A DNA stretch of 64,000 nt, taken from Halochromatium roseum. GTDB lineage: Bacteria; Pseudomonadota; Gammaproteobacteria; Chromatiales; Chromatiaceae. The notes below the pieces were generated by a model. The model saw only the letters and a list, made by a program, of their open reading frames with translations. It ran no database searches and was not told where the DNA came from. A program made the translations under genes and the position numbers. The stretch's first letter is position 1. Each line of letters begins with the position of its first letter. Of this stretch, positions 1 through 64,000 are shown in pieces. Location of the stretch: positions 186,001 to 250,000 of the forward strand of contig NZ_NHSH01000061.1 in the NCBI RefSeq assembly GCF_016653315.1, given 5' to 3'.

Positions 1-370
1 ACATCCAATCAGTGCCAATTGGTCAGCTGGATCGACGGTTCCTGCCTTGCGATCTTAGGCCTTGCGGCAGGATACAGGTTCGTGAAGCAGAAGTCATGCC
101 TGAGTGCGCTACCAGGTAATTTTTGTGGCATGCTGCTCTGTCTGCCGGTGTCGAGCCACATACGATAAACCTGGCAGCACCTAAACCTGACAGAAACTGC
201 CATTGCTGACACTTAGCGTGGCAGCCTGCTGTCATCATCGGCCAGACACCAAGCTTGCTTGCTAACTGGCCGGGGTCACTGCTCGGCGGCGAAATCTCTC
301 ATGCACCAGCCAAAAGCTGAACCAAAACGCGCTATCCAACGCTCAGCATCCACGAGAACACGCGACCACT
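1..370. other. Leader region upstream of the PEP-CTERM/EPS operon, no gene seen
   Basis: No convincing coding sequence lies here; the short minus-strand frames have no family signal and no ribosome binding site. The stretch carries several TGACA or CTGACA words around 190-210, and a GG-N10-GC arrangement at 36-50 whose -24 half is poor, so no promoter is called. It probably contains the promoter of the operon that begins at 371. Confidence 0.4.
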
Positions 371-1792
371 ATGTTTGAAAGCTTCTATGGTCTGCGCACC
401 GATCCCTTTCGACTGACGCCTGACCACCACTTCTCCTTCAACCACGAGCAGTTCTCGCGAGCGAAGGCATACATCGACTATGCGCTGGTTCGTGGCGAGG
501 GCTTTGTGATGATCACGGGCAATCCTGGCACCGGCAAGACGACGTTGATCGCGGACCTACAGGCCCGACTTCTGACAACTGAGACCACGACTGCCACGAT
601 CAACTGCACCCAGTTAGATGCCGAAGCGCTGTTGTTTATTTGTGCCTACGAGTTTGGATTACAAGTCCAGTCAAACCAGAAGGCCGTCCTCCTGCGAGAG
701 TTGATGATTTTCTTCCGTCGCGAGCAGCAATCTAGCCGCCGCGTCCTCTTGATCATCGACGAAGCCCAGGATCTTTCGGTGCAAGCGCTTGAGGAGCTGA
801 GGCTCCTGACCAACCTACAAGGCGGCGGCCGACCACTGCTGCAGATCATCTTGCTCGGACAGACCTCACTTCGGGATCTCATCCGGCGACCAGAGATGCT
901 TCAGGTGCATCAAAGGATTGTCGCCGCGATGCATCTTCAACCGCTGAAGCCACAGGAAACTGTCGCTTATGTTCGCTACCGACTCGAGACTGCAGGATGG
1001 AGCGGTGACCCGGTCTTTGAGCCAGGCGTCGTGAGGGCCATCTATGCTTATAGTGAGGGAATACCGCGACTGATCAACCAGTATTGCAGTCGCCTGCTCC
1101 TGCGAGGCTTCAGCTTAGATCGGCATGAGCTGACCCAACATGACGCCCAAGAAGTTCTGCGCGAACTTCAAGAGGAAGGCCTAGTTGAGGTACCTCGCCT
1201 CGATGCTGATCAGGCAGAATCGACCTCTGACACCCCATGGTCTGAAATCGATAAAGGCCTCGCCGTTATCAAGCCCCCTAAGCCCCCCGAGCCTCCTGTA
1301 GCCCCGATCATTCAAGATAGCCAAACGCACCAAGAACCAGCAGCTCCGCTCACGCCCACGCTTGCACTAGAAACAGAATCCCCCGACATCAGCGAACAGC
1401 CAGAGGTTGGTTTCAAAGTGGAAACTGTTCCCGTCGAAGACGCAGCGCGCTATCTACGCTTCACTGCACAACCAACATCGACCCTCCCGAATGACGCACC
1501 GGCGGACACCGACACAAACGACCCCGAAACAACACTGTACGCCCCACATCAGAATCTAAACGCGGAACCACAAACTCCGCCATCAAAGCCGTTGCGCGTG
1601 ATTGTCATCGTGCTCATCATGATTGTGCTATTGACGACAAGTTTCTTGGGCGGCATGGTGATGACTGATGACGAATTACGCCAAAAAGTTATAACCGCTT
1701 CAGTATCGACTTACGAGATCGTTATAGCGTCAACCAGCGCAGCGATACAATCTCTACTAGAATGGTTAAAACAGATTAACCCCAACCTATAG
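371..1792 (+). CDS. XrtA/PEP-CTERM system-associated AAA ATPase (ExeA/GspA-like)
   Basis: First gene of the exopolysaccharide/exosortase cluster. The N-terminal ~280 residues form an ExeA-type AAA domain: an FYGLRxDPF start, Walker A GNPGTGKT at about residues 50-57, and Walker B LLIIDEAQD near 126-134. A proline- and threonine-rich linker follows, then one predicted membrane segment at about 408-430 and a short tail. Members of this family (TIGR03015-like) sit beside PrsK/PrsR and EPS export genes and are thought to energise or organise envelope assembly; the exact role is unknown. The ATG at 371 is kept because the family signature starts at residue 1. The gap to prsK is about 57 bp, so cotranscription is likely. 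Confidence 0.9.
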   Translation: MFESFYGLRTDPFRLTPDHHFSFNHEQFSRAKAYIDYALVRGEGFVMITGNPGTGKTTLIADLQARLLTTETTTATINCTQLDAEALLFICAYEFGLQVQSNQKAVLLRELMIFFRREQQSSRRVLLIIDEAQDLSVQALEELRLLTNLQGGGRPLLQIILLGQTSLRDLIRRPEMLQVHQRIVAAMHLQPLKPQETVAYVRYRLETAGWSGDPVFEPGVVRAIYAYSEGIPRLINQYCSRLLLRGFSLDRHELTQHDAQEVLRELQEEGLVEVPRLDADQAESTSDTPWSEIDKGLAVIKPPKPPEPPVAPIIQDSQTHQEPAAPLTPTLALETESPDISEQPEVGFKVETVPVEDAARYLRFTAQPTSTLPNDAPADTDTNDPETTLYAPHQNLNAEPQTPPSKPLRVIVIVLIMIVLLTTSFLGGMVMTDDELRQKVITASVSTYEIVIASTSAAIQSLLEWLKQINPNL

Positions 1793-1849
1793 CTGCTTAC
1801 TTCGTCAGTCATCAATCAGCTTAATGCTTGTAATCGCGAAGCCTGACTC

Positions 1850-3943
1850 ATGCTCAACGCTGCTACTTTTAGTTATCTATCAGCGCTTCTCGCTTCTAGC
1901 CTCTTATTTATACTTCTACTCACAGCCTGGCGGGGTCGGCTACAAGGCCTGCCCGCGATCATTGGCATTGGCAGCATCATCATCTGGGCTGCTATTTACT
2001 TCGCGGATACGGCTTGGGACGCCTTTCCAGAAGGTCTCGTTCCATACGCTACCTTGGCGCGCAATGCCGGTCTTTTTTTATTACTGACCTCGGCGCTTGC
2101 TTCGTCAATACCTAGAACAAAACGCATTTACTGGTACTCTGTACTCATTTCTATATTATCAGCAACGCTTGTTTTTGGCATCCTCCCACAAACGCTTCCC
2201 CTGCTTACAGCATTAATACCGCCAACATGGTCTCTTAAGCTTTTACCTTATTTCTGGCTCCTGCAGGCGGTCTTTGGCTTGCTACTGATTGAACAGGTTG
2301 TCCGCAACTATCCACAATCGCAACTCTGGTCGCTTAAACATCTTTGCCTTGGACTTGGCGTCATCTTTGCCTATGATCTATTTTTCTTCTCCGACTCCGT
2401 CCTATTGAATCGTGTCGACCTCGATTTCTTGAGTGCGCGTGGCTTTGTGACCGCGATTGCGATTCCGCTCATTGCCGTCTCAGTCGCCAGAAACCCTGCT
2501 TGGTCGCTTGACATACATGTTTCCAGAAGCGTTGTGTTTCATTCTGCGACGCTACTTGGATCAGGCCTCTACCTCATAGCCATGGCAGTTGCGGGTTATT
2601 ACATAAGAGCATCCTCCGGCGCCTGGGGCGCAACCTTACAAATTGTATTCCTTTTTGCTGCGGTCCTCTTCTTGATAACGCTGTTGTTTTCTGGTCACAT
2701 TAGGGCAAGATTGAAGATTCTTCTGAGCGAGCACTTTTTCAGTTTCAAATATGATTATCGCTCCGAATGGAGCCAATTCACTGAGAGTCTTGCCGCAACC
2801 AACGAAACGACACCAAAGGCCATCATTCATGCGTTAAGCGGTCTTGTTAAAAGCCCCGGCGGTTTTATGTGGATTAATAACGGAAGAGGTTCTTTTGAGT
2901 GCATTGAAAAACTCAAAGTTGACTCATTACCACTCCCAACTTTAAAAGATGACGATCCCTTAATCCAATTTATACGCAACACCGGCTGGATTGTTGATCT
3001 TTCAGAAATGCGCAGCCAACCGGAGGCTTACCCTGAAGTCGACGCTCCTAATTGGTCCCATGACTGGCCGGAACTATGGCTCATCATCCCTCTGTTTTTT
3101 CAAACAAATCTCATTGGCTGTGTCGCCCTCACGAGATCAGCTGTTATTCGTCATGTCAACTGGGAAGACCGCAGCTTACTAAAAACAGCCGGACTGCAAG
3201 CGGCAGGTATGCTCGCACAATTTCTCTCCGACCAAGCACTGATGAGCGCAAGGCAGTTTGAAGCCTTCAACCAGCTTGCTGCCTATGTTGCGCATGATCT
3301 GAAAAACCTGATCGCACAACAGTCACTGATTGTCACTAACGCGGAGCGACACAAAGACAATCCAGAATTTATCAACGATGTCATTCATACGGTCAAAAAC
3401 TCGGTTGAGCGCATGGAAAGACTGATGATTCAACTGCGCCATGGCAAGCGCGAAGAAGAATCGACTCGCTGCTCACTTGATTCAGCTGTGACCGAAGCAA
3501 TCTGTCGGCTCGGATCAACCCCACCAATCCCCAGCGCTGTCATCGTTGATCATGATCTTTTTATCCAGGCGGATGAGGAACGTCTCATTACATCGCTGGG
3601 ACATCTTCTCAAGAACGCGCGCGAGGCAACCTCAAGTAACGGCTCAGTTGACGTTGAAGTCTTGCGCAAGGATAACACTGCCATCATTCGGATCTCTGAC
3701 GACGGCGTAGGCATGTCACAAGACTTCATCAGAGAACGACTGTTCAAGCCCTTTGACTCAACCAAAGGACTGACCGGCATGGGCGTAGGGGCATTCGAGA
3801 GTCGTCAGTTTTTCTACGCACTGGGTGGTGAACTGACCGTGGATAGCAAGCCGGGTGCGGGATCAGTCTTCACCATCCACCTTCCGATGCTTGCCGAACC
3901 TGAAGTTGCTAATGCATTACCACAGACAGAGGATTGTGCATGA
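1850..3943 (+). CDS. prsK: PEP-CTERM system sensor histidine kinase PrsK
   Basis: A 697-residue membrane histidine kinase. The first ~290 residues contain repeated hydrophobic segments (multi-TM sensor). A GAF-like region follows, then a dimerisation/phosphoacceptor helix with VAHDLKN near residue 480, and a C-terminal HATPase domain with an N box (LLKNAREA) and DDGVGM and GMGVGAFES glycine motifs. Length and domain order match PrsK, the partner of PrsR in exosortase-associated EPS loci. It overlaps prsR by 4 bp (ATGA), so the two are translationally coupled. The inferred role is to sense an envelope signal and phosphorylate PrsR; the signal is unknown. Confidence 0.93.
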   Translation: MLNAATFSYLSALLASSLLFILLLTAWRGRLQGLPAIIGIGSIIIWAAIYFADTAWDAFPEGLVPYATLARNAGLFLLLTSALASSIPRTKRIYWYSVLISILSATLVFGILPQTLPLLTALIPPTWSLKLLPYFWLLQAVFGLLLIEQVVRNYPQSQLWSLKHLCLGLGVIFAYDLFFFSDSVLLNRVDLDFLSARGFVTAIAIPLIAVSVARNPAWSLDIHVSRSVVFHSATLLGSGLYLIAMAVAGYYIRASSGAWGATLQIVFLFAAVLFLITLLFSGHIRARLKILLSEHFFSFKYDYRSEWSQFTESLAATNETTPKAIIHALSGLVKSPGGFMWINNGRGSFECIEKLKVDSLPLPTLKDDDPLIQFIRNTGWIVDLSEMRSQPEAYPEVDAPNWSHDWPELWLIIPLFFQTNLIGCVALTRSAVIRHVNWEDRSLLKTAGLQAAGMLAQFLSDQALMSARQFEAFNQLAAYVAHDLKNLIAQQSLIVTNAERHKDNPEFINDVIHTVKNSVERMERLMIQLRHGKREEESTRCSLDSAVTEAICRLGSTPPIPSAVIVDHDLFIQADEERLITSLGHLLKNAREATSSNGSVDVEVLRKDNTAIIRISDDGVGMSQDFIRERLFKPFDSTKGLTGMGVGAFESRQFFYALGGELTVDSKPGAGSVFTIHLPMLAEPEVANALPQTEDCA

Positions 3944-5316
3944 GTCAACCCGCGCCGCATTTGTTGATTGTTGAAGATGACACTGGTCTGCAAAGCCAAT
4001 TACGGTGGTGTTTTGATGGCTATCGCGTGCTAATTGCTGGAAACCGAGCTGAAGCGCTCACCTATGTGCGCCAGCATAGGCCGAGCGTCGTCACGCTCGA
4101 TCTTGGCCTACCTCCAGATCCTGGCGGCGTGACTGAGGGTTTGGCTACCCTCAATGATATTCGAATGCTGGCACCAGAAACGAAAATCATTGTTGTCACC
4201 GGTAATGACGAACGAACAAATGCTGTCAATGCCATCGGCTTAGGGGCTTATGACTTCTATCTCAAACCAATCGACGCTGGAACCCTGCGTTTAGTGGTCG
4301 ACCGGGCTCAAGCCCTGTTCAACCTCGAAGCTGAAAATCGGATTTTCCAGGAGCAACACCGGTCCGAAACGCCGTTTGCCAACCTCATCACAAGTAGCGA
4401 GAATGTACTGTCACTTTGCCGAGAAGTCGAAAAAGTCGCAGATACTGACGCGAGAGTCCTGCTCATCGGAGAAACAGGCACAGGAAAGGAGTTATTTGCC
4501 CACGCCCTTCACGACCTCAGTCGACGCGTTGAAGCGCGATTTGTTGCCGTCAACTGCGCGGCAATTCCAGAACAGCTTCTCGAGAGCGAGCTGTTCGGTT
4601 ACGAAAAGGGCGCCTTCACAGGCGCTGTCCGCCAGACCCCCGGCAAGATAGAGCGCGCTGACGGCGGAACCTTTTTTCTGGATGAAATCGGTGACTTACC
4701 AATCTCACTTCAACCAAAGCTGCTCAGGTTTTTACAAGAGCGCGTTATTGAGAGAGTCGGCGGTCGCGAAGAAATCCCGGTCGATGTCCGGATCATCTCG
4801 GCAACCCACCAGGATCTGCAAGCGCTTGTCGCTAAAGGTAGTTTTCGGGAAGACCTCTACTATCGGCTTGGCGAGGTTGTGCTTCACCTTCCGCCTCTGC
4901 GGGAACGACCTGGAGACGCGATCGTACTCGCACGGGCATTCCTGAAACGCTACAATGCACTCTTTAGTAAGTCGCATCGCGGCTTCACACCGGATGCCGT
5001 CAACGCGATCGACCAGTATCCCTGGCCCGGAAATGTCAGAGAGATGGATAGCACGGTGAAGAAGGCTGTCGTTATGGCCGAAGGCCCGGTGATCTCAGCT
5101 AAGGACCTCGGGTTAGAGCGGGAAGCTTCGGAGACGCCAACGCTGTCTTTGACACTGCGGGAGGTTCGCAAGCAAGCAGAGACAACGGCCATTCGGAAGG
5201 CTCTTGCACAGGCTGACGGTAACCTGAGCCAGGCCGCTAGCCTTTTGGGAATTACCCGGCCAACACTGTATAAATTGCTCGAAAAATATGAGCTTAAGCC
5301 GAACGAGAGCCAGTAG
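3940..5316 (+). CDS. prsR: PEP-CTERM system sigma-54-dependent response regulator PrsR
   Basis: NtrC-type activator of about 458 residues. The N-terminal receiver domain has the phosphoacceptor Asp in VTLDLGLPP. The central AAA+ domain has Walker A GETGTGKE, the sigma-54-contacting GAFTGA loop and Walker B GGTFFLDEIG. The C-terminal Fis-type helix-turn-helix includes NLSQAASLLGITRPTLYKLL. The ATG at 3940 overlapping the prsK stop (ATGA) is preferred over an upstream TTG at 3934. In this family PrsR works with RpoN to switch on PEP-CTERM protein genes. Four sigma-54-type promoters and a set of 17-bp dyads elsewhere in this window are its likely targets (inference). Confidence 0.94.
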   Translation: MSQPAPHLLIVEDDTGLQSQLRWCFDGYRVLIAGNRAEALTYVRQHRPSVVTLDLGLPPDPGGVTEGLATLNDIRMLAPETKIIVVTGNDERTNAVNAIGLGAYDFYLKPIDAGTLRLVVDRAQALFNLEAENRIFQEQHRSETPFANLITSSENVLSLCREVEKVADTDARVLLIGETGTGKELFAHALHDLSRRVEARFVAVNCAAIPEQLLESELFGYEKGAFTGAVRQTPGKIERADGGTFFLDEIGDLPISLQPKLLRFLQERVIERVGGREEIPVDVRIISATHQDLQALVAKGSFREDLYYRLGEVVLHLPPLRERPGDAIVLARAFLKRYNALFSKSHRGFTPDAVNAIDQYPWPGNVREMDSTVKKAVVMAEGPVISAKDLGLEREASETPTLSLTLREVRKQAETTAIRKALAQADGNLSQAASLLGITRPTLYKLLEKYELKPNESQ

Positions 5317-5353
5317 CGAGACTCAGCATGTCGCACTCATCGGGAGATCAAAA

Positions 5354-6052
5354 GTGACCAACCACAACAAGACGACTTTGGGACCCCGATCGTCACTTGG
5401 GTTAGCAACAGCCATGATCGCACTCGCGGGTTTGTCGGGATGCGCCTTTGACAGCAAGTATCCGCCCGTGCCGCCGGATCAACGCTCCCTCAGCGCGCAG
5501 GAAAGTTATCTGTATGAGATTGCCCCTGGTGACGCTGTCAATATCTTTGTCTGGGCCTTCCCAGAACTCTCTGGCACTGTGCCCGTGCGGCCGGACGGTA
5601 TGCTAACAACGCCGCTGATAGAAGACATGCCCGCCAGCGGTAAGACCCCGTCTGAGTTGGCGCGTGACCTCGAAAAGGAATTGGCGCTATATGTTCGTTC
5701 GCCCATCGTCACAGTGATCGTCAATAATTTCGTCGGTCTACCTCAACAGCAGGTCAGGGTTGTCGGCGAGGCAATGGGAAGTTCTGGATCAGGTGGTCGT
5801 GGCGCTGGATCAGGCAGGGGGCCGGCAGCAGTACCCTTCAGAAAACACATGACATTGCTGGATCTCATGATTCAGGTGGGTGGCTTAACACCCTTTGCCG
5901 CTGGCAACAAGTCAGTATTAGTACGCTTTAACAACGGACAACCTGAGGAATATTCAGTTCGCATTGATGACCTCCTCCGGAAAGGCGACATGTCCGAGAA
6001 TGTCAGCCTTCTGCCTGGCGATATCCTTATCATACCCGAAGCCTGGTTCTAA
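5354..6052 (+). CDS. XrtA-system polysaccharide export lipoprotein (Wza/EpsE-like)
   Basis: Outer-membrane polysaccharide export protein. A signal peptide ends in the lipobox LSGC, followed by the Poly_export domain (YxIxPGDxxxI pattern with VWxxPELSG) and a SLBB-like half. A Gly/Ser-rich loop around 5780-5830 is an insertion between domains. An open frame reaches back to 5288 inside prsR. The GTG at 5354 is preferred because GGGAGA lies 6 bases upstream and it puts the charged n-region directly before the hydrophobic core. The product should form the outer-membrane channel for the polymer made with the downstream chain-length protein and kinase. Confidence 0.88.
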   Translation: MTNHNKTTLGPRSSLGLATAMIALAGLSGCAFDSKYPPVPPDQRSLSAQESYLYEIAPGDAVNIFVWAFPELSGTVPVRPDGMLTTPLIEDMPASGKTPSELARDLEKELALYVRSPIVTVIVNNFVGLPQQQVRVVGEAMGSSGSGGRGAGSGRGPAAVPFRKHMTLLDLMIQVGGLTPFAAGNKSVLVRFNNGQPEEYSVRIDDLLRKGDMSENVSLLPGDILIIPEAWF

Positions 6053-6110
6053 TCGCCGCAACTGAACTCACGACATCCATCACTCAGCTTAATTTTCAGG
6101 ATACTTCGCA

Positions 6111-7667
6111 TTGCTGCACGACCTCCTTGCAGAAATTTTTCAATACCTGAGAGGCGTATTGCGCTATCGCTGGGTAGCCCTCGGGCTCGCCTGGGTGATC
6201 GCCATTGCGGGTTGGGTCTATGTCTCAGCAATTCCAAACGAATATCGCGCTTCTGCTCGTTTATTCGTCGACACCCAAAGCGTATTGAGGCCACTTTTGA
6301 GAGGCCTCACCATCCAGCCTGATTTTGCCGAGCGGGTATCGCTGATGAGCAAAATGCTCCTGAGTCGGCCAAATCTGGAGAGGGCTATCCGCATGAGCGA
6401 CCTGGAGCTCACTGTCAATAGCCCCCGCGAAAAGGAAGAGCTACTGTCTCGGCTCAATACGAAAATCCGTATTAATGGCAACCGCAACGCTCCAATCTAT
6501 AATATCTCGTACGAAGATCAAGATCCCGAAAGTGCAACTCGCGTCGTTCAGGCTTTAGTGAACATTTTTATTGAAGAAGCCTTGGCGGGTGACCAAACAG
6601 CATCGACGACGGCGCAAAACTTTCTAGATCAGGAAATTGCAGCCTACGAGGCCGATCTTCGAGCATCTGAACTGCGCCTCGCAGACTTCAAGCGTAGGAA
6701 CGCCGGTTTACTTCCTGGAAATACTGGCTATTACGCAACCCTGGAAAGAGCTAGAGCTCAGCTCCGAGACGCTAGACTTGCATTAGAAGAGGCGATCCAA
6801 CGCAGAGATCAGCTTGTGCAGCAAATTCAAGCTGAAAACGAACGAGCTCGCGGAAACGCCGAAGCCCTAAATGACTCGTTGGCACTCGACCCGCAAGTCT
6901 CAGCGGCGCAGGCTCGACTCGATGATCTGCTGCTGCGTTACACTGAACGCCATCCTGACGTCCTCGAGTTGCAAAGACTGATCGCAGAGCTAAAACGTCG
7001 CTCTTCTCAACAGGCGAGAGCCAACGAAAATCAACCATCGAGTCTTGTTCAATCAACAACTGTTTACGGCAACTTACGGATCGCGCTGAATGAAGCAGAA
7101 GCTGACGTTGCATCACTTCAGGCGCGTGTTGACGAGTTTGAGAGCAGAGTCACCTCGCTTACAGAGAAAATCGACTCGATCCCAGAGATTGAGGCGGATC
7201 TCACGCAACTCACTCGAGAATACAACACGATTGCAAACCAACACTCTAAGCTACTTGAACGACGTGAATCAGCACGCCTATCTCAACAGGTGGAAAATTC
7301 AGTAGAGGGCATCAAATTCCGTGTAATTGACCCTCCTCTGGCGCCGAAGAAACCCTCTGCACCCAACCGCCTTTTGTTGGCTTTTGCTGTCTTGGTTGTC
7401 GCAATTGGCGGCGGTGCGGCAGCCGCGGTTGCGCTCGATCTGCTTCGCCCAATCTATGATGATCGACGTGTCCTTTATCGCACAACTGGATTGCCGGTTC
7501 TAGGTGTTGTCTCACTGATCCGAACGCCCCAAAAGCGCCGCCTTGAAAGAATTCTCTGGTTACCTTTCTTTCTACTCATCATGGGCTTAGTCATTGGATC
7601 GATGATTGTTGGCTCTGGATTAACTGCCGACTTCGTTTCAGAAGTTATTTCTCCAGTGATTATTTAA
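6111..7667 (+). CDS. XrtA-system chain length determinant (Wzz/EpsF-like)
   Basis: Inner-membrane polysaccharide co-polymerase of 518 residues. An N-terminal TM (about 22-40) precedes the Wzz domain with the ARLFVDTQSVLRPLLRG region. A long periplasmic coiled coil (about 160-390) follows, then a proline-rich PPLAPKKPSAPNR segment and C-terminal membrane helices. The start is a TTG at 6111 with CAGGAT 7 bases upstream; no ATG lies close to the first TM. It partners the tyrosine kinase 13 bp downstream, as in exosortase-associated EPS loci (TIGR03007-like). Confidence is high for the family and moderate for the rare start codon. Confidence 0.9.
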   Translation: MLHDLLAEIFQYLRGVLRYRWVALGLAWVIAIAGWVYVSAIPNEYRASARLFVDTQSVLRPLLRGLTIQPDFAERVSLMSKMLLSRPNLERAIRMSDLELTVNSPREKEELLSRLNTKIRINGNRNAPIYNISYEDQDPESATRVVQALVNIFIEEALAGDQTASTTAQNFLDQEIAAYEADLRASELRLADFKRRNAGLLPGNTGYYATLERARAQLRDARLALEEAIQRRDQLVQQIQAENERARGNAEALNDSLALDPQVSAAQARLDDLLLRYTERHPDVLELQRLIAELKRRSSQQARANENQPSSLVQSTTVYGNLRIALNEAEADVASLQARVDEFESRVTSLTEKIDSIPEIEADLTQLTREYNTIANQHSKLLERRESARLSQQVENSVEGIKFRVIDPPLAPKKPSAPNRLLLAFAVLVVAIGGGAAAAVALDLLRPIYDDRRVLYRTTGLPVLGVVSLIRTPQKRRLERILWLPFFLLIMGLVIGSMIVGSGLTADFVSEVISPVII

Positions 7668-7680
7668 ATTCCAGACCACT

Positions 7681-8622
7681 ATGAGTACCATTGAAAAAAG
7701 CCTTGAAAAACTCGCTGCCCAGCAGCGAGAGCGCCCGACCCTTACTGATCCGGTGGCGCAGCATCAGGAGACTTTAAAAAGGCCAGAAACTCGTTCTCCG
7801 CACATCCATACCAAATCGAGAACGGAAATTCATCATTTTCCCTGGAATGAACTCCGGAAACATGGCATTCTTACTCGCGATACTAAGCGCTCACAGCTCG
7901 CTGAAGAATACAGACAAATCAAGCGGCCGCTGTTGATGAATATTGACAAGAAGGGCGCTGATATTGTTGACAATGCCAATCTTATCTTAGTGACCAGCGC
8001 CCTACCCCGTGAAGGCAAGACCTTTAACGCCATAAACCTCGCGATGAGTATCGCCATGGAGCGCGATCGTACCGTACTCCTTATTGATGGTGACGTTGCC
8101 AAACCAACCGCCGCCAAACGCCTCGGCATCCAACAAGAGGCCGGGCTGCTAGACCTTGTCGACGACTCCAACACCAAGATTAACGATGTGCTGGTGAAAA
8201 CCGATTTGCCGAACCTTCGGGTTCTGCCATCTGGTCGGCCCCACGATCGAGCCACTGAGTTACTCGCGAGTGAGAAAATGGCACGGTTCATGTCCGAATT
8301 CTCAACGCGTTATCCAGACCGTGTCGTCATTTTTGACTCCCCTCCTCTATTATTGGCGAGCGAAACGGCTGTACTCAGCTCATGCGTCGGGCAGATCGTT
8401 ATGGTCGTTGCGGCTGAACAAACAAGTCGTCACACAGCAAACGAAGCCCTTGCTCTGCTCGATCCCGATAAGATCATTGGACTCCTACTCAATAAGTATC
8501 GGCCTAGCCTCGGCAATCGTTCCGGTTCAGGCTACGGTTACGGCTATGGCTACGGTTATGGACATGACCACCCAAGTCCAGATCCCGATATTGCCCAAAC
8601 CCCGCAACATCCAGCGGCTTAG
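7681..8622 (+). CDS. XrtA-system tyrosine autokinase (BY-kinase, CpsD-like)
   Basis: Cytoplasmic bacterial tyrosine kinase of 313 residues. Visible motifs are a Walker A-like SALPREGKT, Walker A' VLLIDGDVAKP and Walker B VVIFDSPPLL. The C-terminal tail has five Tyr-Gly pairs (nucleotides 8530-8559), the usual autophosphorylation cluster. These kinases act with Wzz-like proteins to control polymer length by cyclic autophosphorylation. The N-terminal ~100 residues are charged and linker-like. The TAG stop overlaps a GTG start of the next gene by one base. Confidence 0.9.
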   Translation: MSTIEKSLEKLAAQQRERPTLTDPVAQHQETLKRPETRSPHIHTKSRTEIHHFPWNELRKHGILTRDTKRSQLAEEYRQIKRPLLMNIDKKGADIVDNANLILVTSALPREGKTFNAINLAMSIAMERDRTVLLIDGDVAKPTAAKRLGIQQEAGLLDLVDDSNTKINDVLVKTDLPNLRVLPSGRPHDRATELLASEKMARFMSEFSTRYPDRVVIFDSPPLLLASETAVLSSCVGQIVMVVAAEQTSRHTANEALALLDPDKIIGLLLNKYRPSLGNRSGSGYGYGYGYGYGHDHPSPDPDIAQTPQHPAA

Positions 8623-10091
8623 TGGCAGCCCGATCGATCATGCACAGCTTCCCAATTTTCCATCGGTTCAGGACGACCTTTGTCGCGTTGTTCGCCTATA
8701 GTGGCATTGTAGGATCCTTCGCCTTCTGCAATGTGGCATCCGCGGCCGACTGGAATTTCTCGAAACAAGTGGCGTTAGACACAACCTTTAGTGACAATAT
8801 CAATCTCAGCGAGTCCAATAAAGAATCTGATGTTTTTGCTTCCCTGACCCCGGGCTTTGTCCTTCAAGGGACTGGGCGGCATCTTGACGTTAACCTCGCC
8901 TATGCTCCCCGACTTTTATATTATCTCTCTGAGTCAACTAATAACCGAGTCGATAATAATCTGCAAGCGAATGCTACAACACGGCTCTATGAAGACCGTT
9001 TATCGGTAGACTTCAGTGCCTCAGCCAGACAGACTTTCATCGATCCTTTCCAGGCGCGAGGCGATGCCGCCAACAATACGGACAATGTACAAACAACCTA
9101 TTCCTATGCTATTGCTCCACTGCTACGCACAAGTCTTGGCCGCTACGCAAATGCGTCACTAGGGCTTGAACAAAGTGGCATCTTTTACTCTGAGCAAGGG
9201 ACAGACAGTTACAGCTATGGCGCAAATTTTGAGCTGCGGTCTGACTCAAATTACTTTGGTCGCTTACTCTGGGGTCTGTTAGCGGAAACAGAACGAATTG
9301 AATACGATGAAGGTCACAATGAATTTTCGAGTTTTTCAGCTATTCTTGGATACCAACTGAGCCGCCGTCTCGCCGTAGACCTGTTCGCTGGTTATGAGAA
9401 TAATAGCTATGCATCTGCTAATGACACGCGCGGGTTTCTCTGGGGCGGCGGATTTTCCTGGACTCCAACGCCGCGCACATCGCTGCGTGCTGAGTTCGAG
9501 GAACACTACTTTGGGACCACATCTAGCGTCGAGTTTAGACACCGGCGGAGGCGCTCAGTATGGTCGGCGACTTATTCGAGAGAGCTAACAAGTGCTCGAA
9601 CTCAAGTTGATGCAATACCAGTCTTTAATTTTGAAACCCCCTTCGGCGACCCGACCATCCCAAATGTTACTCAGAATCAGATAATCGGAGTCGACAATGC
9701 GTTACCAAACTCGGATGTGTTCATTGCAGACCGCTTAAACGCAAGGTATGCGCTAGAAATGCGACGCGGCGTTTTGACGGCCAATGCTCGTTATGTCCAC
9801 CGTGATTTTAGTGGCTCTGATAATGACCAATCGGCCGTACAGCTTGGGGTTGACTATACCCACCAATTATCAGGTAAATTATCAGGCCTTGCTGCGTTGA
9901 ATTGGCGACAAACAGATCAATCAAGTTCGGTAATTTCAACTGATGCTGATCGTAACGAGCAACTAGCGCTGCGTACTGGCTTACGTAAAAATCTTAGCCA
10001 ACACTGGAATTTAGATTTTTCGTACCAACTTCAAAGCGGTGATGATTATACAGAAAATCGTGTCACATTCGGCATTGCTGCCGATTGGTAG
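8622..10091 (+). CDS. PEP-CTERM system-associated outer-membrane beta-barrel protein
   Basis: A 489-residue secreted protein with a signal peptide ending near NVASAADW. Alternating beta-strand segments rich in aromatic and polar residues continue to a terminal Trp (VTFGIAADW), typical of an outer-membrane barrel. It matches the TIGR03016-like family that sits beside exosortase EPS genes; the function is unproven, possibly a polymer export porin. Two starts are possible: GTG at 8622 overlapping the previous stop, or ATG at 8640 with a shorter n-region. Neither has a strong ribosome binding site, and translational coupling favours the first. Confidence 0.85.
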   Translation: MAARSIMHSFPIFHRFRTTFVALFAYSGIVGSFAFCNVASAADWNFSKQVALDTTFSDNINLSESNKESDVFASLTPGFVLQGTGRHLDVNLAYAPRLLYYLSESTNNRVDNNLQANATTRLYEDRLSVDFSASARQTFIDPFQARGDAANNTDNVQTTYSYAIAPLLRTSLGRYANASLGLEQSGIFYSEQGTDSYSYGANFELRSDSNYFGRLLWGLLAETERIEYDEGHNEFSSFSAILGYQLSRRLAVDLFAGYENNSYASANDTRGFLWGGGFSWTPTPRTSLRAEFEEHYFGTTSSVEFRHRRRRSVWSATYSRELTSARTQVDAIPVFNFETPFGDPTIPNVTQNQIIGVDNALPNSDVFIADRLNARYALEMRRGVLTANARYVHRDFSGSDNDQSAVQLGVDYTHQLSGKLSGLAALNWRQTDQSSSVISTDADRNEQLALRTGLRKNLSQHWNLDFSYQLQSGDDYTENRVTFGIAADW

Positions 10092-10129
10092 CCCTTGCGC
10101 TGCTGACAACAATAACCGAGTGTTATCAG

Positions 10130-11017
10130 ATGGCCCAAACATCAAAAATAATTAACGCTTTATCGATTGATGTAGAGGATTATTTTCAGGTATCTGCCTT
10201 TGAGGCCCATATCAATCGCGATCAATGGTCCCAGATTGACTGCCGAGTGGAACGTAACATTAATGAGATTCTCGCTCTACTCGACGAACACGATGTTAAA
10301 GCGACGTTTTTTACACTCGGATGGATCGCAGAACGCTTTCCGCGACTGATCAAGCAAATTTCTGATCAGGGCCATGAGATGGCGAGCCATGGCTATGACC
10401 ATGTACGTGTTACCAAACAATCTCGAAACGATTTTGCGCAGGACATTCAGCACACGAAGAAACTGCTTGAGGATATCTGCGCCTGCCCGATCACAGGTTA
10501 TCGGGCAGCGAGCTACTCCATCAATCGCACTAACCTTTGGGCACATGAGGAGATTTTGAACGCTGGCCATCGTTATAGCTCAAGCGTTTATCCAATCCAT
10601 CACGATCTCTACGGTATACCGGATGCACCGAGGTTCGCTTTCCGCCCGCTTCCTGGCACGGATCTAGTGGAAATTCCGGTTACTACACTCGAGATTGGCT
10701 CGCGACGCATACCCTGCGGTGGGGGTGGATTTTTCAGACTCTACCCTTATCCTGTTTCCCGTTGGATGATTAATCGGGTCAACGCTAAAGAACATCAGTC
10801 GGCAATTTTTTATTTTCATCCCTGGGAGATCGACGCAGAACAACCTCGAATTCCGGATCTCCCATGGAAGACGAGATTTCGACATTATCTGCACCTTGAT
10901 CAAACGAAGCAGAGGCTTGGCGCCTTGTTGCGCGACTTCAGTTGGGCACCCATGAACCAGGTTTACTTCGGCAAACAACAAAGCATCAACGACTTTCCAG
11001 TGTTTTCGCTCCAGTGA
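10130..11017 (+). CDS. XrtA-system polysaccharide deacetylase
   Basis: NodB-homology deacetylase of about 295 residues. Motifs are ALSIDVEDYFQV (catalytic/metal Asp region), the H-x3-H metal pair in SHGYDHVRV and GYRAASYSI (motif 3), with a DUF3473-like C-terminal part containing FYFHPWEID. The family (TIGR03006) occurs in exosortase-linked EPS clusters and should remove N-acetyl groups from the exported glycan. The ATG at 10130 is preferred; the frame runs back to 10085 inside the barrel gene but adds only non-homologous residues. It is the last gene of the operon before a hairpin at 11040-11060. Confidence 0.9.
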   Translation: MAQTSKIINALSIDVEDYFQVSAFEAHINRDQWSQIDCRVERNINEILALLDEHDVKATFFTLGWIAERFPRLIKQISDQGHEMASHGYDHVRVTKQSRNDFAQDIQHTKKLLEDICACPITGYRAASYSINRTNLWAHEEILNAGHRYSSSVYPIHHDLYGIPDAPRFAFRPLPGTDLVEIPVTTLEIGSRRIPCGGGGFFRLYPYPVSRWMINRVNAKEHQSAIFYFHPWEIDAEQPRIPDLPWKTRFRHYLHLDQTKQRLGALLRDFSWAPMNQVYFGKQQSINDFPVFSLQ

Positions 11018-11039
11018 TTAGCCATTGACGAAAGCCCGC

Positions 11040-11060
11040 GCCCGAGGTCCTACCTCGGGC
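11040..11060. terminator. Hairpin between convergent deacetylase and PilZ genes
   Basis: A perfect 9-bp stem, GCCCGAGGT/ACCTCGGGC, with a 3-base loop lies 22 bases after the deacetylase stop and 15 bases beyond the end of the minus-strand PilZ gene. There is no long T tract on the plus side; on the minus strand the stem is followed by GCGGGCTTTC. It is probably a bidirectional terminator or transcript-end stabiliser. Confidence 0.5.
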
Positions 11061-11075
11061 ATTCAGTGGTCTGAT

Positions 11076-11486
11076 TCAGTCCTCGTCATCCTGATTGATC
11101 GAAACAGGCGCGTTGATCTGCTGCAGACGCTGCCGGGTTCCGTCATTGATATCAGTGAAGGCGATTCCAACCAGCCACTGTTCTTGCCCTTCATCCCGTG
11201 AAGCCCAGACGACGGAGCCCGACATCGTTAAGGGCTCTGATTCATCTGAGCAGCCTAGGTGAATGATGACGCTCGAATCGACCGGAAGTTGACTAAAGGT
11301 CCGAATCTTGACCCCACCTTCGCTCAGATCCTGAGACAATCCATAGTTGACGCCACCATACTGCTGCGGAAACATTTGCAATTGTGCGTAGCACTCAACT
11401 GCAGACCGCTTGAAACGCCGATTCTCCATCATTGAAGATTGACACTGATCCTGACGTTCACTCATCGCAGATGTTGACAAATTCAT
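11076..11486 (-). CDS. PilZ domain protein (copy 1)
   Basis: A single PilZ domain of about 136 residues. The c-di-GMP-binding signature is present: RRFKR (RxxxR) near the N-terminus and DLSEGGVKI (the D/NxSxxG motif) about 40 residues later, then strands ending in GIAFTDIN. An acidic tail, NQDDED, closes it. The ATG at 11486 is chosen because GGGGGGAAG lies 4 bases upstream; the frame extends to 11504. It is roughly half identical to the PilZ protein at 11719-12114. Lying next to EPS export genes, it may couple c-di-GMP to polymer output (inference). Confidence 0.88.
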   Translation of the reverse strand: MNLSTSAMSERQDQCQSSMMENRRFKRSAVECYAQLQMFPQQYGGVNYGLSQDLSEGGVKIRTFSQLPVDSSVIIHLGCSDESEPLTMSGSVVWASRDEGQEQWLVGIAFTDINDGTRQRLQQINAPVSINQDDED

Positions 11487-11718
11487 CACACTTCCCCCCA
11501 ACATTGTCTCGCCCGCGTTGCGGTTTTCCGAGCCCTATCGTTAGCACACTTTGTTAGCCACAGCAGTTTTGGTAGGCGTTAGATTGCTGCTTAGACCGAA
11601 GACTAAACGAATACTGCTCGAAAACATAGTCCAGAATGCAGGCTCAGAATCGCCTACGGGGAACCTGCCGGTGTGATATGAACAGGCTGTCTGAGGCGAA
11701 ACCGGCTCAACAAAGGTT

Positions 11719-12114
11719 CTAGTTGATGTCGAAGGCCTTGTTCATTGCCTGGAGACGCTGCATGATTCCAAGGTCAAGATCCGTAAAGGCGATTCCGAAT
11801 TCCCACTGCTCGTTCCACGCATCCCGGGAGACCCAAACAACTGCTCCTGACAGTGTTAATGGATCCGCCTCCTCCGAACAGCACAGCTTGACGAGAACGC
11901 TTGAATCGACGCGAAGTTGTTGGAAGGTGCGGACTTTGACCCCACCGCAGCTCAGGTTATGGGATAGACTATGATAAATGCCTCCATACTTCCGCGGCAA
12001 CAACTCCAGGCGCGCATAACAGAGTACGTCCGTTCGCACAGATCGGCGAGTATCACTCGCGAGAGTCTGCCGATGTTGCCGTCGGTCGATGCTTGCAGAA
12101 TCTGATAAGGCCAT
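11719..12114 (-). CDS. PilZ domain protein (copy 2)
   Basis: A second small PilZ protein, paralogous to the gene 230 bp away (shared segments YARLELLP/YAQLQMFP, YGG, RTFQQL/RTFSQL, VDSSV, PLTLSG, GIAFTD). RRSVR and NLSCGGVKV supply the c-di-GMP-binding motifs; the Asp of motif 2 is Asn here, which the family tolerates. The ATG at 12114 has GAAGGGG 8 bases upstream; the frame reaches 12165 without better evidence. The tandem layout suggests a local duplication followed by divergence. Confidence 0.86.
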   Translation of the reverse strand: MALSDSASIDRRQHRQTLASDTRRSVRTDVLCYARLELLPRKYGGIYHSLSHNLSCGGVKVRTFQQLRVDSSVLVKLCCSEEADPLTLSGAVVWVSRDAWNEQWEFGIAFTDLDLGIMQRLQAMNKAFDIN

Positions 12115-12177
12115 CGATCTGTGCCCCTTCACTATTGCCTCGCCCTCTTGGCGATCAAGCTTCAAAGTTAGCCTTAA

Positions 12178-12309
12178 CTGGACAACATCGAAGGCCTCGC
12201 TGCAACTGTTGAGAGCATGTTGTGGGCAAAATCATCATCGCCCGGATTCAACGGCAAGATTGCTCCCGATGCCGAATTCAAAACGATTACCCGCATCAAC
12301 CGCGCCTAG
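12178..12309 (+). other. Short open frame before the MMPL gene, possible gene remnant
   Basis: An open frame from 12178 (after a TAA at 12175) to a TAG at 12307-12309 encodes about 43 residues, with an internal ATG at 12217 giving 30. The composition (DNIEGLAATVES, PDAEFKTITRINRA) looks protein-like, and the stop overlaps the ribosome binding site of the transporter, as in coupled genes. No family was recognised and no ribosome binding site is evident for the ATG. It could be a leader peptide, a degraded gene end, or chance. Confidence 0.25.
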
Positions 12310-12318
12310 GAGGCCTTG

Positions 12319-14598
12319 ATGAAGCCATTTTTCCTCTCAGGGCGCACCGCCCTGGCGATTCTGATCCTTGTGACGGTACTGGCCAACGGCGCACTCATGT
12401 TGATCCGTCTGGACAATGCGCCAGAGGCCTATTTTCCCGCCGACTCTCCGACCGTGCAGTTCGAGAACCAACTGCGGGAGCACTTTCCGCTCGATCAAGT
12501 TCTGGTCGCGTTGTTCGAAGATGAGCAGGCGACCCTGTGGCAAGACACCTTTCTAACCCGTTACTTCGCCCTGGCTGAGTCGCTGGAGGACGACCCAATG
12601 GTCGAGCGGGTGCTGTCGCTGGCCAATCAGGATCACATGCGTAGCACCGATGACGGCTTTGCCATCGAGCCCCTACTCGATCAGGCGCAAATGGAAAAGC
12701 TTGCTCAGGCCGAAGAGCGCCGAGACCGCGTGCTCAGCGACCGCTTTGCCGCCGGCTTGCTCGCAAGCGAGGACGGCCAGGCGCTGGCGCTAGTGGTGCG
12801 CCCGCGCGAGCTGCGCAACAGCCTGGAACGCTTGCAGATGGAAAACACCCTGCGCGACGCCATTAGCGCTCACCAGCTCGACGATCAGCTGACCGCCATC
12901 GCCGGTCAAATCGCCCTGGACGTGGCGCAACTGCGCGCCATGATCCACGACACCATGGTGCTAGTACCCAGCACCCTAGGGCTAGGATTAGTCATCATTT
13001 GGCTGATGTTCCGCCGCTGGCTCGCGGTCCTGGTCAGTGCACTGGTGATTGCCGCCGTGGTCAACGTCACCATTGCGCTGCTGATTCTGGCTGGCAAGCC
13101 TTATACCTTGATTTCCGCCATTCTCCCGCCTTTGATGTCGGCGCTCACCGTGGCCGCTTTGGTTCATTGGCTGAACGCTGTGGCGCTCGCCGCACGCCAG
13201 GGCCTAAGTGGCCCCGAGCGCGCGGAACGTGCCTACCGTCAGGTTGCCAAGCCAATCATCTTCGTCGCGTTGACCACCGGCGTTGGTCTGCTGTCGCTCA
13301 GCTTCAGTTCCATACAGCCCATCGCCGCTTTCGGACAGGTGGCCGCTGTCGGTATGCTGGTGCAAGCGGCCATCATGACCTTGTTCGTCCCGCCCATCTT
13401 TGCACGCTGGGATCACGGTAGTTGGAACCGGGGCCGCAAGCGTATCGCTTTCACCGACATGACGGTGCGCACCCTGCGCGCGATGAGCATGCGCCGACCC
13501 TTATGGGTGCTAGGTATCACTACCGCACTGCTGGCGCTTGGAGTGCCCCAAATCGCGCGCATTCAGACCGAAACCGATCTGCTGCGCTTCTTCCCGCCGG
13601 AGCACGCCATCACCCAATCGACCGAACGCATCGGTGAGCGGTTGGTCGGCGTCACCTCCTTAGAGCTGGTATACCAGGCCGATCAGCGCGACCGCTTTAA
13701 GCAACCCGAGGCGCTGCGGTCGATTCAATCCATGCAAGGCTGGCTCGATGCGCAGCCGGAGGTTGATCGCGCGTTGTCGATGGTCGATTTCGTTGAGGAA
13801 ATGCACCTGAACTTCCATGGCGGAGACCCGGCCTACCGCGCGTTGCCAGAGAGCCAAAACCTGATCGCCCAGTATCTACTGGTCTACGACGGCACCGATC
13901 TCTACGAGTTGGTCAATCGTGAGTTCGACCAGACCCGTCTGATCTTGAACCTCAATGTACGCGGCGCGCGTGCCATCAATGATCTGATTGCGCGCATCGA
14001 CGATCAGCTCGCCAGCCAAGACCTGGGCGATCTGCAGGTGCGTGTGGCCGGCTTTGGCCGCCTGTTCGCCGACCAAGAGGCTTTGCTGATCCAAGGCCAA
14101 ATTCGTGGCCTGGCCGCCGCCGTGGTCCTGATCGCGTTGCTGATGCTGATCCTATGGCGCTCCCCCGCTCAGATGCTCATCAGCATGATTCCCAACCTGG
14201 CGCCCATCGCGCTGATCTTCATCATCATGGGACTGCTTGGGGTATGGCTCGACATGGCCACTGCCATGATCGCCAGCGTCACCGTCGGCATCGCGGTCGA
14301 CGACACCATTCATCTGATGCACAGCTATCGCGGGCGCCTCGCCGCAGGCAGCCCTCCGGTCTGGGCGCTGGCGCGCGCCTACCAGCAAACCGGACGCGCC
14401 ATCGTCGTCACCACCCTGATTCTCGGCGGCCAGTTCCTGCTGATCGGCACCTCCGCCTTCAACCCATCCGCCGCCTTTGGACTCCTGACCGCTGTTGGCC
14501 TGGTCGCCGCGCTGCTCTTTGACCTTCTGGCGCTGCCGGCACTTTTATTGCTGACAGCGGGGCGGCCAAGAACCGCGCGCAAGCGAATCACCGCTTGA
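12319..14598 (+). CDS. MMPL/RND-superfamily transporter
   Basis: A 759-residue inner-membrane protein with the duplicated RND layout: TM1 (about 10-28), a periplasmic domain (about 35-215), a block of five TMs (about 220-370), then TM7, a second periplasmic domain and five more TMs. IAVDDTIHLMHSYR in the second TM block resembles the proton-relay region of MMPL exporters. The family moves lipids or other hydrophobic compounds; the substrate cannot be read here. The ATG at 12319 follows AGGAGG by 5 bases, beating the TTG at 12316. It is higher in GC than the accessory genes that follow, and no MFP or OMP partner is adjacent. Confidence 0.85.
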   Translation: MKPFFLSGRTALAILILVTVLANGALMLIRLDNAPEAYFPADSPTVQFENQLREHFPLDQVLVALFEDEQATLWQDTFLTRYFALAESLEDDPMVERVLSLANQDHMRSTDDGFAIEPLLDQAQMEKLAQAEERRDRVLSDRFAAGLLASEDGQALALVVRPRELRNSLERLQMENTLRDAISAHQLDDQLTAIAGQIALDVAQLRAMIHDTMVLVPSTLGLGLVIIWLMFRRWLAVLVSALVIAAVVNVTIALLILAGKPYTLISAILPPLMSALTVAALVHWLNAVALAARQGLSGPERAERAYRQVAKPIIFVALTTGVGLLSLSFSSIQPIAAFGQVAAVGMLVQAAIMTLFVPPIFARWDHGSWNRGRKRIAFTDMTVRTLRAMSMRRPLWVLGITTALLALGVPQIARIQTETDLLRFFPPEHAITQSTERIGERLVGVTSLELVYQADQRDRFKQPEALRSIQSMQGWLDAQPEVDRALSMVDFVEEMHLNFHGGDPAYRALPESQNLIAQYLLVYDGTDLYELVNREFDQTRLILNLNVRGARAINDLIARIDDQLASQDLGDLQVRVAGFGRLFADQEALLIQGQIRGLAAAVVLIALLMLILWRSPAQMLISMIPNLAPIALIFIIMGLLGVWLDMATAMIASVTVGIAVDDTIHLMHSYRGRLAAGSPPVWALARAYQQTGRAIVVTTLILGGQFLLIGTSAFNPSAAFGLLTAVGLVAALLFDLLALPALLLLTAGRPRTARKRITA

Positions 14599-14823
14599 GT
14601 CTCCACCGGCGCGCTCGCCGAGGAAAAAGGCCGTCGTCGAGCGATTATCAGTTTTTTACACCTACCTGCTGAGCGACGTTAGGCGCTTTCGAGAATACCA
14701 TTTATTATATATAAACAGTATCTTATAGGATTTTTTACGCCCTGTTCAGTACGCGTAGGAGCGGCTTATCCTCTTGAGAGAGCCTGCTTACCACCTTGTA
14801 CTCACAAAAAAGCCACATGCAAG

Positions 14824-14840
14824 TGTCCGTTTTCTTTACA
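14824..14840 (-). promoter_or_regulatory. 17-bp dyad box, distal (predicted PrsR site)
   Basis: On the minus strand this reads TGTAAAGAAAACGGACA, matching the window consensus TGTAAA-N5-CTGACA except for one base. Its centre is about 215 bp upstream of the start predicted from the sigma-54 promoter at 15022. Assignment to PrsR is inference. Confidence 0.5.
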
Positions 14841-14954
14841 GCCACAGCGAGCGAACGCTAGCATAAAATAGTCTTCAATAACAGAATGTTAGGAGTTTTT
14901 AGCTCAATCAGCCATCCAGCTTAGTACTGAGTGTCGATTTTGGCGATAAACAGT

Positions 14955-14971
14955 TGTCAGCTATTTTTACA
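14955..14971 (-). promoter_or_regulatory. 17-bp dyad box, proximal (predicted PrsR site)
   Basis: Minus-strand reading TGTAAAAATAGCTGACA, a full match to the consensus arms. Its centre is about 84 bp upstream of the predicted sigma-54 start, a usual place for an NtrC-type activator site. Confidence 0.6.
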
Positions 14972-15021
14972 GTTAAAAAAATGCGTAAAAAAAAAACCTT
15001 CAAAAACAGATAGGTAAAAAC

Positions 15022-15037
15022 TGGCACTATGCTTGCT
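15022..15037 (+). promoter_or_regulatory. Sigma-54 (-24/-12) promoter of PEP-CTERM gene 15153
   Basis: TGGCACTATGCTTGCT: a perfect TGGCAC and TTGCT with the required GG-N10-GC spacing. The predicted transcription start near 15047 gives a leader of about 105 nt with TGAGGAGA 7 bases before the ATG. Confidence 0.82.
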
Positions 15038-15152
15038 TCTATTATCAGAGATTTCTGAGAGTGCTCATGGTAACGAAACTAAAAACAGGCTCGCAGCCTC
15101 TGACGTTTTAACGATAATGTACTGGGTCTTTAAGGCCTGAGGAGACGTAAAG

Positions 15153-16085
15153 ATGACGAAGCAAACAACCAAAGTCGTGGGGCTGGCGCTAACAACTCTG
15201 CTCGGCTCGAGCGCTGTTCAGGCAGTCCCCTTTTTCATCGATGTGGGCTACGACTACGGCAACGTCGGCGGAAGCGTCGCTGATGGACCTGGCACCACTG
15301 GCTGGTTCGATAAGGCGGTGCTGACTTACTTCTCAAACACCACCATCACGGACGCCAATAACGATGGGATTTACAGCCCGGGTGATACCGTGGTTGGTAC
15401 CGGTGGCCTACTGAACGACCCCTCGAACACCGGTTACGGTAACAATTCACTGGGTTCTAATAGCGTGACAGGCTTTGGCCCTGAGGTAAGCTTTGACAAC
15501 CCGGGTGGCCCGGACACCAACCGCTACGGCTTTCCAAACTGGACGCTGTCGTTCGGCTGGAATGACCTGACCGGCGTTGTCAATGCCAGCGGCGGTATCA
15601 CCTACAATGGCGGCACCATCAGCCTGAATCTCTGGGACTCCAACTCCGGCATTGCTGGTCAGGAAATCATGAAAATCGAGGTTTCTGGCGGGGGGGTCAA
15701 TGCCATCGGCCAGAGCTTGAACCTGGCCGGCAGGGTTGACTTCACCGGCCTGGATTTAAACCAGACGATCGGCAGTTCCACCCTCGGTGATCTGTTCAAC
15801 ATCGGTGGCGGCTCATTTGGCGATCTTTGGCAGGCTGGAGACACTGAGATCTTCGCCAACAGCGACCAAAACACACAGCCTTATCAGTTCTTTGATCTGA
15901 CCGAAACAGTGACGCCATTTGGGACGGTGCTGACCTTCGATAACGGGCCAGGTACAGTCGCCTATTTGGCAGGCGAACATGAAGGATCACTCGTCTTCGA
16001 GATACCCGAACCAGCATCCCTTGCCTTGCTTGGCGTGGGCTTGCTCGGATTCGGCGCCCTCGGTCGGAGAATGTCGGCCAAGTAG
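15153..16085 (+). CDS. PEP-CTERM sorting-domain secreted protein
   Basis: A 310-residue exported protein of unknown function. The signal peptide ends at SAVQAVPFF. The mature part is rich in Gly, Asn and Asp, low in charge and lacks Cys. It ends with a classic PEP-CTERM tail: IPEPASLALLGVGLLGFGALGRR, that is, the PEP motif, a hydrophobic helix and a basic end. Exosortase (XrtA) cleaves such tails at the inner membrane, and the proteins are typically tied to exopolysaccharide and floc formation. A strong ribosome binding site (TGAGGAGA), a sigma-54 promoter and a downstream terminator make it a single-gene unit, so PrsR/RpoN control is likely. Confidence 0.88.
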   Translation: MTKQTTKVVGLALTTLLGSSAVQAVPFFIDVGYDYGNVGGSVADGPGTTGWFDKAVLTYFSNTTITDANNDGIYSPGDTVVGTGGLLNDPSNTGYGNNSLGSNSVTGFGPEVSFDNPGGPDTNRYGFPNWTLSFGWNDLTGVVNASGGITYNGGTISLNLWDSNSGIAGQEIMKIEVSGGGVNAIGQSLNLAGRVDFTGLDLNQTIGSSTLGDLFNIGGGSFGDLWQAGDTEIFANSDQNTQPYQFFDLTETVTPFGTVLTFDNGPGTVAYLAGEHEGSLVFEIPEPASLALLGVGLLGFGALGRRMSAK

Positions 16086-16152
16086 TTCGTATCAACCAGT
16101 AAGGACGCCTGACCATGAGGGGCCAGGAGTCCTGCTGAAGCTAATCAATTTC

Positions 16153-16186
16153 AAAGGCGCCGCAACCCTGGGGCGCCTTTTTTTTT
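16153..16186. terminator. Rho-independent terminator
   Basis: Stem AAAGGCGCC/GGCGCCTTT followed by a run of nine T in total, 68 bases after the PEP-CTERM gene stop. The A-rich left flank means it can also act on the convergent ThiF-like gene ending at 16189. Confidence 0.9.
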
Positions 16187-16188
16187 GA

Positions 16189-17055
16189 TCAGCCCAACAG
16201 TAGGCGCCTGATATACCAAAACATCATCCGTTGCAAAGGGTGAGCGTTGCCCCAGGGACGGTAGGTCTTGATAAGCTTATTGCGATAAGCATCGAAATGC
16301 AGCCCATGCGGCACCGTGACCACATCGCCGCGTCGAAGCAGGAACTTCACTGCATTGGTGCAGGCAACCCCGGCGGCAAGTTCAATACCAATCGCTGTTG
16401 ATGGCACCTTCTTCTTAAACAGATTAACCGAGCGGCGGTCGACCAGATAATGCCGCTGCTGCATCGAAGGGGATACACCGACGATGAATTTCAAAATCTG
16501 GTCCTCGAACCCGAAGCCATCGAGGCGAAAATACTCCTCGAAGCTCATTCCCTTCGGGTCGAAAGCCAGCATCGAGGTACCCATGCCCATCGGCGCTGCA
16601 GTCACAGCCGGAATGTCGCGCTCATGACAGCGAGCAAAGACTTTCCGGCGAATATCGAGGGAAAAAATGTCGAGGCTGTCCATGTACAGATCAGCCTCGT
16701 CGAGAAACTCGTCGATATTGTCCAAAGTCAGCCCATGAGGCATCAGTTTCAATTCGGCTTCCGGATTAATGTCGCGTACCTGTTCCGCCATCACATCCAG
16801 CTTGGGCTTACCCATGGTCGAAGCCACCGCGCCTGCCTGCCGGTTGATATTAGCCCACTCGAAGGTATCCAGATCGGTAATGGTGAATCGGCTCACCCCG
16901 AGTCGAGCCAGTGTGATCAGATGGCTACCGCCAACCCCACCAAGGCCGCCAATGGCTACACGGCATTCGCGCAAGCGCGCCTGCTCATGCTCAGTAAACC
17001 AACCAATGTTGCGTGAAAATGCGACATCGTAGTCAAATGGGTTTGGTGTTGGCAT
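16189..17055 (-). CDS. ThiF/MoeB/HesA-family adenylyltransferase (E1-like)
   Basis: A 288-residue protein with an E1-type Rossmann adenylation fold. The nucleotide-binding loop is GLGGVGGS (about 37-44), the Asp that holds ATP ribose is in TDLDTFEWANINRQ, which also supplies the NxxR arginine, and the Asp pair in MDSLDIF corresponds to the Mg/ATP site. The paired zinc CxxC motifs and an obvious catalytic Cys loop of ThiF/MoeB are not seen. No ThiS/MoaD/ubiquitin-like gene is nearby. It is divergent from an FeeM-like acyltransferase 137 bp away, and AAAGGAAAC precedes its ATG. It may activate a carboxylate for the neighbouring acyltransferase pathway (inference). Confidence 0.85.
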   Translation of the reverse strand: MPTPNPFDYDVAFSRNIGWFTEHEQARLRECRVAIGGLGGVGGSHLITLARLGVSRFTITDLDTFEWANINRQAGAVASTMGKPKLDVMAEQVRDINPEAELKLMPHGLTLDNIDEFLDEADLYMDSLDIFSLDIRRKVFARCHERDIPAVTAAPMGMGTSMLAFDPKGMSFEEYFRLDGFGFEDQILKFIVGVSPSMQQRHYLVDRRSVNLFKKKVPSTAIGIELAAGVACTNAVKFLLRRGDVVTVPHGLHFDAYRNKLIKTYRPWGNAHPLQRMMFWYIRRLLLG

Positions 17056-17192
17056 AAGATGTTTCCTTTAGCAAGTGACGCAGATGGTTTGACCGGCCGG
17101 CTGAATTTCAGGTGCCATCCGAGTGGCAGCCCTTGATTGAACACAAAGCCGTCACCTGCTTAATAACGAAATTCCAGTCTGGGTAGCTGTAC

Positions 17193-17885
17193 ATGGTAAA
17201 GATCAAGATTGCTTGCTGTAAAGAGGACATGGACCACATCCTTTGGCTACGCCACAAAGTCTATGTTGAGGAAGAAGGCCGCTACGGCGGGTCGTTGTCG
17301 TCGCATGAGTGCATTATGGACCGCTACGACCATATTCCAAAAGTCGCGCATATCCTAATTCAAGACGACAACGAGCCCGTTGGCTGTATCCGTGTGAATG
17401 CTGAAACCGGTTTCGGGCTGCCCATCAATGACCATTTCGACTATCGACCCTATCTCGACGGCATGATCTCGCAACAGTTCCAGAGGCCAGGCCGATCAAC
17501 GTTAATGGCGTCAGTCAGCATGTTGGCGGTGCGGCAGCAGTGGCGCCGAAAACGACAGGTTTCACGCGAATTGTACCGTGCTACCGCCATGGTGCTGCAA
17601 TCTTGGCAGGTCAGCCACGTCATTGCTCTGGTCAGTTTGCAGACGGTATCCCTTTACGGCCGGATGGGTTTTTTACCAATCGCTGGGCGTATCTGGTTGC
17701 CGGACGTGCAAGACCATGTCATTCCAATCATGGCCGAAGCACAGGTTTGTTACGATTGGGCTTTTAGCAAACAGGCCAATTTGATCGCGACACCAGTGCA
17801 ACGCATGCGCTCGTTTATTCCTGCCAGGCTGGAGCCCAGGCTGGAGTCGCACAGCCAGCAAGAAGTCAGGGCCAGGTTCGGTTAA
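17193..17885 (+). CDS. N-acyl amino acid synthase FeeM-like GNAT acyltransferase
   Basis: A 230-residue acyltransferase of the FeeM/autoinducer-synthase-like GNAT group. The start is WLRHKVYVEEEGRYGG; a central strand, VGCIRVNAETGFGLPINDH, precedes a region with an acyl-donor-binding look and LVSLQTVSLYGRMGF near the C-terminus. Relatives join long-chain acyl groups from acyl-ACP to amino acids or amines. It belongs to the same broad superfamily as the exosortase-associated acyltransferase at 20209-20952 but is clearly diverged. A trypsin-like PEP-CTERM protease gene follows after 34 bp, likely in the same operon. No sigma-54 site was found upstream. The substrate is unknown. Confidence 0.78.
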   Translation: MVKIKIACCKEDMDHILWLRHKVYVEEEGRYGGSLSSHECIMDRYDHIPKVAHILIQDDNEPVGCIRVNAETGFGLPINDHFDYRPYLDGMISQQFQRPGRSTLMASVSMLAVRQQWRRKRQVSRELYRATAMVLQSWQVSHVIALVSLQTVSLYGRMGFLPIAGRIWLPDVQDHVIPIMAEAQVCYDWAFSKQANLIATPVQRMRSFIPARLEPRLESHSQQEVRARFG

Positions 17886-17919
17886 CCTTCACGATCATTG
17901 CGTTTTAGGAGTACCTCTC

Positions 17920-18870
17920 ATGTACAGTCGATTTTCAATGGCTGTTGGCCTTAGTCTCGTAGGTTGTTCTACCCTGCTTGGATACGAAACAGCTACGGCA
18001 GGCGTCATCAGGCACGACAGAACGGATGACTTGTACAAAAATCTTGCTGCCGAGGAAAGCTACTCCGGCGTCGGCGACATGTTAATTACCCGAACCGGCG
18101 CAACCTACCGGTGTTCAGGCACTTTGATCGGTTCCAGTTGGGTACTGACTGCCGCGCACTGTATTGATGGAGAAGACATTACAGGAGGCGTCACCTTCGA
18201 CGTTGGAGGCCAAATCTACAACGGCGGGCAACGTATCGTTCACGAAAATTGGGATGACGATGCATGGTCAGGATGGGACATCGCGCTTCTGGAACTCACC
18301 AGCGAGGTCAGTGGAGTAACCATTGCTGAGCTATATGCCGGAACCTCAGAGCTGGGGATGGTTGGAACAAATGTGGGTTTTGGTTCAACTGGTGTCGGGA
18401 ATGAGGGATACATGAGTGGAACATCCGGGACGAAACGCGCTGGACAAAATGTTGTTGATGAGACGAACTCGAATCAACAGATCTTATTACAAGACTTCGA
18501 TAACCCTGACGATAGTACAGACAACTGGTTTGGGGACCCGAATCCGCTCAACCTCGAATATCTGATCGCTCCAGGTGACAGTGGCGGTGGTTTGTTTATC
18601 GAAGAAGCGGGCAATACGTACCTGGCTGGCGTTCATTCCTTTTTTGGATGGGATAATCTCACTGATCGTCCTGGTACCGCTGGCTATGGTCATATTGCCG
18701 GATCAACACGGGTTTCGAGTTTCACCAGCTGGATTTCCAACATCATGTCCCCCAACGTAACCGCAGTCCCAGAACCCGGCCCCCTGTCGCTAATGCTAAT
18801 CGGCGGGGTCCTGTTAGGTTTGTGGCCAAGAAACAAAAACCCGCAACGGCGGAAGCACATTGCGGGTTAG
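17920..18870 (+). CDS. Secreted trypsin-like serine protease with PEP-CTERM tail
   Basis: A 316-residue exported S1-family protease. The signal peptide spans about residues 1-27; LVGC within it resembles a lipobox but is followed by a standard cleavage region, ATAGVIRH. The catalytic triad is visible: His in LTAAHC, Asp in WDIALLEL and Ser in PGDSGGGL. The C-terminus is VPEPGPLSLMLIGGVLLGLW followed by a long basic tail, a PEP-CTERM signal. TAGGAG precedes the ATG. It would be anchored or released at the cell surface and could process other surface proteins. Codons near the stop form half of a perfect inverted repeat (18838-18868). Confidence 0.9.
   Translation: MYSRFSMAVGLSLVGCSTLLGYETATAGVIRHDRTDDLYKNLAAEESYSGVGDMLITRTGATYRCSGTLIGSSWVLTAAHCIDGEDITGGVTFDVGGQIYNGGQRIVHENWDDDAWSGWDIALLELTSEVSGVTIAELYAGTSELGMVGTNVGFGSTGVGNEGYMSGTSGTKRAGQNVVDETNSNQQILLQDFDNPDDSTDNWFGDPNPLNLEYLIAPGDSGGGLFIEEAGNTYLAGVHSFFGWDNLTDRPGTAGYGHIAGSTRVSSFTSWISNIMSPNVTAVPEPGPLSLMLIGGVLLGLWPRNKNPQRRKHIAG
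18838..18868. repeat. Perfect inverted repeat overlapping the protease stop
   Basis: AACCCGCAA at 18838-18846 and TTGCGGGTT at 18860-18868 form a 9-bp stem with a 13-base loop; the TAG stop begins in the second arm. There is no T run after it, so it is a transcript-end hairpin rather than a standard terminator. It separates two convergent PEP-CTERM genes. Confidence 0.55.
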
Positions 18871-18918
18871 AGAAGCGTAAGCGGAGTAGGCGCGGAAACT
18901 TAAGCGCCCCCGCTACAA

Positions 18919-19929
18919 TCAAGCGCGCCTTAAGCTGCGCCTTGTGTAGAGACCGGCGAAGGCCGCGGCCATCAGCAAAAGCGTTGATGGTTCCGGAATC
19001 TCGTTATCGGTGAGTACGGTGGGTGGATCGTGTGCCCAGATCCCAACGTGAGACAAATCTTGATTGTTTATGACTCCTGTATTCCACGACCCCGTAAAAT
19101 AGTAGACAGTATCACCGAGACTGATGTCGAGTCCATCGTCAATCAGGTCCCAAAAATTGAAATCAAAAACAGCCCAGCTTGGATCACTTTTATTACTGCC
19201 TTTAAGCACGAACGTTAGATGATCGAAAAGTGCTGGCCTACCAAGCGCTGCTGTCGCAGCATCAATGGCTGTAGGATCAACGAACAAGGACCAATCACCA
19301 CTATTGTTGAATGATAAGTCGATAAAATCATTCAAGTTAAACACTGTGCCATCGGCCGCGGTAATAGAGCTGTAGCTATCGTCGCTGATCCACTCTCCTG
19401 AATTATCATTTTCAGAGTTTGCCAAGGAAATCCATCCAACCGTCTCTTCATCGACCCAAGAGTCGTTAGAATTGGTAAGAAACAGGTTCGGATCGAGGTA
19501 ATAGGTTGTTTTCGTGCCTTTTTTATTATGTTGGAGAGTTTCTCCATTTAGTAATCCTTCATACAGCAAGCCGGTGTTCGGGCTTGGATCTTTCCCCCAG
19601 TCGTTATCGGGTGTCTCGATACCGATAAAACTCGTTGAATTTATCGGATAACCCAAACCCGTCAATGGATCGTCGCTAATTATAAAATCCCCGTTTGTGT
19701 CAATGCCTAATATCGGGAATATTCCAGTGATTTGGACATCCGATGCTTCCAAACCCGTGCTGTTAATCACAACCGGCGTGGCGTCATCGAAATTACCTTC
19801 GAACAATGTTCCGAAACTGGCCCCGCTAAACAGCATAGACCCGATGGCAGTGATAAGGATGGTTGATCTCATAGAAAATCTCGCTAAAGATGGTCTAGTA
19901 GTGAACATGTGTGTGGGTGGGGTTGCCAT
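18919..19929 (-). CDS. PEP-CTERM sorting-domain secreted protein
   Basis: Exported protein of 317-336 residues, function unknown. The mature region is rich in Asp, Asn, Ser and aromatics, with calcium-site-like DTNGDFIISDD. The C-terminal tail IPEPSTLLLMAAAFAGLYTRRS is a clear PEP-CTERM signal. The start is uncertain: ATG 19929 (weak GAG 6 bases upstream) gives a long n-region, while ATG 19872 gives a textbook signal peptide (MRSTILITAIGSMLFSGASFG). Both lie downstream of the sigma-54 start predicted near 19992. A cluster of five phased TGACA words lies further upstream. Confidence 0.83.
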   Translation of the reverse strand: MATPPTHMFTTRPSLARFSMRSTILITAIGSMLFSGASFGTLFEGNFDDATPVVINSTGLEASDVQITGIFPILGIDTNGDFIISDDPLTGLGYPINSTSFIGIETPDNDWGKDPSPNTGLLYEGLLNGETLQHNKKGTKTTYYLDPNLFLTNSNDSWVDEETVGWISLANSENDNSGEWISDDSYSSITAADGTVFNLNDFIDLSFNNSGDWSLFVDPTAIDAATAALGRPALFDHLTFVLKGSNKSDPSWAVFDFNFWDLIDDGLDISLGDTVYYFTGSWNTGVINNQDLSHVGIWAHDPPTVLTDNEIPEPSTLLLMAAAFAGLYTRRSLRRA

Positions 19930-20001
19930 AGTCTTCTCAAAAAGTCAGTCAGGTGGCGCGCAGTGATCCGCTCGTCTAGCAACCTTTAAAGGGTATTATA
20001 A

Positions 20002-20017
20002 AGCAAAAAACTTGCCA
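20002..20017 (-). promoter_or_regulatory. Sigma-54 promoter of PEP-CTERM gene 18919-19929
   Basis: The minus strand reads TGGCAAGTTTTTTGCT: TGGCA and TTGCT with GG-N10-GC spacing; the T stretch before the -12 element is common in strong sigma-54 promoters. Predicted start near 19992. Confidence 0.8.
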
Positions 20018-20101
20018 CAACCAACTCTAAATGTGCTAACTAACTGATATTATTTATAAAACAAAAGACAATCTTTTTTTCTCAGAGGCCCCGACTACCT
20101 G

Positions 20102-20150
20102 TGACAGGCTATCCTGACAAATAGTGACAAAAACTGACATTGATGTGACA
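20102..20150. promoter_or_regulatory. Five helically phased TGACA half-sites
   Basis: TGACA begins at 20102, 20115, 20125, 20135 and 20146, steps of 13, 10, 10 and 11 bp, so four lie on one helix face. The array is centred about 134 bp upstream of the predicted sigma-54 start. One pair (20123-20139) resembles the 17-bp dyad box. Probable activator-binding array; the identity of the protein is inference. Confidence 0.5.
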
Positions 20151-20208
20151 TTTTCTCGATACAAAAAGGATTAGGCCGCGCCTTCAGCAATGATCCGACG
20201 TTGCGCTG

Positions 20209-20952
20209 TCAGGGATCATTCAGCCCAATGCCTAAATCCTCGGCAATCGCGTCTAGCAGTGCACGCAGTGGCGCCCCGAGATGCTCGAAGAGCATGGAAC
20301 GAGACAAGTAAAAAGGCGCTCGCGCACCGTGAAACTCCACCACTTCACCGATCTGCTCGAAGAAGATACCGCCATAATGCAAGTGTCGAGCTAGTCGTGG
20401 CTCCATCATCGCGTAGACTGCAGATAGACCATGCGACAACCCAACCGTTGCGGCGGCCAGATAGAGTCCTAGCGCGATGTGCGGGAAGCGGCGGCGATCG
20501 GTCTGCGTCCACTGGAAGACGTCCGGTCCACCATCGGGTGTGTTGCGCTCTCCTGGTCGGCGCCGGAACCGCTCGGTCAGCGCGAGACGCGAGATTTCTC
20601 CATACATCCCTTTCGGCACCATGAGCGGACTGTGTTCAGAGTTATACTGGCGGCTGTCGTAGTGGGCCGTCAGCGGTAGACAAGGCTCGGGGCTGTCAGG
20701 CCGGGTAGTCACCAGGCGCACGGTACCCGCATCTAGGCCTGAGGGACGATGGATAAGGATGCAATGCAGCGAGGCATCGTCGAACTCGTCCTTCTCCAGG
20801 CCGTCCGGAAAACGATCCGGACTCTCCCAACCGAGTTCCTGGCAATAGACCTGGTACCTGAGTTGATAGGCCCGCCGGCGCAACTCGTCGGTGTCGGCAT
20901 AGAGCACTTGGAAATATTCGCGGTAGGGTGTGACCAAGTCGGTATCGGACAT
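20209..20952 (-). CDS. PEP-CTERM/exosortase system-associated acyltransferase
   Basis: A 247-residue protein matching the exosortase-associated acyltransferase family (TIGR03694-like), a branch of the FeeM/autoinducer synthase GNAT fold. LRRRAYQLRYQVYCQELGWE at the N-terminus, DAGTVRLV in the central strand, EISRLALTERFRRR, and a C-terminal half with HLHYGGIFFEQIGE are the recognisable blocks. The family co-occurs with exosortase/PEP-CTERM systems and is predicted to attach an acyl chain to an amino group of an unknown small molecule or protein. It stands alone on the minus strand between two PEP-CTERM genes. A 17-bp dyad box lies 320 bp upstream with only a weak sigma-54-like site between. 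Confidence 0.88.
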   Translation of the reverse strand: MSDTDLVTPYREYFQVLYADTDELRRRAYQLRYQVYCQELGWESPDRFPDGLEKDEFDDASLHCILIHRPSGLDAGTVRLVTTRPDSPEPCLPLTAHYDSRQYNSEHSPLMVPKGMYGEISRLALTERFRRRPGERNTPDGGPDVFQWTQTDRRRFPHIALGLYLAAATVGLSHGLSAVYAMMEPRLARHLHYGGIFFEQIGEVVEFHGARAPFYLSRSMLFEHLGAPLRALLDAIAEDLGIGLNDP

Positions 20953-21274
20953 GCGTGGCCCCTATCGGTGAGACTGTTCGCGGGCTGGATTCAGGAGTGC
21001 TGGACCGCAATGATTCTTACACATCTTTGAGCTGGGTGCTGGCCAAAGATGCGCGACTCGCCGCGTTGCGGGCGATGCGCGGAAGACAAGACCGTGGCAC
21101 ACCCAGCAGATCCAGTCGTCGCATCAACCGGCGTGACGCCAAGCGCTCAAGAGACACTTGAATCGGGAAAAGCCGTCGTTGCGAACGGCCTTGCTCACGT
21201 TAGCGGCCCCAACGGGATGGCCCGCCAGCGTGGTTTGGATCTTCTATCCGTTGCGTCTAACGGGTAGGCAACAG
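20953..21274. other. Upstream region of the acyltransferase gene, no gene seen
   Basis: No supported coding sequence. On the minus strand, 21030-21045 reads TGGCCAGCACCCAGCT: correct GG-N10-GC spacing but a poor -12 half (CAGCT), so it is only a weak sigma-54 candidate. If used, it would start near 21020, 68 bases before the acyltransferase ATG. Confidence 0.3.
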
Positions 21275-21291
21275 TGTAAAAGATTCTGACA
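21275..21291 (+). promoter_or_regulatory. 17-bp dyad box (predicted PrsR site)
   Basis: TGTAAAAGATTCTGACA, inside a longer near-palindrome with CAGTGT/ACACTG ends. It lies beyond the terminator of the PEP-CTERM gene at 21391 and upstream of the acyltransferase, so that gene is the possible target. Confidence 0.5.
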
Positions 21292-21345
21292 CTGTTGACG
21301 GGCGGATTCCGGTTGGTGAGGGGCAGCGACAGCGCTGGGTTCAGG

Positions 21346-21377
21346 AAAAAAAGCCCCCCGGAGATCCGGGGGACTTT
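21346..21377 (-). terminator. Rho-independent terminator of PEP-CTERM gene 21391-21999
   Basis: On the minus strand, stem CCCCCGG/CCGGGGG followed by GCTTTTTTT, starting 14 bases after the stop codon; the opposite flank is also A/T-rich. Confidence 0.88.
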
Positions 21378-21390
21378 TGCGCACTCGACT

Positions 21391-21999
21391 TTAAGCAGAC
21401 TTACGACGACGAGCCGCGCCTAAGCCGATCAAGCCCATGCCGAGGAGGGCAAGGGTGGTGGGTTCCGGAACAGGGTTCGAAAAAGGAGGCGTACCCCAAG
21501 AGAAGGAATACGATATGGAACCACCAACAGACTGAGCGGAGAAGGCAATAGCTGCAGTTTGGGTGTCATAAAAATTGGTAGTATCTCGGAATTCACCGGT
21601 ACCGTAGAGATTCATAAAGTTTGGTTCGCTTACATTACGAACCAGCGTATCCAGGTCAAACTGGAATCTATTTCCAGCCCCCCAGGTCAAAAAGTTGGTA
21701 ATTGGATTAAAGGTTGTGATCGCCAAGGGTAGACTAATGGTACCTGCAGAGGGAACACTAAAGTCGGCATTTGTAAAGAAATCATTATCTTCGCCAAGGT
21801 ATGTTGGATCAATACCCGTCACTCCAAAGAGCAAAGAAGCGGAAGTAATTGAATCTGCAGTGTTCAAATTACCACCCGTGATGGTTACAGGCCCGTTAAG
21901 ACCTGCTGCAGCAAAGGTTCCATTCAGAGGAACCGCAGTCGCGCTTAAGGGTAACAAAGCGCTAACAGCCAATAGACCGGAAATCAGATAGTTTTTCAT
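21391..21999 (-). CDS. PEP-CTERM sorting-domain secreted protein
   Basis: A 202-residue exported protein of unknown function. Signal peptide MKNYLISGLLAVSALLPLSATA, a mature part rich in Asn, Thr and Phe without Cys, and the tail VPEPTTLALLGMGLIGLGAARRR (PEP motif, helix, basic end). It is transcribed alone: a sigma-54 promoter sits about 90 bp upstream, three 17-bp boxes lie beyond it, and a strong terminator follows. The predicted leader is about 78 nt. The combination suggests PrsR/RpoN-controlled expression and export to the cell surface through an exosortase encoded elsewhere. Confidence 0.88.
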   Translation of the reverse strand: MKNYLISGLLAVSALLPLSATAVPLNGTFAAAGLNGPVTITGGNLNTADSITSASLLFGVTGIDPTYLGEDNDFFTNADFSVPSAGTISLPLAITTFNPITNFLTWGAGNRFQFDLDTLVRNVSEPNFMNLYGTGEFRDTTNFYDTQTAAIAFSAQSVGGSISYSFSWGTPPFSNPVPEPTTLALLGMGLIGLGAARRRKSA

Positions 22000-22086
22000 G
22001 GTAAGTCTCGCGTGAAATTAAGTGGCCAGGGGTTGTTAAGACGAACTCTTGTGCTTTCAGCCATCGCACCTAGGCACTTCCCCCAA

Positions 22087-22102
22087 AGCACACCTCATGC
22101 CA
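22087..22102 (-). promoter_or_regulatory. Sigma-54 promoter of PEP-CTERM gene 21391-21999
   Basis: The minus strand reads TGGCATGAGGTGTGCT: TGGCATG and TGCT with exact GG-N10-GC spacing; one mismatch in the -12 half (GTGC for TTGC). Predicted start near 22077. Confidence 0.75.
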
Positions 22103-22176
22103 AAAATAAATATATCTATAATTTCAAGTACTTAATAAATTTAACGACCAGAAAGCACCCTGCGAAAACCCAATGT

Positions 22177-22193
22177 TGTAAAGAATCCCGACA
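22177..22193 (+). promoter_or_regulatory. 17-bp dyad box, proximal (predicted PrsR site)
   Basis: TGTAAAGAATCCCGACA; centre about 108 bp upstream of the start predicted for the PEP-CTERM gene at 21391-21999. Confidence 0.6.
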
Positions 22194-22342
22194 CTCACCC
22201 CCGCCACCCGGGGTCAAACGCCGTTGTTCGCGTCGCTTTTTGCCCCCTCAGACCGCGCCCAATCGCCAATTTGCCGGGGGCTCGACAATCATGTCATTGT
22301 TTCAAAAGGTAAAAAATTTTCTCGCCCCCCTGCTTTTACAAG

Positions 22343-22359
22343 CGTAAAGAATCCTGACA
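22343..22359 (+). promoter_or_regulatory. 17-bp dyad box, middle (predicted PrsR site)
   Basis: CGTAAAGAATCCTGACA; differs from the consensus only at the first base. It lies 166 bp beyond the proximal box. Confidence 0.5.
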
Positions 22360-22510
22360 CTTTGGCCGGATGCTGGCGGAACACCTGAAGCCATCCGTGG
22401 TTGAAAAACCTCACCACGAACGGCATCAGGCGAGGACAAAGGCTGTATCACAGGGCAATCTGACCAGAAACCCCAGATCATGACGGGGTCGTCACCCGTC
22501 ACGGCCGGGG

Positions 22511-22527
22511 TGTAAAAAAAACTGACA
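22511..22527 (+). promoter_or_regulatory. 17-bp dyad box, distal
   Basis: TGTAAAAAAAACTGACA, identical to the box at 32044-32060. It is 168 bp beyond the middle box and abuts a Uma2 gene fragment, so it may mark a recombination edge as well as a binding site. Confidence 0.45.
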
Positions 22528-22532
22528 TCTTG

Positions 22533-22613
22533 GAGACGCTGGCTTCGCTGCAAGACCCGCTCAGGCTGATGCCGCGATCTGAACCGGAGCCTGATCTGAT
22601 GCTACTGCGCCCG
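22533..22613 (+). pseudogene. Uma2-family endonuclease fragment
   Basis: About 27 codons read SLQDPLRLMPRSEPEPDLMLLRP, closely matching the middle of the intact Uma2 gene at 24504 (SVQNPLTLQPRSEPEPDLMLLRP). Both ends of the gene are missing: the 5' side runs into a 17-bp box and the 3' side into a DUF433 remnant on the other strand. This is a decayed partial copy, not an expressed gene. Confidence 0.7.
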
Positions 22614-22614
22614 T

Positions 22615-22751
22615 TGCTTGCCCAACTTCCGGGCGCCGGCCGCGAGCAAACGGGTCATCGTACCCACGGTGATCCGAACCCCGCGGATGCAGGGTTTTCC
22701 ACCCATCTTTCCTGGGTCGAGGGTCATGCGATCAAGCTCTGGAGAGCTCAT
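22615..22751 (-). pseudogene. DUF433-domain antitoxin-like gene, truncated
   Basis: The minus-strand frame from ATG 22751 (GGAGAT just upstream) reads MSSPELDRMTLDPGKMGGKPCIRG followed by VRITVGTMTRLLAAG, the typical first ~40 residues of DUF433 proteins, and then loses similarity (ARKLGKQRAQ) where the Uma2 fragment begins. The family is usually 70-80 residues and often pairs with a PIN-like toxin; neither the C-terminal helix nor a partner is present. It is probably inactive through deletion. Confidence 0.65.
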
Positions 22752-22860
22752 CTTGCCATCTCCGTTGGATGCGACCGGAGCGCCCATGGCGTCTCCACCG
22801 AGATCTGGTTCTGGAACCTGCAGCGGTGGTTTGGATGATACTGAAACCTGGCCGACCAGC

Positions 22861-24435
22861 TCAGGCGCGGATCAGCCGCACTGCGCGGCCAGCGGGTGTG
22901 CTGGTTAGGCTGCTTGCCAGGCGCTCGGCGAGCGGTGGCGCCTCGGGGCGGCGGTCGAAGATGATCAGCCAGCCGCTGTTCAGCGCCAAGCGGGCCAGGT
23001 AGCCATCGAGCTGCGCCAGGCCTTCCGTCAGTGGATCGGGCGCGCCAGGGCGCCAGACCTTCAGCTCGATCCCAAGCACCAGCGCGCGGTAGGTCAGGCA
23101 CAGGTCCATGCGGCCGCGCCCGATGGCGTATTCGCGCTCTAGGCTGCCCTCGCCATTGACGACCCGCTGCAGAAAGGCCATCAGCACTAGATGCGGGGCG
23201 ATTTCGTGATAGGGCGCGCTGCCGAGTAGGGCCTCGCCGTGCTGGCGCCAGAAGCTGAGGAAGGCGTTGAGCAGGGCGTCCGGATCGAGGTTGCCAGCGG
23301 CATCGAGCCAACTCGGGCGGATGTGCGGCAGGGAGTCCATGGGTCCGCTGGCGAGGGTGCGTGGCAGCACTTCACGGTAGATCGGGTTGGCGATCTCCAG
23401 GCTGCCGCCATTGACGCGCCGCAACAGTCCCAGGTCGACCAAATAATCACGCTCGTCGACGGGGATCACATCCATTGCGGTGCCGGCCAGCATGGGCTCG
23501 ATGATGCGCCGCACCCGCGGCTCGCGCAGCTTGTCGGCGAGCTGATCGAGATGGGTGACGCGGCGCAGGATCAGCTGCTCTTTTGCCTGATCGATCAGCG
23601 CCCGGTTGATAGGCTGGGTGCGGTCGCGACCCTCGGGCATCCGGAAGCAGGATTCATAGGCGAGCGCATTGACGAGCCAGGGCTGGCCTTGGGTCAGATG
23701 CCAGACCCGCTCGACGGCCTCGGGGGTGAATGGCTGCCCGGTTTCCAAGCTGTGCTCGCCGAGCAGCGTCTTGACTTCTTCGGGGTGAAAATCCCCCAGT
23801 CGTAGGGACTCGGCTTTGATGTTGAATGCACTGCCACCGGTGATGGGCTCCGCCTCGGAACTGGCGTGGATGCGGTAATCGCGCAGATCGCGTACGCCAC
23901 AGAGCACCAAGGTGCTCGGGAAGGCGCTGGGGCGCTGACGGTAGCCGGCGCGCAACTGTCGCAGTAGCGAGACCAGGGTATCGCCGACCAGCGCGTCGAC
24001 CTCGTCGAGAAAGAGGACTAGGGGCCGCTCGGAGCGCTCACACCAGCGGGTCAGAAAGGCGCGTAGGGCACGCGTTGGGGCGTTGTGCGCCAGCACGTCT
24101 TCTGCCAGTTCCGCGAGGCCCTGCTCGCCCGTATCCAGGCATGCTTCGGCGGCGATGGTCTGCACGATGTCGGTCATCGCCAGTGCGAGGTTTTCGCGTG
24201 CAGCCTGGGCGGTTTCGAGATTGGCATAGACCGCCAGATAGCGGCCCTCGCGGTTGAGGTAGTCCATCAAGGCCAGCAGGCAACTGGTCTTGCCGGTCTG
24301 GCGTGGTGCGTGCAGCAGGAAATATTTTTTCTGCTCGATTAGGGCGAGCACGTCGTCAAGATCCCAGCGTTGCAGCGGCGGCAAGACGTAATGGTCTTCG
24401 GCCCGCACCGGGCCTTCGGTGTTGAAAAATCGCAT
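22861..24435 (-). CDS. AAA-family ATPase with C-terminal PD-(D/E)XK nuclease-like domain
   Basis: A 524-residue protein. N-terminal P-loop domain: APRQTGKTS (Walker A, about residue 45) and LVLFLDEVDAL (Walker B, about 144), then a winged-helix-like middle (DYLVDLGLLRR, NPIYREVLPR). The C-terminal ~110 residues carry a nuclease-like core, GRMDLCLTYRALVLGIELKVWR, with the spaced Asp and ExK of PD-(D/E)XK folds. This architecture is common in multicopy families of Chromatiales and cyanobacteria; the function is unknown, possibly defence or mobile-element related. The ATG at 24435 is preferred to GTG 24438. It is divergent from the Uma2 gene. Confidence 0.82.
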   Translation of the reverse strand: MRFFNTEGPVRAEDHYVLPPLQRWDLDDVLALIEQKKYFLLHAPRQTGKTSCLLALMDYLNREGRYLAVYANLETAQAARENLALAMTDIVQTIAAEACLDTGEQGLAELAEDVLAHNAPTRALRAFLTRWCERSERPLVLFLDEVDALVGDTLVSLLRQLRAGYRQRPSAFPSTLVLCGVRDLRDYRIHASSEAEPITGGSAFNIKAESLRLGDFHPEEVKTLLGEHSLETGQPFTPEAVERVWHLTQGQPWLVNALAYESCFRMPEGRDRTQPINRALIDQAKEQLILRRVTHLDQLADKLREPRVRRIIEPMLAGTAMDVIPVDERDYLVDLGLLRRVNGGSLEIANPIYREVLPRTLASGPMDSLPHIRPSWLDAAGNLDPDALLNAFLSFWRQHGEALLGSAPYHEIAPHLVLMAFLQRVVNGEGSLEREYAIGRGRMDLCLTYRALVLGIELKVWRPGAPDPLTEGLAQLDGYLARLALNSGWLIIFDRRPEAPPLAERLASSLTSTPAGRAVRLIRA

Positions 24436-24503
24436 CACTGGAATTGCACACCTGATACTGTTATCCGCGCTATCGCCTGTTTCCTATCGACCGGAGGTCT
24501 ACC

Positions 24504-25088
24504 ATGCCTGTTGTCGAAGCCGAACCCATCATCACAGAAGCGCGTCCGATCTTTCCATTGAGCGTGGATGCCTACCATCAGATGATCCGCGCTGGCATCT
24601 TCGATGAAGACGACCGCGTCGAACTGATTGACGGAGCGCTGCGTGCCACGCCACCGATCAAACCCGATCATGCCGGGAAGAACAAGCGGCTGAACCGACT
24701 GCTGAACCTGCGTGTCGGGGACGAGGCGCTGGTCTCCGTGCAGAATCCGCTCACGCTGCAGCCCCGTTCGGAGCCTGAGCCGGACCTGATGCTGCTACGA
24801 CCGCGCGATGACTTCTACGAAGGCGCGAATCCCACGCCGGCCGATACGCTGTTGGTGATCGAGATCTGCGATAGCTCGCTGCGCTACGACCGCGAGGTCA
24901 AGGTGCCTCTGTATGCGGCTCACGGCGTTCCTGAGGTCTGGCTGGTCGACCTCCAGCATCGGCGCCTGGAGCTGTATCGGGAGCCCGGCGCTGACGACTA
25001 TCGGCTGGTCCTGCGACCCGGCCCGGGCGAGGTCGTGGCGCCGCTGCTGCTGCCGAGTCTGCGCATTCGCGTTGACGAGTTCTGGTAG
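24504..25088 (+). CDS. Uma2 family endonuclease (DUF820)
   Basis: A 194-residue protein of the Uma2/DUF820 family, a PD-(D/E)XK nuclease-like fold widespread in cyanobacteria and purple bacteria. Blocks seen: SVDAYHQMIRAGIFDEDDRVELIDG, SEPEPDLMLLRP (active-site Asp), LLVIEICDSSLRYDREVKVPLYA (Glu and Lys of the core) and VPEVWLVDL. GGAGGT lies before the ATG. The biological role is unproven. A fragment of a second copy sits at 22533-22613, on the far side of the AAA-nuclease gene. Confidence 0.87.
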   Translation: MPVVEAEPIITEARPIFPLSVDAYHQMIRAGIFDEDDRVELIDGALRATPPIKPDHAGKNKRLNRLLNLRVGDEALVSVQNPLTLQPRSEPEPDLMLLRPRDDFYEGANPTPADTLLVIEICDSSLRYDREVKVPLYAAHGVPEVWLVDLQHRRLELYREPGADDYRLVLRPGPGEVVAPLLLPSLRIRVDEFW

Positions 25089-25173
25089 CAACCAGAGCGG
25101 CCAAGGCACAGCGCATCCAAGTCGTTTCCGGTTGTCGGCTTAGGCGAAGGTGAGACTTACTTAAACTGCCTCA

Positions 25174-26055
25174 CTACTCAATATTCTGAACCTGTTCGCG
25201 CATCTGCTCGATCAGCACCTTCATATCGACGGCGGCACGCGTCACCGCGGCATCGGGCGATTTCGAACTCAGCGTATTGGCCTCGCGATTGAGTTCTTGC
25301 ATCAGGAAGTCGAGCCGGCGGCCGATCGGCTCGTCGCTGTTGAGGCTGTCGCGGACCTCGGTGATGTGGCTTTCGAGACGGTCCATCTCTTCGTCGACAT
25401 CGAGGCGTTGGGCGATCAGGGTCATCTCCTGCTCGAGCCGGGTCTCGTCGAGTTCGTCGCGCACCTCGGCGAGTCGGTCGGCGATGCGGGTGCGCACCGC
25501 GGCGAGGACCTCGGGCATCCGTTCGCGGACCTCGGCAACGCGTTCGAGGAGCTTGTCGCAGCGGTCGAGCAGCAGCGTCTTCAGCCGCTCGCCCTCGCGC
25601 TCGCGGGCTTCGACGAGGGCGACGAGGGTTTGGTCGAGGAGCTCGAGCGCGGCGCTGCTGAGGGCCTCCATGTCCTTCGGCGCCTCTTCGAGCATGCCGG
25701 GCCAGCTCAGCAGGTCGAACATGTGCGGTGCCGCCGGCTCGCCGATGCGGGTGGCGACCTCGTCGGCGGCCTTGAGCAGCGCCTCGAGCAGCGCGGTGTT
25801 GACGCGCAGCTCCGCAGAGCCGGCGGAGCCGCCTGGCCCGCCGCGCCCGCCTAACCTCAGGCTGAGGTCGATCTTGCCGCGATTCAGATGCTGACCCAGG
25901 GTCTCGCGGACCTTGGGTTCGAGGCTGCGCAGGTCGTCTGGCAGGCGCAGATGTGGCTCGAGGAAGCGATGATTGACGCTGCGGACCTCCCAGGTCAGCT
26001 CGCCGGCCTCGGTACTGCGGTCTTGGCGGGCGAAGGCGGTCATGCTTTTAGCCAT
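25174..26055 (-). CDS. yicC: YicC family endoribonuclease
   Basis: A 293-residue protein matching YicC over its whole length: start MAKSMTAFAR, a YicC_N domain with WEVRSVNHRFLEPHLRLP, and the C-terminal DUF1732 block with IGRRLDFLMQELNREANTLSSKS. YicC homologues are RNases implicated in small-RNA decay. It lies divergently from rph with about 400 bp between, as in many proteobacteria. A stretch of Gly and Pro (GGRGGPGGSAGSAE) replaces a loop near residue 70. Confidence 0.95.
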   Translation of the reverse strand: MAKSMTAFARQDRSTEAGELTWEVRSVNHRFLEPHLRLPDDLRSLEPKVRETLGQHLNRGKIDLSLRLGGRGGPGGSAGSAELRVNTALLEALLKAADEVATRIGEPAAPHMFDLLSWPGMLEEAPKDMEALSSAALELLDQTLVALVEAREREGERLKTLLLDRCDKLLERVAEVRERMPEVLAAVRTRIADRLAEVRDELDETRLEQEMTLIAQRLDVDEEMDRLESHITEVRDSLNSDEPIGRRLDFLMQELNREANTLSSKSPDAAVTRAAVDMKVLIEQMREQVQNIE

Positions 26056-26449
26056 AGCTTTGTTTCGATCAGGTTGCGGACGTTGGCGCGATCATAACGC
26101 GATCAGCGTTGCTGAGCGGCTGAAACAGATCAGCCGTTGCGCCCGGGGATTACTGGCATTGAATCACAGCTGGACACCAAAAGCCGCGAAGAGGCGCGGC
26201 AATGAAGTGTCTGAAGCCTCATCCGTCTGCGGTTTGATTTGACCCCAAAGCCGAGCCATGCCGACAATCCGTTCGGCTGCATCGGGGGTCACGCAGCCGT
26301 TCATCGCCGCTGCTCACGTGCGACAATCAGGCTACGGCGAGACCGCTCTCCTGACGAGCGCCACAGTCACAACTCGCAGGCCAGACCGCCTTGCTTATTA
26401 TCTTCGCCTCCCTCCATTATCTTCGCCCCCTTCATCCATGGAGTCCCAC
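26056..26449. other. Divergent intergenic region between yicC and rph
   Basis: A 394-bp gap; a frame continuous with rph extends back to 26258 but has no homology and no start signal, so it is treated as non-coding leader. A short direct repeat, TTATCTTCGCC, occurs twice near 26397-26427. Nothing else is recognised. Confidence 0.4.
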
Positions 26450-27166
26450 ATGCGCCCGTCCGCCCGCCAACCTGATCAGCTGCGCCCGTTGCGCTTCACC
26501 CCCGGTTTTACGTCCCAGGCCGAGGGCTCGGTCCTGGCCGAGTTCGGCGAGACCCGGGTGCTCTGCACCGCCAGCGTCGAAGAGCGTGTGCCGCCGTTCC
26601 TGCGGGGCAAAGGTCAGGGCTGGATCACGGCCGAATATGGCATGCTGCCGCGTTCGACCGGTGAGCGCATGCAGCGCGAGGCGGCGCGCGGCAAGCAGGG
26701 CGGGCGTACCCTTGAGATCCAGCGCCTGATCGGTCGCTCGCTACGCGCGGCGGTTGATCTTAAACAGCTCGGCGAGCGCAGCATCACGCTGGATTGCGAT
26801 GTCATTCAGGCCGATGGCGGTACCCGCACGGCGGCGATCAGTGGCGCCTGGATCGCATTGCAGATCGCCATCCAGGGTCTGGTCAGCCACGGCAAGCTGC
26901 AGCAGTCGCCGCTGAAGCGACAGATTGCTGCGGTCTCGGTGGGTGTCTATGCCGGCACGCCGGTGCTGGACCTCGACTATGCCGAGGACAGCAGCGCGGA
27001 TACCGATATGAATGTGGTGATGACCGATGACGGCGGGCTGATCGAGATCCAGGGCACGGCCGAGGCGGCGCCCTTCTCACGCAGCGAGATGATCGCCATG
27101 CTCGACCTGGCGACGATCGGCATCGAACAGATCATTGCCGCTCAGCGCGCCGCACTCACCGACTGA
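26450..27166 (+). CDS. rph: Ribonuclease PH
   Basis: A 238-residue phosphorolytic 3'-5' exoribonuclease that trims tRNA 3' ends. Blocks: [78 protein letters not shown] and [19 protein letters not shown]. The ATG at 26450 gives the normal family length and has GGAG 6 bases upstream. rdgB follows 67 bp downstream, a common pairing. Confidence 0.96.
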
Positions 27167-27233
27167 GCCTTGCGACCGCGAACTGAACCGTGGATGACGC
27201 GGATGAAACCCAGAACAAGCACGAACATGACGC

Positions 27234-27893
27234 ATGCAGCCTAAGATTGACGCCAACACCAACGCCATCGTCCTTGCCAGCGACAATGCCGGCAAGCTGC
27301 GCGAGATCGAGGCGCTCCTCGCCCCCGCCGGGCTGCACCTGATCCCGCAAGGCCAGCTCGGCATCGGGTCGGCCGAGGAGACGGGCCTGACCTTCGTCGA
27401 GAACGCGATCCTCAAGGCGCGTCACGCGGCACGCTGCAGTGGCCGCGCGGCGATCGCTGACGATTCCGGGATCGAGGTCGACGCCTTGCGGGGCGCGCCC
27501 GGCATCTACTCGGCGCGCTACGCCGGCGCCGAGAGTAGCGATGAGGCCAACTGCGAGAAGCTGCTACAAGCGCTCGCCGAGCAGCCCGGCGCCAATCGCA
27601 GCGCGCGCTTCCAATGTGTGATGGTCTATCTGCGCCATGCCGATGACCCGACCCCGTTGATCTGCCAAGGCACCTGGGAAGGGCTGATCCTCGAGGCACC
27701 GCGCGGCCAGCGCGGCTTCGGCTACGACCCGATCTTTGGCGTGCCGACGCACGGCATGAGTTCCGCGGAGCTGGAGCCAGAGACCAAGAATGCGCTCAGC
27801 CATCGCGGCCAGGCACTGCGCGCGCTGGTCGCGAGCCTGCTGGAGCAGCCGACGCCTTATAACCTCAACACCCAGCCTGCAGACCGGACCTAA
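27234..27893 (+). CDS. rdgB: XTP/dITP pyrophosphatase (RdgB/HAM1)
   Basis: A 219-residue nucleotide-pool sanitising enzyme that hydrolyses non-canonical purine triphosphates. Motifs: [15 protein letters not shown] (substrate loop), [39 protein letters not shown] and [11 protein letters not shown]. Slight C-terminal extension compared with the usual ~200 residues. The TAA stop is the first base triplet of a dispersed intergenic repeat. Confidence 0.95.
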
Positions 27894-28000
27894 CGCTCAT
27901 GGCGCGGCGCCACCCCGGAAAATGTATCGCGTGAGATTCAGGTTAACGCGCATGGCTCCGCGCCACCCAGCAGATGAATCGCGCGAGATTCACGTGAATC
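27893..28000 (+). repeat. Dispersed intergenic repeat, two tandem copies
   Basis: Two ~51-bp units start at TAACGCTCATGG (27891) and TAACGCGCATGG (27942). Each contains a GCGCCACCC block and then the core TGAATCGCGYGAGATTCA, an imperfect palindrome, ending in GGTTAAC in the first unit. Other copies lie at 30868, 34853 (minus) and 45337. Confidence 0.7.
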
Positions 28001-28112
28001 CCTTGAGTTCAGCACGGGTTTATCCTGAAACCGTTGCTTAATCGCCCTGGATAGCGACGCGCTCTGTGCGCTGGACGATTGAATCTCGCCCTGAATGAGG
28101 AGCAGCTACACC

Positions 28113-28838
28113 ATGAACGCCTCCGACAATACCGAGGTGTCCGCTCGACTCGAGGCGGTGCGTGCGCGCATCGCCGCTGCCGAGGCTCGCTTCGGTCGCG
28201 AACCGGGCAGCGTCGCGCTGCTCGCGGTCAGTAAGGTGCAGCCGGCGGAGCTGATCCGCGCTGTCCATCAGCACGGCCAAGTGGCCTTTGGCGAGAGCTA
28301 TGTGCAAGAGGCCTGCGATAAACAGGCGCTGCTCGCTGATCTGGCGCTGGATTGGCACTTCATCGGCCGGATTCAGAGCAATAAGACCAAGCTCATTGCC
28401 GAGCACTTCTGCTGGGTGCATGGGCTGGGTGATGCGCATCACGCCCAACGCCTCGGCGCGCAGCGGGTCGCGCTCGGGCTTGCGCCACTGCGCTGTTGTC
28501 TGCAAGTCAATCTGAGCGGCGAGGCGAGCAAGGCCGGCGTCGAACCGGAGGCGCTGCCCTTACTGCTCGAGCAGTGCAGCGCGATCGACGGGCTGCGCAT
28601 CGAGGGGTTGATGACCCTGCCGGCCCCAAGCGACAACCTCGAGTCCCAGCGCCAGCCCTTTGCCGAGCTGCGCGCACTGCGCGATCAGCTTGCCACGCCC
28701 GAGCAGCCGCTTGCGACCCTATCGATGGGAATGTCCGACGATCTTGAGGCCGCGGTCGCCGAGGGCGCTACAATGGTGCGTATTGGCACGGCCGTGTTCG
28801 GCCCGAGACCATCATACGAGGCCGCTCGGGCTGGTTAG
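28113..28838 (+). CDS. yggS: YggS family pyridoxal phosphate-binding protein (PLPBP)
   Basis: A 241-residue PLP homeostasis protein with an alanine-racemase-like barrel. The PLP lysine is in LLAVSKVQPAELI; other blocks are FGESYVQEACDK, WHFIGRIQSNK, CLQVNLSGEASKAGV, GLMTLPAP, LSMGMSDDLEAAVAEG and VRIGTAVFGPR. The ATG at 28113 follows GAGGAG by 11 bases; the frame extends to 28095. It is followed by proC and yggT in the conserved proteobacterial order. Confidence 0.95.
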   Translation: MNASDNTEVSARLEAVRARIAAAEARFGREPGSVALLAVSKVQPAELIRAVHQHGQVAFGESYVQEACDKQALLADLALDWHFIGRIQSNKTKLIAEHFCWVHGLGDAHHAQRLGAQRVALGLAPLRCCLQVNLSGEASKAGVEPEALPLLLEQCSAIDGLRIEGLMTLPAPSDNLESQRQPFAELRALRDQLATPEQPLATLSMGMSDDLEAAVAEGATMVRIGTAVFGPRPSYEAARAG

Positions 28839-28920
28839 CTAGCGACCAGCGCCGCAACGCGTCCGCGCCACGACTGACGCACTTTCTGCACAACCGACGA
28901 CGTCAGGGATCTTCTTGCCT

Positions 28921-29757
28921 ATGCCCTCAACCACCACACGCATTGCCTTCATCGGCGGCGGCAACATGGCCCGCAGCCTCATCGCTGGGCTGATCGCAGA
29001 CGGCTATGAGGCCGCGCAGCTGACCGTCAGCGACCCGGATACCACGAAGCGCGCAGCGCTCGCCGAGCAGTTCGGCATCACCGCCTGCGCTCAGACTGTC
29101 GAGGCCATCGACGCCGCCGAGGTCATCGTCCTCTGTGTCAAACCGCAGGTGGCCGCGGTCGCCTGCCGCGAGGTCGGCGCCCTGCTCAGCGAGCCGCTGC
29201 CGCTGGTCATCTCCGTGATGGCTGGCGTCACCGAGGCCTCGATCCACAGCTGGCTCGGACAGCCCGCGCCGCTGGTGCGCGCAATGCCCAACACCCCGGT
29301 GCTGGTGCAATCCGGCGCCATCGGGCTGCATGCCAGCGCCGGTACCTGGGCGAAGCAGATCAACCTGGCCGAAGAGGTCATGCGCGCCGGCGGCCTCACC
29401 CATTGGGTCAAGACCGAGGCTGAACTCGACACGGTCACTGCCCTCTCCGGTAGCGGGCCGGCCTACTTCTTCCTGTTCATGGAGGCGCTCGAGAAGGCCG
29501 CGATCGCCGAGGGACTCGACCCCGAAGGTGCCCGGCTGCTCAGCATCCAGACCGCACTCGGCGCCGCGCGGATGGCGGTCGAGAGCGACGAGTCACCGCA
29601 ACAATTGCGCCAGCGTGTGACCTCGCCGGGTGGCACCACCGAGCGCGCCATTGCGGTGTTCGAAGAGGGTGGTCTGCCGGCCCTCACGTTGCGCGCGGTG
29701 TCCGCTGCTCGGCATCGCGCGCAGGAGCTTTCCGAACTGATCGCGGAGGAGACATGA
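28921..29757 (+). CDS. proC: Pyrroline-5-carboxylate reductase
   Basis: Last step of proline synthesis, NAD(P)H-dependent. The Rossmann motif FIGGGNMARSLIAGL opens the protein. VIVLCVKPQ, VRAMPNTPVLVQSGA, LSGSGPAYFFLFMEAL and RVTSPGGTTERAI are the family blocks; length 278 residues. The ATG at 28921 is listed, but a TTG at 28915 has the better-spaced AGGGA. The stop overlaps the start of yggT by 4 bp (ATGA). Confidence 0.95.
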   Translation: MPSTTTRIAFIGGGNMARSLIAGLIADGYEAAQLTVSDPDTTKRAALAEQFGITACAQTVEAIDAAEVIVLCVKPQVAAVACREVGALLSEPLPLVISVMAGVTEASIHSWLGQPAPLVRAMPNTPVLVQSGAIGLHASAGTWAKQINLAEEVMRAGGLTHWVKTEAELDTVTALSGSGPAYFFLFMEALEKAAIAEGLDPEGARLLSIQTALGAARMAVESDESPQQLRQRVTSPGGTTERAIAVFEEGGLPALTLRAVSAARHRAQELSELIAEET

Positions 29758-30329
29758 CCGAGGCCTACTTTACCAACCCACTGATCTTCCTGGTCAAGAC
29801 CCTGTTCGGGCTCTATATCACGTTGGTCGTGGTTCGCTTCCTGCTGCAGTGGGCGCGGGCCGATTTCTACAACCCGATCTCGCAGTTCGTGGTCAAGCTG
29901 ACCTCGCCGGTGCTGCGGCCGCTGCGCAAGGTGATCCCTGGTTATGCCGGACTCGACCTCTCGGCGGTCGTGCTGGCCTGGGTGCTGAAGGCTTGCGAGC
30001 TGGCGTTGCTGTCGATGCTGATGGGGCTCGGTCGCAACCCACTCGGCGCCCTGCTCTGGGCGCTGCCGGGGCTGGTATCGCTGATCATCAGCATCTTCTT
30101 GTTCGCGGTGCTGATCCGGGTGATCCTGAGCTGGGTGAATCCAGACCCCTATAATCCGGCGGTGTTGCTACTCAGCGATGTCACCGACCCGATCATGCGC
30201 CCGGCGCAACGGCTGATCCCGCCGATGAGCGGTATCGATCTATCGCCAATGGTGGTGATGATCAGTTTGGTCTTGCTCGAGATGCTGTTGCTGCCGCCGT
30301 TGCGGCTGTTGACCGGGAGTCCGTTCTAA
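29754..30329 (+). CDS. yggT: YggT family integral membrane protein
   Basis: A 191-residue membrane protein with two YGGT repeats, each with a TM pair; the second reads FLFAVLIRVILSWVNPDPYNPAVLLLSDVTDPIMRPAQRLIPP. Homologues are linked to osmotic tolerance and to chloroplast division proteins. It is coupled to proC by an ATGA overlap. Confidence 0.93.
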   Translation: MTEAYFTNPLIFLVKTLFGLYITLVVVRFLLQWARADFYNPISQFVVKLTSPVLRPLRKVIPGYAGLDLSAVVLAWVLKACELALLSMLMGLGRNPLGALLWALPGLVSLIISIFLFAVLIRVILSWVNPDPYNPAVLLLSDVTDPIMRPAQRLIPPMSGIDLSPMVVMISLVLLEMLLLPPLRLLTGSPF

Positions 30330-30348
30330 AGAAGAGTGACGTCATACC

Positions 30349-30528
30349 ATGAGCAACGAGCCCGACAATCTTGTCTTAGACATCTTGCGAACCATGCGCT
30401 CTGAGATCCGCGCTGACATGAGCGAGGTCAAGCAGCGTCTCTCGGCGATTGAAGTCCAAGTCTCAGCCATGGGCCAGCAGCTTGCTGGCCTGAGCACGGC
30501 ATCCGAAAATAATGGTCGACTCGGCTGA
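30349..30528 (+). CDS. Small coiled-coil hypothetical protein
   Basis: A 59-residue frame, MSNEPDNLVLDILRTMRSEI..., with heptad-like spacing (SEVKQRLSAIEVQVSAM), similar in style to small coiled-coil proteins common in alphaproteobacteria and Chromatiales that are usually about 80-90 residues. The C-terminal part seems shortened, and its end overlaps the start of yggU by 17 bp. Possibly a truncated gene that still reads through. Too short for firm assignment. Confidence 0.5.
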   Translation: MSNEPDNLVLDILRTMRSEIRADMSEVKQRLSAIEVQVSAMGQQLAGLSTASENNGRLG

Positions 30529-30826
30529 CTGGTATCGCTGGGAGGGCAACGACCTGCTGCTGCGGTTGCGCGTACAGCCACGCGCTGGCCGCAACGCCTT
30601 CGCCGAGCCGTTCGGCGATGCGCTCAAGGTGAAGCTCAAGGCGCCACCGATCGATGGCCGCGCCAACGCCGAGCTTCTGCGCTTCATCGCCGAGAGCTTC
30701 GGTGTCTCTTACAGCGCGGTCGATCTGGTCAGTGGGCTGCAGAGCCGCACCAAGCAATTGCGCGTCAAAAACCCAGGTCAGCTGACATTGGGCATCAGCG
30801 ATGCGCGCAACGGCATCAAGTCATGA
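30512..30826 (+). CDS. yggU: YggU/DUF167 family protein
   Basis: A 104-residue protein matching the DUF167 fold: LLLRLRVQPRAGRNAF, LKVKLKAPPIDGRANAELLRFIAESFGV and VDLVSGLQSRTKQLRV. The function is unknown; it is commonly found after yggT, as here. The start overlaps the preceding small frame, suggesting that frame is either coupled or a remnant. Confidence 0.9.
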   Translation: MVDSADWYRWEGNDLLLRLRVQPRAGRNAFAEPFGDALKVKLKAPPIDGRANAELLRFIAESFGVSYSAVDLVSGLQSRTKQLRVKNPGQLTLGISDARNGIKS

Positions 30827-30867
30827 AGCTTAGGTGGTTTCCGCTTTTAGGTGTCTGGTCCCGGCAC

Positions 30868-30932
30868 CTAACTCTCATAGCGCGGCGTCAACCTGGAACA
30901 TGAATCGTGTGAGATTGATGTTAAATGCGCTT
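30868..30932 (+). repeat. Dispersed intergenic repeat, single copy
   Basis: TAACTCTCATAGCGCGGCGTCAA... followed by the core ATGAATCGTGTGAGATTGATG: the same element as at 27893-28000 with several substitutions. Confidence 0.6.
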
Positions 30933-30989
30933 CGTTTGAGAGACATCTGCTCAAGCGCGGTTTTCAGTTCTCGCAGTTCTGCCGCCATA

Positions 30990-31021
30990 GAAAAATTGTC
31001 CCGCCGCTGATCCGGCGGGAC
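30990..31021 (-). terminator. Rho-independent terminator of the VPLPA-CTERM gene
   Basis: Minus-strand stem GTCCCGCCG/CGGCGGGAC with a 6-base loop, then AATTTTTC, beginning 14 bases after the stop codon. Confidence 0.85.
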
Positions 31022-31034
31022 GTTCTGACTAGCT

Positions 31035-31730
31035 TTACGCGGTTCGATCAGTGCGGCGCTTGCGCCGCAGGGTGATGAGGCTGGCCAGTCCGGTGATCAT
31101 CAGCCAACCCGTTGCGGGCAGTGGGACCGCGTTTGTAGTACCGGTGATCGCCTGACCGGCTGTGAAATAGACAGGCCCGTTAGCGGCATCAGTCACGCCG
31201 ATAACCGACGAGGCGACGTTTACTGCCTGGAAGCCGAAGAAACCCGAGACCGTGTTGCCATCTTCAAGCCAGCCATCGACAGCGTCATACCAGTTGATCG
31301 TGTTTTCACCGCCAGCTACGGTAGAGAATTCACCGAAGATATCAAAGAAGGTGGAGAGAGTTTCTCCAGGTGCTGCTACTTCAAAAAGATTAACACTTTC
31401 CGTAGCCCAGTTTAACTGGGTCAGTGTCCTGACCCAGTAAGTAAATTGGTTTTCGCCGTCATTATCGGCAAACGCCGTACCTTGGTCTGTAAAGCCAGAA
31501 CCGAAATCCTTCACCACCGGCGTCGAATCGTTATTGGAAACCCCAAAGCCGATTAGGCCGCCACCAGTATTATTGGTAACATCGTATATTCCGAGACCGT
31601 TGTCGAGGCTTTCAAAAACAATCAGGCCTTCATCGCCAACCAACTCCAGCGGAACTGCAACTGCTGTCGATGCGTAAAAGAAAGTGGCGATGACGCTGGT
31701 TTTTAGGATTGGTTTCATATCAATAGCCAT
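31035..31730 (-). CDS. VPLPA-CTERM sorting-domain secreted protein
   Basis: A 231-residue exported protein of unknown function. Signal peptide MKPILKTSVIATFFYASTAVAVP. The C-terminus is VPLPATGWLMITGLASL followed by a basic end, the VPLPA-type variant of the exosortase signal, not the PEP type used by the other four secreted proteins in this window. The frame opens at 31781, but the sigma-54 start is predicted at about 31782, so ATG 31730 (MAID, AAGAGA upstream) is the realistic start. It stands alone among housekeeping genes with its own promoter, two dyad boxes and terminator. Confidence 0.85.
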   Translation of the reverse strand: MAIDMKPILKTSVIATFFYASTAVAVPLELVGDEGLIVFESLDNGLGIYDVTNNTGGGLIGFGVSNNDSTPVVKDFGSGFTDQGTAFADNDGENQFTYWVRTLTQLNWATESVNLFEVAAPGETLSTFFDIFGEFSTVAGGENTINWYDAVDGWLEDGNTVSGFFGFQAVNVASSVIGVTDAANGPVYFTAGQAITGTTNAVPLPATGWLMITGLASLITLRRKRRTDRTA

Positions 31731-31791
31731 GATGTGATCTCTTTGGTTTAGGGAGCAAAGCACAAAGCCCAAGTACAGCACTCAGGTACAA

Positions 31792-31807
31792 AGCAAAACT
31801 CATGCCA
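31792..31807 (-). promoter_or_regulatory. Sigma-54 promoter of the VPLPA-CTERM gene
   Basis: The minus strand reads TGGCATGAGTTTTGCT: TGGCATG and TTGCT with exact GG-N10-GC spacing. Predicted start about 31782, leaving a leader of about 52 nt before ATG 31730; this decides the start codon. Confidence 0.82.
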
Positions 31808-31869
31808 ACTTAAAAAAATAATAAAAAACAATACTTTAAAAAATCGACAACTCTTCTCGTCACCGCTTT

Positions 31870-31886
31870 TGTAAAAATATTTGACA
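31870..31886 (+). promoter_or_regulatory. 17-bp dyad box, proximal (predicted PrsR site)
   Basis: TGTAAAAATATTTGACA; centre about 96 bp upstream of the predicted sigma-54 start of the VPLPA-CTERM gene. Confidence 0.58.
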
Positions 31887-32043
31887 ACAGATGTCGTCAA
31901 GTCAGCAATTATGATGAGGTGTCGTAGATGCAGTTGAAAGTTAGCTTAAGTCACTGATCTTAAAAGTATTAAAGACGGTCTACCTTATCTAAAATCCAGA
32001 TCAAGAACACTCTAAGTCATTGTTTTTCCTATTCCTAGCTTAG

Positions 32044-32060
32044 TGTAAAAAAAACTGACA
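32044..32060 (+). promoter_or_regulatory. 17-bp dyad box, distal (predicted PrsR site)
   Basis: TGTAAAAAAAACTGACA, identical over 17 bp to the box at 22511-22527; centre about 270 bp upstream of the predicted start. Confidence 0.55.
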
Positions 32061-32181
32061 CATCGATTATGGTGGGTCACAGCGCAGGATTACTCCGCCG
32101 AGACCGGGTCGCAGGAGGGCTTGCATGAGCAGGACATCGGTTTCTGACCGGCCTGTGTACCAAGGCAAGGCGCACGCTGCC

Positions 32182-32865
32182 TTAAAGCACTACCACCTGC
32201 CAGAGCGCATACAGACCAAACCCAATCACCATCACGCCCGCGAGCTGACGAAGCCAGCGTTGCTCACTGAGACGCGCGGCGGCGCCGGCTAAGAGACCCA
32301 GCCCGAGCAGGTTGGGCAAGGTGCCGAGACCGAACACCAGCATCAGCAAAGCCCCCTGCAACGGTCCTCCCGAGCCTGCGGACCAGATGAGCACGCTATA
32401 GACCAGTCCGCAGGGCAGCCAGCCCCAGACTAGACCGACCGCCAGCGCTTGCGACCAATGGCGCACAGGCAGGAAACGGCGCCCGATCGGCTCGATGAGA
32501 CGCCAGAGCCCCGCCCCGAGCTGCTCGATGCGGGTCAGCCCCTGCCACCAGCCGCCCAGATAGAGCCCAAGCGCGAGCATGAAGACCGCCGCAATGAGAT
32601 ACAGCGCCCGCTGCGCCAGATGCAGCGGCAGAAACTCGAGCGCGACCGCGCCCAGCGCGCCCATCAGTGCGCCCGCCAGCGTATAACTGAGGATGCGTCC
32701 GCTGTTGTAAGCGAGCTGAAACGGCAGCTGCCGCGCCAATTGCTGTCGCTGCTCACGCGGCAGTCCGGCGGTGAGGGTCGCGACGATACCGCCGCACATG
32801 CCAACGCAGTGCACCCCGCCGAGCAACCCCACCACCCAGGCCGTCAGTAATGAGCCGGTCATCAT
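32182..32865 (-). CDS. Sulfite exporter TauE/SafE-like membrane protein (COG2836)
   Basis: A 227-residue membrane protein with about six TMs. GGVHCVGMCGG in the first TM pair and WGWLPCGLVYSVLIW in the second half are the twin Cys/Gly-rich motifs of the UreH/DsbD_2-like COG2836 family, often linked to cytochrome c oxidase maturation or metal handling. The annotation as sulfite exporter is traditional and not shown by sequence. It runs divergently from pyrE. Confidence 0.82.
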   Translation of the reverse strand: MMTGSLLTAWVVGLLGGVHCVGMCGGIVATLTAGLPREQRQQLARQLPFQLAYNSGRILSYTLAGALMGALGAVALEFLPLHLAQRALYLIAAVFMLALGLYLGGWWQGLTRIEQLGAGLWRLIEPIGRRFLPVRHWSQALAVGLVWGWLPCGLVYSVLIWSAGSGGPLQGALLMLVFGLGTLPNLLGLGLLAGAAARLSEQRWLRQLAGVMVIGFGLYALWQVVVL

Positions 32866-33029
32866 GCGCAGCGACCCCGCAGAGGCGATGCCGCTGGCCC
32901 GCTGTGCAAGCTAGGCCCGCTGTGCCAATTAGGCCAGCCGCTCAACAGGTATCGCCCGCACGGACGCGGCGCCGGACTCGGGCTATCATGCCGGCCCGGT
33001 AACGATGATGAGAGAGGCCAGACGGCGTC

Positions 33030-33677
33030 ATGCATTCCTATCAACGAGACTTCCTCCGCTTCGCAATCGAGGCCGGCGTCTTACGCTTCGGCAGCTTCAC
33101 CCTCAAGTCCGGTCGCGTCAGCCCGTATTTCTTCAATGCGGGCGGCTTCAATACGGGCGCGAGCCTGGGCAAGCTCGGCCATTTCTACGCCCAGGCCATC
33201 ATCGCCACCGGTCTGCAGACCGATGTGCTCTTCGGCCCAGCCTACAAAGGCATCCCGCTCGCCGCGGCCACAGCCATTGCGCTGGCCCATGAGCATGGTC
33301 GGGAAACGCCCTTTGCCTTCAACCGCAAGGAGGCCAAGGACCATGGCGAGGGCGGCATCATCGTCGGCAGCCCCCTTCAGGGCGATGTGCTCTTGATCGA
33401 CGACGTGATCACCGCCGGCACCTCGGTACGCGAATCCGCTGCCCTGATCGAGCAGGCCGGGGCCCGACTCGCTGGCGTGATTATCGCACTGGATCGCCAA
33501 GAGCGTGGCGAAGGCCGCACCTCAGCCATCCAAGAGGCGCGCGCGCGCTACGGCATCCCGGTGCAGAGTATCGTCAACCTGGATAGCCTGATCCAGTACG
33601 TCGATGAGAGCGGGATTTCGCAAGCAACGCTCGCCGCCTTGGCTGACTATCGAGCTGAGTATGGAAGTGAAGTTTGA
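33030..33677 (+). CDS. pyrE: Orotate phosphoribosyltransferase
   Basis: A 215-residue pyrimidine biosynthesis enzyme converting orotate and PRPP to OMP. The PRPP-binding signature [17 protein letters not shown] is intact; [21 protein letters not shown] at the N-terminus, [12 protein letters not shown] and [15 protein letters not shown] are standard blocks. Family-typical length. Confidence 0.97.
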
Positions 33678-33925
33678 GGGTGCCAAAACCTCGACTGGGT
33701 CGCAGTTCAATCGTCGGCTAGCAGCTAATCTTTGACTGTGACTCCGGCGAGGCGGGAACGCGTCGCTCCGCGGCCTTCAGCCACCGCGGGGCGACGCACT
33801 GACCCTAGCCCATCAAGCACGCGTCCGGTATCAGTTTCTGTAGACTCAGCACCAGCGCCTGAGAGTTCAGGCGACAGCCGCTTTAAATCAGGCTGCGGGC
33901 TACAGGCGCATCGCTCGCGCCTCAT

Positions 33926-34922
<997 letters not shown>

Positions 34923-35026
34923 GCTTCATCGTCCGGTGTAGCGACGCGCTATGGACCTGTGGCTGGCCGATTGAGACAAGTTCGCGGAGGGTCTTAGCGT
35001 CCCGAAAGCTGATTGCGACTGGCTGA

Positions 35027-35485
35027 TCAATGCCGACCACTATGGCCGAAACCGCCCTCGCCGCGCGCGCTCTGATCAAACGCATCCACCAGCTCGAGTT
35101 CGGCATGCACCACCGGCACCAAGACCAGCTGCGCAATGCGTTCGCCAATCTCGATGCGGAAGGACTCGGCGCTCCGGTTCCAGCACGAGACCATCAGTTG
35201 GCCTTGGTAGTCTGAGTCGATCAGCCCGACCAGATTACCGAGCACGATGCCATGCCGATGACCGAGGCCAGAGCGCGGCAGGATCATCGCCGCAAGACCA
35301 GGATCAGCGATGTGGATCGCCAGCCCGGTTGGAATCAGCTCAACGGCGCCAGCGGCCAGCTCGAGCGGCGCTGCTAGCAGCGCCCGTAGATCCAGCCCCG
35401 CCGAGCCAACAGTCGCATAGGCCGGCAGCGGGAATTCGCCACCCAGCCGTGCATCCAAGACCTTAACCTGCAGACTGTGCGGCAT
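35027..35485 (-). CDS. dut: dUTP diphosphatase
   Basis: A 152-residue trimeric dUTPase. Conserved motifs in order: [10 protein letters not shown] (1), [24 protein letters not shown] (2 and 3, the catalytic Asp within), [14 protein letters not shown] (4) and the C-terminal P-loop GEGGFGHSG (5). The start overlaps the end of coaBC by 23 bp, a frequent dut-coaBC arrangement. Confidence 0.96.
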
Positions 35486-36890
35486 AGCGTTCGGCGATCA
35501 GATCAGCAAGCGCCGTGGCCAGCGCGGGTTTAGACATCATGGGCAGCTCACGCCGGCCACCGTCAGGCCAGAGGCAGATGAGCGCATTCTTATCGGACTC
35601 GAATCCACCCAACCTGTCGCCGACGCGATTGGCGGCGATCATCGACAACTGCTTGGCCTCAAGCTTACCCCTTGCATGGCCTTCGAGATCATCGGTCTCG
35701 GCGGCAAAACCGACTGTGAACGGCTGCTTCGGCAAGGCCGCCACCTCGGCCAGGATATCGGGGTTACGCACCAAGTTCAGCGTCATTGCGGCGTCGGTCT
35801 TCTTGATCTTGCCCTCGACCGGCGCTTCAGGACGATAATCCGCGACGGCGGCGGTAGCGATAAAGAGATCACAGGTATGCACCTGCGCCATCACCGCAGC
35901 CCGCATCTGCAGCGCCGATTCAACATCCACTCGCATCATCCCGACCGGCGCCGGAACGCTGGTCGGCCCAGCAATCAGCATCACCTGCGCACCACAGGCG
36001 CGCAGCGCTTCTGCGAGCGCATAGCCCATCTTGCCCGAGCTGCGATTGCCGATAAAGCGCACCGGATCAATCGCCTCACGCGTTGAGCCCACCGTCATCA
36101 GCACCCGTCGCCCGGCAAGCGGATGACCGTTAGTGAAGGTTGTCGCCTGCAGCATCCGCTCAGCGTCTGCTGCACCAGCGCGGCTCGAAACGGCATCCTG
36201 CCGCTGCTGCTCCACTTTGGCTGACTGCGTTGTCGCTTGGGAGCCAGCTCTTGTGGCTTGGGCTCCAGCTCGGGCCTCAGACTCGGCGCGACCCTGGCCT
36301 GCATCATGAGGTGCCTGATGAGCGCCTAAAATCACCTCTGCGATCGCCACCGGCTCCTCCATCCGCCCAGCACCCTGCTCGCCACAGGCCTGGTCGCCAA
36401 CCGCGGGGCCGATCATCCGCACCCCGCGCGCGGCCAAGCGCTCCACATTCTCCTGGGTTGCCGGATGCGCCCACATCTGCTGGTTCATCGCCGGCGCAAT
36501 CGCCACCGGCGCCTCAGTCGCCAACACCAGCGTGGTCAGCAGATCATCGCCCAGCCCGCAGGCTAGGCGCGCGATCAGATCAGCGGTCGCTGGCGCGATC
36601 AGCACCTGATCGGCCCAGCGCGCTAAGGCGATATGATCCATCCCGGCCTCGGCCTCCGGGCTCAGCAGATCCGCGCGTACCGGGTGGCCGCTGAGCGCTT
36701 GCAGGGTCAAGGGCGTGATAAAGGCCTGTGCCGCCTGCGTCATGACCACCCGTACCTCAGCACCGCGCTCGATCAGACGCCGCACCAGCTCAGCGCTTTT
36801 GTAAGCCGCGATCCCGCCGCTGATGCCAAGCAGTACATGCACTAACTGCGCTTGCAATTCCTGGTCACGGGGCTTGATCACTGTCGGCAA
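35463..36890 (-). CDS. coaBC: Bifunctional phosphopantothenoylcysteine decarboxylase/phosphopantothenate-cysteine ligase
   Basis: A 475-residue CoA biosynthesis enzyme. CoaC half: [31 protein letters not shown] and the PAMNQQMW flavin/substrate loop. CoaB half: [32 protein letters not shown] and FAAETDDLE. Between them an Ala/Gln/Arg-rich linker of about 65 residues ([12 protein letters not shown]... to AAD) makes it longer than the usual ~400-residue enzyme. Active-site blocks are intact, so it should be functional. Confidence 0.95.
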
Positions 36891-37051
36891 CCTCTACTGA
36901 GTAACCTCGTCAATGCTAGCGCTGCATCATACCCGATCAAGGTACAGTCAACCGGTTAGTCTCGGTTCAGCAGCTGTGCTGAGATCGATTGTATCGCGCG
37001 TTTATCTGCCGTAGATTGTTAGCACAGATTAGCCGTCAACTGGGACAACAG

Positions 37052-37348
37052 ATGTCGGAAACACTCAACAGCGTCAATCAGCACCAGGTAAAGCGACTGG
37101 AAGCAAGGATCACTACGGAGCAAAAGCAGCTTTTGAGCAGGGCCGCCGCATTAGAAGGCCAATCTTTAGCGGATTTCGTCGTCAGTAGAGCCCAAAAAGC
37201 GGCCAAAGAGACCTTGCTAGAGCATGAACGCCTCCGCCTGAGCAGGCGTGATCAGGAGGCCTTTGTCGAAGCCCTGCTCGACGACGAGCCTCCCGGCGAG
37301 CGGCTCCATGCTGCTGCACAGCGATACCTGCAGCGTCGGCAGTCTTGA
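37052..37348 (+). CDS. DUF1778 (TacA-type) antitoxin, orphan
   Basis: A 98-residue ribbon-helix-helix-type antitoxin of the DUF1778 family: [41 protein letters not shown], then a toxin-binding acidic tail. These genes normally overlap a GNAT acetyltransferase toxin downstream (TacT type). Here an ATG does overlap the stop, but that frame runs into radC without GNAT homology, so the toxin is missing. The start at 37052 (MSETLN) gives normal length. Confidence 0.8.
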
Positions 37349-37422
37349 TGCAGGAAGCCAACACCGAGCCTCCTCTAAGGCCACTGTTTCGGGCGTTAGC
37401 CAAAGGACCGAACGGAGACCCC

Positions 37423-38100
37423 ATGACCAAGATCACCGACATGCCCGAGGACGAGCGCCCGCGCGAGAAACTGCTCAAGCGCGGCGCCCAATCGCTCACC
37501 GACGCTGAGCTGCTGGCGATCTTTCTGCGCACCGGCATCACCGGCAAGAGCGCCATCGATCTGGCCCGTGATCTGATCCAAACCTTTGGTGGTCTGGCTG
37601 GCCTGCTCGCCGCAAACCAGCGCGATTTCTGCAAGGCCAAAGGCCTCGGCGACGCCAAGTACGTCCAGCTGCAGGCGGTGATGGAGATCAACCGCCGCTA
37701 TCTGCGCGAGGAGCTGACCGGTCGTGATGTACTGACCAGCCCGGATGCCACGCGTGATTATCTCAAGCTGCGCCTGCGCGGCCTCTCACATGAGGTCTTT
37801 GCCTGCTTGTTTCTCGACAACCGGCATCGCGTCATCGAGTATCAGGAGCTGTTCCGCGGCACCATCGATGGCGCCAGCGTGCACCCGCGCGAAGTCGTCA
37901 AAGAGGCTATTCGTTGGAACGCCGCAGCGGTGATCTTCGCCCACAATCACCCCAGCGGTGTCGCCGAGCCCAGCCAGGCCGACCTGCACATCACCAAACG
38001 CCTGAAAGACGCGCTCGAACTCATCGATGTGCGTGTGCTCGATCACATCATCGTCGGTGAGCAAGACGGCACCTCGTTCGCCGAGCGCGGGCTGATTTAG
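37423..38100 (+). CDS. radC: RadC family JAB-domain protein
   Basis: A 225-residue protein with a helix-hairpin-helix N-terminal part ([22 protein letters not shown]) and a JAMM metalloprotease-like domain with the full metal motif, [31 protein letters not shown] (HxHPSG and later D). The former DNA-repair assignment is not supported and the function is unknown. The ATG at 37423 follows ACGGAGA. Confidence 0.93.
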
Positions 38101-38366
38101 TACCACGGAGGCCTGATCTAGCACCACGGGTGGTCTGATCTAGCCCATGGGTGGAATCGCTGCGCTTGTGCCGACCTCGCAAGCAGATAGAAGTTGACGC
38201 TAGCCGCGTTTTCCATTAACTTTTATCGGCTTAGTATTTCGTATTCGTCGTGATCTGCCAGCGTCCTGCGTCGGCGGCGCACGTCGCGGCAGCGGTCGGC
38301 TCGAGGCTCCAGGACTCGCCCGCCCCATCGCCGCAGAGACCACTCGCATCGGAGCCCTGCACCACC

Positions 38367-38603
38367 ATGTCCAAGATCTGTCAGGTCACCGGCAAACGGC
38401 CGCTGACCGGTAACAACGTTTCTCACGCCCACAACAAGACCAGGCGCCGGTTCCTGCCGAACCTGCACTACCATCGCTTCTGGGTCGAGAGCGAGAATCG
38501 CTGGGTTCGCCTGCGCGTCTCCACCAAGGGCATGCGCGTCATCGACAAGCTCGGCATCGACTCCGTGCTCACTGACATGCGCAAGCGTGGCGAGCGCGTC
38601 TGA
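38367..38603 (+). CDS. rpmB: 50S ribosomal protein L28
   Basis: A 78-residue ribosomal protein, [29 protein letters not shown]..., full length. ATG at 38367; the open frame extends back to 38250 but without homology. Directly followed by rpmG, the conserved pair. Confidence 0.97.
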
Positions 38604-38668
38604 GCCGTCGCCGAATCAACACCTACTCAGAATTCCAACAGCCACAAGAATTCTAGGAGCGAGCAACC

Positions 38669-38836
38669 ATGGCCAAGGCCGCACGCGATAAGATTCGCCT
38701 GAACTCCAGCGCTGGAACCGGGCATTTCTATACCACGACCAAGAACAAGCGCAATCAGCCGGGCAAGATGGAGATCAAGAAGTTTGATCCCGTGGTGCGC
38801 CAGCATGTGATGTACAAGGAAGGCAAGATTAAGTAG
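38669..38836 (+). CDS. rpmG: 50S ribosomal protein L33
   Basis: A 55-residue protein: [29 protein letters not shown]..., ending in MYKEGKIK. Zinc-binding cysteines are absent, so it is the Cys-less form usual in gammaproteobacteria. TAGGAGCGAG precedes the ATG. It lies 65 bp after rpmB. Confidence 0.97.
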
Positions 38837-38854
38837 CGGTTGACTTTCCGCTCC

Positions 38855-38891
38855 TTCCCGATGAGCGCTAACCTGACGCTCAAATCGGGAA
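38855..38891. terminator. Hairpin after rpmG
   Basis: TTCCCGAT at 38855-38862 pairs with ATCGGGAA at 38884-38891, and GAGCG pairs with CGCTC inside, giving a long interrupted stem 18 bases after rpmG. No T run follows, so its efficiency as a terminator is uncertain. Confidence 0.45.
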
Positions 38892-38922
38892 GACGATGAT
38901 ATTCAGCAGACACCCTTCGTGG

Positions 38923-39417
38923 CTAGCGAATCGGCGGCCTTGGACCGCGTCGCATCCAAGGCCGGCAGCGATCGGGCAACGGAATCGCCTTCGCCCGCTC
39001 GGTCTCAAAGGCGGCATGCTGGCCGCCAGAGGCTGCTGGGCAGTCGCGAGCAAAGCCGGCCTCGACGAGTAAGCGCCCAACCCGGGTTCCATCGGGCAAC
39101 TCACAGTAACCGCTGACGACAGCGCTCTCAGCGCGACGGCAGCCGCTACAGCGCACCGACTGGCCCTGCAGCCGAGCTTGCAGAAAGCGACGCGCCTCGC
39201 GTGCAGTTTCAGGCTCGCTGGCCAGCACCACCTCGTCAAGCCGCACCCGCTCTTCCCCGATCTGCAACAGCTGTGCACTGGGCACCGCTGTCACCTTGCC
39301 CTCAACAGCGGTCTGGCACAGCCACTGTCGCAGTAGCCCGATCAGCGGCAACGCCAGCACCATCATCAGGATGAGCCAACGCGGGCGCCGCCAGCGCCAA
39401 CCGGTAAACCCACGCAT
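38923..39417 (-). CDS. SNase-like (thermonuclease-fold) membrane-anchored protein, degenerate active site
   Basis: A 164-residue protein: a basic start, one N-terminal TM (LILMMVLALPLIGLL), then a compact staphylococcal-nuclease-like domain (VEGKVTAVPSAQLLQIGEERVRLDEVVLASEPETAREARRFL, GRLLVEAGFARDC). The IDAPE-type loop and the second catalytic Arg cluster are not preserved, so nuclease activity is doubtful. It ends 10 bp from the RND transporter gene on the same strand, so it may be cotranscribed after it or fortuitous. Confidence 0.65.
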   Translation of the reverse strand: MRGFTGWRWRRPRWLILMMVLALPLIGLLRQWLCQTAVEGKVTAVPSAQLLQIGEERVRLDEVVLASEPETAREARRFLQARLQGQSVRCSGCRRAESAVVSGYCELPDGTRVGRLLVEAGFARDCPAASGGQHAAFETERAKAIPLPDRCRPWMRRGPRPPIR

Positions 39418-39426
39418 CGGCTTGCC

Positions 39427-42400
39427 TTAATCGGCGCTCGGCACCGCGACTGCGCCGGACTGCGCGCGTTCTTCCTCGGCCGCCAGCTGTTTGCCAACGG
39501 CGCTGGGTGATTTCGTGCTCCGCGCCAGCACCGAATAGGCCACCGGCACCACAAACAGCGTGAACAGGGTCGCCGCGAGCACCCCGGAGAGGATCACGGT
39601 ACCGATCACGGTGCGCGTCTCGGCACCCGCGCCACTGCTGAGCAAGAGCGGGATCGAGCCGGCGGCGGTGGTGATCCCGGTCATGATGATCGGCCGCAGC
39701 CGCACATCGGCCGCCTCCAACAAGGCCGCATCGAACGCCTTGCCCTCATCGCGCAACTGATTGGCGAACTCGACGATCAGGATGCCGTTCTTCGCCGCCA
39801 GCCCGACCAGCATGATCAGCCCGATCTGGCTATAGATGTTCAGCGACTGTCCGGTCAGCCAGAGTCCCAGCAAGGCACCGGCCATCGCCAACGGCACCGT
39901 CAGCATGATCACCAGCGGATGCACCCAGCTCTCGAACTGCGCCGCCAGCACCAGATAGACCACCGCGATACCGAGCAGGAAGACGAACAGGATGCCCTGG
40001 CTCGAATCCTGGAAATCCGCCGACTGGCCCTTGTAGTCGATGATCGCCTGCTCCGGCAGATGCTCGGCCGCGAGGGCATTCAGATAGGCCAAGGCCTCGC
40101 CCAGCGGCAGCTCATCGGCGAGATTGGCCTCCAGCGTGATCGCGCGCACCCGATTGAACCGGTTCAGGCTCTTCGACTCCGCGGTCTCATTCACCCGCAC
40201 CAGATTCGACAGCGGGATCAGCTCGCCGGTCTGCTGCGAGCGCACGTAGAGATTGCTCAGACTGGCCGGTGTGCGCTGCGCGTCGCGCTCGCCCTCGACG
40301 ATGACATCGTATTCCTCGCCAGAATCTAGATAGGTCGTCACCCGGCGCGAGCCGAGCATGGTCTCCAGCGTGCGACCGATCGTCTCGACGGTGACACCAA
40401 GATCGGCGGCGCGGTCGTAGTCGATCTCGACGCGCAACTGCGGCTTGGTCTCCTTGTAGTCCCAATCCAGGCCCTGTAGACCGGGATTGTCCTTCTCGAT
40501 CTCGGCGACCAGGGTATCGCGCCAGGCCGCCAGCTCCTCGTAGGTGCCGCCACCGATGACGAACTGCACCGGCTTTTGGATGCGCGCGCCGAAGCCTTGG
40601 CGCATCACCGGGAAGGCCCGCACCCCAGGCAGATCCCCAAGCTTGGCGCGGATCTCGTTCATCACCACCTGGCTCGGTCGTCGCTCGCCGAACGGCGCCA
40701 TCACCATGATCACGATGCCGCTGTTGAAGACCTCGGTATTGCCGAAGGCGCGTGGCGCGCGCACCAAGACCCGGATCGCCTCGCCGGACTCGGCATAGGG
40801 CAGCAGGCGGCGCTCGATCTCGTCCATGTACTCTTCCATGTAGCTGAAGGAGGCACCTTCCGGACCGTTGACCAGCACGAAGAAGGCGCCGCGGTCCTCG
40901 CTGGGCGCGTACTCTTTTGGTAGCTGCTGAAACAGCCACCAGGCCAGCCCGAGGGTGACGATCAGCAGCAGTACGATCAGCCAACGCTGGCGCAAGAAGA
41001 AGGCCAATACCCGGGTGTAGCCAGCGCGCAGGCGTTCAAAGGCCCAGTCGACACCGGCGGTCAGGCTGAGACGCTGATGGGATTCCGGCAGCACCTTCGA
41101 CGCCAGCATCGGCGACAGGGTCAGCGCGACGAAGGTCGAGAAGCTCACCGCCGCCGCCATGGTCAGCGCGAACTCCGAGAACAGCCGTCCGATATCGCCC
41201 TGCAGGAAGGCGATCGGCAGGAACACGGCGATCAAGACGATGGTGGTCGCGACGACCGCGAAGCCGACCTGGCGCGTGCCGCGATAGGCCGCAACCAGGC
41301 GCGTCTCGCCATACTGCTCCATGCGCCGATGGATGTTCTCGAGTACCACGATGGCATCGTCGACCACCAGGCCGATCGCCAAGACCAGCGCCAGCAACGT
41401 CAGGATATTGACCGTGAAGCCGAGCGCGAGCAGCACGCTGAAGGTGGCGATCAGCGACACCGGCACGGTCACCGCCGGCACCAACATTGCCCGCACCGAG
41501 CCGAGGAACAGGAAGATCACCAGCACCACCAGCACAATGGCGATCGCCAGCGTCTTGTAGACCTCACCGATCGCATCCTTGACGAACACCGAGGTGTCAT
41601 AGCTCTGGAAGATCTGCATGCCCTGAGGCAGCGTCGGATTGATCCGCGCCATCTCGGCCTTGGCCGCGTCGGCCACTGCGATGGTGTTCGCGGTCGACTG
41701 CTTGATGATGCCAAGCCCGACCATCGGCGTGCCATTGCCGCGGAACAGGGTGCGATCCTCCTCGGTTCCACGCTCGACGCGCGCGACATCGCCCAAGCGC
41801 ACCAGATAACCGTCATCGCCACGCGCGATCACCAGCTGCGCAAAGTCGGCCGCGGTGCGGAAGCTGCGCTCGGTGCGCACACTGAACTGACGATCGATGG
41901 ATTCGACCCCGCCGGCCGGCAGTTCGATGTTCTCGGCGCGCAAGGCCTGTTCGACATCGGCCACCGTCAAGCCACGGGCGGCCAAGGCATTACGATCGAT
42001 CCAGACCCGCATCGCGTAGGTCTGGCTACCGCCAACCCGCACCCGCGCCACGCCATCCAGCACCGAGAAGCGATCGACCAGATAGCGCCGCGCATAATCG
42101 GTCAGCTCAGGCACGGTCATGTTCTCACTGGCCAGATTCAGCCACATGATCACATCGTCGCTGCTATCGACCTTCTGGATATCCGGTGGCTCGGCCTCGA
42201 TCGGCAGCTGATCGAGCACGCCCGAGACGCGGTCGCGCACATCGTTGGCGGCGCCGTCGATATCACGGCCGATCTTGAACTCGATGGTGATCTTCGACTC
42301 GCCGTCCTCGGAGGTCGACTCGATGCGGTCGATGCCCTCAACGCCGGCGATTCGATCCTCGATCAGCTGCGTGATGCGGGTTTCGACTACCGACGCCGCG

Positions 42401-42561
42401 GCGCCCGGATAGACGGTCTCGACCGAGACCACGGGAGGATCGATATCCGGATATTCGCGCAGCGGCAGGCGATCGAAAGCGACCAGCCCGAAGGCCACCA
42501 GCAGCAGCGACAGGACACTGGCGAAGACCGGCCGAGTGACGGCAAGATCGGAGAGGATCAA
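39427..42561 (-). CDS. RND efflux transporter permease (HAE1/AcrB-like)
   Basis: A 1044-residue inner-membrane proton-driven exporter with full RND architecture: TM1, the porter domain, TMs 2-6 with GLVVDDAIVVLENIHRRM carrying the Asp-Asp proton relay, then the duplicated second half, VYLVLAAQFESWVHPLVIMLTVPLAMAGALLGL. It is preceded by its periplasmic adaptor with a 4-bp overlap. No outer-membrane channel gene is adjacent. The substrate is unknown; the sequence belongs to the MexB/MexF-like multidrug group. Confidence 0.95.
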   Translation of the reverse strand: MILSDLAVTRPVFASVLSLLLVAFGLVAFDRLPLREYPDIDPPVVSVETVYPGAAASVVETRITQLIEDRIAGVEGIDRIESTSEDGESKITIEFKIGRDIDGAANDVRDRVSGVLDQLPIEAEPPDIQKVDSSDDVIMWLNLASENMTVPELTDYARRYLVDRFSVLDGVARVRVGGSQTYAMRVWIDRNALAARGLTVADVEQALRAENIELPAGGVESIDRQFSVRTERSFRTAADFAQLVIARGDDGYLVRLGDVARVERGTEEDRTLFRGNGTPMVGLGIIKQSTANTIAVADAAKAEMARINPTLPQGMQIFQSYDTSVFVKDAIGEVYKTLAIAIVLVVLVIFLFLGSVRAMLVPAVTVPVSLIATFSVLLALGFTVNILTLLALVLAIGLVVDDAIVVLENIHRRMEQYGETRLVAAYRGTRQVGFAVVATTIVLIAVFLPIAFLQGDIGRLFSEFALTMAAAVSFSTFVALTLSPMLASKVLPESHQRLSLTAGVDWAFERLRAGYTRVLAFFLRQRWLIVLLLIVTLGLAWWLFQQLPKEYAPSEDRGAFFVLVNGPEGASFSYMEEYMDEIERRLLPYAESGEAIRVLVRAPRAFGNTEVFNSGIVIMVMAPFGERRPSQVVMNEIRAKLGDLPGVRAFPVMRQGFGARIQKPVQFVIGGGTYEELAAWRDTLVAEIEKDNPGLQGLDWDYKETKPQLRVEIDYDRAADLGVTVETIGRTLETMLGSRRVTTYLDSGEEYDVIVEGERDAQRTPASLSNLYVRSQQTGELIPLSNLVRVNETAESKSLNRFNRVRAITLEANLADELPLGEALAYLNALAAEHLPEQAIIDYKGQSADFQDSSQGILFVFLLGIAVVYLVLAAQFESWVHPLVIMLTVPLAMAGALLGLWLTGQSLNIYSQIGLIMLVGLAAKNGILIVEFANQLRDEGKAFDAALLEAADVRLRPIIMTGITTAAGSIPLLLSSGAGAETRTVIGTVILSGVLAATLFTLFVVPVAYSVLARSTKSPSAVGKQLAAEEERAQSGAVAVPSAD

Positions 42562-43661
42562 GGGATGCGCTCCATGGTGTCGACGCTGTTACTAGCCGGC
42601 TGCGCCAGCAATTCCGCAAGCGGCCGGCTGCCGTCATCGATCGCCAAGACCTGCACCGGCTGACCCGGACGCGCCTTGTCGGCCCCATGAGTGATCACAC
42701 GCTCGCCCACCTTCAGGCCGGCAACGATCTCGACCTCCCCCGGGCGCCGCAGACCGACCTCAACCGGTCGGCGCTCAGCCGTCATCGCGCCATCGGCACC
42801 CTCCTCGACCACCAAGACGGCATGCTCGGAACCGCGCTGCAGGATCGCCGCCTCCGGCACCATCACCGCCTCACGCGGATCGCGCAGCAGCTCGACCTGC
42901 ATCAACAGCCCAGGCCGCAATGCCCGCTCAGGATTGTCGATTCGGGCGCGGACCTGAACCGTGCGGGTGACGGGGTCGATCCGGCTGGCAACACTCGACA
43001 CCTCGCCCTTAAAGCTGCGATTGCCGAGCGCGGGCGAGCGCGCTTCGATCGCCAGCCCGGGCTTCAGTGACGGCAAGAATAGGCTCGGCACCGGGAAATC
43101 CAGTTTCATCGAGCGATCGTCATCGAGTGTCGTGATCAGATCGCCAGGCTCAACCAGGGCGCCGAGGCTGATGTTGCGCAGCCCGACCACGCCCGCGAAG
43201 GGCGCCTTGATCAATCGATCAGCCAGCTGTGACTCGATCGCCGCCAAGGTCGCGCGCGCCGCGCGCAGATCACGCCGCCGCTCATCCAACAGCGAGGCCG
43301 AGGCGGAGCCGGTGGCCTCGAGTGATTTCACGCGCTGATATTGTTGCTCGGCCTCCGCGAGCCGCGCCTGGGCCTCTTCCAGACGCGCATGCTGCTCGCG
43401 GCTGGTCATCTCGACCAGCACGTCACCGGCCGCGACCTGCTGACCATCCTCGAAGTGAATGTTGGAGATGGTCTCGGTCACCGTCGCGGTGATGGTGACG
43501 GACTCATTCGCGCGCAGCGTACCTAGGGCCTCGACCCGATCGGCGACCTCCGCGACCCGCGCCTCGCTCAGGATCACCCCTGGCGATGGCGGCTGAGCCC
43601 AGCTACCGCCAGTGACCAGAAGCAGACCCAACAATCCTAGTGTTGCCCTCGACATCGTCAT
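42558..43661 (-). CDS. RND efflux periplasmic adaptor (membrane fusion protein)
   Basis: A 367-residue adaptor with a signal peptide ending at SWAQPPSP. A barrel-sandwich lipoyl half-motif (NIHFEDGQQVAAGDVLVEM), a coiled-coil hairpin (about 90-150), the second lipoyl half (IKAPFAGVVGLRNISLGALVEPGDLI) and a beta-barrel follow. It links the permease to an outer-membrane channel. ATGs at 43661 and 43655 are both possible; the TTG at 43664 is not needed. Confidence 0.93.
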   Translation of the reverse strand: MTMSRATLGLLGLLLVTGGSWAQPPSPGVILSEARVAEVADRVEALGTLRANESVTITATVTETISNIHFEDGQQVAAGDVLVEMTSREQHARLEEAQARLAEAEQQYQRVKSLEATGSASASLLDERRRDLRAARATLAAIESQLADRLIKAPFAGVVGLRNISLGALVEPGDLITTLDDDRSMKLDFPVPSLFLPSLKPGLAIEARSPALGNRSFKGEVSSVASRIDPVTRTVQVRARIDNPERALRPGLLMQVELLRDPREAVMVPEAAILQRGSEHAVLVVEEGADGAMTAERRPVEVGLRRPGEVEIVAGLKVGERVITHGADKARPGQPVQVLAIDDGSRPLAELLAQPASNSVDTMERIP

Positions 43662-43907
43662 CAACTCATGGTTTCCGGTTCAGGTGGACATGGGGATGCT
43701 CAGCGCAAAACTCATCACGAACCGACCTGCCTTCGCCGGTTCTAATCGTGTCTGGCTTCGCTAACAGGCAACAATCCTCGATAGAAGTTCGCAACAGCCA
43801 GCCGAGTGAGGTCGACACCGCCACCACACCCAACAGGTCATGCCGGTCGCAATCGATGGCAACGAGGAGGCAATGCGCGTCAAGCGCGGGTCGGTTCGGA
43901 CGACAGG

Positions 43908-45095
43908 TCAGCCAGCCACCGCGGCGATCCGCTCCAGCGCATTCTCGAGATTCTGCTGGCTGGTCGCGATCGAGATGCGAACGTATCCGGACGAGCCAAA
44001 CGCGGAGCCAGGGACCAAGGCAACGCCGGCATGCTCGATCAGGTACTCAGCGAGTTCGAGGTCGTCGCGCACGCCGTCGATCGCGTCGATGAGGCCTTGA
44101 ACCTTGGGAAAGACGTAGAAGGTGCCATCAGTGGGCAGACAGTCGATGCCGGGGATGGCGTTGAGACGCTCGACGACGAGGTCGTGGCGCGTCTTGAACG
44201 CGGTCAGCATCTCGCCGATGCAGTCCTGTGGTCCCTCGAGTGCAGCCTGGGCGGCGACCTGGGAGATCGAGGTCGGATTCGAGGTGCTCTGCGATTGAAT
44301 CTTCTTCATCGCCTTGATCACCGACTCCGGTCCACCGGCGTAACCGATGCGCCAGCCGGTCATCGAGTAGGCCTTGGAGACGCCATTCAGCACCAGGGTG
44401 CGCGGAAGCAGGTCTGGGCAGACGTTGACAATGTTGACGAAGGGCTGTCGCTCTGGCCAGACGATATGCTCGTACATGTCGTCGGTGGCGATCAGCGTGC
44501 GCGGGAACTCGCGCAGGACCTCGCCCAGTGCGGCCAGCTCAGCTTGGGTGTAGGCCATGCCGGTCGGGTTGGATGGGCTGTTGATGACGACCAAGCGGGT
44601 CTTGTCGGTCATGGCGCCGCGCAGCTGATTGGGCGTCATCTTGAATTGCTGCTCGGCGCCCGCGTGGACCAAGACGGGCGCGGCACTCGCGAGCAGCACC
44701 ATGTCCGGGTACGACACCCAATAAGGTGCTGGGATGACGACCTCATCGCCTGGGTCGAGCACGGCTTGCGCCAGGTTGAAGAAGCTCTGCTTGCCACCGC
44801 AGGAGACCAGGATCTGCTCCGGGGCATAGTCGATGCCGTTGTCGCGCTGGAACTTGGCGATGATGGCGCGCTTGAGTTCAGGGGTGCCGTCGACGGCGGT
44901 ATATTTGGTGAAGCCGGCATTGATCGCCTCGATCGCCGCTTGCTTGATGTGATCCGGGGTGTCGAAATCCGGCTCGCCGGCACCGAGACCGATGACGTCC
45001 TTACCGGCCGCGCGCAGCTCCTTGGCGCGCGCGGTGATCGCGAGGGTGGCCGACGGCTTGACGGATTGGACACGATTGGAGAGCTTGATGGTCAT
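43908..45095 (-). CDS. Aspartate/aromatic-type PLP aminotransferase (class I/II)
   Basis: A 395-residue fold-type I aminotransferase. LGAGEPDFDTPDHIKQAA, YTAVDGTPELKRAI, SPSNPTGMAY, the PLP Lys in LNGVSKAYSMTGWRIGYAGGP, and the C-terminal carboxylate-binding Arg in SSGYVRISIA are all present. It resembles the AspC/AatA Ib subgroup acting on aspartate and 2-oxoglutarate. The ATG at 45095 (MTIKLSNRVQSVKPSATL) matches family starts; the longer frame to 45197 has no homology. Confidence 0.93.
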   Translation of the reverse strand: MTIKLSNRVQSVKPSATLAITARAKELRAAGKDVIGLGAGEPDFDTPDHIKQAAIEAINAGFTKYTAVDGTPELKRAIIAKFQRDNGIDYAPEQILVSCGGKQSFFNLAQAVLDPGDEVVIPAPYWVSYPDMVLLASAAPVLVHAGAEQQFKMTPNQLRGAMTDKTRLVVINSPSNPTGMAYTQAELAALGEVLREFPRTLIATDDMYEHIVWPERQPFVNIVNVCPDLLPRTLVLNGVSKAYSMTGWRIGYAGGPESVIKAMKKIQSQSTSNPTSISQVAAQAALEGPQDCIGEMLTAFKTRHDLVVERLNAIPGIDCLPTDGTFYVFPKVQGLIDAIDGVRDDLELAEYLIEHAGVALVPGSAFGSSGYVRISIATSQQNLENALERIAAVAG

Positions 45096-45518
45096 CGGTG
45101 GTGGGTTCCGGATAGCGCGATTGGGATTAGGCGACGTCCGGCTGGCAAGCGAGCCGGATGTTGCAAGGGTCGCGTTTTCAGCGACGCGGATTGGCATTCA
45201 GCCACAGGCACCCGATCATAGCGAATCAGAAACGGCCGCGCGATGCATGCAGCAAGCCTCCGGTCACAACGCACACTGTGTCACGCGCAGGTCGGCCGTT
45301 GGCGCATCCCTGGCTCTCACATACGGCAACGCCGAACGGTCATGGCTCGGCCACCCTCAGACGATGAATCGCGCGGGATTCAGGTTAACTGACACTGATC
45401 GCCATTCGCCCCGACGGCCGACGATGACAAGCGCGTGGACGCCAGGCTTTATAGTCTGTTTCGTCCGGCGATCAAGTTGAACGGCCCCAGTAAGTGCGAC
45501 GTCCGGAAACACGCCTCT
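45096..45518. other. Divergent intergenic region between the aminotransferase and uvrB
   Basis: A 423-bp gap holding one copy of the dispersed repeat (45337-45391) and presumably both promoters. A LexA-type SOS box (CTGT-N8-ACAG) was looked for before uvrB and not seen. Confidence 0.4.
45337..45391 (+). repeat. Dispersed intergenic repeat, single copy
   Basis: Blocks CATGGCTCGGCCACCC and GATGAATCGCGCGGGATTCA, then GGTTAAC: the same order as at 27893-28000. Confidence 0.6.
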
Positions 45519-47537
45519 ATGTCTCGACCCTTGTCTCGATCCTTTGAGCTTGTCTCGCAGTTTCAGCCCGCCGGCGATCAGCCGGAGGCCATCCGCCGGC
45601 TGGTCGAGGGGCTGAACGACGGCGAGGCCGGGATGACCCTGCTCGGGGTCACCGGCTCCGGTAAGACCTTCAGCATCGCCAACGTCATCGATCGGGTGCA
45701 GCGCCCGACCCTGATCCTGGCTCCGAACAAGACCCTGGCCGCCCAGCTCTACGGCGAGATGCGCGAGTTCTTCCCGCACAACGCGGTCGAGTACTTCGTC
45801 TCCTACTATGACTACTACCAGCCCGAGGCCTATGTGCCGGCCTCCGACACCTACATCGAGAAGGATGCCTCGATCAACGAGCACATCGAGCAGATGCGCC
45901 TGTCGGCCACCAAGGCCCTGTTGGAGCGCCCGGATGTCATCCTGGTCGCAACCGTCTCCAGCATCTATGGTCTTGGCGACCCCGAGGCCTATCTGAAGAT
46001 GGTGCTGCACCTGTCGCGCGGCGATCTGATCGACCAGCGCGCGATCCTGCGCCGGCTCTCGGCGCTGCAGTACCGGCGCAACGAGATCGAACTCTCGCGC
46101 GGCTCCTATCGGGTGCGCGGCGATGTGATCGACATCTACCCGGCCGAGTCGGACGACGAGGCGGTGCGCATCGAGCTGTTCGACGACGAGATCGAGGCGC
46201 TCTCGTTGTTCGATCCGCTCACCGGCGAGTCCAAGCGCAAGGTGCCGCGCTACACGGTGTTCCCGAAGACCCATTATGCGACCCCGCGCGAGGTCATCCT
46301 CAACGCCGTCGAGCAGATCAAGGTCGAGCTGAAAGACCGGCTCAATTGGCTGCGCGACAACGACAAGCTGGTCGAGGCACAGCGCCTGGAGCAGCGCACC
46401 ATCTTTGACCTGGAGATGATGGTCGAGGTCGGCTATTGCTCGGGCATCGAGAACTACAGCCGTTACCTCTCCGGTCGCGGTCCCGGCGAGCCGCCGCCGA
46501 CCCTGTTCGATTATCTGCCCAAGGATGCACTGATCGTCATCGACGAGAGCCATGTCACGGTGCCACAGCTCGGCGGTATGTTCCGCGGCGACCGCTCGCG
46601 CAAGGAGAACCTGGTCGATTACGGCTTCCGGCTGCCCTCGGCACTGGATAACCGGCCGCTGCGCTTCGAGGAATTCGAGGCACGGCGTCCCCAGGCCATC
46701 TTTGTCTCGGCAACCCCGCGCCAGTACGAACTCGACCACTCCGGCGCGGTGATCGAGCAGGTGGTGCGCCCCACCGGCCTGGTCGACCCCGAGGTCGAGG
46801 TGCGCCCGGCGCGCACCCAGGTCGATGATCTACTCTCCGAGATTCGGCTGCGCGTCGCCCATCATGAGCGTGTGCTGGCGACCACGCTGACCAAACGCAT
46901 GGCCGAGGATCTGACCGACTATCTCGGCGAGCATGGGGTCCGAGTGCGCTATCTGCACTCCGATATCGATACCGTCGAGCGGGTCGAGATCATTCGGGAT
47001 TTGCGGCTCGGCGAATTCGATGTGCTGGTCGGCATCAACCTGCTGCGCGAAGGCCTAGACATGCCCGAGGTCTCGCTGGTCGCGATCCTCGACGCCGACA
47101 AGGAAGGCTTCCTGCGCTCGGAAGGCTCGCTGATCCAGACCATCGGCCGCGCCGCGCGCAACGCCAATGGCAAGGCGATCCTCTATGCCGATGAGATCAC
47201 CGGCTCGATGCGCCGTGCGATCGACGAGACCGAGCGCCGCCGCGCCAAGCAGATCGACCACAATGCGCGGCACGGGATCACCCCGAGGACGATCCAGAAG
47301 GCGGTCGCGGACATCATGGAGGCGCACGTGCCCGGCGCGCCGATGAAGCCACGCGACTTCGCCAAGGTGGCCGACGAGATGGCCGAGTACGCCCATCTGA
47401 CACCGGCGCAGATGGCGAAGAAGGTCAAGAGTCTAGAGAAGGCGATGTATCAGGCCGCCAAGGAACTGGAGTTTGAACGGGCGGCGGCGCTTCGTGATCA
47501 GATCAAGCAGTTGCGGGGGCGAGGGCTTGCCGCCTGA
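45519..47537 (+). CDS. uvrB: Excinuclease ABC subunit B
   Basis: A 672-residue nucleotide-excision-repair helicase-like subunit. Walker [10 protein letters not shown], the beta-hairpin [14 protein letters not shown]-like [12 protein letters not shown], helicase motifs [17 protein letters not shown] and [13 protein letters not shown], and a C-terminal UVR motif ([16 protein letters not shown]). The ATG at 45519 gives the standard start [22 protein letters not shown]. Complete and apparently functional. Confidence 0.97.
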
Positions 47538-47693
47538 CCCACGACGAAGAGCGAAGCGGCGGCCAGCCAGTCCCAGCGCGCGATGGCAGCCGTTATCCGG
47601 GTTCCACGCGGTGGACGCCGCTGGATAAGGATAGAGCCGCTGGATAAGCATAGAATAGCGGTCGCGCTTGGAACACCATTGGAGAACGCCAAG

Positions 47694-48416
47694 ATGATCG
47701 ACGCCGAGCTGAAAGAGACCATCAAGCGGGAGCTGCCGACCTATCTGCGCGAGGACCCGAACTTCCGCACCTTCGTAGTGGATCTGACCCGCGACCTCTA
47801 CGCGGATCGCGCCCAGACCACGGACTGGTTCCAGCAGGCAATCACGGAGATGCGCGAAGAGCGCGCCCGTTCCGACCGACGCTGGGAAGAATACCTACGC
47901 GACCGCGAGGACCAGAAGCGCAAGTGGGAGGAGCAGAACCGCAAGTGGGATGAAAACCAGGCCGAGCTGCGGCGGATGAATGATGCACTCCTCGCGATGG
48001 CTAAGAAACATGACCGCAGCATTGGCGCATTGGGCGCACGCTGGGGCCTCAGCTCCGAGAAGTCCTTCCGTGATGCGCTGGCATCGATCCTCGAAGAGAA
48101 CTTCGGCGTCGAGGTGATCAACTACAACGGCTATGATGACAGCGGAGAAGTCTTCGGAAAGCCTGAGCAGATCGAACTCGACGTCATCATTAAGAACGGA
48201 CTGCTGATCCTTTGCGAACTCAAATCCTCCATCGACAAGGGCGGCATGTACCTATTCGAGCGCAAGGCGCGCTTCTACGAGCGAGAGCACGACCGCCAGG
48301 CCAGTCGACTGATCGTGATCTCACCGATGATCGAGCCCAAGGCCCTCAAGGTCGCCGAGCGTCTTGGCATCGACTGCTTCGGCGACTCCATCGAGATCGA
48401 GCGGCTTGAGCCCTGA
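47694..48416 (+). CDS. DUF3782/PD-(D/E)XK nuclease-like coiled-coil protein
   Basis: A 240-residue protein. The N-terminal part, IKRELPTYLREDPNFRTFVVDLTRDLYA, precedes a coiled coil rich in Arg/Glu/Trp (RKWEEQNRKWDENQAEL). The C-terminal half has a PD-(D/E)XK-type core, QIELDVIIKNGLLILCELKSSIDKG. The family is frequent in cyanobacteria and Chromatiales, often multicopy; the function is unknown. GGAGAA precedes the ATG at 47694. Two copies of GCCGCTGGATAAG lie in its leader near 47617-47650. Confidence 0.8.
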   Translation: MIDAELKETIKRELPTYLREDPNFRTFVVDLTRDLYADRAQTTDWFQQAITEMREERARSDRRWEEYLRDREDQKRKWEEQNRKWDENQAELRRMNDALLAMAKKHDRSIGALGARWGLSSEKSFRDALASILEENFGVEVINYNGYDDSGEVFGKPEQIELDVIIKNGLLILCELKSSIDKGGMYLFERKARFYEREHDRQASRLIVISPMIEPKALKVAERLGIDCFGDSIEIERLEP

Positions 48417-48429
48417 TGGGCGACGCGGT

Positions 48430-48476
48430 GAGGTTAACCTGGTGCGGTTAACCGGAATCTCGCGTGTGCATCTTGC
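48430..48476 (-). repeat. Degenerate fragment of the dispersed repeat
   Basis: Read on the minus strand: CGCGAGATTCCGGTTAAC, matching the end of the repeat core, with a second AGGTTAAC 11 bases on. Only the terminal part is recognisable. Confidence 0.35.
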
Positions 48477-48548
48477 CGGAGTTGGCGCGACCTCATGCGC
48501 GTTCGGCCGATGCGGCCTCCCATGCGGCGCCGGATCGAGGATTTCAGC

Positions 48549-49730
48549 TCAGCTGGCCCTCGCCGGCGGCGCGCTGGCCGCGGCCAAGGTCTTGCGTAAA
48601 TCCGCCTCCATCTGCTCCAACTCGAGGCTCGCCGCGGCACGGGCGCGCTTGCCTTCGTCGGCGATCTGAAGGCTCTCTTCGATGGTCTCGATCAGGCTGC
48701 GGTTGGCCTCCTTGACCGTCTCGATGTCGAACACGCCGCGCTCGATCTGACGCCGCGCCTCGGCATTGGCGGTCTTCAGGTTCGCCGCGTTGGCCTTGAG
48801 CAGGTCATTGGTCAGATCGGTGGCCGCCTTGACCGTCTCGGCGGCGCGCCCGGAGCGGTAGATGGTCACCGCCTGCGCCAGTTGCTGGCGCCACAGCGGC
48901 ACGGTGTTGACCAGGGTCGAGTTGATCTTGCCGATCAGCCCCTTGTCGTTCTCCTGCACCAGGCGGATGCTCGGTAGCGCCTGCATCGCCACCTGCCGGG
49001 TCAGGCGTAGATCGTGCACGCGGCGCTCCAGATCATCGCGGGCGCCGCGCAGATCGCGCAGGTTCTGTGCCTCGACCATATCCTCGGCCTGTTCGACCTT
49101 GGCCGCGAGCGCCGGGATGGTCTGCTGGTCCAGCTCGGCGAGCTTGGCCTCGCCGGCGGCAATGTAGTGTTCCAGCTCGCGAAAATAATCGAGATTGGCC
49201 TCGTAGAGTCGGTCGAGCGCGGTCACATCGGTGAGTAGCCGGGTCTTGTGCCGCTCCAGATCGATGCTGATGCGGTCGATATGATCGCGCACCGCCTCGT
49301 ACTCCTGCAGGAAGCGCAGGATCGGCTTGCCGGCACCAAACAGCCGCTTGAAGAAACCGGGCTTGGCGTTCGGGTCCAAGCCTTCGACATCGAACCCGCG
49401 CAGCGTGCCGACCATCTCGCTCAGGGTCTGGCCAGCGGCGCCCGTGTCCTTATTGCGCACCCCTTCCAGCATCTGATCGGAGACCGCGGTGAGTTGCTGC
49501 TGCGCCTTGGCGCCGAAGTGCATGATCGCGCTGCTGTCGGTCAGATCCAGTTCGGCTAGCAGGGCCTTGATCTCGGCGCGCTCGGCGGGTGGCGCATCGG
49601 CCAGGGCAACAATCCCTTGGCCGGTCTCGGCGCCCTGATGCGTGCGGGATGGGGCACTCAGTTCAGGTGCCAACTGGGCGCTGGCTTCAAACAGACCCTG
49701 GGCCTGTCGCGGCTGCTCGTTCTCGCTCAT
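48549..49730 (-). CDS. TelA/KlaA-family toxic anion resistance protein
   Basis: A 393-residue soluble, largely helical protein of the TelA family: FGAKAQQQLTAVSDQMLEGVRNKDTGAAGQTLSEMVGTLRGFD, KRLFGAGKPILRFLQEYE, and the C-terminal LPSIRLVQENDKGLIGKINSTLVNTVPLWRQQLAQAV. The tellurite-resistance label comes from plasmid relatives; the physiological role is unknown. Its usual partner, an XpaC-like protein, is encoded 0.8 kb away on the same strand, separated by an oppositely oriented lipoprotein gene. Confidence 0.9.
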   Translation of the reverse strand: MSENEQPRQAQGLFEASAQLAPELSAPSRTHQGAETGQGIVALADAPPAERAEIKALLAELDLTDSSAIMHFGAKAQQQLTAVSDQMLEGVRNKDTGAAGQTLSEMVGTLRGFDVEGLDPNAKPGFFKRLFGAGKPILRFLQEYEAVRDHIDRISIDLERHKTRLLTDVTALDRLYEANLDYFRELEHYIAAGEAKLAELDQQTIPALAAKVEQAEDMVEAQNLRDLRGARDDLERRVHDLRLTRQVAMQALPSIRLVQENDKGLIGKINSTLVNTVPLWRQQLAQAVTIYRSGRAAETVKAATDLTNDLLKANAANLKTANAEARRQIERGVFDIETVKEANRSLIETIEESLQIADEGKRARAAASLELEQMEADLRKTLAAASAPPARAS

Positions 49731-50057
49731 GGTGGGTGATCGTCGCTCGGTTGAATGGCCTTGATAGAGATGAAGTCTGGATTTTCGCCGAAAACCTCAC
49801 TTGGAGGGGATAGTAAACCCGGACAACGAAAGCAATAGCAAACACGGGCGACAACGCAAAAGCCGCATCACTTGACGCTCGCTCGGGCAAACCTGAGACT
49901 TGCAACAGCCAGCCGGATGACTTGACGCTTGCACAGCCGCCCCTGAGACGCGCAGAGGTTTGATCATCCGGTTCGGTATCCAGTTACCCGGTGAACGACG
50001 GCCACGCTCGCCTCCACCCTACCCTTCATCATCCTGACCTGACGCTAGGAGTCTGCT
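49731..50057. other. Divergent intergenic region with an imperfect 50-bp direct repeat
   Basis: A 327-bp gap without genes. CTTGACGCTCGC...CCTGAGAC at 49871 recurs as CTTGACGCTTGC...CCTGAGAC at 49921, exactly 50 bp later, with changes between. No known element recognised. Confidence 0.45.
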
Positions 50058-50402
50058 ATGCCGCGCGCCCTCACCCCGATCATCCGTCCCGTCGGTCTGC
50101 TGGTCTTGGGCGCCATCCTCGGTGGGTGCGGCGGTACGCTTGTCGCCCCCGAAGGTCCAGCCTCGAACGCCTTCCTCGACAAGGTCGATGAGCGATGCGG
50201 CAAGCTCAGCGTCGGCGGGCAGCCGATCAGCTACTTGTTAGACGTCGATAGCAATGATACGACCTTCCTCGACGAGACCGCCAAGCTCGGCGCCGGGATG
50301 ATCGATGGCCAGACCTACGTCAACGACCTCAACAGCTTCTATCCGACGGGCAACAACCAGGCCGCTATGCGCTGCATCCTCGGCCTGGTCGATGAGGGTT
50401 AA
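50058..50402 (+). CDS. Small hypothetical lipoprotein
   Basis: A 114-residue protein with a clear lipoprotein signal (hydrophobic core, then LGGCGG lipobox at about residues 26-31) and a short mature domain with two further Cys (DERCGK, MRCILG) that could form a disulfide. CTAGGAGT precedes the ATG. No family recognised. It lies between telA and the XpaC-like gene on the opposite strand. Confidence 0.75.
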   Translation: MPRALTPIIRPVGLLVLGAILGGCGGTLVAPEGPASNAFLDKVDERCGKLSVGGQPISYLLDVDSNDTTFLDETAKLGAGMIDGQTYVNDLNSFYPTGNNQAAMRCILGLVDEG

Positions 50403-50464
50403 CGCCCCTCCCCATTCGGCAACACATGTAAACACGCTCTCATTAGCCGAGCGGATACTACCAA

Positions 50465-50484
50465 GCGGGCCTCTAACGAGGCCT
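50465..50484 (+). terminator. Possible terminator of the lipoprotein gene
   Basis: Stem GGGCCTC/GAGGCCT (one G-T pair) with a TAAC loop, followed by GTTTG, 65 bases after the stop. Weak T tract. Confidence 0.35.
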
Positions 50485-50547
50485 GTTTGCGGTGATCCAT
50501 CGCTGCCACCGGACCTGCCGCCAGATCTTCCACAGCATACGAAGCCG

Positions 50548-51513
50548 CTAGCGAATCCCCTCTTGATCCAACTGTTTCTTCAGCACCTCAATCTGCACAT
50601 CGAGGTCGAGCACATCGGCCTCGCGTAAGCGCTCGCGCTGGCGTTGGAACTGCTCTTCGATGGTGATCAGCACGGTGCGGAAGCTCTGCTCGAGCTCGGC
50701 TGAATCGGCATGCCGATGCGTGCGCGCATAGCCGTCGGAGACCTGCTCGGCGCCTTCCAGGAAGACGGTCAAAAAGCGCCGAGCGCGGCGCAGGTCGGAG
50801 GGACGCTCGGCAATCTGCGCCAGGATGCCACGCCCCAGCTCGGCGATACGCGCCAGCCGCTGGCTCAGCTCGCGATTGCCAATCGCGTCAGCGGCGCGCT
50901 CGATGGTGATGAGCCGATCTTCGGCCTCGGCAAGCGCCTCGATCACCGCCCGCGATTCCTTGTCCTGCGCCGTCAGTGGCGTCCCGACTCGCAGTGGCTC
51001 CAAGCCGTAGAGCAGGTGATAAGCCAATACGGCGACGGCCGCGAAACCGAGGCCGACCCCGAGCAGATGGCCAACGCCATAGACGGCGGCAACGCAGGTA
51101 CCAGCCGCTAGCGAGACCGCAGCGAGATTAGGCAACGGAAATTGCCAGCGCCGCCCAGGCTGGCTGAAACGCCGTTGCTCTGGCTGCGCAGCGGGCAGCA
51201 ACGATGCCCGCCGCGTCAGCACCGCGGCCAAGGCGACCAAGCCCCAGGCTGAGGCATCGCTGATGAAGCCATCGAGCCGCCCCGCGACGAGCGCACTCAA
51301 GGCGGCCAGGATCAGCGGCGCCGAGAACAGCCAGAGCAGCCAAGCGCGCACCGGGCGTGGTCGCATCGCCGCGCCAACAGCCGGTGAAGACGCAGCAGGC
51401 GTTGCGGTCGTTGGCGCCAAGGCCTGACGCCTCGCCAGCAGCCACTGCGCCGCAGGGCCGGTCACGCCAAGCCGATCGAGCAGCGTTTGCAGGTCTTGGG
51501 GCGATTGGCGCAT
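50548..51513 (-). CDS. XpaC-like (5-bromo-4-chloroindolyl phosphate hydrolysis) family membrane protein
   Basis: A 321-residue protein with four or so membrane segments (WLLWLFSAPLILAALSALVAG, the region after SDAS, and LAAVSLAAGTCVAAVYGVGHLLGV). A cytoplasmic helical domain follows, with RLITIERAADAIGNRELSQRLARIAELGRGIL and FLTVFLEGAEQVSDGY. Family members pair with TelA proteins in many bacteria. The ATG at 51513 is preferred: the open frame to 51858 overlaps a separate small membrane-protein gene and has no homology. C-terminal coiled coil. Confidence 0.8.
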   Translation of the reverse strand: MRQSPQDLQTLLDRLGVTGPAAQWLLARRQALAPTTATPAASSPAVGAAMRPRPVRAWLLWLFSAPLILAALSALVAGRLDGFISDASAWGLVALAAVLTRRASLLPAAQPEQRRFSQPGRRWQFPLPNLAAVSLAAGTCVAAVYGVGHLLGVGLGFAAVAVLAYHLLYGLEPLRVGTPLTAQDKESRAVIEALAEAEDRLITIERAADAIGNRELSQRLARIAELGRGILAQIAERPSDLRRARRFLTVFLEGAEQVSDGYARTHRHADSAELEQSFRTVLITIEEQFQRQRERLREADVLDLDVQIEVLKKQLDQEGIR

Positions 51514-51518
51514 GGTGG

Positions 51519-51668
51519 CTAAAGAAAAAACAGCGACTGGCAGGAGACCAGGCCCAAGCTCCAGAAGAGCAGAAAGGCCCCCAGAAGACGGGCGCCGAGG
51601 CCGGGTCGCGACGGCGGTTGCGACACGGGTTGCGTCGGTGGCTTGGTGACAGAGGAGACGTTTGGCAT
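51519..51668 (-). CDS. Small single-TM protein encoded just before the XpaC-like gene
   Basis: A 49-residue frame in a different phase from the XpaC-like gene and ending 5 bases before its start: a Pro/Thr/Ser-rich N-terminus, then PGLGARLLGAFLLFWSLGLVSCQSLFFL, one membrane helix with a late Cys. Position and membrane character argue for a real cotranscribed microprotein; no ribosome binding site of good strength is visible, so it stays tentative. Confidence 0.45.
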   Translation of the reverse strand: MPNVSSVTKPPTQPVSQPPSRPGLGARLLGAFLLFWSLGLVSCQSLFFL

Positions 51669-52032
51669 CGAAGCGATTATTTGGCTCTCGTTGGCCTTGA
51701 GGGGCGATCGAATCGGTCAGCGCTTGGCAGCTTGCCGCCGAGCATGTGACTATTATGGCCATTCCCTGAGCGCCAGACCAAACAGGCCAGAACAGCTCGC
51801 GTTCGCGCGATGGCCAGATCTGGCAGTCAGCGCAGATGACAGGATAACGGGGAGCCAAAGGCTATAGCGGCCTGACGACCCTTATCAACCTACAGCAAGA
51901 CAGCCAACGAAACGACTCGCGGAACAACCAACCTTGCGAAGCATGGACACTAACGCCGCAGAATAGGTTACCCTGCACCCCGCCAAAGCGGTTGAACCCC
52001 GCGCTAACCCCAGACGAGATCGACAGGCACCG
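51669..52032. other. Divergent region upstream of the ATPase operon
   Basis: No coding sequence is supported on either strand. It should hold the promoter for the plus-strand ATPase genes and that of the XpaC-like unit; no consensus promoter was assigned. Confidence 0.35.
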
Positions 52033-52350
52033 ATGGACGATACGCTGAAACGCCTCCTTGATGCCGAGATGAAGGCCGAAAGCCTTGCTCAACAGGCCGA
52101 GCAAGAGCAAGAGCGCATCATCCAAGCGGCCTTGCGTGATGCGCGCGCGGAAGATGAGCGTTTCACCGCGCGCATCCCGGATTTGCACCGGGGCTTCATC
52201 AGCAAGGCTGAGGAGCGCGCGGAGCAGACCGTCGCCGAGCTCAAACGTCGCTACGAAGAGCGCCATGTCCGTCTTCGTGAATCCGCTGAAGCGCGCGAAC
52301 AGGAGGCCCTCGACGCCGCCTTCGCCCTGCTGCTCGACACACAGCGCTAA
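52033..52350 (+). CDS. A/V-type ATPase peripheral-stalk subunit (G/H-like)
   Basis: A 105-residue, almost entirely helical charged protein (LLDAEMKAESLAQQAEQEQERIIQAALRDARAEDERF...), the profile of the G/H stalk subunit that pairs with subunit E in A/V-ATPases. Identification leans on position at the head of the operon and on composition, since these subunits are poorly conserved. It is followed 24 bp later by subunit C. Confidence 0.75.
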   Translation: MDDTLKRLLDAEMKAESLAQQAEQEQERIIQAALRDARAEDERFTARIPDLHRGFISKAEERAEQTVAELKRRYEERHVRLRESAEAREQEALDAAFALLLDTQR

Positions 52351-52374
52351 GCCTTTCGGATCGCCATCAGCGGT

Positions 52375-53424
52375 ATGCACGAGCCTTATCTCAATACCCG
52401 TGTCTCGGCCATGGCCGAGCATCTGGTCGATCCTGATGAGGTGATGACCCTGTGCGGTCTTTCGCTGCAAGAACTCGCTCAGCGGTTCGGCCTCGAGGGC
52501 TTGTTGGAGGAGTCGCTCGATCGCCGTGCGAAGAGCCGCAGCGTCAAACAGGCACTGATCAACACGTTGCTCGACGAACTGCGCATCCTGATCCGTCCGA
52601 TGGCAGCAGCAGAGGCCGGGTTAATCCTCGCCTGGGGCCGTAAATACGCCCTCTTCAACCTCAAGACCCTACTGCGCGGCAAGCTGTACGAATTAAACCA
52701 AGCCGAGATCCGCGCCAACCTCTTCGAACTGCCGGCGCATGTGCGCCTGCCCCAACAAGATCTCTTCCAGGCCGAAGGTGTGCTCGAGCTGTTGCGTAAG
52801 CTGGAGCAAGGTCCCTATAGCCTGATCGCGAAACAGGGCCGTGAGGTCTTCGAGCAGAAACGCGATCCCTTCGCCCTCGAAGCCGCCATCGATCAACGCT
52901 ACTACAGCGAGATGGCGCGTCGGCTGCAGCAGGTGCATGACAGCAACCAGCCTGAGCTGAAACAACTGCTCGGCGCGGTGCTCGATCGCGTCGCGCTGAT
53001 GTGGTTGTTACGGTTTCGCTTCTCGTATGCGCTCTCGCCGAGTGAGACCTTCTATCAGTTGGTGCCCTCGGTGCGCCTGCTGCATCGCGACCGACTGCTG
53101 ACGCTGGTCAATCTCGACAGCCTCGAGGAGATCATCGCTGCATTACCGGACCCACTCAACAGCGCGCTTGCCGGTAGCCAAAGCCTGATCGAGGTGCAGC
53201 AACGCCTCGGCGGTTATGTCACCCAGGAGGCACGTCTCCTGCTCGCCCGTGGCCACTCCGGCGTCGCTCGCAGCCTCGCCTATTTGATCCTGCGCGAGCA
53301 TGGTGTGCTCATGCTGTTTGCCTTGGTGCAAGGGCAACTGCTCGGCCTACCACGCGACCTGGTCGAGATCGCCGTCGAGGCGCATCCACCAGATTGTGCG
53401 CTGCCTTTGCCGTCCGCTGCCTGA
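52375..53424 (+). CDS. A/V-type ATPase subunit C (V0 d/AC39-like)
   Basis: A 349-residue member of the AC39/subunit C family, which caps the membrane rotor and contacts the central shaft. Helical throughout; YLNTRVSAMAEHL at the start and the conserved LLRGKLYELNQAEIRANLF and YYSEMARRL patterns. Typical length. Lies between the stalk subunit and subunit I. Confidence 0.85.
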   Translation: MHEPYLNTRVSAMAEHLVDPDEVMTLCGLSLQELAQRFGLEGLLEESLDRRAKSRSVKQALINTLLDELRILIRPMAAAEAGLILAWGRKYALFNLKTLLRGKLYELNQAEIRANLFELPAHVRLPQQDLFQAEGVLELLRKLEQGPYSLIAKQGREVFEQKRDPFALEAAIDQRYYSEMARRLQQVHDSNQPELKQLLGAVLDRVALMWLLRFRFSYALSPSETFYQLVPSVRLLHRDRLLTLVNLDSLEEIIAALPDPLNSALAGSQSLIEVQQRLGGYVTQEARLLLARGHSGVARSLAYLILREHGVLMLFALVQGQLLGLPRDLVEIAVEAHPPDCALPLPSAA

Positions 53425-53451
53425 CCACACAGGCTCCGCCTCGCACCGCCG

Positions 53452-55677
53452 ATGACCATCGAGCCCATGCCAGTCAATAAACAACAGCTCCTGTCAGCCA
53501 TCCAGCAACAACTGCTGTCGCTATGGGCCCTGCTGCGTGGTTTCTGGGCGAAGCTGTTGGCCGAGGCCAAGCCGCAGTTTCGCGCCATTGCTGCCAAGGC
53601 AGAACCGCAGATCCGGGCCATCGGCGCCAAGGTCGAGCCGCAGATTCGAGCCATCGTCGACAAAGTCCAGCCTCAAACCCGGGCCATCACCGCCAAGGCT
53701 GGTCCCGCCTTGCGCCAAGTCGGCCCCCTGCTCGACCAGCTCTGGAAGGCGCTGCGGTCACCGGACAGCTGGCGTGAGATCAGGCTGCGCCCATTGCTGA
53801 TGAAGCATGTCCGTCTGTTGGTGATCACCGACGACCTACCACAGGCCTCGCTGACCCTGGCCGAGACCGAGAGCTTCCACCCGGACACCCGGCCACCCGA
53901 AGAACAGCTGCTGAGCGGCATCCCCGGGCGCGACTACCGCGAGATCTATCAGCAGGCCCATGGCCGGCTTGAGAAGATCGCCAAGGTGGTTGCCGTTGAC
54001 GCAGCGCCGGAGTTTGATGAGGTGCGGGTGATCGAGCCTGACGAGCTGCGCGCCATCAACGAGCAGCTGACCGAGCGCTGGGCCGAGGCCTCGCGCTTTG
54101 AAGAGGGATTTCGGCGCATCGACGAGCAGGATCGCTTCCTGCGCGAGCAGCAGGCCTCATTAGAAAACTTCAGCAACCTGGAGATCGACCTCGGTGCGCT
54201 GCGCAATAAGACCCGCTTCTTGGATTTCTACGTCGGCGTGGTACCACGTGAGAACCTGAGCCGATTGCAGGGGGCGGTAACCCTGGCCAACCACCTGTTG
54301 TTTACCTATCTCGAGCGTGAGCAGAGCACCCACGTGGTCATCGTCGGACCGCGCGGTGAGCAAGAGAGCCAGCTCGCCTCGGTGCTCAGCTCGGCGAGCT
54401 TTCAACCCTTGCCGATCCCCGCTGGGCTCGAAGATGCCAGTCCTGAGCAAAAGCAGGATGAACTCAACGCCAAGCGTCAGCAGCTGCAAGCCGAGCGCAA
54501 CACCCTGAGTGCCGAGGTGAACGCTTGGGAGCAGCAGCATCGCGAAGCGCTCCGCTCAGCGCGGCAGGCCCTGCAGATGGCGGCCCCCTTTGTTACCCTC
54601 GACCCGTCGATCCGCAGTGCCGGTCATCTCGCCGTGGTCAGTGGATGGGTGCCAGCACGCGAACTCAGCACGCTGGAGGCGCGCCTGCGCGCCAGCCTGT
54701 CGCTACCATTCGAGCTCGAAAGCCGCCATCCAACCCCCGCAGAGCGCCCGTTGGTACCAACAGTCGCGACCAACAATCGCTATCTCGCGCCCTTCTCGAT
54801 GCTGGTCAAGCAGTATGGCATCCCGCAATACGGCGAGGTCGATCCAACGCCACTGTTCGCGGTGACCTTCCTGCTGATGTTCGGCTCGATGTTCGGCGAT
54901 ATCGGCCAAGGTGCAGTCATTGCCGGCGTTGCCTGGGCGTTCCGCGCCAAGCTCGGGCGCTTCTATCGCTTCGGCATCATGGCTGGCCTCTCATCGATGT
55001 TCTTTGGTGTGCTCTTCGGCAGCATCTTCGGTTACGAAGAGGTCTTGCCCGCGCTCTGGATGAGTCCGATCCACCATCCGATCCTGATGCTGCAGATCGC
55101 ACTCGGCTATGGCGTCTTGTTCATCGCCATCGCCTGCGGACTTGCCATCTACAACCGGATTGCGGTCAAGGATCTCGCGGCCGCGGTGTTCGGCCACCAT
55201 GGTCTGGCCAATCTGATCTTCTATCTGGCTTTGGTCTGGGGCGCTGTCGGCATCGCCACCAACAGCCGCTTCGGCACCTTACCCTTGTTGCTGGTGATCG
55301 GCACGCTGATCGCGCTCGCCGGCTACGCCTGGTCGCACATGCAGGCACCGCTCGGCGAGAAGATCCTGGTGGTGTTCATCGAGACCCTGGAGACGATCAT
55401 CGGCTACATCTCGAATACCCTGTCGTTCTTGCGTGTCGCCGCCTTCAGCCTGAATCATGCCGCACTCTCACTCGCCGTCCTGACCCTGGCTGGCATGATG
55501 GGACCCGCGGGCCATCTGATCACGGTGATCCTCGGTAACGTCTTCGTGTTGGTGCTCGAGGGCGGCATCGTCATGATCCAGGTGATGCGCCTGCAATATT
55601 ACGAAGGCTTCTCCCGCTATTTCGCTGGCGATGGACACGAATTCTCGCCGTTGAAACTGCGTCGCGGCCCGGTCTGA
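53452..55677 (+). CDS. A/V-type ATPase subunit I (V0 a-like)
   Basis: A 741-residue stator subunit with the proton or sodium half-channels. From about residue 112 it is a standard subunit I: MKHVRLLVITDDLPQASLTL, a coiled-coil arm, then a C-terminal membrane domain with 7-8 TMs (FAVTFLLMFGSMFGDIGQG, NTLSFLRVAAFSLNHAALS). The first ~110 residues are an unusual extension holding four to five 11-residue repeats (residues 40-91). The essential Arg region in the late TMs (LSFLRVAAF) is visible. Confidence 0.92.
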   Translation: MTIEPMPVNKQQLLSAIQQQLLSLWALLRGFWAKLLAEAKPQFRAIAAKAEPQIRAIGAKVEPQIRAIVDKVQPQTRAITAKAGPALRQVGPLLDQLWKALRSPDSWREIRLRPLLMKHVRLLVITDDLPQASLTLAETESFHPDTRPPEEQLLSGIPGRDYREIYQQAHGRLEKIAKVVAVDAAPEFDEVRVIEPDELRAINEQLTERWAEASRFEEGFRRIDEQDRFLREQQASLENFSNLEIDLGALRNKTRFLDFYVGVVPRENLSRLQGAVTLANHLLFTYLEREQSTHVVIVGPRGEQESQLASVLSSASFQPLPIPAGLEDASPEQKQDELNAKRQQLQAERNTLSAEVNAWEQQHREALRSARQALQMAAPFVTLDPSIRSAGHLAVVSGWVPARELSTLEARLRASLSLPFELESRHPTPAERPLVPTVATNNRYLAPFSMLVKQYGIPQYGEVDPTPLFAVTFLLMFGSMFGDIGQGAVIAGVAWAFRAKLGRFYRFGIMAGLSSMFFGVLFGSIFGYEEVLPALWMSPIHHPILMLQIALGYGVLFIAIACGLAIYNRIAVKDLAAAVFGHHGLANLIFYLALVWGAVGIATNSRFGTLPLLLVIGTLIALAGYAWSHMQAPLGEKILVVFIETLETIIGYISNTLSFLRVAAFSLNHAALSLAVLTLAGMMGPAGHLITVILGNVFVLVLEGGIVMIQVMRLQYYEGFSRYFAGDGHEFSPLKLRRGPV
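53569..53724 (+). repeat. 33-bp coding repeats in subunit I
   Basis: Encodes KPQFRAIAAKA, EPQIRAIGAKV, EPQIRAIVDKV, QPQTRAITAKA and a partial GPALRQVG: 11-residue amphipathic units of the kind seen in apolipoprotein-like helices. The DNA repeats at 33-bp steps, so copy number may vary between strains. Confidence 0.75.
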
Positions 55678-55736
55678 TTGATCTTCACCGCCACTTCCTT
55701 TCTGATTCCGACTCTTGAACCCCGAGGAACCGCTCT

Positions 55737-56192
55737 ATGTACTGGCTCGTCGCACTGATCTCCTTCGCCATCCTCGGTCTGATACTGACCGGCCTCGCGC
55801 TTGAGCTCCGGCCGGCCGATCGGCCACTGCGCTTACCCCGCTGGACGGCGCCAGCGATGGGCACGCAGCTCGTCGTTTTTGTCGGCGCCCAACTCGGCCT
55901 GCTGCTGCTTGGGATCAACGAGGCCTTCGCCGAGGATGTTGTCAGCGATGTCGAGGTCGATGTCCTTGAGATCAGCACTGGCATGGGGCTGGCGATCATC
56001 GGCGCCGGCATTCCCACGGCACTCTCGACCATCGGCGCCGGTATCGCGGTTGGCCCCATTGGCGCTGCTTCACTCGCCGCGATTACCGAGAAGCCAGAGA
56101 ACCTTGGCCGTACGCTAATCTATCTTGGTCTGGCCGAGGGTATCGCGATCTACGGCCTGGTCATCTCGATCCTGTTGCTGAATCGCATCTGA
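55737..56192 (+). CDS. A/V-type ATPase membrane rotor subunit K (c-ring)
   Basis: A 151-residue proteolipid with four membrane segments: an N-terminal pair (MYWLVALISFAILGLILTGL, GTQLVVFVGAQLGLLLLGI) and the c-type pair, GLAIIGAGIPTALSTIGAGIAVGPIGAASLAA and LIYLGLAEGIAIYGLVISILLL. The last helix has the ion-binding Glu. No obvious Gln of the sodium-binding type lies opposite it, so ion choice (H+ or Na+) is undecided. The AAITEKPE loop is family-typical. Confidence 0.9.
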   Translation: MYWLVALISFAILGLILTGLALELRPADRPLRLPRWTAPAMGTQLVVFVGAQLGLLLLGINEAFAEDVVSDVEVDVLEISTGMGLAIIGAGIPTALSTIGAGIAVGPIGAASLAAITEKPENLGRTLIYLGLAEGIAIYGLVISILLLNRI

Positions 56193-56229
56193 GCCGCCGC
56201 ACCGAACCGCTACACAGCCCTGAGCCCTG

Positions 56230-56628
56230 ATGAGCGAGCACACACCCAGCGACAGCCCGGCGGTCTCTAGCGCGGCTTCCAGTCCCGCTTCTAGCCCGGC
56301 CTCCAGCGCGAAAGCCCCACCGACGCGGATGCTGTTCCTCGGCGAGGACAGCCTCGCCGAGGGCTTCAGCGTAATCGGCTTCGAGACGCATCCGAATCCG
56401 GCTCCGGCCGATGTCGATCGGGTCTTTCGTGAGCTGCTCGCAGGACGCGATCAGGCCTTCGTGATCGTCGATGACGAAGTGATGAACATGGACGTCGAGC
56501 ACCTGAAGCGGGTCCGCCGCGAGGGTGGTCGTATCGTCGTCGTCGCCGTTCCGCCGCTCGCCGCGCCGCCGAAGCTTGGCAGCGAGGTCGCGGATCGGCT
56601 CGCCAGCATGTTCGGAGCCGGCCTCTAG
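56230..56628 (+). CDS. A/V-type ATPase subunit F
   Basis: A 132-residue central-stalk subunit. The conserved domain starts at about residue 32 (RMLFLGEDSLAEGFSVIGFETHP) and includes AFVIVDDEV. An Ala/Ser/Pro-rich extension of about 30 residues precedes it, with no alternative start codon near the domain. F normally binds the D shaft subunit, which is not encoded here. Confidence 0.85.
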   Translation: MSEHTPSDSPAVSSAASSPASSPASSAKAPPTRMLFLGEDSLAEGFSVIGFETHPNPAPADVDRVFRELLAGRDQAFVIVDDEVMNMDVEHLKRVRREGGRIVVVAVPPLAAPPKLGSEVADRLASMFGAGL

Positions 56629-56696
56629 GCCTCTGGACCTCTCGACTCACTCATGTCACCCAACGCCCTGCAACCGACCGCCATCTAGGACTCGAC

Positions 56697-57341
56697 GTGA
56701 CGACCCAAGCAGATCAGCTCGAGAACGCCATCCTGGCCCGCGCCGAGCGCCTGGCCAAAGAATATCGTGAGCGCGCGCAACGCTCGCGCGACAGCATCCT
56801 GCGCGAGGCGGCGGAGAAGCTGCGCCTGCGCGAGCAACGCGAGGAGGCGATCGCCAAGACCCTCGGCGATCGCGCCTACCGCCAGCAGGTCCAGGCCGAG
56901 GAGCTGAAGCTGCAGAGCCATTTGGATCTGGTGCGCTGGAACCTGGTGCGCGAGGTCGAGGGCCGCCTAGCCGAGCAGATGCTGGCCTATGCCAAGGACA
57001 GCACGGCCTATCTGCAGACCCTCACCGGCTTCATCGAGGCGGCCCTCGCTGAGATCGAGCACGAGGAGGTCGAGGTGCGCGCCAACAACGCCGACCGCAA
57101 ACTGCTGAAGACCCACTGGGCCGACCTCGTCAGCAGACTGCCGAGCGGCACCCAGGTCAGGCTGAGTGAGGAGCCGATCGAGACCCTGGGCGGGGTGATG
57201 ATCGAGAGCAGCGATGGCCGGATTCGCGTTGACAATACCTTTGAAGGGCGGGTCGCGCGGCTGCAAGCACGGCTACAGCAAGTCATCCTGGAGCGGCTGG
57301 TGCCGAGCGGCTTCGAGACCGGCAGCATCTTCGGGGGTTGA
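56697..57341 (+). CDS. A/V-type ATPase subunit E
   Basis: A 214-residue peripheral-stalk subunit: a long charged N-terminal helix (LENAILARAERLAKEYRERAQRSRDSIL) and a C-terminal globular part with GGVMIESSDGRIRVDNTFEGRV. A GTG start at 56697 is used, with AGGA 7 bases upstream; no ATG fits. It overlaps the start of subunit A by one base (TGATG). Confidence 0.9.
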   Translation: MTTQADQLENAILARAERLAKEYRERAQRSRDSILREAAEKLRLREQREEAIAKTLGDRAYRQQVQAEELKLQSHLDLVRWNLVREVEGRLAEQMLAYAKDSTAYLQTLTGFIEAALAEIEHEEVEVRANNADRKLLKTHWADLVSRLPSGTQVRLSEEPIETLGGVMIESSDGRIRVDNTFEGRVARLQARLQQVILERLVPSGFETGSIFGG

Positions 57342-59140
57342 TGATGAGTGAGCGTAACAATCTCGGCTTCATCCGCGAGATCAACGGCCCGATCGTCACC
57401 ATCGATCTGCCTGGTATCCGCAGTGGCGAGCAGGTCAAGATTGGTGAACTCGGGCTGGTCGGCGAGGTGATCTCGCTGAATGGCCGCGAGGCGACGGTGC
57501 AGACCTATGAGAGCACCGATGGCGTGCGACCCGGCGAGCCCGCCGAGGGCCTCGGCTGGCCACTCTCGGTCGAGCTGGGGCCGGGACTGCTGGGCGGCAT
57601 CTTTGACGGTATTCAGCGACCGCTGGAGAAGATCGCGCTGCAGTCGGGTGATTACATCCGCCGCGGCTTGAGCCTGCCCGGTCTGGATCGCGAGCGGGAA
57701 TGGGAGTTCGAGCCCAATCCGGAGCTGGCGCCCGGTCATCAGATCGGTCCCGGCACGGTGCTCGGCACGGTGCAGGAGACCGAGACCGTGCTGCACAAGA
57801 TCCTGGTGCCACCGGGGCTCGAGGGTGAACTGACCGAGCTGGCGCCGAATGGCGACTATGCCATTGAGGCGACCATCGGCCATCTGCGCGACAAGCAGGG
57901 CCATAGTCATCGGCTGAAGCTGTATCACCGCTGGCCGGTGCGCAAGCCGCGTCCGTATCTCAAGCGCGATGACGGCATCTCGCCGCTGATCACCGGCCAG
58001 CGCGTGATCGACAGCTTTTTCCCGCAGCTCAAGGGCGGCAAGGGCGCCGTGCCTGGCCCCTTTGGCGCCGGCAAGACCGTGGTGCAGCAGCAGATCGCGC
58101 GTTGGTCAAATGCCGAGATCGTCATCTACGTCGGCTGCGGCGAGCGCGGCAACGAGCTGGTCGATGTGCTCGAGACCTTCCCGCAGCTCGAAGACCCCTA
58201 TACCGGCCGCAAGCTGATGGAGAAGACGCTGCTAGTCGCCAACACCTCCAATATGCCGGTGGTCGCCCGCGAGGCCTCGATCTACGTCGGCCTGACCATG
58301 GCCGAGTACTATCGCGACATGGGCTACGACGTGGTCATGCTCGCCGACTCGACCAGCCGCTGGGCCGAGGCCTTGCGCGAGGTCTCCGGACGGCTCGGGC
58401 AGATGCCGGTCGAGGAAGGCTATCCGGCCTATCTGTCGTCGCGGCTGGCCGCGGTCTACGAACGTGCCGGTCGCGTCGAGACCTACGATGCCGGCCCTGG
58501 CTCGGTGACCCTGATCGGCGCCGTCTCGCCGCCCGGTGGTGACTTCTCGGAGCCGGTGACCAGCCACACCAAGGACATCATCGAGACCTTCTGGGCGCTG
58601 TCCAAGGAGCTCGCCGACGCCCGTCATTATCCGAGCATCGACTGGGTGACCAGCTTCTCGGCCCATGTCCATGCCGCGGCCGAATGGTGGCACAAAGAGG
58701 TCGATCGCCGCTGGGAGGCCCGCCGCACCCAGGCGCTGGCTCTGCTCGCGCGCGATGCCGAACTCTCACGCATCGTCAACCTGGTCGGCCCCGAGGCCCT
58801 CTCCGACGCGCAGCGCTGGCAGCTGGAAGGCGCCTCGCTGATCAAGGAGGGTGTGCTGCAGCAGAGTGCGCTTGATGAGGTCGACACCTTCTGCTCGCCG
58901 CAGAAGCAATTCGCCCTGCTTGATCTGGCCCTCTCGATTTATGACAAGGGCATGACCCTGATCGAACTCGGCGTGCCGGTCAGCCATCTGCAGGACTTGC
59001 CGCAGCTGGCCAAGGTGCGGCGCTGCAAATCCATCTATAACAGCGATCAGGTCGCGAGCATCACCGACCTTGGCCGCGAGATCGAGGATGCCTTCGAGAG
59101 CATCCGGCTGCAGTATGCGAAACAGCACAGCGATGACTAA
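57341..59140 (+). CDS. A/V-type ATPase catalytic subunit A
   Basis: A 600-residue catalytic ATPase subunit. The P-loop GPFGAGKTVVQQ, the non-homologous bulge between beta domain and P-loop (GLSLPGLDREREWEFEPNPELAPGHQIG...), VVMLADSTSRWAEALREVS and the family PPGGDFSEP are intact. ATGs at 57341 and 57344 are both usable; the first overlaps the subunit E stop. It should hydrolyse or make ATP in the A3B3 head. Confidence 0.96.
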   Translation: MMSERNNLGFIREINGPIVTIDLPGIRSGEQVKIGELGLVGEVISLNGREATVQTYESTDGVRPGEPAEGLGWPLSVELGPGLLGGIFDGIQRPLEKIALQSGDYIRRGLSLPGLDREREWEFEPNPELAPGHQIGPGTVLGTVQETETVLHKILVPPGLEGELTELAPNGDYAIEATIGHLRDKQGHSHRLKLYHRWPVRKPRPYLKRDDGISPLITGQRVIDSFFPQLKGGKGAVPGPFGAGKTVVQQQIARWSNAEIVIYVGCGERGNELVDVLETFPQLEDPYTGRKLMEKTLLVANTSNMPVVAREASIYVGLTMAEYYRDMGYDVVMLADSTSRWAEALREVSGRLGQMPVEEGYPAYLSSRLAAVYERAGRVETYDAGPGSVTLIGAVSPPGGDFSEPVTSHTKDIIETFWALSKELADARHYPSIDWVTSFSAHVHAAAEWWHKEVDRRWEARRTQALALLARDAELSRIVNLVGPEALSDAQRWQLEGASLIKEGVLQQSALDEVDTFCSPQKQFALLDLALSIYDKGMTLIELGVPVSHLQDLPQLAKVRRCKSIYNSDQVASITDLGREIEDAFESIRLQYAKQHSDD

Positions 59141-59188
59141 GCACGCCCTCCCCTTGGACTCCAGCCCTAGCAGCATGAATCGCCTGTC

Positions 59189-60568
59189 ATGAGCATCAAA
59201 GAATACCGAACTGCCAGCGAGGTTCGCGGCGGGCTGATCCTGGTCCGCGAGACGCCCGGGGTCGCCTTTGGCGATCGCGTGCGCATCTCCGACGGCCGCG
59301 GCGGCACCCGCGATGGCCAGGTGATTCGCGCCTCCAACGAGGAGGTGATGATCCTGGTGTTCGAGGGCACCGATGACCTCGATCTGGAGGCGGTCTGGGT
59401 GCGCTTTCTCGACGAGCCCGTCGAGATCGCCCTCTCCCCGGAGATCTTAGGCCGCGAATTCAACGGCCTTGGCGAGCCGCGCGATGGTCGTCCGCCGATC
59501 CTCTCCAACATCCGCCGCGCGGTTGGCGGCTCGGCCATCAATCCGGCCGCGCGCAGCTATCCGCGCGAGTTCATCCAGACCGGCATCTCGACCATCGATG
59601 GGCTGAACTCGTTGGTGCGCGGTCAGAAGCTGCCGATCTTCTCCGGCTCCGGTCTGCCGCATAATCGGCTCGCAGCGCAGATCGTGCGCCAGGCCAAGCT
59701 CAAGGATGAGGACTCGAGCTTCTCGATCGTGTTCGCGGCCATGGGCGTCAGCTATGCCGATGCCAAGTTCTTCCGCGACGAGTTCGCCAGCTCCGGTGTG
59801 CTGCGCAACGTGGTGATGTTCGTCAACCTGGCCGATGACCCGCCGGTCGAGCGCCTGACCCTGCCGCGCACCGCGCTGACGGTCGCCGAGTACCTGGCCT
59901 ACGATCTCGACCGCCATGTCTTGGTGGTGATGACCGACATGACCTACTACGCCGAGGCGCTACGCGAGGTCGCCACCGCCAAGGGCGACGTGCCAGCGCG
60001 CAAGGGCTATCCCGGCTATCTCTACTCCGACCTCGCCGAGATCTACGAACGCTGCGGGCGCATCCATGAGCGCCATGGCTCGATCACCATGATGCCGGTG
60101 GTCTCGATGCCCTCTGACGACATCACGCATCCCATCCCGGACCTCACTGGCTATATCACCGAGGGTCAGATCGTGCTCTCGCGCGAGCTGCACAACCAGG
60201 GCATCTACCCACCGGTGCATATCTCCCCGAGCCTCTCAAGGCTGATGAAGGACGGGATCGGCAAGGATGACACCCGCGAGGATCATCCCAAGGTCGCGGC
60301 GCAGCTCTATGCGCTCTACGCTCGCGCCCTCGAGACCCGCAACCTGGCCAGCATCATCGGCGCCGATGAGCTGTCCGAGCGCGACCGCCGCTATCTCAAG
60401 TTCGCCGACGACTTCGATCGTCGCTTTGTCGGCCAGGGCGAGGCCGAAGACCGTAGTATCGAGGCCACACTGAATCTGGCCTGGGAATTGATGAGCGCCT
60501 TCCCGCGCGACAGCCTCACCCGCCTCTCGGAGACCGAGCTGGCGAAGTACTATCAGGGTAACGACTGA
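59189..60568 (+). CDS. A/V-type ATPase regulatory subunit B
   Basis: A 459-residue non-catalytic head subunit; the degenerate nucleotide loop is FSGSGLPHNRLAAQI in place of a P-loop. VVMTDMTYYAEALREVATAKGDVPARKGYPGYLYSDLAEIYERCGR and PDLTGYITEGQIVLSR are family blocks. The usual next gene, subunit D, is absent: nhaD begins 30 bp later. Confidence 0.96.
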   Translation: MSIKEYRTASEVRGGLILVRETPGVAFGDRVRISDGRGGTRDGQVIRASNEEVMILVFEGTDDLDLEAVWVRFLDEPVEIALSPEILGREFNGLGEPRDGRPPILSNIRRAVGGSAINPAARSYPREFIQTGISTIDGLNSLVRGQKLPIFSGSGLPHNRLAAQIVRQAKLKDEDSSFSIVFAAMGVSYADAKFFRDEFASSGVLRNVVMFVNLADDPPVERLTLPRTALTVAEYLAYDLDRHVLVVMTDMTYYAEALREVATAKGDVPARKGYPGYLYSDLAEIYERCGRIHERHGSITMMPVVSMPSDDITHPIPDLTGYITEGQIVLSRELHNQGIYPPVHISPSLSRLMKDGIGKDDTREDHPKVAAQLYALYARALETRNLASIIGADELSERDRRYLKFADDFDRRFVGQGEAEDRSIEATLNLAWELMSAFPRDSLTRLSETELAKYYQGND

Positions 60569-60597
60569 CGCGACTCAGCCGTCTAAGGAGTCTCTCC

Positions 60598-62019
60598 ATG
60601 CACCATCCCGTACTCAAGGTCGCGTTTGGCCTGCTTCTACTCTCACTGTCATCATTCGCATTGGCGTCTGATGGCGGACAGCACATCGATTTGACCGGCA
60701 ACTGGGTCGGCTACACCGCCATCCTGATCTTCGTCATCGCCTACGCGCTGGTGATGGCCGAGGAATTCACCCATCTGCGTAAGTCGAAACCGGTGGTGTT
60801 GGCGGCCGGTTTGATCTGGGTGTTCATCGCCTACTTCTACACCGGTCATGGCGGTGACCCGCACGCCGTCGCCGACGCAGTGCACCACAACATCATGGAG
60901 TTTGCCGAGCTGTTCCTGTTCCTGCTCGCGGCCATGACCTATATCAACGCCATGGAGGAGCGGCTGGTCTTCGAGTCGCTACGGGCCTGGCTGATCCGCA
61001 GCGGCTACAGCTACCGTAAGCTGTTCTGGATGACCGGCTTTCTCGCCTTCTTCATCTCGCCGGTCGCGGATAACCTGACCACAGCGCTGTTGATGTGTGC
61101 TGTCGTCATGGCCGTTGGTGCCGATAAACCCCGATTTGTCGCCTTAGGCTGCATCAACATCGTCATCGCTGCCAATGCCGGCGGTGCCTTCAGCCCCTTT
61201 GGTGACATCACCACCCTGATGGTCTGGCAGAAGGGTATCTTGCCGTTCCAGACCTTCTTCCTGCTCTTCATTCCAGCACTGGTCAATTATCTGGTGCCCG
61301 CCTACTTCATGCACAAGGCGATCCCGGACGAGACCCCGCCGGCCAGTGATGAGGTGGTGAAGACCAAGCGCGGCGCCAAGCGCATCGTGTTTTTATTCCT
61401 GCTCACCATCGCCACCGCGGTGAGCGTGCACAACTTCTTTCATCTGCCGCCAGTACTGGGCATGATGACCGGTCTAGCCTATCTGAAGATCTTCAGCTAC
61501 TACCTCTACATGAGCGGTGAGCTGTCGACGGTGAAGGCGGGCACGCTCGAAGACACCATGCCGTTCGATATCTTCAACAAGATCGCCCGCGCCGAGTGGG
61601 ACACCTTGCTGTTCTTCTATGGCGTCATCCTCTGCGTCGGCGGCCTCGGCTTCATCGGCTACCTCGAGCTGCTGTCGGCGTTTGCCTACATCGATGTCGG
61701 CCCAGTCTTCGCCAATACCATGGTCGGCATCTTGTCGGCGCTGGTCGATAACATTCCGGTCATGTTTGCCGTATTGACGATGAATCCGGACATGTCTCAG
61801 GGGCACTGGCTATTGGTCACCTTGACCGCCGGTGTCGGTGGCAGTCTGTTGTCGATCGGCTCAGCCGCTGGCGTGGCGCTGATGGGACAAGCCAAAGGTG
61901 TCTACACCTTCTTTGAGCATCTGCGGTGGACGAAATTCATCGCTCTAGGCTACTTTGCCAGCATCATCGTCCACTTTGTCGTCAATTTCTGGACCTTCTC
62001 GATCCCCATCAACGGCTAG
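60598..62019 (+). CDS. nhaD: NhaD-type Na+/H+ antiporter
   Basis: A 473-residue membrane antiporter of the NhaD/ion-transporter superfamily, with an N-terminal signal-like segment (LLLLSLSSFALASDGG) and about 12 TMs. AFFISPVADNLTTALLMCAVV, NAGGAFSPFGDITTLMVW and ALVDNIPVMFAVLTM carry the conserved Asp, Asn and Thr of ion transport. AAGGAG precedes the ATG. Placed directly behind the ATPase operon, it suggests coordinated Na+/H+ circuitry in a salt-exposed organism (inference). Confidence 0.93.
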   Translation: MHHPVLKVAFGLLLLSLSSFALASDGGQHIDLTGNWVGYTAILIFVIAYALVMAEEFTHLRKSKPVVLAAGLIWVFIAYFYTGHGGDPHAVADAVHHNIMEFAELFLFLLAAMTYINAMEERLVFESLRAWLIRSGYSYRKLFWMTGFLAFFISPVADNLTTALLMCAVVMAVGADKPRFVALGCINIVIAANAGGAFSPFGDITTLMVWQKGILPFQTFFLLFIPALVNYLVPAYFMHKAIPDETPPASDEVVKTKRGAKRIVFLFLLTIATAVSVHNFFHLPPVLGMMTGLAYLKIFSYYLYMSGELSTVKAGTLEDTMPFDIFNKIARAEWDTLLFFYGVILCVGGLGFIGYLELLSAFAYIDVGPVFANTMVGILSALVDNIPVMFAVLTMNPDMSQGHWLLVTLTAGVGGSLLSIGSAAGVALMGQAKGVYTFFEHLRWTKFIALGYFASIIVHFVVNFWTFSIPING

Positions 62020-62055
62020 CCTCGCAGCAACCCCATTGCAACGAGTGACCCGCAA

Positions 62056-62077
62056 GCCAGGAGCCAGGGCTCCTGGC
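62056..62077. terminator. Hairpin after nhaD
   Basis: A perfect 9-bp stem GCCAGGAGC/GCTCCTGGC with a CAGG loop, 36 bases after the nhaD stop. No T tract follows. Likely transcript end or pause between convergent nhaD and truD. Confidence 0.5.
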
Positions 62078-62158
62078 TCGTTGGGGATACCGACCTTTGC
62101 GGTCTGCCCCATCTTCGTCGCTGAGATTCGTCGCTGAGAGTGGAACGATGTGCCGCGA

Positions 62159-63247
62159 TCAGCGTTCGTGCGACCTCGGCTCGGTCCAGGTGCTGAATTC
62201 GCGCAACAGGCTCGTCGCGTAGCTGCCGGCAGGCAGGGTGAAGGCTAAGTCGATCTCGGCTGGCGAGATGCGATCGAGCACAAGCGCCTCAATATCCAAC
62301 CGCAGCGCGCGCCGCTCTTGCTTGAGGCCAGCCGCCGCCAAGCCCGCGACCCAGTCGGGATAATCCGCGGCTACCTGATCCTCCAGCACACGCACCAGCC
62401 CATCGGTCAGCGGCTCGCCTTCGCCGAAGAGCGGCCCGGTTGGGATCAGATCACCCGAATCGAGACGTTCCACAATGCGCTCGTCGACGCGATCGACCAA
62501 AAAATGCGAGTGACTACCGCGTAGCTGTAAGCGGTCGCCGTCCAGAGCCTTGCCCCAATCGCCGCGTTCGACCCGGCGCGCCAGGAGTTCGTTGAACAGT
62601 TGCGAGCGCGCCGCCGACAGCCACAGCCCACGTTGATGCCGACTAGCACGTGGCGCCACGCCAGCAAACAAGGCCTGCGCCCGGAGCAGATTGCCCTCAG
62701 CACGCCCGAACCGTTGCGGCCCGAAATAGTTGGGCACCCCGTTTGCCGCCATCCTGTTGAGCTGCTCTGCTGCGGCATCGAGATCGCCGCTGGTCTCGCG
62801 CAGCCGGATGCGGAACTGGTTTCCAGCCAAGGACCCGCGCTTGAGCTTGCGCCGGTGCCGATGCTGCTCTAGGACCTCAATGCCGTCTTCGGCGAGCAAC
62901 CGCCAACGTGGCTCTGCCGCGTTGCCGAGGTGGACGGAGAACCATTGCGTGGTCACCGCATGTCGGTCTTTGAGTCCGGCGTAGCCAACCATCTTGACCG
63001 AAACACCGGCCAACGAGGCGATGCGCCGAGCCACCCACTCAGTATTCGCCGAGGTCTTGCGAATGCGCAGGAGCGCGTGCTCGCCGTCGCCATCGGGGCC
63101 GAAGGCCAGGATCTCGTCGACGATGAAGTCGGCTGGTTGGGTGCGCAGTTGCGCACTCAGGCAAGGACCACCAAACGCATAGGGTAGCTCGGAAAACGAG
63201 CGCCATGGCTTGACCGAATCGATGAGTGGAGGCTGCGCGGTACTCAC
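62159..63247 (-). CDS. truD: tRNA pseudouridine(13) synthase TruD
   Basis: A 362-residue pseudouridine synthase acting on U13 of tRNA-Glu. The catalytic Asp is in VGYAGLKDRHAVTTQWFSV; GSLAGNQFRIRLR, GVPNYFGPQRFGR and LPAGSYATSLLREF are family blocks. The ATG at 63247 overlaps the ispF stop by 4 bp (ATGA on the minus strand), the usual ispD-ispF-truD order. Confidence 0.96.
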   Translation of the reverse strand: MSTAQPPLIDSVKPWRSFSELPYAFGGPCLSAQLRTQPADFIVDEILAFGPDGDGEHALLRIRKTSANTEWVARRIASLAGVSVKMVGYAGLKDRHAVTTQWFSVHLGNAAEPRWRLLAEDGIEVLEQHRHRRKLKRGSLAGNQFRIRLRETSGDLDAAAEQLNRMAANGVPNYFGPQRFGRAEGNLLRAQALFAGVAPRASRHQRGLWLSAARSQLFNELLARRVERGDWGKALDGDRLQLRGSHSHFLVDRVDERIVERLDSGDLIPTGPLFGEGEPLTDGLVRVLEDQVAADYPDWVAGLAAAGLKQERRALRLDIEALVLDRISPAEIDLAFTLPAGSYATSLLREFSTWTEPRSHER

Positions 63248-63744
63248 CGAGCCGTCGCAGTCCCGGTCGTCCCAGCGTCGTCGAGCAGGACGACGGCGAA
63301 GGCGGCGATGCCTTCGCCCCGACCCGTGAAGCCCATGCGCTCACTGGTCGTGGCCTTGACGTTGACACGCGCCACCGCCAGGCCCAGGTCAGCTGCGATA
63401 CAGTCGCGCATCGAGGCGATATAAGGAGCGAGCTTGGGCGACTGTGCGACCAGGGTCAGATCCGCGTTATGCACCCGCAGGTCGCGTTCCGCGAGTGACT
63501 GCATCACGCGCTGCAGCAGCACGCGGCTGTCGATGTCCTTGAAGGCGGCGTCCGAATCCGGGAAGTGATGGCCGATATCCCCGAGACCAGCCGCGCCGAG
63601 CAGCGCATCGCAGAGCGCGTGGAGCACCACATCACCATCCGAATGCGCCTCGAGTCCGAGGTGATGCGGAACCTCGACCCCACCGAGCATCAGCCGGCGA
63701 TCCGGGGCAAATCGATGGGCATCGATGCCCTGCCCGATTAACAT
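63244..63744 (-). CDS. ispF: 2-C-methyl-D-erythritol 2,4-cyclodiphosphate synthase
   Basis: A 166-residue MEP-pathway enzyme. Metal ligands in GQGIDAHRF and the His of HSDGDVVLHALCDALLGAAGLGDIGHHFPDSD, and a C-terminal VNVKATTSERMGFTGRGEGIAA. Full length. Upstream lies ispD, separated by about 110 bp. Confidence 0.97.
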   Translation of the reverse strand: MLIGQGIDAHRFAPDRRLMLGGVEVPHHLGLEAHSDGDVVLHALCDALLGAAGLGDIGHHFPDSDAAFKDIDSRVLLQRVMQSLAERDLRVHNADLTLVAQSPKLAPYIASMRDCIAADLGLAVARVNVKATTSERMGFTGRGEGIAAFAVVLLDDAGTTGTATAR

Positions 63745-63853
63745 GGGCTGCCCCCCAGAATCTGCGCTGCGGTGTCGAACGACCGCCCCTGTCGCCCCTG
63801 TTTAGCCTGTCGTTGCTTCATCGTCGCTCCTGATGGGTGGCGCGGGTGGTGTG

Positions 63854-64000
63854 CTAGTGGTCGAGGAAGAACTCGGCCAAGGACAGATCCTCAGGCCGGG
63901 TAATCTTGATGTTGTCGACACGGCCTTCGACCAGGAGTGGGCGAAGCCCGAGCTGCTCGATCGCGCTGGCGTCGTCGGTGATGGCGATACCCTGCGTCCG
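63854..64000 (-). CDS. ispD: 2-C-methyl-D-erythritol 4-phosphate cytidylyltransferase, C-terminal part
   Basis: The last 48 codons before a TAG at 63854-63856 read [23 protein letters not shown] and [17 protein letters not shown], the standard end of IspD. The gene continues beyond the window edge. Order ispD-ispF-truD supports the call. Confidence 0.88.

What the first reader, a model, noticed from the sequence alone, without database searches (positions are those of the whole stretch)
16189..18870. ThiF-like enzyme divergent from an FeeM-like acyltransferase plus a surface protease
An E1-like adenylyltransferase without zinc CxxC motifs and without a ubiquitin-like partner lies back to back with an N-acyl amino acid synthase-like gene, followed by a PEP-CTERM trypsin. 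Together with the exosortase-associated acyltransferase nearby, this looks like an uncharacterised lipid-amide or peptide-modification unit tied to surface protein export.
Basis: inference. Interest (0 to 1): 0.7.

Follow-up and report, generated by a model that had tools for sequence, protein, structure and literature searches.

The report
Lipid-activating enzyme paired with surface protein
A bacterial enzyme that probably activates fatty-acid-tagged amino acids sits in a biofilm-polysaccharide gene cluster and is inherited together with one particular surface protein, which suggests that an unrecognised branch of a known lipid pathway serves the bacterial cell surface.

Summary
The three genes are real, at the stated coordinates. 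The ThiF-like protein belongs to NCBIfam PRK08223, which also takes in the ThiF half of a ThiF-oxidase fusion like those of acyl-oxazolone pathways (OxzAB, TrzAS). [quoted passage not shown] the trypsin is not conserved in 48 other loci. New here: (1) in 369 genomes the ThiF tracks exosortase (38 of 40) and TIGR03694 (30 of 40, against 17 of 329); among ThiF-less genomes TIGR03694 does not track exosortase (6 of 89 against 11 of 240). (2) The window's ThiF lies in a supported 16-member clade in which no locus shows the flavin desaturase. (3) That clade is matched in 7 of 7 surveyed genomes by a distinct PEP-CTERM protein (window 15153-16085), usually next door; one further genome has a weak match. 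Best reading: a desaturase-less branch of oxazolone-type chemistry built into the exosortase/exopolysaccharide system and paired with a dedicated surface protein. No chemistry was tested; product and acceptor are inferred. New variant of a known kind.

The parts
371..11017 (+). Exosortase-type exopolysaccharide cluster: ExeA-like 371-1792, PrsK-like 1850-3943, PrsR-like 3934-5316, Wza-like export 5288-6052, chain-length 6111-7667, CpsD-like kinase 7681-8622, outer-membrane-like 8622-10091, polysaccharide deacetylase-like 10085-11017
   Evidence: ORFs; each falls in a homologue cluster shared with other ThiF loci. Names are recalled labels, except that the representative of the Wza cluster was scanned (Pfam Poly_export)
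12316..14598 (+). MMPL/HAE3-type RND transporter, candidate lipid exporter
   Evidence: Pfam MMPL 118.6 bits; the family lies within 10 kb of the ThiF in 16 of 49 loci, window included
15022..15037 (+). sigma-54 -24/-12 promoter site before the PEP-CTERM gene
   Evidence: exact match TGGCAC-N5-TTGCT; at most 2 mismatches in 13 of 15 upstream regions of this gene family and of its L057 relative
15153..16085 (+). PEP-CTERM surface protein distantly like PepA ('PEPa'), partner of the ThiF clade
   Evidence: Pfam PEP-CTERM 27.5 bits; genome co-occurrence; adjacency
16155..16187 (.). terminator-like hairpin (GGCGCC, 10-nt loop, GGCGCC, run of T) between the convergent PEPa and ThiF genes
   Evidence: read by eye from the sequence; not flagged by the scan
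16189..17055 (-). ThiF-like adenylyltransferase (PRK08223), predicted to activate the carboxylate of an N-acyl amino acid
   Evidence: active-site residues; tree; fold
17056..17192 (.). shared upstream region of the ThiF and FeeM genes
   Evidence: coordinates; only weak promoter-like matches
17193..17885 (+). FeeM-type N-acyl amino acid synthase-like acyltransferase
   Evidence: Pfam FeeM 64.3 bits; 34-38% identical relatives in L065, L069, L084, L086
17920..18870 (+). PEP-CTERM trypsin-like protease, 34 bp after FeeM; local, not conserved
   Evidence: Pfam Trypsin 66.5 bits; no blastp match in 48 other loci
18919..19929 (-). further PEP-CTERM protein, sigma-54-like site at 20002-20017
   Evidence: Pfam PEP-CTERM 26.3 bits; site with 1 mismatch
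20209..20952 (-). TIGR03694 PEP-CTERM/exosortase-associated acyltransferase, second candidate N-acyl amino acid synthase
   Evidence: 226.7 bits, cut-off 111.95
21391..21999 (-). further PEP-CTERM protein
   Evidence: Pfam PEP-CTERM 32.4 bits

Best explanation
The locus is a desaturase-less branch of acyl-oxazolone-type lipid chemistry, built into the exosortase/exopolysaccharide system. [quoted passage not shown] Step 2 (inferred from homology, conserved active site and genomic pairing): the ThiF-like enzyme adenylates the free carboxylate with ATP, and the N-acyl oxygen closes on it to give a saturated acyl-oxazolone (azlactone), or an activated acyl-adenylate is left. Step 3 (shown at the loci, within the limits of the search): the flavin desaturase of Oxz/Tyz/Trz is missing. 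Step 4 (inferred): the MMPL transporter exports the lipid, and its fate is tied to the PEP-CTERM protein encoded next door, as ligand, modification or anchor.
For: Family: PRK08223 holds the window protein (403.8 bits) and the ThiF half of a ThiF-oxidase fusion (451.6 bits), whose oxidase half matches the Rv1355c (TrzS) family at 165.7 bits (one fusion tested). N69, N71, R72, Q73, K85, D126, D129 and R136 are kept in at least 96% of 49 sequences. ThiF with exosortase 38 of 40 against 89 of 329; with TIGR03694 30 of 40 against 17 of 329. Synthase-like gene within 10 kb in 35 of 49 loci, within 500 bp in 17 (two weak hits dropped). Clade of 16 (bootstrap 97, SH-aLRT 89; the bootstrap had not fully settled), no oxidase in any of the 16 loci by profile. 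PEPa: strong profile match in exactly the 7 survey genomes with the clade ThiF; with a profile built only from other genomes, the same 7 of 80; absent from 7 same-genus genomes. Literature, passages: OxzAB/TyzACB/TrzAS chemistry (PMC10404671, PMC12856293); [quoted passage not shown]
Against: No product, substrate or binding was tested. In 4 of 16 clade loci no synthase-like gene was found within 10 kb (L019-L022; a weak hit in L019 was dropped). PEPa was not found in L019 and L024 (20 kb seen). The sigma-54 site is shared by PEPa genes but not by ThiF genes, so no co-regulation was seen. Export by MMPL rests on neighbourhood only, and MMPL is in 6 of 16 clade loci. Oxidase absence is not confined to the clade: the label changes about ten times on the tree. 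On the ThiF tree the PEPa link is one origin, not many.
Confidence: 0.55

Rival explanations
1. Ordinary oxazolone pathway with the desaturase supplied in trans by an unlinked flavin enzyme.
For: The window's genome has one distant oxidase-like gene on another contig (L028: 29% identity over query residues 3-117, E 6e-8; Pfam Nitroreductase 43.7 bits). One relative carries a very divergent oxidase beside its ThiF (L069, 21%).
Against: None of the 16 clade loci carries one by profile; none of the 7 survey genomes of the clade had a hit at E 1e-10 in the whole genome. L028 stands beside an ORF that looks like an acetyltransferase by eye, not beside a ThiF.
Confidence: 0.13
2. E1-like protein modification: the ThiF activates a protein or peptide C-terminus, for example of PEPa, not a lipid.
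For: Complete genome pairing with PEPa in the survey; fold like MoeB, ThiF, MccB and AclA.
Against: PEPa C-termini are not conserved and none of 14 ends in GG; no small ORF ending in GG in the window region and no small-ORF family near 49 ThiF genes beyond pairs of closely related loci; no invariant Cys; relatives with a fused oxidase point to small-molecule substrates.
Confidence: 0.12
3. The FeeM-trypsin pair is a separate insertion; the ThiF works only with the TIGR03694 enzyme and the head-to-head arrangement is incidental.
For: FeeM-type gene adjacent in only 3 of 49 loci; no trypsin relative in 48 other loci; TIGR03694 is 3.2 kb away in the window.
Against: Adjacency also in L065 and L086, whose ThiF proteins lie in different parts of the tree. 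Both enzymes have the same kind of expected product, so this changes the partner, not the chemistry.
Confidence: 0.12
4. Hitch-hiking: the ThiF lies in the exopolysaccharide region without a functional link to it.
For: No experiment links them; upstream regions of ThiF and PEPa genes differ; genome counts were not corrected for relatedness.
Against: Exosortase co-occurrence 38 of 40 against 89 of 329, TIGR03694 tracks the ThiF and not exosortase alone, and the PEPa pairing holds in seven families, six of which have surveyed members lacking both or carrying another ThiF without PEPa.
Confidence: 0.08

Closest known systems
OxzAB acyl-oxazolone pathway (Pseudoalteromonas rubra), as told in PMC10404671 and PMC12856293; the original paper was not seen
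   Same: N-acyltransferase together with a ThiF-family enzyme; the window's ThiF shares its profile family with a ThiF-oxidase fusion
   Different: No oxidase fused or adjacent here; lies in an exosortase-type cluster with a dedicated PEP-CTERM protein. OxzB itself was not compared
TyzACB / TrzAS (Mycobacterium tuberculosis; PMC10404671, PMC12856293, passages)
   Same: Acyltransferase gene adjacent on the opposite strand (tyzA beside tyzCB); an MmpL gene as neighbour (mmpL9), as MMPL here
   Different: tyzC and trzS supply a flavin desaturase; exosortase is not mentioned in either paper; the window's ThiF scores only 60.3 bits against the Rv1355c model (cut-off 476)
Stieleriacine / kyonggic / thalassotalic acid clusters (PMC12479983, PMC7293339, passages)
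   Same: N-acyl amino acid synthase plus ThiF; a PEP-CTERM gene was noted inside the stieleriacine cluster
   Different: They carry a nitroreductase; products are dehydrotyrosine lipids; the role of the ThiF there is called enigmatic
N-acyl amino acid synthases linked to PEP-CTERM/exosortase (Craig, Cherry and Brady 2011; only title seen in reference lists and others' summaries)
   Same: Acyltransferase-exosortase link
   Different: Here the link runs through the ThiF: without it the acyltransferase does not track exosortase
PepA, flocculation PEP-CTERM protein (PMC9850573, passages)
   Same: PEPa aligns over nearly full length with the PepA model (35-72 bits in 4 proteins); sigma-54 site upstream; pepA lies beside prsT
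   Different: All 4 are below the model's cut-off of 80; paired with a ThiF

Membership tests
Acyl-oxazolone (Oxz/Tyz/Trz) pathway | N-acyl amino acid synthase-type acyltransferase gene beside the ThiF | tested here: met
   FeeM 64.3 bits, 137 bp away; TIGR03694 3.2 kb away. Family membership only, activity untested
Acyl-oxazolone (Oxz/Tyz/Trz) pathway | ThiF-type cyclase with intact adenylation site, same family as a ThiF-oxidase fusion | tested here: met
   PRK08223 403.8 bits, fusion L073 451.6; residues. OxzB and TyzB sequences themselves were not at hand
Acyl-oxazolone (Oxz/Tyz/Trz) pathway | Flavin-dependent oxidase (nitroreductase superfamily) fused or adjacent | tested here: not met
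   none in the window locus or in 15 other clade loci by profile; only a distant unlinked gene, L028
Acyl-oxazolone (Oxz/Tyz/Trz) pathway | Acyl-oxazolone product | not testable with these tools
   needs mass spectrometry
MoeB, ThiF (thiamine), TcdA housekeeping enzymes | score over the curated family cut-offs | tested here: not met
   MoeB 73.6 against 266, ThiF 86.6 against 275.25 and 80.0 against 159, TcdA 69.4 against 304
Ubiquitin-like conjugation (Bub, CBASS Cap2) | ubiquitin-like or E2 partner gene | tested here: not met
   no GG-ending small ORF in 14.0-22.5 kb; none of the neighbour families that were scanned is of this kind; the 25 PADLOC matches shown are partial, to E1-E2 models
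RiPP ThiF-like enzymes (MccB, PaaA) | conserved precursor peptide gene | tested here: not met
   388 small intergenic ORFs near 49 ThiF genes: no family beyond pairs of closely related loci
FeeM N-acyl amino acid synthase | Pfam FeeM over cut-off | tested here: met
   64.3 against 27
FeeM N-acyl amino acid synthase | sequence match to a solved FeeM-type structure | tested here: inconclusive
   phmmer gave one irrelevant hit at E 0.43
Flocculation protein PepA (NF033554) | score over cut-off 80 | tested here: not met
   35.4 window; 39.5, 64.3, 71.5 in three relatives
PEP-CTERM/exosortase system | exosortase in the genome and PEP-CTERM tails | tested here: met
   Exosortase_EpsH 239.6 bits on the same contig, 81 kb away; PEP-CTERM motifs

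The most novel reading that the evidence does not exclude
The ThiF-activated N-acyl amino acid, lacking the desaturation that makes oxazolones stable, is a reactive acyl donor that is exported and covalently joined to the paired PEP-CTERM protein or to the exopolysaccharide, so that it is the lipid anchor or cross-link of this part of the exosortase system. That would explain why exosortase genomes carry N-acyl amino acid synthases.
Probability: 0.12. Interest if true: 0.9.

Novelty: new variant of a known kind. Interest (0 to 1): 0.62.

Why it matters
[quoted passage not shown] PMC7293339 and PMC4897644 (passages) still call the function open. Here the statistical link runs through a ThiF-like activating enzyme, which names a reaction that can be tested. 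The desaturase-less ThiF clade and its matched surface protein give a two-gene system, in named strains (Azoarcus indigens DSM 12121, Rhodoferax, Rheinheimera, Aliiglaciecola), for asking what those lipids do at the cell surface and how PEP-CTERM proteins are held there. In print: the searches 'oxazolone'+'exosortase' and 'oxazolone'+'PEP-CTERM' returned one and the same paper, which speaks of methanobactin and cites Craig 2011. 'ThiF'+'PEP-CTERM' returned 3 papers: one lists ThiF-type genes before wza in a table without comment in the passage seen, two are unrelated. So no joint treatment was found in the held library by these searches.

Tried and rejected
Rejected: 'no nitroreductase in the genome'. 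The whole-genome search with PF00881 found nothing, but a query with a real ThiF-linked oxidase found L028, whose protein does match PF00881; the genome search had missed it. Likewise G377 counts as oxidase-free in the 369-genome search but has a 21% identical oxidase 3 bp from its ThiF. So 'oxidase-free' is claimed for loci by profile, and for genomes only at E 1e-10.

Rejected: the trypsin as part of the unit (no match in 48 other loci). Rejected: RiPP or ubiquitin-like reading.

Led nowhere: structure of PEPa (mean pLDDT 48.3), so no fold search was made; P0002 against solved structures; search for a paper on AclA, the best fold match (none), so its reaction is unknown to me; sigma-70 and terminator scan, at the level of shuffles. 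The sigma-54 pattern with up to 2 mismatches is not enriched over the window as a whole (40 matches, shuffles 33.7, sd 5.8); one such match (17102-17117, minus) lies 47 bp before the ThiF gene but lacks the -12 GC and was not counted. Defence-library matches of the ThiF are partial (25 of 29 shown, all to E1-E2 models).

Dropped before counts: FeeM-profile hits at 32-36 bits in L019 and L072 (recount). ThiF genomes found but not looked at in neighbourhood: G232, G309, G360, G386 (of 40; all four have an oxidase) and G010, G018, G019, G025 (seen only with flanks of up to 1.5 kb). Rows left out of the careful tree as long or outlying: L059, L060, L072, L080 (present in the quick tree, with the same 16-row clade). 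Locus L065 is only 8.5 kb long.

Circularity: profile A1 holds PEPa from the window and five other survey genomes; A4 holds none of them, hence, whose 40 exosortase genomes without ThiF are the first 40 by number of 89. The 7-of-7 figures ignore relatedness; on the ThiF tree the pairing is one clade. The 11 named loci came from a search that finds close relatives only, which enriches the window's clade among the 49 loci.
Full report
WHAT IS THERE. The ThiF-like gene (16189-17055, minus), the FeeM-like gene (17193-17885, plus) and the PEP-CTERM trypsin (17920-18870, plus) are as described. The window's first 11 kb hold a PEP-CTERM-type exopolysaccharide cluster (most gene names recalled). An MMPL transporter (12316-14598), a PEP-CTERM protein with an exact sigma-54 site (15153-16085, site 15022-15037) and a TIGR03694 acyltransferase (20209-20952) complete the surroundings. 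An exosortase lies on the same contig, 81 kb away.

THE ENZYME. It passes the curated PRK08223 model (403.8 against 266 bits) and fails the MoeB, ThiF and TcdA models by far. The residues N69, N71, R72, Q73, K85, D126, D129 and R136 are kept in at least 96% of 49 relatives; D126 and D129 align with the D-x-x-D of the genome's best-scoring ThiF-family paralogue, which I take for a MoeB (the catalytic role of this Asp in MoeB is recalled; PMC12856293 reports loss of cyclase activity for D217A in TrzS, an Asp of the ThiF adenylation motif). No Cys is invariant. The AlphaFold model (mean pLDDT 83.3) is closest to AclA 9egb (Z 25.2, rmsd 2.4, 232 residues), MoeB 1jw9 (24.6, 2.4, 221) and ThiF 1zfn (24.4, 2.6, 226), which are tied.

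KNOWN CHEMISTRY. In OxzAB, TyzACB and TrzAS an acyltransferase makes an N-acyl amino acid, a ThiF homologue cyclises it with ATP to an oxazolone, and a flavin oxidase desaturates it (PMC10404671 and PMC12856293: abstracts, passages, one section of the latter). PRK08223 also takes in the ThiF half of the one ThiF-oxidase fusion that I scanned (L073, 451.6 bits), whose oxidase half matches the TrzS model Rv1355c at 165.7 bits.

GENOME SURVEY. In the same 369 genomes of the class: ThiF 40 (E 1e-30), exosortase 127, TIGR03694 over its cut-off 47, oxidase at E 1e-10 25, of which 24 have the ThiF. Lists were copied by hand into. ThiF genomes with exosortase: 38 of 40, against 89 of 329. ThiF genomes with TIGR03694: 30 of 40, against 17 of 329. 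Among exosortase genomes TIGR03694 is in 28 of 38 with the ThiF and 6 of 89 without (Fisher p 3e-14); among ThiF-less genomes it is in 6 of 89 with exosortase and 11 of 240 without (p 0.41). So the acyltransferase named for exosortase follows the ThiF. Genomes were not corrected for relatedness.

NEIGHBOURHOODS. 49 loci were compared (window, 11 named loci, 37 regions). Shared gene clusters, loci of 49: PrsT 26, TIGR03694-like acyltransferases 18 and 17 (two clusters), other exopolysaccharide genes 9-18, MMPL 16, ABC-transporter genes 13. By profile, a synthase-like gene lies within 10 kb in 35 of 49 (12 of 16 in the clade below, 23 of 33 outside) and within 500 bp in 17 (4 and 13), two weak hits dropped. 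PEP-CTERM genes of any kind: 20 of 36 lie within 500 bp of the ThiF or oxidase gene; random placement gives 2.2 on average, at most 8 in 2000 runs.

THE CLADE. In the careful tree of 45 ThiF sequences the window's protein falls in a clade of 16 (bootstrap 97, SH-aLRT 89; the program calls its bootstrap values rough), none of which has an oxidase at its locus by profile; the next branch, L083, has one. The label has changed about ten times over the tree, so oxidase absence is not confined to this clade. The 16 are 7 survey genomes (including the window's) and 9 named loci (two Azoarcus, Pelomonas, Rhodoferax, a soil MAG, Methylibium, Aliiglaciecola, Chromatocurvus, Rheinheimera); for the latter only about 20 kb were seen. 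Most of the other 33 carry Cys at 224 (25) and 227 (27); in the clade these are Ile and Ala in 16 of 16.

THE PAIRED SURFACE PROTEIN. The PEP-CTERM protein at 15153-16085 has clade-specific relatives: 14 genes in 13 of the 16 loci with ectodomain scores of 223-322 bits, then L057 at 48 bits and L025 at 16. It lies within 730 bp of the ThiF in 12 of those 13 (2.9 kb in L023), in several orientations. In 369 genomes its profile hits 8: the 7 with the clade ThiF strongly, and G043 weakly, beside a ThiF of another branch. A profile from other genomes only hits the same 7 of 80 genomes (40 with any ThiF, 40 with exosortase and no ThiF). In G291 both genes lie within 0.4 kb of contig ends, so they may adjoin. 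In six of the seven families involved a surveyed family-mate lacks both or has another ThiF without this protein. In the window's genus the profile hits 1 of 8 genomes, its own, and of the seven others only G002 has a ThiF at E 1e-30, 37% identical and outside the clade; so the pair seems to have been gained or lost together. PEPa aligns with the flocculation protein PepA (35-72 bits, cut-off 80). In Aquincola, overexpressed PepA raised cell-bound exopolysaccharide and restored flocs to an rpoN1 mutant, and ran as three bands; loss of pepA alone was not picked up in the screen (PMC9850573, passages). Sigma-54 sites with at most 2 mismatches precede 13 of 15 genes of this kind (L057 included; two Azoarcus copies are nearly identical) but only 1 of 16 ThiF genes; Haft 2006 reported such sites before PEP-CTERM genes (PMC1569441, passages).

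HOW IT PROBABLY WORKS. Shown here: gene order, family membership, conserved active site, co-occurrence, clade, missing oxidase at the loci. Inferred: N-acylation by FeeM or TIGR03694, activation and perhaps cyclisation by the ThiF, export by MMPL (for mmpL9 beside the tyz genes the same idea is raised in PMC10404671), and a role at the cell surface with PEPa. [quoted passage not shown]

VERDICT. By the missing oxidase it is not filed as a member of the oxazolone pathway; it works like its first half. New variant of a known kind.

Noticed in passing
L028 805-1974 (G000:C39): Nitroreductase/Acg-like oxidase in the window's genome, missed by the whole-genome PF00881 search but over the Pfam cut-off as a protein.
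   Followed up: partly
L084 5542-6783, L086 10681-11910: FeeM-type acyltransferases with a C-terminal cyclic-nucleotide-binding domain; the window's copy (230 aa) lacks it. The copies in L065 and L069 are also over 400 aa long but were not scanned.
   Followed up: partly
L024, L057-L062, L065, L068, L071: Three-gene block of LolA-like protein, SPOR/Wzi-like protein and MMPL near the ThiF; in other loci an ABC transporter with a DUF1302 protein is there instead. They look like alternative lipid export systems.
   Followed up: partly
window 11076-11504 and 11719-12165: Two PilZ-like genes in tandem; the second matches Pfam PilZ at 42.1 bits, the first was not scanned. A 66% identical relative of the second lies in same-genus locus L072.
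   Followed up: no
window 20002-20017: sigma-54-like site with 1 mismatch upstream of the PEP-CTERM gene 18919-19929.
   Followed up: no
L023, L024, L026, L070, L083: A serine-protease-like gene recurs near the ThiF in 5 loci (cluster 24); it has no blastp match to the window's trypsin. Its name is a guess from the sequence.
   Followed up: no
ThiF residues 224 and 227 (window protein numbering): Most ThiF relatives outside the clade have Cys at both places (a CxxC), lost in 16 of 16 clade members, of which 15 have Cys at 232.
   Followed up: no
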